From a virus, in the IMG/VR virus record IMGVR_UViG_3300007344_000304, positions 1 through 21,679 of that record: a stretch of 21,679 nucleotides of DNA, one strand, 5' to 3'. Every line of letters starts with the position of its first letter. Position 1 is the stretch's first letter. Of the stretch, positions 1 to 21,679 are shown one piece after another. Below the pieces are notes generated by a model, which made no database searches, was not told where the DNA came from, and was given only the letters and a program-made list of their open reading frames with translations. Both the position numbers and the translations under genes were made by a program.

Positions 1-285
1 CTAGACCCAGCGTATGCTGCTGAAAACCCAGAAATATGCGGTACAAAAACTGATCCTTGCCTAGACCCAGCGTATGCTGCTGAAAACCCAGAAATATGCG
101 GTACAAAAACTGATCCTTGCCTAAATCCAGCGTATGCTGCTGAAAACCCAGAAATATGTGGGACAACAACTGATCCTTGCCTAAATCCAGCGTATGCTGC
201 TGAAAACCCAGAAATATGCGGGACAACAACTGATCCTTGCCTAAATCCAGCGTATGCTGCTGAAAACCCAGAAATATGCGGGACA
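1..285 (+). repeat. 60-bp in-frame tandem repeat array, 4.75 copies
   Basis: Units begin at 1, 61, 121, 181 and 241. Units 1 and 2 are identical over 60 bp. Units 3 and 4 differ from each other at one base (tgtg versus tgcg) and form a second subtype beginning ctaaatccag. Unit 5 matches the second subtype for 45 bp and then diverges. The array is in frame with the host gene and probably continues left of the window. The near identity, including synonymous sites, indicates recent duplication or gene conversion. Confidence 0.95.
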
Positions 286-777
286 GTCCGTATTATCGAG
301 TGTCCGCCGAATAGTGATAAGCCCGGCAGAGCAGTGCCTACGGGGCAGACTGTACAGAGTTTCTGTTATGAAGGCGCACCGCCACCTCCCGAAGACCCCT
401 GTTTAAATCCAGCATATGCAGCAGAGAATCCGATAGAGTGCGGTACAAAAACTGACCCGTGCTTGGATGCAGACTATGCAGCAGCAAACCCAGAGAAGTG
501 CGGGGTAGATACTGATCTTTGTGATAACCCAGTATATGCGTACTTTAATCCAGAAATTTGTGGTGTCGTACAAACCCCCAGTACGAGTTTGCCTAGTAGT
601 TCTCGTGGCGTTAGAGTAACAGGGCCAGAGCTAGCGCAAATTGACTATTTATACGATATAGGTGGCGAAAGTATTTTTAACCCTAATATGGCAAGCCGCC
701 CTTATGCAGCAAAAAGTGGCGGTATAATAGATACTTATAATGAGTTTGATGAACTTATAGATTTATTGAGAGGCTAA
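1..777 (+). CDS. Cysteine-repeat virion-type protein, 5'-truncated
   Basis: The reading frame is open from base 1 to the TAA at 775-777, so this is the 3' part (258 residues) of a gene that starts left of the window. The GTG at 334 is an internal codon, not a start. Residues 1-95 are five copies of a 20-residue unit of the type DPCLxPAYAAENPEICGT. After a 36-residue spacer rich in Pro and Gly there are three diverged copies (residues 135-188). Cysteines recur at spacings of 13 and 7 residues, so each unit brings two, which suggests disulfide-stabilised or metal-linked short repeats. The C-terminus carries a SGGIIDTYNEFDELIDLL segment resembling short GGI motifs in the genes that follow. No domain of known function is recognised. 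Position at the head of a virion block suggests a tail or surface protein; this is inference. The stop codon lies 1 nt before the next gene's ATG. Confidence 0.85.
   Translation, partial: LDPAYAAENPEICGTKTDPCLDPAYAAENPEICGTKTDPCLNPAYAAENPEICGTTTDPCLNPAYAAENPEICGTTTDPCLNPAYAAENPEICGTVRIIECPPNSDKPGRAVPTGQTVQSFCYEGAPPPPEDPCLNPAYAAENPIECGTKTDPCLDADYAAANPEKCGVDTDLCDNPVYAYFNPEICGVVQTPSTSLPSSSRGVRVTGPELAQIDYLYDIGGESIFNPNMASRPYAAKSGGIIDTYNEFDELIDLLRG
403..564 (+). repeat. Three diverged copies of the 60-bp/20-aa repeat
   Basis: Units start at 403, 463 and 523 and keep the 20-residue period, the Tyr-Ala core, the Asn-Pro pair and both cysteines. Their codons differ extensively from the array at 1-285. 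The third copy is the most diverged (DNPVYAYFNPEICG). They look like older copies from which the homogenised upstream array has expanded or diverged. Confidence 0.85.
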
Positions 778-778
778 G

Positions 779-1681
779 ATGGGCGAATTCTTTGATTGGG
801 TAGGTAACACAGTAGGTGCTGCGGTTGACGTAGTTACTGACTTTTTTACTACCGACGATGGGACTATAGACATGTCCAAAGTAGCCCCTGTACTGGGGTT
901 ATTTCTGGCTTCTCGTGCCAAAGACTCTAGTACTATTTCTGATTTTTTAGGGCTTGGTGGAGATAGCCAAGGCCCTCTTGGGTACATGGGTGGTATTCCT
1001 GATTACACAGCCTACCGTCAGCAAGTACCTATGTATACTCAAGAAGATGCCGCAGCATATGACCCAGACCGCCGTCCGGGCGGAGGTGGCCGTCGGTATT
1101 TTACGCAGACCCAGTATGTAGGTACGGGGGGCGATGCTGCTGCTAACCAAGCCGCTATAGACGCTGCACAAGCCGCTACAGACGCAGAAAAATGGAATTT
1201 AGCCACACAGAATCTTACTAATCTCAGTAGGCAAACACGTCCTGTTTCAACCAAATACGCTCCCACGGTAGCTTCTACAGGAATAATTCCTGCGCAACGT
1301 AGTTATATGGCTCCTGCTTCTGGTGCAGACGTTGTACAAACTAGATTAGACGAGTTAATAGAAGCCTCCAAACCCGGCGCTATTGGTATGATGGAAGGTG
1401 GACTAGCTTCTTTAGACGGCATGGGACAAGGCTACTACTTAGGCGGCCCAACAGATGGCATGGCAGATAGGATTCCTGCTACTATAGACGCCACGCAACC
1501 CGCTGCCCTCAGTGATGGCGAGTTCGTTATCCCTGCCGATGTAGTCAGCCATCTTGGTAATGGCAATTCCAATGCAGGTGCCGAGCAACTTTACTCTATG
1601 ATGGATAGAGTGAGACAGGCCAGAACTGGCCGTCAGACACAGGGCACCCAAATAAACCCAAACAAATTTATGCCAAGTTGA
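779..1681 (+). CDS. Phage virion-type protein with C-terminal DGEFVIPADVV module
   Basis: A 300-residue protein. The ATG at 779 follows an AGAGG ribosome-binding site 5 nt upstream, just after the previous stop. The N-terminus (about 1-55) is a mixed amphipathic/hydrophobic stretch containing VAPVLGLFLAS. The middle is low-complexity, rich in Ala, Gly and Gln (a GGGG tract near residue 102). The C-terminal third is the informative part: GMMEGGLASL near residue 203, then YYLGGPTDG, DRIPATI, and LSDGEFVIPADVVSHLG at about 245-262. The last is a module that recurs in many phage structural proteins, usually as 'D.IPA.LS.GEFV'. The family is known from phage virion gene blocks but its biochemical role is not established. 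Neighbours on both sides are structural-type genes, so a tail or virion-associated role is inferred. The protein ends with a polar tail. Confidence 0.8.
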   Translation: MGEFFDWVGNTVGAAVDVVTDFFTTDDGTIDMSKVAPVLGLFLASRAKDSSTISDFLGLGGDSQGPLGYMGGIPDYTAYRQQVPMYTQEDAAAYDPDRRPGGGGRRYFTQTQYVGTGGDAAANQAAIDAAQAATDAEKWNLATQNLTNLSRQTRPVSTKYAPTVASTGIIPAQRSYMAPASGADVVQTRLDELIEASKPGAIGMMEGGLASLDGMGQGYYLGGPTDGMADRIPATIDATQPAALSDGEFVIPADVVSHLGNGNSNAGAEQLYSMMDRVRQARTGRQTQGTQINPNKFMPS

Positions 1682-1689
1682 GGTGAATC

Positions 1690-2553
1690 ATGGGCGATGA
1701 TGATCTCGATCCAAACGCAATAGCGACCGATACGTCGGACGATTTATTTTCAAATACCACAAGAGCGGAGGAATCTTCGCTTTCTTCGTGGGCTGGCCCG
1801 TATGTCACGGAAATGCTTGGTCGTGGGCAGGCTCTTGCTGGTATGCCGTATACCGCATACCAAGGCCCCCTAACTGCTGGAGAATCTGGTCTACAAACGC
1901 AAGCCTACCAAGGTCTGGGTGCTTTAACTGCTCCGATTACACAGATGGGGGGCTATACACCTACTTCATTTACTGAGGCTGGTGTAGCGCAGCAGTACAT
2001 GTCTCCTTATCTGCAAATGTCCCTTGAGCCGCAGATCGCAGAGGCGCAACGTCAAGCTGAAATCGCCCGAACTAAACAAGCTAGTCGGCTAAGTAAAGCC
2101 GGAGCTTATGGTGGTGGCCGTCAAGCTATTATGGATTCTGAGTTAATCCGTAACACATTGCGTAACATAGCGGACATTACCGGTACTGGATACCAACAAG
2201 CCTTCACAGAAGCGCAGGGTCAGTTTAATACTGAAGAACAAGCACGTAGACAAGCTCAAGAAATGATGAATCAGTTTGGGTTTGACGTATTTGAAGCCCA
2301 ACGTCGTGCGGGTGCTGAACAACGGGGTATCGAAGGTGAGGGCATTGCCGCAGATATCGCTCAGTTTGAAGAAGAACGTGACTTCCCTTACAAACAAGTA
2401 CAGTACATGCAGTCATTGCTGCAAGGTATGCCAGTTGGCGTTGCCAGCTACGAGTACACGGAGCCTTCCGGCTTAAGTTCTTTACTAGCTGGTGCTCAAG
2501 GCGGCTCTGATATCTATACGTTGTTAAATAACATATTAAATCCTCCAGCATAG
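1690..2553 (+). CDS. Conserved phage virion-type protein, Ala/Gln-rich and helical
   Basis: 287 residues, starting at ATG 1690 behind a GAGGTG ribosome-binding site and 8 nt after the preceding stop. An acidic N-terminus leads into a segment with YMSPYLQMSLEPQI (about 103-116). A long helical, Gln/Arg/Ala-rich region follows, containing the recognisable AGAYGGGRQAIMDSE motif (about 137-151), and continues as predicted coiled-coil to about residue 235. The 'YMNPY...AGAFGGSRQ' pattern is familiar from proteins in marine and T7-like phage structural blocks, next to internal virion protein genes. I know no demonstrated function. No signal peptide or membrane segment is evident. The gene sits immediately before two large ejection-type proteins, so a role in the internal core or tail is a reasonable inference. 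Confidence 0.8.
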   Translation: MGDDDLDPNAIATDTSDDLFSNTTRAEESSLSSWAGPYVTEMLGRGQALAGMPYTAYQGPLTAGESGLQTQAYQGLGALTAPITQMGGYTPTSFTEAGVAQQYMSPYLQMSLEPQIAEAQRQAEIARTKQASRLSKAGAYGGGRQAIMDSELIRNTLRNIADITGTGYQQAFTEAQGQFNTEEQARRQAQEMMNQFGFDVFEAQRRAGAEQRGIEGEGIAADIAQFEEERDFPYKQVQYMQSLLQGMPVGVASYEYTEPSGLSSLLAGAQGGSDIYTLLNNILNPPA

Positions 2554-2564
2554 GAATATAAGTA

Positions 2565-5255
2565 ATGGCTATGCAGCAAACACCACAAGGTTTACAGGCT
2601 TTGATGCCCCAACAGCGTCCCGTACAGCAGCCTAGACCAGCTATGCCGAATGTAAATCCACAACGTATGCAAGCGGCGGTTGATGTCGTAGATAACGATT
2701 TACAAGATTTAGGGATAGACCCTAAAACTCGTGCTGCTATGAAAGCGCAGGAAGCCGTTGATTTACTGAAATCGGCTGACCAAGATTTGGCAAAAGCGCA
2801 AGGCCAACAAGTTCCTCAAATGCCAGTACTCGATCAGCGTAAACAACAAGCTGCTGAAGGTATCATTGGACTTATGCAACGGCTAATGCCCGGTGCTCAA
2901 GTAGCTGGTATGCAGCGTCGCCCACAACCACAACGTCGTGCTGCGCCAAACATGTTAGCCGGACTAGGTGGTATGCAGCGTCGCCCACAACCACAAGCTA
3001 TGCCTCAAGCTCAACCACAACAACGTCCGATGGCAGCAGGTATATCACAACTTTCTGCGCCAAATATGGCTCGTATGCCACAAATGGCCGCTCGTGGTGG
3101 AATTATTGGCTATGCCGAAGGCGGCCCTACAGAGGGCGAAACAGCTCAAATACAACAGCTTAACCCGTTCAATAAAATGATGAGCGAGGAGTATAACGAG
3201 CTATCTAGTGATCTAAATGTACAAAATTACATGTCGATAGAACAGCAAGTTGAGCGTTATAAAGCTGCTGGGGATATGGAAAGCGCAAGAATGGAAAGCG
3301 AAAACTTAAAGACCTTTCCGCCTGATACCTTTTTTAAAGTCCAACGACTCAAAACTATTATGGCCGGTGGTAATCCTGATGCCGAATTAGCCTATGGTGG
3401 CGAAGTAAAAAAGTACGCAGGGCCTGATGGAAGTTTTGTAGGGGCCAATAATCCATTCAACATACGCGACTACAATCAAAATTGGCAAGGACAAACAGGC
3501 GCTACTAGAGGTTTTGTCGATTTTGAAGACGTGACTTCAAGTGTAAGAGCAGCGGATAGACTACTTAGTAATTATCCAGAGCTTGGAGATGTAGCAACTT
3601 TACGTGAAACCGTTTCTAGGTACGCGCCCCCTAACGAAAACGACACTGATAACTACCTAAAGTTTGTTTCTGAACAAACAGGTATTCCTACGGATGCGCC
3701 TATTGATTTAACTGATCCTAGTGTTAGACGAAGAATTTTATCTGCTATAGCCAAAATGGAATCAGGCACTGATATTAGCCCAAATCAAATGTTGGCTATG
3801 TTAGAAGGACGAAATCCAGATAGAGAAACCGTGGCAGCACAAGATAGTAGCCCTTCAAACGATTACATAGATGATGAGTTAGAAGCAGAAATACAAGCTA
3901 TTCTTGCGGCTCGACCCGAGAGAGATTTACCTCCTCGTCCTACTTATATGAGTAGCGCAGAAAGGCGAGAGCAAAGAGGTGATAGGACGCCTATGCAGAT
4001 GTTTAGAGACTTTATGGCGTCTCAAGAAGAAAAAGCAGAAGAACGAGAACGCCGTCGTGACGAGTTTAATACAAAAATTGCGCTGGCTAACCGAGGACTT
4101 ACAAGAAACGAAATTGGGCAAGCTATGGGTAACGTGGAGCGCAGAAGAGAACAAGCTGCACAACCAGAAACTCCTCGTGGCGTACCGTTAGACTTGTCAA
4201 AACCTCCTAGCCGTACAGCTACTCGTGGTACTGACTTGGAAAATACTGGGATAGTGGCAAACTTGTTTACACCACAACAAGGTGCAGGACAACCCGCTCC
4301 TACTACACCTACAGACCCAGCGCAGGAAATAATAGGTAGAATGCGCACCGAAGCCGCTAATATTGGTAACTACCAACGCACACCAAGTGCTTTAGAAACC
4401 CAGCTAGAAGGAGTACTGGGTGAACAACTTGGTGCTATGGAAGGTGCTAGAGCCGCAGAAGAAACCGCAGCGCGTGCAGCACTTGGTATGTCTGATGTCG
4501 AGAAACAAGCTGTAGAAGACCTTATTAAAGCTGATGAAGACTACTACGGTAAGATTCTTAGTCCTGCCGAACGCGCCAGACGTAAAAATGAACTAATTAT
4601 GCAAGCGTATCTAAGTGGTAATAGTCTTGTAGATCAAGCCAGAAGAAGTGTTGGTTCTCAGTCTCAACTACGTAGACAGCAGCAACAGCAAGAACGCGAA
4701 GCCGCTAAAGTAAGACCACAAACTACTGTTGAACTTGAAAAAGCACAACGTAATATACGCGGACAAGTATATGAAGCTGGAAGAGGGGCAGAGCAAACCG
4801 CACGCACTACTCTGAATCAGGCTATACAGTCTGCGGGTAACTACGTAAACACCATAGCTAACCGTGATGCAGAGATGGCTATTCAACAGTCTCGCGCCAA
4901 TTTAGATGTATTGAAAGCTGAAATAGACTCAGTGCTTACAGCTAGACAGCTTGATGATGCTGCTGAAGGTCGCTTAATGACTCTATACGCTAACTTAGAT
5001 AGAAATATTATGACGTTAGACAATGTACTTGCCGATATGGAATCTGACCCGCTTGCTAAAGCTGACGATAAAACTAGAGTTCGTAACTACATCACAGAGT
5101 TAAGAGGTATAAAACAGACCACAATGAACGATATAGCCCGACAAATAGGTCTTCCAGCACAGCGAGTAGGTAGGATACTAGGCGCAGGTGCAGGAGAAGG
5201 CAGTACGGGCGATCCTGAAATAGATGCTCTGGTAGAGCAATATACAAATAGATAA
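2565..5255 (+). CDS. Large internal virion protein with phi6 P5-like muralytic domain
   Basis: 896 residues; ATG 2565 follows an AGGA motif 9 nt upstream. The N-terminal ~175 residues are Gln/Pro/Met-rich and contain a duplicated GMQRRPQPQ. At 176-188 is ARGGIIGYAEGGP, a short motif echoed elsewhere in this block. Residues ~285-415 look like the muralytic domain named after phage phi6 protein P5: NNPFNIR (295-301), WQGQTG, GFVDFED, RYAPPNENDTDNY, the DLTDPSVR helix, and a final KMESG with Glu399 in the place of the usual HENG-type Glu. This fold degrades peptidoglycan. The remaining ~480 residues are helical, charged and probably coiled-coil, with no recognised domain. The arrangement fits a virion-associated enzyme that opens the cell wall during DNA entry, as T7 gp16 does with a different lysozyme fold. 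It lies 11 nt before the giant protein gene. Confidence 0.82.
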   Translation: MAMQQTPQGLQALMPQQRPVQQPRPAMPNVNPQRMQAAVDVVDNDLQDLGIDPKTRAAMKAQEAVDLLKSADQDLAKAQGQQVPQMPVLDQRKQQAAEGIIGLMQRLMPGAQVAGMQRRPQPQRRAAPNMLAGLGGMQRRPQPQAMPQAQPQQRPMAAGISQLSAPNMARMPQMAARGGIIGYAEGGPTEGETAQIQQLNPFNKMMSEEYNELSSDLNVQNYMSIEQQVERYKAAGDMESARMESENLKTFPPDTFFKVQRLKTIMAGGNPDAELAYGGEVKKYAGPDGSFVGANNPFNIRDYNQNWQGQTGATRGFVDFEDVTSSVRAADRLLSNYPELGDVATLRETVSRYAPPNENDTDNYLKFVSEQTGIPTDAPIDLTDPSVRRRILSAIAKMESGTDISPNQMLAMLEGRNPDRETVAAQDSSPSNDYIDDELEAEIQAILAARPERDLPPRPTYMSSAERREQRGDRTPMQMFRDFMASQEEKAEERERRRDEFNTKIALANRGLTRNEIGQAMGNVERRREQAAQPETPRGVPLDLSKPPSRTATRGTDLENTGIVANLFTPQQGAGQPAPTTPTDPAQEIIGRMRTEAANIGNYQRTPSALETQLEGVLGEQLGAMEGARAAEETAARAALGMSDVEKQAVEDLIKADEDYYGKILSPAERARRKNELIMQAYLSGNSLVDQARRSVGSQSQLRRQQQQQEREAAKVRPQTTVELEKAQRNIRGQVYEAGRGAEQTARTTLNQAIQSAGNYVNTIANRDAEMAIQQSRANLDVLKAEIDSVLTARQLDDAAEGRLMTLYANLDRNIMTLDNVLADMESDPLAKADDKTRVRNYITELRGIKQTTMNDIARQIGLPAQRVGRILGAGAGEGSTGDPEIDALVEQYTNR
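2906..2996 (+). repeat. 28-bp direct repeat pair, 63-bp spacing
   Basis: A 28-bp sequence beginning tggtatgcagcgtcgccc occurs at 2906-2933 and again at 2969-2996. The spacing is 63 bp (21 codons), so both copies are in frame and encode GMQRRPQPQ. It lies in the Gln/Pro-rich N-terminal region of the 896-aa virion protein and looks like an internal duplication. Confidence 0.9.
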
Positions 5256-5266
5256 GGGCTGCAAGT

Positions 5267-8200
5267 ATGGCGACTCTTGAGGAACTCGGTAGTGCGTTAA
5301 AAAATGCGCACGCCGCTGGGGATGTAGAGGCAGCTAGAAAACTAGCTAACGCCATACAAACATACAGCCCACAGCCAGAGCCAACTGAAGACACTTCTCT
5401 GTTCGGCTACATACCTGAAACTGCCAAAGCTATTGCTGCCGGTGGTGCTGGGATGATTGAGTCTGCCCTGACCGGTGCGTCATTTATACTACCCGAAGAA
5501 GCCGAACAGGCTGCTCGCCGTAAGATTGCCGAAGTTGGCGGCGGGGTACAGGAGTTCCTTGCCCCTGATGAAGCCTACGAAGGTACCTATCTTGACCTGA
5601 TGCGTGGTGTCGGTTCGACACTACCGTTCTTAGCTGCTGCTCCGTTCGGTGCCCCCGGTATTATTGCTGGTGCCGCCGTAGGTGTGGGTGCTGGTGCAGG
5701 TGAAGCTGCGCAACGTGCAGAGGCTGCTGGGGCTACTGAGGAAGAGATCAGCACTGCTGCTGGCTACGGTATGATTCCGGGCGCGTTTGAGATGATAGGC
5801 CCTACGCGGATTATCAGGCGTGCGCAGAGAGCACTTGGCCCTAATACTAGCAATGTTGCCGATGCGTTAAATAACAGTTTCAAAGCCCGGCTTGGTAGGG
5901 TAAGCGAAGGCAAACTTGGTCGTATAACTAAAGCGGCTATGGATGAGGCAGCGCAAGAAGCCTCGGCTGAAGTATTACAGAATCTTATTTCACAGGGTGT
6001 CTACGATCCCGACACCGGAACCTTTGAGGGTGTAGGCGAGTCTGCCAAGATCGGTGGTGGTGTAGGTGCTATCCTTGCGTTGTTTACCGAAATGATTGTT
6101 CCGGGTAGGCAGCGTGGCCCAACCCCGCAAGAACCAGCCGCACCAGAAGAACCAGCACCAGAAGAACCCGCAGCACCAGAACCTATTCCACCAGAAGGTG
6201 ACCTACTGGGGCCAACAACAGTATCCGATATTTTAGATACAGATACTTTAGAAGAAATAGGTATCGATCTTGAAACAAATACTGCTGAAAAATTGTTTGG
6301 GTTAAATTGGGCTGATCCAGAAGAAAGAGCGGAAGCAGAACAAATATTAGAAGATTACATTGATCGTGGTTTAGTAAGAGCTTATAAACCTCAACTTGTT
6401 TCGCGCATAAGAGCTGTTTTAGATACCACCCCTCTTGTAAAACCGGAAGAACCGGAAGATGAAGTACGAAGAGCTACGGAAGTATCGCCTGACCAAATAG
6501 ATATAGAAGAACAGATAGCGGCTAGTGAGGCTGCGGAACGCGCCGAAGAGCAAGCTGTACAAGCTGAAGAGCGAGCTGCCAGAGAAGATGAGCGAGCGTT
6601 AGCTGAAGGTCGCGTAGCCGAGCGTCGCCAGCGAGAGTCCGTCGAGAAACGTAGACAAGTACTCCTACCTATTATAGAGCGTCAAGATATTGACGGCGTA
6701 GAAAACTTAAAGCGTGCATTTAGTGCGGAGTTGGGCAGACAAGGTTTTACAAATACTGAGCCTACCGAAGAAGAACTAACATTAATTAACCGTGCTGCCG
6801 ATGTGCGGGGGGCTTTTGCCACCCAAGAAGCCGAACAAGAAGCCGTAGAAGCCGCACGAGATGCCGCGCAGGCAGAAGGAACCGCAGAGTTAGAAGCACT
6901 CATACCAGAGCGTAGACAGCGGCCTATTCCTGTAGAGACCACTGAACAAGATGCACAGCGTGCCGAAGCTGCTCGACTTAATAGAGAGCGAATGGATCGC
7001 ACGGGTCGGGGTACTGAAGGTCAGCTTGAATTCCCAGCTATAGAGCGTGCTGAACGTGCCGCCGCCCGTGCCCCTCAGACTGAGGAAGTTGTAGAAGAAG
7101 CACCTAAAGTACGTAAAGCAGACAAGCGATTTTTTGATCGTCTTGGCGTTGCCCCTCAAGCTCCTGTACGTAAACAAGTTCGAGGTATGGACGTTACCAG
7201 CGAAGAGGTTCGTACTGCTTTGACCAACTTAGGCCGTAATCGCAACGTCAGTGAACAGACCAAGATCAATATAAACAACTTCCTACAAGAAACCCCAGAG
7301 GCTGTTCCCCAGCAAGACTTATTTGCCCCTACCCGTCCTCGTCCGACTGCGTTACAACAAGAGCAAGCTAGGATTCAAGCAGAGAAAGAAGCGGCAAAAG
7401 CGGCACCACCTACAGCTAGGAAAAGGAAAAGGAAAAAGACAACAAAAACTAAAAAAGTAGAGAAGCAGCAAGAAAGACAAAAACGTATAGGTAGAGCGCC
7501 TGCCCCCGAAGCATTTGCCCAGCAACCTCAACTGTTAGGCCCATTGTCCCCTACCGACAGAGACTTGTTCGCTACAGATGAAGCTCTGGCACGGTACGCA
7601 AAGGTTGCTAGAAATGCAAATAATCTTTTGGCTACGATTGCTTACGACTCTACAGTTGCCAGACACCCTGAAGTGGCTAAAGCAGAAGCTGATACACGTA
7701 AAGTAGCTCGTAAGGCAATACGAGCGATTAGGGATAAGGGTAGCCCAGAACTATTAGAAAACCTGAATCAGCATCTACGGTACCAAACCTTTTTAGAAGA
7801 CGCTGTAAACAGAAGAGATAGTAGGAACAAATCACTTGAAAGTCTAAGGGGCACCATAGCTGGCACTTTGTATACAGGAGAACAAGAGTCCCAAACAAAA
7901 GCGTGGAACCGAACAGGCTGGTGGAACAGTGCAGAAGCAAAGGCTCCGAGAGAAGTTATTCAAGTTGATGTAGATCAAGCCATCAAGGACGGTATTGTTG
8001 ATGGTAACGTCCAAGAAATAGTAGCTGAGTCAGAAGTAGAAAACGGCACAGTTGAAAACCCTGAAGGTTTAGAGGGACTTCAAAATACTAAAGACCTTCT
8101 AGTTAAGAACGCTGTTGCTGCTTCTATGCCGGAAGTGTCCGAGACAGTAAACGATTTGTTGTTGGACAACAATATAGGTGGCGCACTAGATCAGATAGCC

Positions 8201-11200
8201 AGAGATAACCCCAACACTGATATCGCACGCACTGCCCGTACACTTGCGGAAAGGTTGCGCGGTACGAGCACCGCAGTTGAGTTTGCCGAAGGTGTTGTGG
8301 ACAGAGATGGTAAACCAGCGCCCTCTGCGTACGATTTCCAGAACGATGTTATTCAGATTAATCTGGATATGCCGGTCAGTACACACGCTGTACTGCACGA
8401 ATCCGCACACGCAGCTACGCATTCAGTACTGTCTAACCCCAACCATCCGGTCACAATTAAGCTACAGAAACTGTACAGCAATCTGAAAGACAAACTACCC
8501 AACGCTTACGCGATGGCAGGTTTACGAGAGTTTGCGGCAGAGGTGTACAGTAATACAGAATTCAAAGCTCAACTGGCTGCTTACAAGCCCAGTGGTAAAA
8601 AGCGAAGTGCGTGGCGTGATTTCTTAGACGCAGTTGCTAGATTCTTAGGGTTTAACATAGACGCAACTAACGCCACAACTAAAGCCTTAGAATACATAAA
8701 CGTGATTATGGCAACTGAGCCTAACACCCGAGATGCTACCTCCGTAGTTGACAACCTGACTAACGGCGATGTAGACGAGGCGATGGTAGAACTTACCCGC
8801 GTAGGTCGCACCGGTCTGGACAAGAAAACTAAAGAGGAAGCCTACGAGTCGTTCTTGACAAACATAAATAACAAGAGCGCCAAGTTTATGATGAATGCTA
8901 TCAATGGTCTCGGTTTAGAAGCCATTGTAGATATGTCTAAAGGTAAACTCCCTACCGTCGAAGAAATGCAGGATATTCTGTACGACATAGACGGCACTCG
9001 TAATGAAGAAATGAAAACCTTCACTATGATACTAAAAGACATTTTAGGAGCTTTTAGTACCAAAGCGGGTGTGGGTGTAGACAGTGCTGCGTTAGAGAAG
9101 TTCAGTAGGCTGGTAAGTGAAAGCACTATAGACGGTATTGATGTTACCCGTCCCAGAAGCTACTACGCCAAGCACCGTGTCGAGTACGGTACTCAAGACC
9201 TTCAGAAGAAAGAACAGCTATTCGATACCAAAGAAAAAGCGGAAGAGTTCAAGAAGAAGCTGGAAGATGAACGCCGTGAAGCTAAGAAAGCCGGAAAGAC
9301 TACTACTATCGGTACCATCCGACTTACTGAAGCTACACAAGAGCGTACCGATAAGTATGACGAACTCAAAGCGTTAATGCTGGAACTTAATTCGTCTCAA
9401 CGTGCTGCGTACACCAAGATGCGCGACATGTACAAAAACATTAACGACAAGATTCTTGAAGCCGAAGATGCCAACATAAATCAATTGGAGTTAGACCCCA
9501 ACGTACAGAAAACTGTACGTGAAGTTCTGTTCCGTAAGCGGTTAGATGTCGGCGTCGTAGACCCATACTTCAGACTCTACCGTGAAGGCGAGTACTGGAT
9601 ACAGTATGAGTTTCAAAAGGCGGGAGTCGAAGGTACTGAATTTGGTTATGCTTCATTTGATAACCCCGGCGATAGGCAAGTGTTTGCGGATCGGTTGAGT
9701 AATGACCCTACTGTCATAAATATCAACCCAACACTTACTGCGGATCAAATGCGGTCTAGGATAATTAACGGTCAACTGCCAATATCTTTGGTCACCACGT
9801 TAAAAGCCGACTTAGAAGGTATATTCAAAGACCTAGAGCTTTCTAGTAAAGAAGATAAGGCAGCTATTGACCGTAAGAAAGGCGAGATACAGGACTTCCT
9901 TGCTGACATAGTACTTAAATCGCTTCCAGAGCAATCAATTGTACAGGCTCGCCAAGAACGTAGAGGCTTTGCCGGATTTGAAGCAGACCCAATTTATACG
10001 TTTGAAAAGTCTATGCCTGCGTTCATTAATAGTTACGCAAACATAAAGCACAAGGTCAAACTACAGAGTGCAGCTAATCGTGTTATGGAAGAAGGCCGAC
10101 AGGCTGAACTTGCTGGCGACACATTTATGAAAGAAGTCGCAGTAGCTGTAGCTGGAAGTAAAGCAGATACAGACCAACAGTTTGGCAAGCTACCAAGCTA
10201 TGCAGAGTTCAGTAAGAATCCTTACTTGAACGAACATGTACGACTAGCCCGATCACTGACCTTTATGTCTACTATCGGTTTGAGTGTCAGTTCTGTAGCT
10301 GTCAACGTATCAATTATTCCTGTGGTGCTTCAGTCTCGGCTTGCGGGTGAGTATGGTGGTTTCAAAGCTACTAAAGCTACGCTTGAAGCTATGAACTTTT
10401 ACGCAGGGACATGGGGCAAAGTAAAACGAGAGGGTCTGGGTGAGGTAACTGTAGATGCAAACGGAGACTTCGTAACTACCGAACAAGATCGGTATGACCA
10501 CGGTGGGTTTGCGATAACTAATGAATTTGAAGGTGAGAAGGCAGAGAGGTACAAAAACTTCGCTCCTTTGATAACCCGTATTAAAGAAATGGGTTTTGAT
10601 ACTCGCAGTATCGCAGCAGAAACATCTGATCCTGATAGTCCCAGTAGTCCGTTTGTGAATAAGCTAGCCTACGTATCCAGCTTTATGTTCCATCACAGTG
10701 AACGTGGTATTCGTCAAGTCAGTGCGATGAGTACCTACATACTTGAGATGGAAAAACTGACGGGTAAAAAGTTTAAAGATATTGATGCAGCAGATGTTGA
10801 CCAGTACGGAGAACAAGCCTCCAGAAAAGCTACTGATGTTGCCTTGTGGGTTAACGCTTCGGCATTGCTAACTACTGGCTCTAGGTTTGGTCAAACGAAT
10901 CTGGGTAGCTTGGTTATGCAATTTAAGCGTGTTCCCGGCCAGTTCTTATACACCCAGATACGTATGCTGGATGCTATATTTAAAGATATGACCGGAGCTG
11001 CCAGAACTGAAGCTGAAATTGAAGAAGCACGGATTCTAAGAAATACATTTATGTGGCTCACTGGTACGGGCGCTACACTGATAGGTGTTAAAGGTGTCCC
11101 ACTGTACGGTGTAGCAATGGCTATATGGAACATGTTCTTAGATGACGACGAAGATGATGCAAATACTATCGTTGCTAAAACGCTTGGGCCTGAATGGTAC

Positions 11201-11902
11201 TACGGTGCCATCGCAAATATGGGTGGTGTAGACCTGACTGATCGTATTAACTTGACCAACTTACTTATACGAGATCGTGGCAATTACGTTCCTTCAAGTG
11301 AGTTGGAGTACTGGCTAGAAGCAATCGGCGGCCCAACACTTGGTGTGGGCATGCGGTACATAGACGGTGCCACAGACTTGTTTGATGGTAACCCTCAGAA
11401 CATGAATCGTGCTTTTGAAAAAGTACTGCCCACCGCCATATCCAACGGACTAAAAGCCTACAGGTTCCGTACTGAAGGTTATGACACTACCCGTGGAGAC
11501 CCGATGATTAGTGGTGAAATACCTATGGGCGATGTAATAGCGCAGGGGCTTGGGTTTGCACCATTCAGTACGCGTCGAGCAAGAGACGCAGCCGCGCTTA
11601 ACAACAGACTAAATAGGGGAATACAAACTCGTAGGTCTAATCTTTTAAACGATTTTGCTTATGCCCATAAAATAGCGATGGAAACTGGGGACTATTCTCT
11701 GAGAGATGAAGTAGAGGAAGATATCCAAGAATTTAATGATGACCATCCAGAAAGACCTATAAGCGGTAAAAATTTAAGACAATCATTAGCTGCCAGAGCT
11801 AGAGGTACGGCAATTGCAGAACTCACTAGAGGGGCGATTGTAGATCGAAGGTTTATAGAGCAAGCTGAAGAGAACTATAGATTGCTTTACGGTGAGGAAT
11901 AA
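5267..11902 (+). CDS. Giant polyvalent-type ejection protein with HExxH peptidase motif
   Basis: 2211 residues. ATG 5267 has only a weak GGG ribosome-binding site. N-terminal ~35 residues form an Ala/Leu helix (LGSALKNAHAAGDVEAARKL). Gly/Ala hydrophobic stretches lie at ~111-155 and ~253-280. A Pro-Glu linker spans ~286-311, charged coiled-coil ~410-620, and a Lys/Arg cluster ~716-743. A zincin-type motif HESAH is at 1044-1048 with EFAAE at 1088-1092 as likely third-ligand helix. A segment DPYFRLYREGEYWI (~1433) is typical of large phage polyvalent proteins. Further membrane-like stretches are at ~1663-1695 and ~1927-1958. The C-terminal region from ~1800 (RGIRQVSAMSTYILEMEKL, FGQTNLGSLVMQFKR) resembles the LPD38-type domain. 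Phage polyvalent proteins are thought to be injected with the DNA; by position and size this is the gp16/ejection-protein equivalent. The peptidase activity is inferred from motif only. Confidence 0.85.
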   Translation: MATLEELGSALKNAHAAGDVEAARKLANAIQTYSPQPEPTEDTSLFGYIPETAKAIAAGGAGMIESALTGASFILPEEAEQAARRKIAEVGGGVQEFLAPDEAYEGTYLDLMRGVGSTLPFLAAAPFGAPGIIAGAAVGVGAGAGEAAQRAEAAGATEEEISTAAGYGMIPGAFEMIGPTRIIRRAQRALGPNTSNVADALNNSFKARLGRVSEGKLGRITKAAMDEAAQEASAEVLQNLISQGVYDPDTGTFEGVGESAKIGGGVGAILALFTEMIVPGRQRGPTPQEPAAPEEPAPEEPAAPEPIPPEGDLLGPTTVSDILDTDTLEEIGIDLETNTAEKLFGLNWADPEERAEAEQILEDYIDRGLVRAYKPQLVSRIRAVLDTTPLVKPEEPEDEVRRATEVSPDQIDIEEQIAASEAAERAEEQAVQAEERAAREDERALAEGRVAERRQRESVEKRRQVLLPIIERQDIDGVENLKRAFSAELGRQGFTNTEPTEEELTLINRAADVRGAFATQEAEQEAVEAARDAAQAEGTAELEALIPERRQRPIPVETTEQDAQRAEAARLNRERMDRTGRGTEGQLEFPAIERAERAAARAPQTEEVVEEAPKVRKADKRFFDRLGVAPQAPVRKQVRGMDVTSEEVRTALTNLGRNRNVSEQTKININNFLQETPEAVPQQDLFAPTRPRPTALQQEQARIQAEKEAAKAAPPTARKRKRKKTTKTKKVEKQQERQKRIGRAPAPEAFAQQPQLLGPLSPTDRDLFATDEALARYAKVARNANNLLATIAYDSTVARHPEVAKAEADTRKVARKAIRAIRDKGSPELLENLNQHLRYQTFLEDAVNRRDSRNKSLESLRGTIAGTLYTGEQESQTKAWNRTGWWNSAEAKAPREVIQVDVDQAIKDGIVDGNVQEIVAESEVENGTVENPEGLEGLQNTKDLLVKNAVAASMPEVSETVNDLLLDNNIGGALDQIARDNPNTDIARTARTLAERLRGTSTAVEFAEGVVDRDGKPAPSAYDFQNDVIQINLDMPVSTHAVLHESAHAATHSVLSNPNHPVTIKLQKLYSNLKDKLPNAYAMAGLREFAAEVYSNTEFKAQLAAYKPSGKKRSAWRDFLDAVARFLGFNIDATNATTKALEYINVIMATEPNTRDATSVVDNLTNGDVDEAMVELTRVGRTGLDKKTKEEAYESFLTNINNKSAKFMMNAINGLGLEAIVDMSKGKLPTVEEMQDILYDIDGTRNEEMKTFTMILKDILGAFSTKAGVGVDSAALEKFSRLVSESTIDGIDVTRPRSYYAKHRVEYGTQDLQKKEQLFDTKEKAEEFKKKLEDERREAKKAGKTTTIGTIRLTEATQERTDKYDELKALMLELNSSQRAAYTKMRDMYKNINDKILEAEDANINQLELDPNVQKTVREVLFRKRLDVGVVDPYFRLYREGEYWIQYEFQKAGVEGTEFGYASFDNPGDRQVFADRLSNDPTVININPTLTADQMRSRIINGQLPISLVTTLKADLEGIFKDLELSSKEDKAAIDRKKGEIQDFLADIVLKSLPEQSIVQARQERRGFAGFEADPIYTFEKSMPAFINSYANIKHKVKLQSAANRVMEEGRQAELAGDTFMKEVAVAVAGSKADTDQQFGKLPSYAEFSKNPYLNEHVRLARSLTFMSTIGLSVSSVAVNVSIIPVVLQSRLAGEYGGFKATKATLEAMNFYAGTWGKVKREGLGEVTVDANGDFVTTEQDRYDHGGFAITNEFEGEKAERYKNFAPLITRIKEMGFDTRSIAAETSDPDSPSSPFVNKLAYVSSFMFHHSERGIRQVSAMSTYILEMEKLTGKKFKDIDAADVDQYGEQASRKATDVALWVNASALLTTGSRFGQTNLGSLVMQFKRVPGQFLYTQIRMLDAIFKDMTGAARTEAEIEEARILRNTFMWLTGTGATLIGVKGVPLYGVAMAIWNMFLDDDEDDANTIVAKTLGPEWYYGAIANMGGVDLTDRINLTNLLIRDRGNYVPSSELEYWLEAIGGPTLGVGMRYIDGATDLFDGNPQNMNRAFEKVLPTAISNGLKAYRFRTEGYDTTRGDPMISGEIPMGDVIAQGLGFAPFSTRRARDAAALNNRLNRGIQTRRSNLLNDFAYAHKIAMETGDYSLRDEVEEDIQEFNDDHPERPISGKNLRQSLAARARGTAIAELTRGAIVDRRFIEQAEENYRLLYGEE
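6131..6196 (+). repeat. Pro/Glu/Ala low-complexity repeat (gaaccagc-type units)
   Basis: Imperfect 9-15 bp units built from gaa-cca-gca codons encode EPAAPEEPAPEEPAAPEP within the giant virion protein (about residues 289-306). This is an extended, flexible inter-domain linker separating the membrane-like N-terminal part from the charged region that follows. Confidence 0.75.
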
Positions 11903-11925
11903 AAAGTGCCCCCCAGAGGGGGGCT
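11901..11925 (-). terminator. Intrinsic terminator for the leftward operon
   Basis: A perfect inverted repeat, GCCCCCC (11908-11914) and GGGGGGC (11918-11924), is separated by a 3-nt loop. Read on the minus strand the hairpin is followed after two bases by five T (11905-11901), the form of a rho-independent terminator. The T-tract overlaps the TAA of the convergent giant-protein gene. On the plus strand no T-tract follows (taaatcc), so it should terminate mainly the minus-strand operon, though the stem could also slow rightward transcription. Confidence 0.8.
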
Positions 11926-11968
11926 AAATCCTCTGATAAGGAAATGATGCGCGGCTATGGTACCACAG

Positions 11969-12190
11969 TTACTTTAGCCGCCAAACCCGAACGCCATACT
12001 TACCATCCTCTACACGAACACGTTGCTCTATATCTTTTCTAGTTATCCGGGCAGCTCTGGTTAAATGTTCGATAGCTTTTGCAGTGTTTATGCAGGGTAT
12101 AAATACTGAAGCTCCGGGTTTAAACTTATCCCAATCGACAACGATACGTACGCCGTCAGGGGATATATCATTTAACATTACTCTTGTCAT
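11969..12190 (-). CDS. Small conserved phage protein, function unknown
   Basis: 73 residues from ATG 12190, which I prefer over the in-frame GTG at 12205 because GAGGAG (12195-12200) lies 4-6 nt ahead of it. The start overlaps the end of the primase-helicase gene by 23 nt. The protein has an N-terminal LNDISPDGVRIVVDWDKF segment, then a hydrophobic strand with GASVFIPCIN, a helix (AIEHLTRAARI), and a C-terminal strand ending GVRVWRLK. The DGV-VVDW-FIPCIN-GVR-WR pattern looks like a small conserved family from uncultured marine phages, but I know no function. It is the last gene of the leftward operon, 44 nt before the terminator hairpin. Compact alpha/beta fold without catalytic motif; a partner or accessory protein of replication is only a guess from context. 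Confidence 0.75.
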   Translation of the reverse strand: MTRVMLNDISPDGVRIVVDWDKFKPGASVFIPCINTAKAIEHLTRAARITRKDIEQRVRVEDGKYGVRVWRLK

Positions 12191-15032
12191 CTGGCTCCTC
12201 GTCACTCCAAGACAACTCGATCACTGCCTGATAAGGTAAGTTCAATTTAGTACCTTTACCTAGACGCATCTTAGTAGACTTACCTTTAAGCTGTAGTTTT
12301 ATCAATTCCCGTACCGCTTCGTAGTGGTGGCCTTTCTGCAAACACCACTCTTTGAACGGAGCGGGTCGTAGGTATAGTTTATTAATGTCGTACTCATGCC
12401 TCCCAACCCAACGGTATGAGGGCACAGCATCCGGCATGATAAGGTTTTCCATCTCAGGATCATTTACCCGCGCGTCCTGCGTGCTCTTTACTCGTAATAT
12501 GCCCCGTGGGTTATCGGCAATGTAATCGGCAATCAAACTATGTATATCAATAGTCATGCTCTGCATATTTTCTCTAGCCAACTTTAGTTTCTTAACAATC
12601 CAAGCGTAGAACGCATCCAAATCCCAATCTAGTAAGCCAATGCTCTTGGCGACCATAACCCCAGCATACGTACAAGCACACTCTGCAACCCAAAATCTAT
12701 GCTGAGAATCTAAATTTGCCGCTTTTATCATTGCGTCTCTTGTAGCTAAAACAAGTTTTTCTGTCGCCTTTAGGTTTTTAAGAACATGTTGTATGTATGG
12801 TTCGCCTGCATGCCCGTAATTACTAGCTAAGTCTTCCTGCAATGTGTTAGCTAACGCGGTATCTTCCTCTGAAAACAACTTCTTAGTGGCCGTAGCTTCC
12901 ATACTTCTACCCACTTCACCCTCAGAGTGCTCTCTGTGCGTAGCTAGAATATCGTGCAAACTAAGGTTGCCTGTCGTACCTATGATAAACGCCCAATCCA
13001 TACCTCTATATCGTTCGGAGTTTTGGCCTTGATTGTTCATCCTGTTTTTCTGCTCACCGTCAGTTGCGGCGTAACAAAACTCACTGGCGGCTTTACCGTC
13101 GTAGTTAGTAATCTCGTCTATGTAGAACGGTAAGTTCTTCCATATCTCTGCACGATTCCACGCAGAGTTTCCTGTATCCTTACCGCGTAGTACTAACTTC
13201 TTATGGTAGCCCCATACTGATGCCCCTCCATACATGCCTGTGGTTTTTCCGTAGCCTGACTCTTTACTCATTAGATGGTAGATAGCACCCGATATGTTAG
13301 GTATGAACGCCATAAGAGGAGCACCAAAAGATATGCCAAACATAAACTGATGCTCTTCAAAGTCGGGTCGGTTGTAGAACTCTGTTACTTTCTTCCAGCC
13401 ATCTAGTGTACCCTTCTTCTGAAACATAGGTAGGTACTGTGCCGTACGAGCACTTGGTGGGGCTACCTCAACTTTGTCTGCAAATATCTCTCGCTCACCT
13501 ACCACAAACGACTCCATACCCTCTGTCCAACCGAACTGTGTATGCACGTCGATCATGTCTTGAGTCTGTTTTAGTTGCTCAATCCACCTACCGATGTATG
13601 TCATAAGTGCGTCTGCCTGTCTTGTAAGCACAAATATATCGTTTAATCCCATAGCCTTACGAAACTCCTCTTTAGAAGTTATTTTGGTCATGGGTAAAAC
13701 AAATGTCTGTATGCCCTCTCTTTCCGTATGATGTTTGAATTCAAAGGATGGCCCTTCGATCGGGTCACGTAATCTCTTGGTGACGTACAAGTCTCTCTTG
13801 TATATTTCCTGCTGGTCTATGTTTCCGTGTTCGTCTTCCTTTTCCAAGTAAACACCACCGTTTGCCCCACGTTTGTATGGGTACGGATACGCCGGTATAG
13901 TAACTTTAGTAGGAGGGAGAGCTTCGACAGGAACTTCTTCCTCTCCCTCCATCATAACCTCCGGCTCGTCATAGACCGTAACTTCCACCTCTTGGGTTTC
14001 GGCCATGCGCACTTCCATGCACAGACTTATAGGAGACTTGATCTTGCCCTTGTGCGGACAGCCTTCACATCCTGACGGATTGTCGGATTCAAACGTAGAG
14101 CACAGGTGTGGGTATTCAATCGGTGCAGCTACTTTGTCGGTTTCCTCCGCACTGTAGCCTTCGTACTTACTGGAGATTAGATGGATTGATTGCGCTCCGT
14201 CTTCCTCACAGTGTTTAGCAATTGACAGTACGTGTAGCCAATCGGAATACGACAGATCATTAGGTTGCATAATTGCACGATTGACTTGTGCGCAACCTTT
14301 CCCTGACGCCGTAGCTATCAGTAGTTTAGAAAAACGTGTTGTGTATTTGCTCTGACCAACTGCGCGTGCCATGTCTTTGGCATCTTGGTCTGTGTACTCT
14401 CTCGCGCTAGTAACTGGTGTCACTTTTGCGGGGAGCTTTTCTGCAAACTCGTCTAGGTCAATGTAATCCTTGACCTTACCCACAACCTTAACGTCACGCG
14501 CTGGGTCATCCTTAAAGTTGTGTGTGTTTGGTACGCGCAGTATACGTGCTGCATCCGCAGTCACTACAGGATCAGCATCTAAACCGAATTCGGCGCACGC
14601 CGTCTTCAATCTTTCCGCTACAGGTAACCATTCCTGTCTGGAATACGGGCGTGACAAAACCCAGTAAACGTGAAGCCCACGTCCTGAGTTTACGATAGTA
14701 GTACAGGCAGGTAGGCCGTACTCATGTATAAAATTATGTAACGCAATTAGTGCATCGCGCTGTGTTTCGTAGGGTTTGCCGACTCCACAATCAACATCTA
14801 GGAACAGAGCTTTCATTTGTAAGACGTTTTCGGCCTTACGATTTACATCCTCCACATACGTGGCCGGAGTGTAATAAGCATCGTACCCTTCAGCATCAAA
14901 TTCATGCGCAGCATTAGCAGCCGCATCTACTGAACTATAAAATTTCTGTATTGTTTTGCCGTCTTTTATCCCTACTATGCAATAGTACCCTTCGTTTCCG
15001 GCAATGGTACTAAGAAACTCCTTAGTTTCCAT
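12168..15032 (-). CDS. AEP-type primase fused to DUF927-type helicase
   Basis: 954 residues; the ATG at 15032 follows a GGGA motif. N-terminal ~200 residues match an archaeo-eukaryotic primase (AEP) fold: FLDVD (Asp79, Asp81, metal ligands), NSGRGLHVYW with His121 (nucleotide contact), and DAARILRVPNTHNFK (~160-174). A short helical domain (~255-310) follows, with CSTFESDNPSGCEGCPHKG (Cys311, 322, 325) as a probable zinc-binding knuckle, then an acidic linker (~350-370). Residues ~390-760 are a DUF927-type helicase ATPase: SGYGKTT Walker A (592-598) and LPFYIDE Walker B (634-640), with a GTTGN sensor-like stretch (685-689). The protein would synthesise primers and unwind DNA at the phage fork, taking the role of T7 gp4 with unrelated domains. 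The gene follows the ssDNA-binding protein gene by 48 nt and overlaps the next small gene. Confidence 0.9.
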   Translation of the reverse strand: METKEFLSTIAGNEGYYCIVGIKDGKTIQKFYSSVDAAANAAHEFDAEGYDAYYTPATYVEDVNRKAENVLQMKALFLDVDCGVGKPYETQRDALIALHNFIHEYGLPACTTIVNSGRGLHVYWVLSRPYSRQEWLPVAERLKTACAEFGLDADPVVTADAARILRVPNTHNFKDDPARDVKVVGKVKDYIDLDEFAEKLPAKVTPVTSAREYTDQDAKDMARAVGQSKYTTRFSKLLIATASGKGCAQVNRAIMQPNDLSYSDWLHVLSIAKHCEEDGAQSIHLISSKYEGYSAEETDKVAAPIEYPHLCSTFESDNPSGCEGCPHKGKIKSPISLCMEVRMAETQEVEVTVYDEPEVMMEGEEEVPVEALPPTKVTIPAYPYPYKRGANGGVYLEKEDEHGNIDQQEIYKRDLYVTKRLRDPIEGPSFEFKHHTEREGIQTFVLPMTKITSKEEFRKAMGLNDIFVLTRQADALMTYIGRWIEQLKQTQDMIDVHTQFGWTEGMESFVVGEREIFADKVEVAPPSARTAQYLPMFQKKGTLDGWKKVTEFYNRPDFEEHQFMFGISFGAPLMAFIPNISGAIYHLMSKESGYGKTTGMYGGASVWGYHKKLVLRGKDTGNSAWNRAEIWKNLPFYIDEITNYDGKAASEFCYAATDGEQKNRMNNQGQNSERYRGMDWAFIIGTTGNLSLHDILATHREHSEGEVGRSMEATATKKLFSEEDTALANTLQEDLASNYGHAGEPYIQHVLKNLKATEKLVLATRDAMIKAANLDSQHRFWVAECACTYAGVMVAKSIGLLDWDLDAFYAWIVKKLKLARENMQSMTIDIHSLIADYIADNPRGILRVKSTQDARVNDPEMENLIMPDAVPSYRWVGRHEYDINKLYLRPAPFKEWCLQKGHHYEAVRELIKLQLKGKSTKMRLGKGTKLNLPYQAVIELSWSDEEPDDKSNVK

Positions 15033-15055
15033 AAGATTCCCACATCAGAGAAATA

Positions 15056-15073
15056 GGGGCACCGTAGTGCCCC
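15056..15073. terminator. 7-bp hairpin between ssDNA-binding protein and primase genes
   Basis: GGGGCAC (15056-15062) and GTGCCCC (15067-15073) pair perfectly around a 4-nt loop in the 48-nt gap between the two genes. On the plus strand it is followed by attgTTTTT (15074-15082). On the minus strand, the direction of the genes, it is followed by tatttctct, a poor U-tract. It could be a partial terminator or attenuator lowering primase expression relative to the upstream ssDNA-binding protein, an mRNA-stabilising 3' hairpin, or a stop for antisense transcription. Confidence 0.45.
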
Positions 15074-15080
15074 ATTGTTT

Positions 15081-15983
15081 TTAGTCATCAAATTCATCAA
15101 GCAAACTTGCAAGATCGACATCGGCTGGTGCTTCAACCTTTTTCTTTTTAGATACCTTGACCTTGGGTTCCTCAACTTCTTCTGCTACTGCCTCTACCGC
15201 TTCTACTTTTGGCATTTCTATCTTGGGTAGTGCGGGAGTGCTATCTTCTTTCGGTTTAACAGTAAGTGCAATAAGTTTCTCAGTGTCTTCCGACTGCTGC
15301 ACATCTATTGCAATTTTAAGTTCGTCTTGCTCCAACACACGTACTGGTTTGAAACACAGCTTAGGTGTAGATGAGTCTGTATCAAAACGAATTTCTGTAA
15401 GTAAGGAAGCCAACGGAGCTTTCTGGGAATCTAGGAAACGTGCATACGTTTGTAGCCCCATCTTCTGCTTGTTGTCACCAAACACACTAGTAGCTGGTAA
15501 CTGTAGCTGGTAAACCTCGTTCGACTTTATGTTGCCATCGGCATCCGCAAGCAGTACCGCAACACGTTGTGAGTACCGGCACGCACGGCCTTCACCCATA
15601 CCAGAACCTTTAATGTTTTGAGGACAATCAAAACATGTCTCTGACTGACGGTCTCCATCAGCTACTTCTTTAGAAGGACGGCCTGTCTGTGTATCAGCAG
15701 ACCAACACGTAGGAGGATTAGTAGCGCCAGCAGTATACTCACCAGCAAAATACATACGTGAGATTGGAGCTGTCTTTACCAGAACTACGTTTATAGCACG
15801 TTGCTCTAACTCCCCAACTTCTTGACCGCTAACTACCTTACGGAATACGCCGCCACGAATACTCAGTCTGTTAACACCTCCAACAGACCCTCCCCTACCA
15901 GCCGCATTTGTATCTGGCTGTAGCTGTCCGAGTAAACTTTTATACTCGTCAGGCATGTTTTCAAACATAGTTATATTACTCAT
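15081..15983 (-). CDS. Putative ssDNA-binding protein with Cys cluster and acidic tail
   Basis: 300 residues; ATG 15983 overlaps the upstream stop as ATGA, with GAGGAT 5 nt ahead. A Gly-rich N-terminal part (about 25-50) is followed by beta-rich sequence and a four-cysteine set, Cys93, Cys117, Cys120 and Cys135 (C-x23-C-x2-C-x14-C, within CFDCPQN and GRACRYSQR), which probably binds zinc. More beta-rich sequence runs to about 230. The last 70 residues are a low-complexity Lys/Glu/Ala/Val tail ending DLASLLDEFDD. An acidic, Phe-containing C-terminal tip is the hallmark of phage and bacterial ssDNA-binding proteins (T7 gp2.5, E. coli SSB), where it recruits polymerase and helicase. The adjacent primase-helicase and the polymerase in the same operon support this. 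The OB-fold itself is inferred, not demonstrated. Confidence 0.72.
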   Translation of the reverse strand: MSNITMFENMPDEYKSLLGQLQPDTNAAGRGGSVGGVNRLSIRGGVFRKVVSGQEVGELEQRAINVVLVKTAPISRMYFAGEYTAGATNPPTCWSADTQTGRPSKEVADGDRQSETCFDCPQNIKGSGMGEGRACRYSQRVAVLLADADGNIKSNEVYQLQLPATSVFGDNKQKMGLQTYARFLDSQKAPLASLLTEIRFDTDSSTPKLCFKPVRVLEQDELKIAIDVQQSEDTEKLIALTVKPKEDSTPALPKIEMPKVEAVEAVAEEVEEPKVKVSKKKKVEAPADVDLASLLDEFDD

Positions 15984-16228
15984 ACATCATCCTCATCGCT
16001 GAAATCCAGTTCAAGTTGAACGGGTTCGTTTTGGTCTGTATCGACCGGTTCTGGTACTTCCTGTTTCAAAGCTGCTACCACTTGCGGAATGTTAAATCGG
16101 TATGTGTTTGCCACCTTTATATAAGTGTCTTTAGGCACATACCCTTTAGCTACCCATTCGCGGACGGTAGGGACTTTGACATTCAAGTACTTAGCTAGTT
16201 CCTCAAACGAGACATAACTGTCCGTCAT
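15980..16228 (-). CDS. MerR/excisionase-type HTH DNA-binding protein
   Basis: 82 residues; ATG 16228 with GGAG 6 nt upstream, overlapping the preceding stop by 4 nt (ATGA). Residues 6-46 fit a winged helix-turn-helix of the MerR/excisionase (HTH_17) type: SFEELAKYLNVKVPTVREWV is helix-turn-recognition helix, then a KGYVP loop and a YRFNIPQVVAAL wing/helix. The remaining ~25 residues are an acidic tail ending LELDFSDEDDV. It may be a regulator of the operon, an excisionase-like architectural protein, or an origin-binding protein. No integrase is present in the window, so the excisionase reading is unsupported here. Translational coupling to the ssDNA-binding protein gene argues for a replication-linked job. 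Confidence 0.8.
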   Translation of the reverse strand: MTDSYVSFEELAKYLNVKVPTVREWVAKGYVPKDTYIKVANTYRFNIPQVVAALKQEVPEPVDTDQNEPVQLELDFSDEDDV

Positions 16229-16629
16229 TTCTTTCTCCGTACTGTCACAGTGTATTCGCTATCACAATTTAACCCCTGTGGGAGCTTTTCGGGGTTGTCC
16301 TCAAGGAATTGCTTCATATTCCCCTGATGGATTCTTTTCTCAAGCAGTTCTGGCACTTCATTTTCAAGGATAAATTTACCCATCGCTTCCCAATCAGAAG
16401 TCCAGTATTTAGATTTGGTAGACCGATAGAACGTACCGTTCTCTGTACGGACAGATTCGACACCGTTATCTTTACAGTGCTCCAAGAGTTTGATTTCTAT
16501 GGCTTTCATCTTCAGTACAAGCTCTTCTTCTTGTTCTTTTAGAGCGGCTTGTAGCTCTAACTTCTTGTCTCTTATCTTTATATAGACCGAGACCAACCGA
16601 TCTAAGTCGGGTTTCACCTCATTACTCAT
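16225..16629 (-). CDS. Conserved phage protein with N-terminal coiled coil, unknown function
   Basis: 134 residues from ATG 16629, preceded by GGAG (16638-16641) with an 8-nt gap. A GTG immediately upstream at 16632 (5-nt gap) is an alternative start. Residues ~8-52 form a Lys/Glu/Leu heptad-like coiled coil (LVSVYIKIRDKKLELQAAL). The second half holds ESVRTENGTFYRS, then KYWTSDWEAMGKFI (74-87), LEKRIHQGNMKQFLEDNP and a terminal EYTVTVRRKK strand. The pattern is familiar as a conserved family in replication clusters of marine phages, and it loosely recalls host-nuclease-inhibitor or Gp157-like coiled-coil proteins, but I would not assign a function. It is the first gene after a 72-nt gap below the helicase gene and heads the coupled set ending with the ssDNA-binding protein. 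Confidence 0.8.
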   Translation of the reverse strand: MSNEVKPDLDRLVSVYIKIRDKKLELQAALKEQEEELVLKMKAIEIKLLEHCKDNGVESVRTENGTFYRSTKSKYWTSDWEAMGKFILENEVPELLEKRIHQGNMKQFLEDNPEKLPQGLNCDSEYTVTVRRKK

Positions 16630-16700
16630 CACGACATCTCCACAAATTACAATAGTTTAGCTAAGTTCTCCTTGGTTTGGCGCAGTTTAGTCTAGTTTTT

Positions 16701-16729
16701 ATTATAGTTCAAGCACATTAGTGTATAAA
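16701..16729 (-). promoter_or_regulatory. Possible sigma70-type promoter within the operon
   Basis: A consensus TATAAT lies on the minus strand at 16706-16701, overlapping the helicase stop codon. A weak -35 candidate (TTATAC, 16729-16724) lies 17 bp upstream. The 72-nt gap to the coiled-coil protein start is the largest gap inside the leftward operon, a sensible place for an internal promoter. The -10 match is perfect but AT-rich stop regions produce such matches by chance. Confidence 0.3.
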
Positions 16730-18243
16730 TCGATCATCTTGGAATGGACGTTTATTCGATCGTCCAACATCTTGTATATGTGCCTTTCCACCCTAGAACC
16801 TTCTAGTTGGATTACGGTACATGGATGTTTCTGCCCAGTACGGTGTACACGAGCGTTGGCCTGTGCGTAGGTTTCCAAAGAAGATGTTGGCCCCCACCAT
16901 ACAATCGTGTTTGCCGCAGTTAGCGTTACACCATGTGCAGCCGCTTGCGGTTGGATTATCAGGACTCTAGGGTCTGGGTCATCTTGGAATCTACTAAATA
17001 TCTCAGTGCGTTTGGACGCACTCACATCACCTCTGATAATCTCGTTTGTGATACCGTCAGCTTTTAGCTTCTCAGCCAGTACGTCAATGACGTGCTTGAA
17101 CGGTACAAAGATAAGAACCTTCTGGCTGGACTCGTCGATCACCTCACGTAGAACCTTGTACCGATTCTTAATATCAAACTCCACCGTCTCTCCAGTGTCG
17201 GTATACACCGCACCGCAGGATATTTGTAAGAGCTTGTTCATGTTAACCGCAGCATTAGCAGCAGAAATTTGTTCCCCTGCCGCTACCGCAACCATCTGGT
17301 CTTTAAGGGTCTTGTAATATTTCTTTTGCTGTGGGGTTAGTTCGACCTCACGTTTTACGTAGGTCATGTCAGGTAGGTCTAAGCACTCATCTTTCGTAAA
17401 CCGAATAGCCGGTTGTAGTGCGTTGAATACTGTATCTGTAGCATCTGGTTTGGGTAGCCACTTAAACTGTGTAGCCTTGAACATAACCTTGTCCCTGAAC
17501 GCCCCAAAAAATCTGGGCACGCCAGCAGGATTAACAAGTTTAGCTATCCCATACGCATCTACGGGAGACTGCGCGGCTGGAGTACCGGTCATCATCCACA
17601 ACCAAGTATCGGGTTTGAGTAGAGAGTTCAGTACTTTCCAGCGTTTAGATTGCGAGTTCTTGTAGTGGGTAGCCTCGTCCACAATGATCAGGTCAAACCC
17701 ACCTGCTTCGATATCGTCTTTAACTATCTCCACGCCATCGTAGTTGATAATGACGTACTCGGCTTCTCCGTTGATTATCTCCTGCCGTTTCTTTTTAGAA
17801 CCATGTGCTATGTCTACTGTGCGGTGCATAGCAAACTTGAACAGGTCAGCCCGCCATGCCGAATCCATAATAGATATGGGGCAGATGATTAGGACACGGT
17901 TGATTATCCCCTCGTCCAGCAGAAAGTCTGACGCCCAGATTGCAGAGCCGGTCTTTCCGGTGCCCTGCTCATTAAAGCAAAACCCCCGGCTATTTAAGGT
18001 TAAGAAAGAGGAAGTTGTTTTCTGATGCTCGAAAGGCTGGTACTTGCCTGTCCATTTATACTTGCCCAGTATGGGGGATGGCACATCTCTGACGTTTAAG
18101 TTCCGTAAAACACGGGACTCATCTACACCCCAGTTAACAATAACGTCATTTGCGTTGAGTTGTCTGCTCTTTGGTATCGCCGCAGTAATTTTTTCGGGAT
18201 TACGAACCCGCAGAAGCAAGCCTCTGTTATCGACAATTTGCAT
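16702..18243 (-). CDS. SNF2-family (SF2) helicase/ATPase
   Basis: 513 residues, starting at ATG 18243, 5 nt after the preceding stop, with an AGGG motif about 8 nt upstream. The order of motifs is canonical for SNF2-type SF2 ATPases: Q-like FEHQ (71-74), Walker A NEQGTGKTGSA (91-101, Lys97), motif Ia LIICPISIMDSAW, Walker B VDEAT (188-192), motif III MMTGTP (217-222), motif V AAAHGVTLTAAN (434-445), and motif VI QANARVHRTGQ (461-471). It lacks extra targeting domains and is of minimal phage size. Such proteins translocate on duplex DNA and remodel protein-DNA or recombination intermediates. In phages they often sit in replication clusters and are thought to help fork restart or clear bound proteins. 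The Walker B reads DEAT rather than the usual DEAH/DESH. Confidence 0.93.
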   Translation of the reverse strand: MQIVDNRGLLLRVRNPEKITAAIPKSRQLNANDVIVNWGVDESRVLRNLNVRDVPSPILGKYKWTGKYQPFEHQKTTSSFLTLNSRGFCFNEQGTGKTGSAIWASDFLLDEGIINRVLIICPISIMDSAWRADLFKFAMHRTVDIAHGSKKKRQEIINGEAEYVIINYDGVEIVKDDIEAGGFDLIIVDEATHYKNSQSKRWKVLNSLLKPDTWLWMMTGTPAAQSPVDAYGIAKLVNPAGVPRFFGAFRDKVMFKATQFKWLPKPDATDTVFNALQPAIRFTKDECLDLPDMTYVKREVELTPQQKKYYKTLKDQMVAVAAGEQISAANAAVNMNKLLQISCGAVYTDTGETVEFDIKNRYKVLREVIDESSQKVLIFVPFKHVIDVLAEKLKADGITNEIIRGDVSASKRTEIFSRFQDDPDPRVLIIQPQAAAHGVTLTAANTIVWWGPTSSLETYAQANARVHRTGQKHPCTVIQLEGSRVERHIYKMLDDRINVHSKMIDLYTNVLEL

Positions 18244-18248
18244 TTAAG

Positions 18249-18536
18249 TTACCCTACTAGCTTATCTGGGTATTTAGCAGCCATTGCTAGAAGTTCGTTT
18301 TTATTTTCAATGGCTTCCGGATGATCACCGGTAACGCAGCGGCTTCTTAAATCTTCTTCTGGGCTGTACTTTAAGTTGTACCCTCTAGGGTACGCACCTT
18401 CTACGGTACAATGAGAAGACCTATGCCCTTCTCCCCCGCCTAATCCGTGATAGTGTCTGTCCCCGCATTCTTTACACACAAAGACATATTGCCTGCCACG
18501 TATGTAACAATCGACTGTAGGTATTTCATCTTGCAT
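18249..18536 (-). CDS. Small zinc-finger-like protein
   Basis: 95 residues from ATG 18536, chosen because AAGGAG lies 9 nt ahead of it. A longer form from 18569 would overlap the previous gene by 20 nt. Residues 19-43 contain VCKECGDRHYH and then GGGEGHRSSHC: Cys21, Cys24, His28, His30, His38, His42 and Cys43, enough ligands for one compact zinc site. The rest (NLKYSPEEDLRSRC, KNELLAMAAKYPDKLVG) has no known motif. Proteins with CxxC followed by a Gly-rich HxxxC segment are common in marine phage replication clusters and may be DNA- or RNA-polymerase-associated, but the function is not known. Neighbours are the basic HNH-like protein (upstream) and the SNF2 helicase (downstream by 5 nt). Confidence 0.75.
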   Translation of the reverse strand: MQDEIPTVDCYIRGRQYVFVCKECGDRHYHGLGGGEGHRSSHCTVEGAYPRGYNLKYSPEEDLRSRCVTGDHPEAIENKNELLAMAAKYPDKLVG

Positions 18537-18549
18537 GACATCATTCTCC

Positions 18550-18864
18550 TTATTTCTTTTTCTTCTCACGCTTACTAGTTTCAGAAACTAAACGCCCTTT
18601 GGAATCTCGTTTGAACGATCTGTTCTTGGACTTACTTTCTATCTTGGTACCGTGAGAGTTCTTGCCACCTTTGCTCAGTGCTTTCTTGTGGCTAACGTCC
18701 TTGCCCTCTCGTTTGTCGGCTTTGCCGTTCTTGTTTTTGTCTACGCCTTCCTTGTCTATCTTACGCCGCGCACGCTGCCTTTCCATACGGTCAGCATGTT
18801 CACCACGCTTCTTCTGTTGCTCGTACTCTTTCTTATAAGGACGTTTCTTTTTTGTATATGGCAT
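18550..18864 (-). CDS. Very basic degenerate HNH-like protein
   Basis: 104 residues from ATG 18864, in a TGATG overlap with the upstream stop and 5 nt after GGGAGG. An adjacent ATG at 18867 is the other option. About a third of the residues are Lys or Arg and the protein ends KREKKKK. Residues 57-83 (VSHKKALSKGGKN, then KSKNRSF) follow the HNH pattern 'DH..PLS.GG.N...NL......N', with His59, Asn69 and Asn81 kept. The usual Asp/His before His59 is Ser58, the middle Asn is Thr73, and the supporting Cys pairs are absent. It may be a minimal HNH nickase, or a lineage that kept only DNA binding. It lies directly after a PD-(D/E)XK nuclease gene. The alternative is simply a nucleic-acid-condensing basic protein. 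Confidence 0.7.
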   Translation of the reverse strand: MPYTKKKRPYKKEYEQQKKRGEHADRMERQRARRKIDKEGVDKNKNGKADKREGKDVSHKKALSKGGKNSHGTKIESKSKNRSFKRDSKGRLVSETSKREKKKK

Positions 18865-19544
18865 CATCGCCTCCCATTATGTGGGCACTCAGTTACGACA
18901 CAGTGTGCTCTACAAAGCCCTGTGGGTTTAGGATTCCATACGTCATTGTCGTATGATTTTTCCAGTGTAGCGTAGGCAGTTAACCACTTGCGCCACAGTT
19001 CTGTTTGGTTTTCTATGGTATATGTCTCTTTAATGAAAGCCTTACATACCACAAACAACAACCCACATTTCACCTTCTTTATGTCAGGGAAATGTCTGAA
19101 GACAGCAAGAGCCATTAGCTCTAGTTGTCCCTTGTCTGCATATTTAGCAGACTTACCGGTTTTGTAATCTATTACTGTAGCAACGCCGGTTTTTTCGTCA
19201 ACTATTAATAGATCGGCTACACCCCTAAACCAAACACCGTTATCAAAGAATCCACACGGTTCTAGCTTTTCAGTCAGCCCCATTTTGTATTCGCAGAGCT
19301 TTTCGCCTTTCATACCTTTGAGTTTGTCTAACGCACTCAAAGCATAGTCAAATCGGGGGTCTAGCTCTTTAACTACACCGCCGACGTAATCTTCTGCGGC
19401 CTTGTGAAATTCGTTTCCGTAAAAGATAGCTTCGGTTTCAAAGTTCTCCTCGTAATCTTTTACTACCTTCGTGTGGTAATACTTCTTCGGGCACTGATCA
19501 AACGTCTTTATGCTACTGAACGACCACGCTGGTTTGGTATCCAC
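18864..19544 (-). CDS. Cas4/RecB-like PD-(D/E)XK nuclease
   Basis: 226 residues from GTG 19544, preferred because GGAGAG ends 8 nt before it; the GTG at 19553 leaves no room for a ribosome-binding site. Residue numbers here count from that longer form. Motifs: SFSSIKTFDQCPKKYY (11-26), GNEFHKAAEDYV with His50, the catalytic GVADLLIVDE (Asp114) and VIDYKTGK (Asp129, Lys131), and QLELMALAVF with Gln143 (motif IV-like). Cys21 with Cys214, Cys218 and Cys223 (CRAHCVVTEC) matches the four-cysteine 4Fe-4S arrangement of Cas4/AddB-type nucleases. It would act as a DNA exonuclease in recombination or genome processing, the role of T7 gp6 or lambda exonuclease. The start overlaps the polymerase 3' end by 37 nt in another frame. 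No CRISPR genes are nearby. Confidence 0.9.
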   Translation of the reverse strand: MDTKPAWSFSSIKTFDQCPKKYYHTKVVKDYEENFETEAIFYGNEFHKAAEDYVGGVVKELDPRFDYALSALDKLKGMKGEKLCEYKMGLTEKLEPCGFFDNGVWFRGVADLLIVDEKTGVATVIDYKTGKSAKYADKGQLELMALAVFRHFPDIKKVKCGLLFVVCKAFIKETYTIENQTELWRKWLTAYATLEKSYDNDVWNPKPTGLCRAHCVVTECPHNGRR

Positions 19545-21379
19545 TCGGTACACTCTCCGTAGTTTTTGCCGATCTCCACGTCACCACGCACGGGAAGGCC
19601 GTTCGCCCACTCCGGTGTGTAACGCATGCAGGAGTCCACGTAGATAGCAGCTTCCTCTACCTCCGTGTCTCTGACACAGCATACCACAGAATCGTGTACC
19701 GTTAACAAAATAGGGTACCGCTTAGATATCATTAACATCTGTTCGGACATCACACAACGTGCTATTCCCTGACACACGTTTTCTATAACTTTACCGCCGT
19801 AAATCTTAGTCCAGCCCCGTCTAGTCTTGTACGTAAACTGAACACCTTTCTCTGTCTCGTCAGCTTTTAGCTGGTTGTAATACATCATCAACCCTGATGG
19901 GAGTTGAATAGCGTTGAGATTAGGCACCACTTCGAGCACTCCCTTACGTCCAAGTTCTGCGGAGTAGTCTTGGTAGATGCGCATCAGTGCAGTTTGGGCC
20001 TGCCGCCATAAGTTAGTAATTGAGTCGTTCGTGTCCCTGTAGATACGTACAATACGTTCTGCTTCCGCCGCTTCTACGTCAACCCCGAACGTCTTAAGTT
20101 GGTCACGGAATCTTACTGCCCCCATTCCATATCCGGCTCCGAGGATTGTAGTCTTACCGATGAAGCGTTGGTGGGCAGTAACTTCGGATTCAGGCACACC
20201 ATAAATAGCCGCTGCCATCTTCTTGTATACGTCTTCTCCCTTCTCAAAAGCCTCGACCAAATCATCCTGACCGGCTAACCATGCGAGTACACGCGCCTCT
20301 ATCTGGGCAGAGTCGGCTTCAACCAGCGTGTATCCTTCCGGTGCTACGATACATGACTTCAAAACTTTAGCGTTCTGACCCCGACTTGGTAGGTTCTGTA
20401 GGTTAATCTTGTCTTGACCGCCCCATCTGCCGGTGTGTGCTGCGTAGTATTTAATCGGTACAGGTAATGCGCCGCGCAGTGCGATATCAATAAACCTTTC
20501 TGTACGTGTTTCCTCTAGCGTACTCTTAAGTCCTATGCGAGCTGCTACTAACGCTTGCACCTTTGGGTCTTCGTGTTCTTGGAGAGCTTTGAATGCTTCA
20601 TCGCTTTTAGCAAAAGCAAACGTCTCTTTACCTGTACGCAAACTTGTTTTGGTTGGAGGGATAACACCTAGTGATTCCAACGCCTTAGCAAACTTAGGGT
20701 TGGACATAAGCTCGTCCTTCTCAATCCCGCATTCTTCGAGCAAGCGATCTTTTTGAATTTTTAGATTCGACAGGTGGTCTTGTAGTTTATCTATGTCTAA
20801 CTCAAGCACAGGGTCTATAAACATACGCAAGGTCATATCTATAACTTTAAGTTCTGACCTCGGAAACTTGCGCGTAGTCATAAAGATATTAAACAGTTTG
20901 TAGGTTAGCTCTACATCTTGGATACAGTAATCCCCATACCGTTCTAATTCGACATCGCTGAAATCTTCGCGGCGTTTGTCCAACGCATGAATTACTTCGT
21001 CTCCTTTCTCTCCGACATCGTACATCTCTGAAAGTTTTTTAAGTGACGCACCGGCATCAACACCGTGTATTGCACGCGCCATGCAAAGAGTATCAAGGTA
21101 TAAACGAGGGTGAATATCAAGCAACCAACTAAGAATAGCACCATCAAACAAAGTGTTATGAGCAAGTACAGCACACTCTTCCCAGTTATAGTTGTCATGT
21201 AAGTACCTCTTCAGGTCGCTGAATGCTCCACTCAACCATACTGTCTCGCCATCATTTACTTTTACACTCACACCAATGATTTCAAACTCAGGACTACGAA
21301 TGTACTGTTCTGTAGTTAGTTTAGTTAGCGAGAACGTTTTTGAGTAATAGGTCTCAAAGTCTACGGTTATGACATCCAC
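19508..21379 (-). CDS. Family A DNA polymerase with 3'-5' exonuclease
   Basis: 623 residues, starting at GTG 21379 (TAGTG overlap with the nuclease stop; GAGGAT upstream). The N-terminal proofreading domain keeps its acidic residues: VDFETY (Asp7, Glu9), LAHNTLFDG (Asn75, Asp79) and YCIQD (Tyr151, Asp155). The polymerase domain shows HTGRWGG (315-321) and NLQNLP, motif A DSAQIEAR (Asp356, Glu361), motif B RFIGKTTILGAGYG (Arg405, Lys409, Leu413, Tyr417), and motif C VHDS (His562, Asp563). There is no 5'-nuclease domain, as in T7 gp5. Position 413 corresponds to E. coli Phe762 and is Leu, the type often seen in environmental phage polymerases. This is the replicative polymerase of the phage. 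The gene lies between the SNase-like and Cas4-like nuclease genes. Confidence 0.96.
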   Translation of the reverse strand: MDVITVDFETYYSKTFSLTKLTTEQYIRSPEFEIIGVSVKVNDGETVWLSGAFSDLKRYLHDNYNWEECAVLAHNTLFDGAILSWLLDIHPRLYLDTLCMARAIHGVDAGASLKKLSEMYDVGEKGDEVIHALDKRREDFSDVELERYGDYCIQDVELTYKLFNIFMTTRKFPRSELKVIDMTLRMFIDPVLELDIDKLQDHLSNLKIQKDRLLEECGIEKDELMSNPKFAKALESLGVIPPTKTSLRTGKETFAFAKSDEAFKALQEHEDPKVQALVAARIGLKSTLEETRTERFIDIALRGALPVPIKYYAAHTGRWGGQDKINLQNLPSRGQNAKVLKSCIVAPEGYTLVEADSAQIEARVLAWLAGQDDLVEAFEKGEDVYKKMAAAIYGVPESEVTAHQRFIGKTTILGAGYGMGAVRFRDQLKTFGVDVEAAEAERIVRIYRDTNDSITNLWRQAQTALMRIYQDYSAELGRKGVLEVVPNLNAIQLPSGLMMYYNQLKADETEKGVQFTYKTRRGWTKIYGGKVIENVCQGIARCVMSEQMLMISKRYPILLTVHDSVVCCVRDTEVEEAAIYVDSCMRYTPEWANGLPVRGDVEIGKNYGECTEWIPNQRGRSVA

Positions 21380-21679
21380 TACAATCTATCCTCGTATTCG
21401 CTAACAGGCGGTATGCCCGTAGCTGTTAGTTTACCTTCTTTTATTAGTGCTTGACGGTTAGCTTCCTGTGCAGCCGCTATTTCTTTTTTATTTTGGCCGG
21501 TGTATTCGACAGCCAGTTTTTCTTTGATGAGTAGCTTATTGATTGTTGTTCGCCCCACTTTGATTTCACCCAAGTACCTTCCAAACTTTCCCTTCTCCCT
21601 TGTTCGGAGCGCATAAACTCCTCCCAACTTGAGAGCCTTTTGGGCGTAGGCTTTCGCGAGTAGTCCATGTGCTTTCTCC
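21379..21679 (-). CDS. SNase-like nuclease, 5'-truncated at window edge
   Basis: The frame is open from the right edge (first full codon at 21678) to TAG at 21381-21379, giving the last 99 residues. TTG 21627 is internal, not the start. The visible part matches the C-terminal half of the staphylococcal nuclease (thermonuclease) fold: GLLAKAYAQKAL helix, VYALRTREKGKFGRYLGEI with the Arg equivalent to SNase Arg87 (in KFGR), then INKLLIKEKLAVEY, the usual 'N..L...G.A..Y' motif. The metal-binding Asp and catalytic Glu of the N-terminal half would lie outside the window. It is a Ca-dependent sugar-nonspecific nuclease in family terms; in phages it may degrade host DNA or RNA for nucleotides. The first gene visible in the leftward operon, it is coupled to the polymerase by a 1-nt overlap. 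Confidence 0.8.
   Translation of the reverse strand, partial: EKAHGLLAKAYAQKALKLGGVYALRTREKGKFGRYLGEIKVGRTTINKLLIKEKLAVEYTGQNKKEIAAAQEANRQALIKEGKLTATGIPPVSEYEDRL

Follow-up and report, generated by a model that had tools for sequence, protein, structure and literature searches.

Large multidomain proteins encoded in phage late operons, in which a zincin adjoins LPD domains, have been described as polyvalent proteins (Iyer et al. 2017, PMC5512222), and both HExxH and HExxxH clades are known among their peptidases. A comparable HExxH domain and helical C-terminus occur in the N4 virion RNA polymerase (vRNAP, gp50), which is experimentally known to be ejected and which has a membrane N-terminal domain, a low-complexity linker, a large helical C-terminal part, and the last gene position of its operon (PMC12633501); the available sections of its description report no protease activity for the HExxH domain. 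Further comparators are T7 gp16, or internal virion protein D, and the PLxRFG/tail-700 proteins of Klebsiella phage SopranoGao (4369 aa), Pseudomonas phage Rollin (2184 aa), and Rhizobium phage RHph_TM27A (2307 aa).

The window, i.e., the whole stretch of 21,679 nucleotides analyzed here, covers part of a virus record. Late genes occupy its + strand (1-11902), and the − strand (12168-21679) carries a replication module that encodes a primase/helicase, a helicase, an exonuclease, a DNA polymerase, and an endonuclease. A 2211-aa ORF with an ATG start is present at 5267-11902 on the + strand, as the initial annotation had stated, and is the last gene of the rightward late operon before the convergent junction. 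Intact orthologues with 38-100% identity are found in several IMG/VR contigs, while no cultured phage near-identical to the window was found and a scan of genome contigs for the host identified nothing. The gene and its neighbours are:

779-1681, + strand, upstream neighbour of 300 aa, conserved in the same operon
1690-2553, + strand, upstream neighbour of 287 aa, whose homologue in contig L005 matches PHROG 4287 'DNA ejection protein'
2565-5255, + strand, upstream neighbour of 896 aa with a peptidoglycan-hydrolase domain (about residues 258-415) like that of T7 gp16/internal virion protein D
5267-11902, + strand, giant ORF of 2211 aa, with intact orthologues in L001/L004 (identical), L003 (93%), L005, and L006
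12168-15032, − strand, replication gene (primase/helicase), a convergent and conserved neighbour

The 896-aa product matches PHROG 873 (E=5.5e-29) and PHROG 7182, and tblastn leads to internal virion protein D/gp16. A small ORF within the replication module (16225-16632, − strand) matches a 'minor head protein' PHROG (E=1.5e-23), a label that seems misplaced there. In a related 64-kb phage (L214), a 1284-aa late protein encoded at 16097-19948, upstream of the giant gene, has a weak match to a virion RNA polymerase PHROG (E=2e-7).

We read the giant protein as an ejection protein because of its gp16-type neighbour, its DNA-ejection-family neighbour, and a C-terminal model that resembles internal virion protein D. 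With T7 gp16 it shares the operon position, a peptidoglycan-hydrolase domain in the operon, and a similar C-terminal model; in the window, however, that domain is encoded one gene earlier, and the giant protein has a zincin in addition. The layout of N4 vRNAP is likewise shared from the N-terminal domain to the last position in the operon, whereas its RNA polymerase payload is absent, as no T7-like RNA polymerase domain was matched in the window protein by PHROG or Pfam. An ejected protein with a polyvalent-type zincin and a probable membrane-active part is the best reading, in line with the initial annotation, and from the operon and relatives we infer that it would be carried in the virion and transferred into the host with the DNA. 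That the product is an ejection-slot PLxRFG polyvalent protein with a zincin is very probable. Our main reading goes further, to a modular, polyvalent ejection protein of giant size that occupies the T7 gp16/N4 vRNAP slot in a podovirus-like phage and acts by the course proposed below; we give this a probability of roughly 0.55.

The N-terminal module and the hydrophobic stretches of the protein are:

5267-6166, + strand, N-terminal module, residues 1-300, Gly/Ala-rich and hydrophobic, 56-92% identical to orthologues
5630-5686, + strand, hydrophobic stretch by hydropathy, residues 122-140
6044-6106, + strand, hydrophobic stretch by hydropathy, residues 260-280
10262-10330, + strand, hydrophobic stretch by hydropathy, residues 1666-1688, within the C-terminal module

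Hydrophobic stretches had been noted before and are present; their peaks are modest (mean Kyte-Doolittle 1.57-2.07), on the low side for genuine membrane-spanning helices, and could belong to amphipathic segments instead. Residues 1-300, a strongly conserved module, are the probable membrane-active part and may insert into the membrane.

The catalytic domain has the following elements:

8192-8806, + strand, zincin-like metallopeptidase domain, about residues 976-1180
8396-8410, + strand, HESAH, residues 1044-1048, predicted zinc-binding/catalytic motif
8528-8542, + strand, EFAAE, residues 1088-1092, candidate third zinc ligand (Glu1092 invariant; 1088 Glu or Asp)

Both motifs lie where the initial annotation placed them, with a spacing of 40 residues past the second His. 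Taken alone, HExxH has a coincidence of about 1% (57 of 5000 shuffles of the giant protein); its chance occurrence is ruled out because the motif is invariant in divergent homologues. In all 82 of these, H1044, E1045, H1048, F1089, E1092, N1096, and F1099 are invariant and residue 1088 is always Glu or Asp. As a guard against selection bias, we also counted relatives that had no match to the zincin search pattern and were found only via the C-terminal module, and HExxH was present in 37 of 37. Every one of 108 distinct complete relatives carries a zincin motif, HExxH in 105 and HExxxH in three.

An AlphaFold2 model of residues 960-1445, built with 77 sequences (pLDDT 87), has its elements in the order expected of the zincin fold, that is, in model numbering, a helix (25-38), a three-stranded sheet (44-48, 61-64, 69-73), and two helices (80-96, 127-136). 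Its best solved matches by VIA-align are all zincins, namely the lethal factor catalytic domain (Z 5.5), selecase (4.8), PPEP (4.5), and an ImmA-like regulator (4.3), with structural Z-scores that are middling throughout (maximum 5.5) and a best Foldseek E-value of 0.1. The zincin profile matches the giant protein of MinM2 (6.9e-8) and, in a single comparison, the HExxH domain of N4 vRNAP (E=1.6e-4). The invariant residues and the solved matches support well the polyvalent-type zincin proposed earlier. Glu1092 is plausibly the third zinc ligand; in the distant relative Axy21_040 this position aligns with Gly and the acidic residue at 1088 is kept. Axy21_040 of a T7-like Achromobacter phage (L008, 8768-12613), annotated as hypothetical, is encoded where the internal virion proteins lie and has the same zincin (HELAH). 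From gene order we take its position to be that of phiKMV gp37. In a close orthologue pair, amino-acid-changing codons number 1 of 205 in the zincin versus 108 of 664 in the linker, where QQDLF is kept. The zincin is probably an active peptidase, an assignment that we favour with some reserve.

C-terminal of the zincin, two regions are distinguished:

8807-9556, + strand, LPD39-like helical region, residues 1181-1430, assigned by relatives
9563-11821, + strand, tail-700/PLxRFG C-terminal module (NF032893), residues 1433-2185, mostly helical
9572-9589, + strand, RLYREG, residues 1436-1441, degenerate PLxRFG motif located by alignment and column conservation

LPD39 (PF18858) has no Pfam match in the window protein; it exceeds the cut-off in three relatives (L148, L058, L084) at the equivalent of residues 1181-1430, and the orthologue in L005 reaches 25.1 bits against a cut-off of 27. 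The C-terminal module matches NCBIfam NF032893 (tail-700/PLxRFG) with E=5.9e-63 and 213.4 bits against a cut-off of 100, residues 1433-2185 aligning to 2-670 of the 681 profile positions. At the position of the PLxRFG motif, the window protein has RLYREG and orthologues have PLYRDG and PLTRSG. An LPD38-like C-terminus, as first suggested, is not borne out: Pfam gives no LPD38 (PF18857) at E<=1 in the window protein, whereas the same model matches its cousins L199, L200, L193, and MinM2 at 1e-15 to 5e-35, and with these positive controls LPD38 was rejected in favour of tail-700/PLxRFG. Similarity of tail-700 to the C-terminal domain of N4 vRNAP or to the LPD38 region of MinM2 was not detected. 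The model of the module (pLDDT 84.8) has no convincing fold match in the PDB, which does not imply a new fold. The BFVD matches of this model include internal virion protein D from two Roseobacter phages, CRP-5 and CRP-4 (E 1e-6 and 2e-5), and a giant protein from Celeribacter phage P12053L (3e-7), likenesses for which sequence support is marginal; P12053L_42 has no HExxH. The PLxRFG/tail-700 proteins resemble the window protein in a zincin about 370-400 residues ahead of the PLxRFG-type motif and in the colinear C-terminal module, and Rollin and RHph_TM27A are cultured phages with the same architecture.

The initial annotation had called the function undescribed, which is too strong for the domain architecture, since a zincin-plus-LPD layout is that of polyvalent proteins (PMC5512222). 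The domain architecture is of a known kind; what is new is the replacement of one zincin by another and the clamp-like linker. The window protein differs from the polyvalent proteins in having no recognised second enzyme and in its clamp-like linker motifs, which the accessible part of that paper does not mention. It comprises one enzyme domain, the LPD39-like region, and tail-700; no enzyme was found in its linker. Relatives carry cargo: a linker pyrophosphatase in RHph_TM27A, an added methylase/helicase in Pavtok, and an ADP-ribosyltransferase (ART) in one of 66 linkers.

Comparison of relatives indicates that the catalytic and C-terminal modules are swapped wholesale. Three giant proteins (L197, 2595-8534; L202, 9848-15790; L198, 9251-15001) are near-identical but differ in the catalytic domain, after which near-identity returns abruptly. 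C-terminal of this domain, L198 is near-identical to L197 and L202, but its zincin reads HESLGH instead of HELGH, so that HExxxH replaces HExxH. Two further proteins (L199, 1892-8695; L200, 9836-16555) share the N-terminal module and the linker, with three Q-x-[DE]-[LM]-F motifs each, and continue with an HExxxH zincin, ART-PolyVal, and LPD38. Loss of the zincin in L198, L199, and L200 was considered and rejected, as a wider pattern revealed the HExxxH versions. In MinM2, the protein at the corresponding operon position ends in LPD38. Judging by these sequences, one and the same N-terminal chassis seems to accept either tail-700 or LPD38 as its C-terminal module, and the exchange of zincin for zincin between near-identical phages suggests that the peptidase is indispensable. 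In L131 the giant gene is broken where linker and zincin meet, giving overlapping ORFs at 4068-6686 (873 aa) and 6658-10905 (1416 aa), the first of which contains QLELDL and three copies of Q-x-[DE]-[LM]-F; a sequencing frameshift is a possible cause of this split.

The swap bears on two other accounts of the zincin. The giant protein could merely build a trans-envelope tunnel like T7 gp16, the zincin fold being kept as a structural or metal-binding scaffold. The shared operon slot and the gp16-like neighbours would agree with this, as would N4 vRNAP, which keeps HExxH and yet is packaged uncleaved (PMC5512222). However, neither the catalytic Glu1045 nor either His varies among the homologues, and a zincin of the other clade (HESLGH) substitutes between otherwise near-identical phages, which favours activity over mere structure; we regard a pure conduit as unlikely. 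In the other account, the zincin is delivered to the cytoplasm and cuts a host defence or regulatory protein; the initial annotation had allowed for a protease acting on host or virion proteins. Swapping and diversification of the catalytic domain between close relatives are what one expects of effectors, and polyvalent zincins have been proposed as possible effectors (PMC5512222). Yet a zincin is found in every complete relative whatever its other cargo, which better fits a common self-processing or assembly step, and a host-directed protease is improbable to a similar degree. Self-processing itself we hold only tentatively, as a possibility that falls somewhat short of even odds.

The region between the N-terminal module and the zincin contains:

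6167-8191, + strand, fast-evolving linker, residues 301-975, rich in A/E/K/R/P/Q, an enzyme cargo slot in some relatives
7022-7036, + strand, QLEFP, residues 586-590, second recurrent linker motif of the window subfamily
7310-7324, + strand, QQDLF, residues 682-686, beta-clamp-binding-like motif kept in L003, L006, and L022 while the flanks change

Between the window and its 93% orthologue, the linker holds 108 of 146 amino-acid-changing codons. QQDLF belongs to a pattern, Q-x-[DE]-[LM]-F, that has 64 copies in 39 of 66 diverse linkers against 0.8 expected from shuffles (about 80-fold enriched), with up to five copies per protein and none in 27 of the 66 relatives. This recurrence, the less expected feature of the protein, had escaped the initial annotation. 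The motif was first seen by eye and its first count is therefore post hoc; the background, flank, and tree tests came later. Linkers contain about 1.4 copies per 1000 aa, compared with 0.026 for 830 further ORFs from those contigs. In a positional scan the motif was sharp at every position: any other residue for the first letter gave at most 12 matches, and reversed or scrambled motifs were near chance. The signal is not one inherited copy because by their flanks the 64 copies sort into 40 unrelated groups and presence of the motif changes at least 12 times on the tree of the C-terminal module. Unbiased counting of four-letter patterns was swamped by the Ala/Glu composition. The cultured relatives examined have no Q-x-[DE]-[LM]-F. 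A second motif of the window subfamily reads GRGxEGQLE[FI]PxIxR, and QLE[FI]P occurs in 10 of 66 linkers (0.08 expected).

Bacterial sliding-clamp binders have the consensus QL(S/D)LF (PMC9690074), which QQDLF at residues 682-686 fits with Q for L at position 2 and within a flexible region. It is tempting to propose that the linker motif binds the host clamp DnaN, and we rate the chance of this a little under one half. The strict D/E at position 3 and the absence of the motif from 27 of 66 and from cultured relatives call for caution, as short motifs can have other partners. The copies might instead be sites at which the zincin cuts its own protein, or a signal for loading into the capsid, given that they lie N-terminal of the peptidase, within the linker, and number up to five per protein. 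But the 27 proteins without a motif have intact zincins, the three copies each in L199 and L200 accompany a zincin of a different clade (HESIGH), which makes a shared cleavage motif unlikely, and the motif coincides with a known host-binding consensus; we consider cleavage sites or a loading signal quite improbable. Clamp binding is the reading we retain. As far as we found, a clamp-like linker motif in injected polyvalent proteins is apparently new, with no earlier description in the literature searched.

In the course that we propose, the giant protein would be packaged in the particle, which the tail-700 module would drive, and on infection would leave it with the upstream ejection proteins. 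The Gly/Ala-rich N-terminal module would then lodge in the inner membrane, or close to it, and contribute to the DNA conduit, with tail-700 folding on the cytoplasmic side. The flexible linker might trail into the cytoplasm, where QQDLF could dock on the DnaN sliding clamp of the host, so that the entering phage DNA would meet the host replisome or host replication would be blocked. The zincin would most likely cut the polyprotein itself near the linker, while it is being delivered or afterwards, so that the parts separate; a host protein as target is less likely. Extended to the family, this would mean that a large environmental phage clade injects giant membrane-anchored proteins with one to five host sliding-clamp-binding motifs in their linkers, by which the arriving genome, or the gate through which it enters, is tied to the host replisome, or host replication is stalled, in the first moments of infection; this generalization is slightly more speculative than clamp binding itself, and we advance it with corresponding hesitation.

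If the motif does bind DnaN, phage DNA entry would be directly linked to the host replication machinery, for which the literature searched gave no precedent among injected proteins. The comparison also replaces the vague label of a giant phage protein by a modular chassis for delivery that can be tested, with a conserved membrane module, a variable linker/cargo slot, an obligatory zincin, and an exchangeable C-terminal module. The apparent indispensability of the peptidase, as suggested by the swap, makes the targets of such virion peptidases directly testable.
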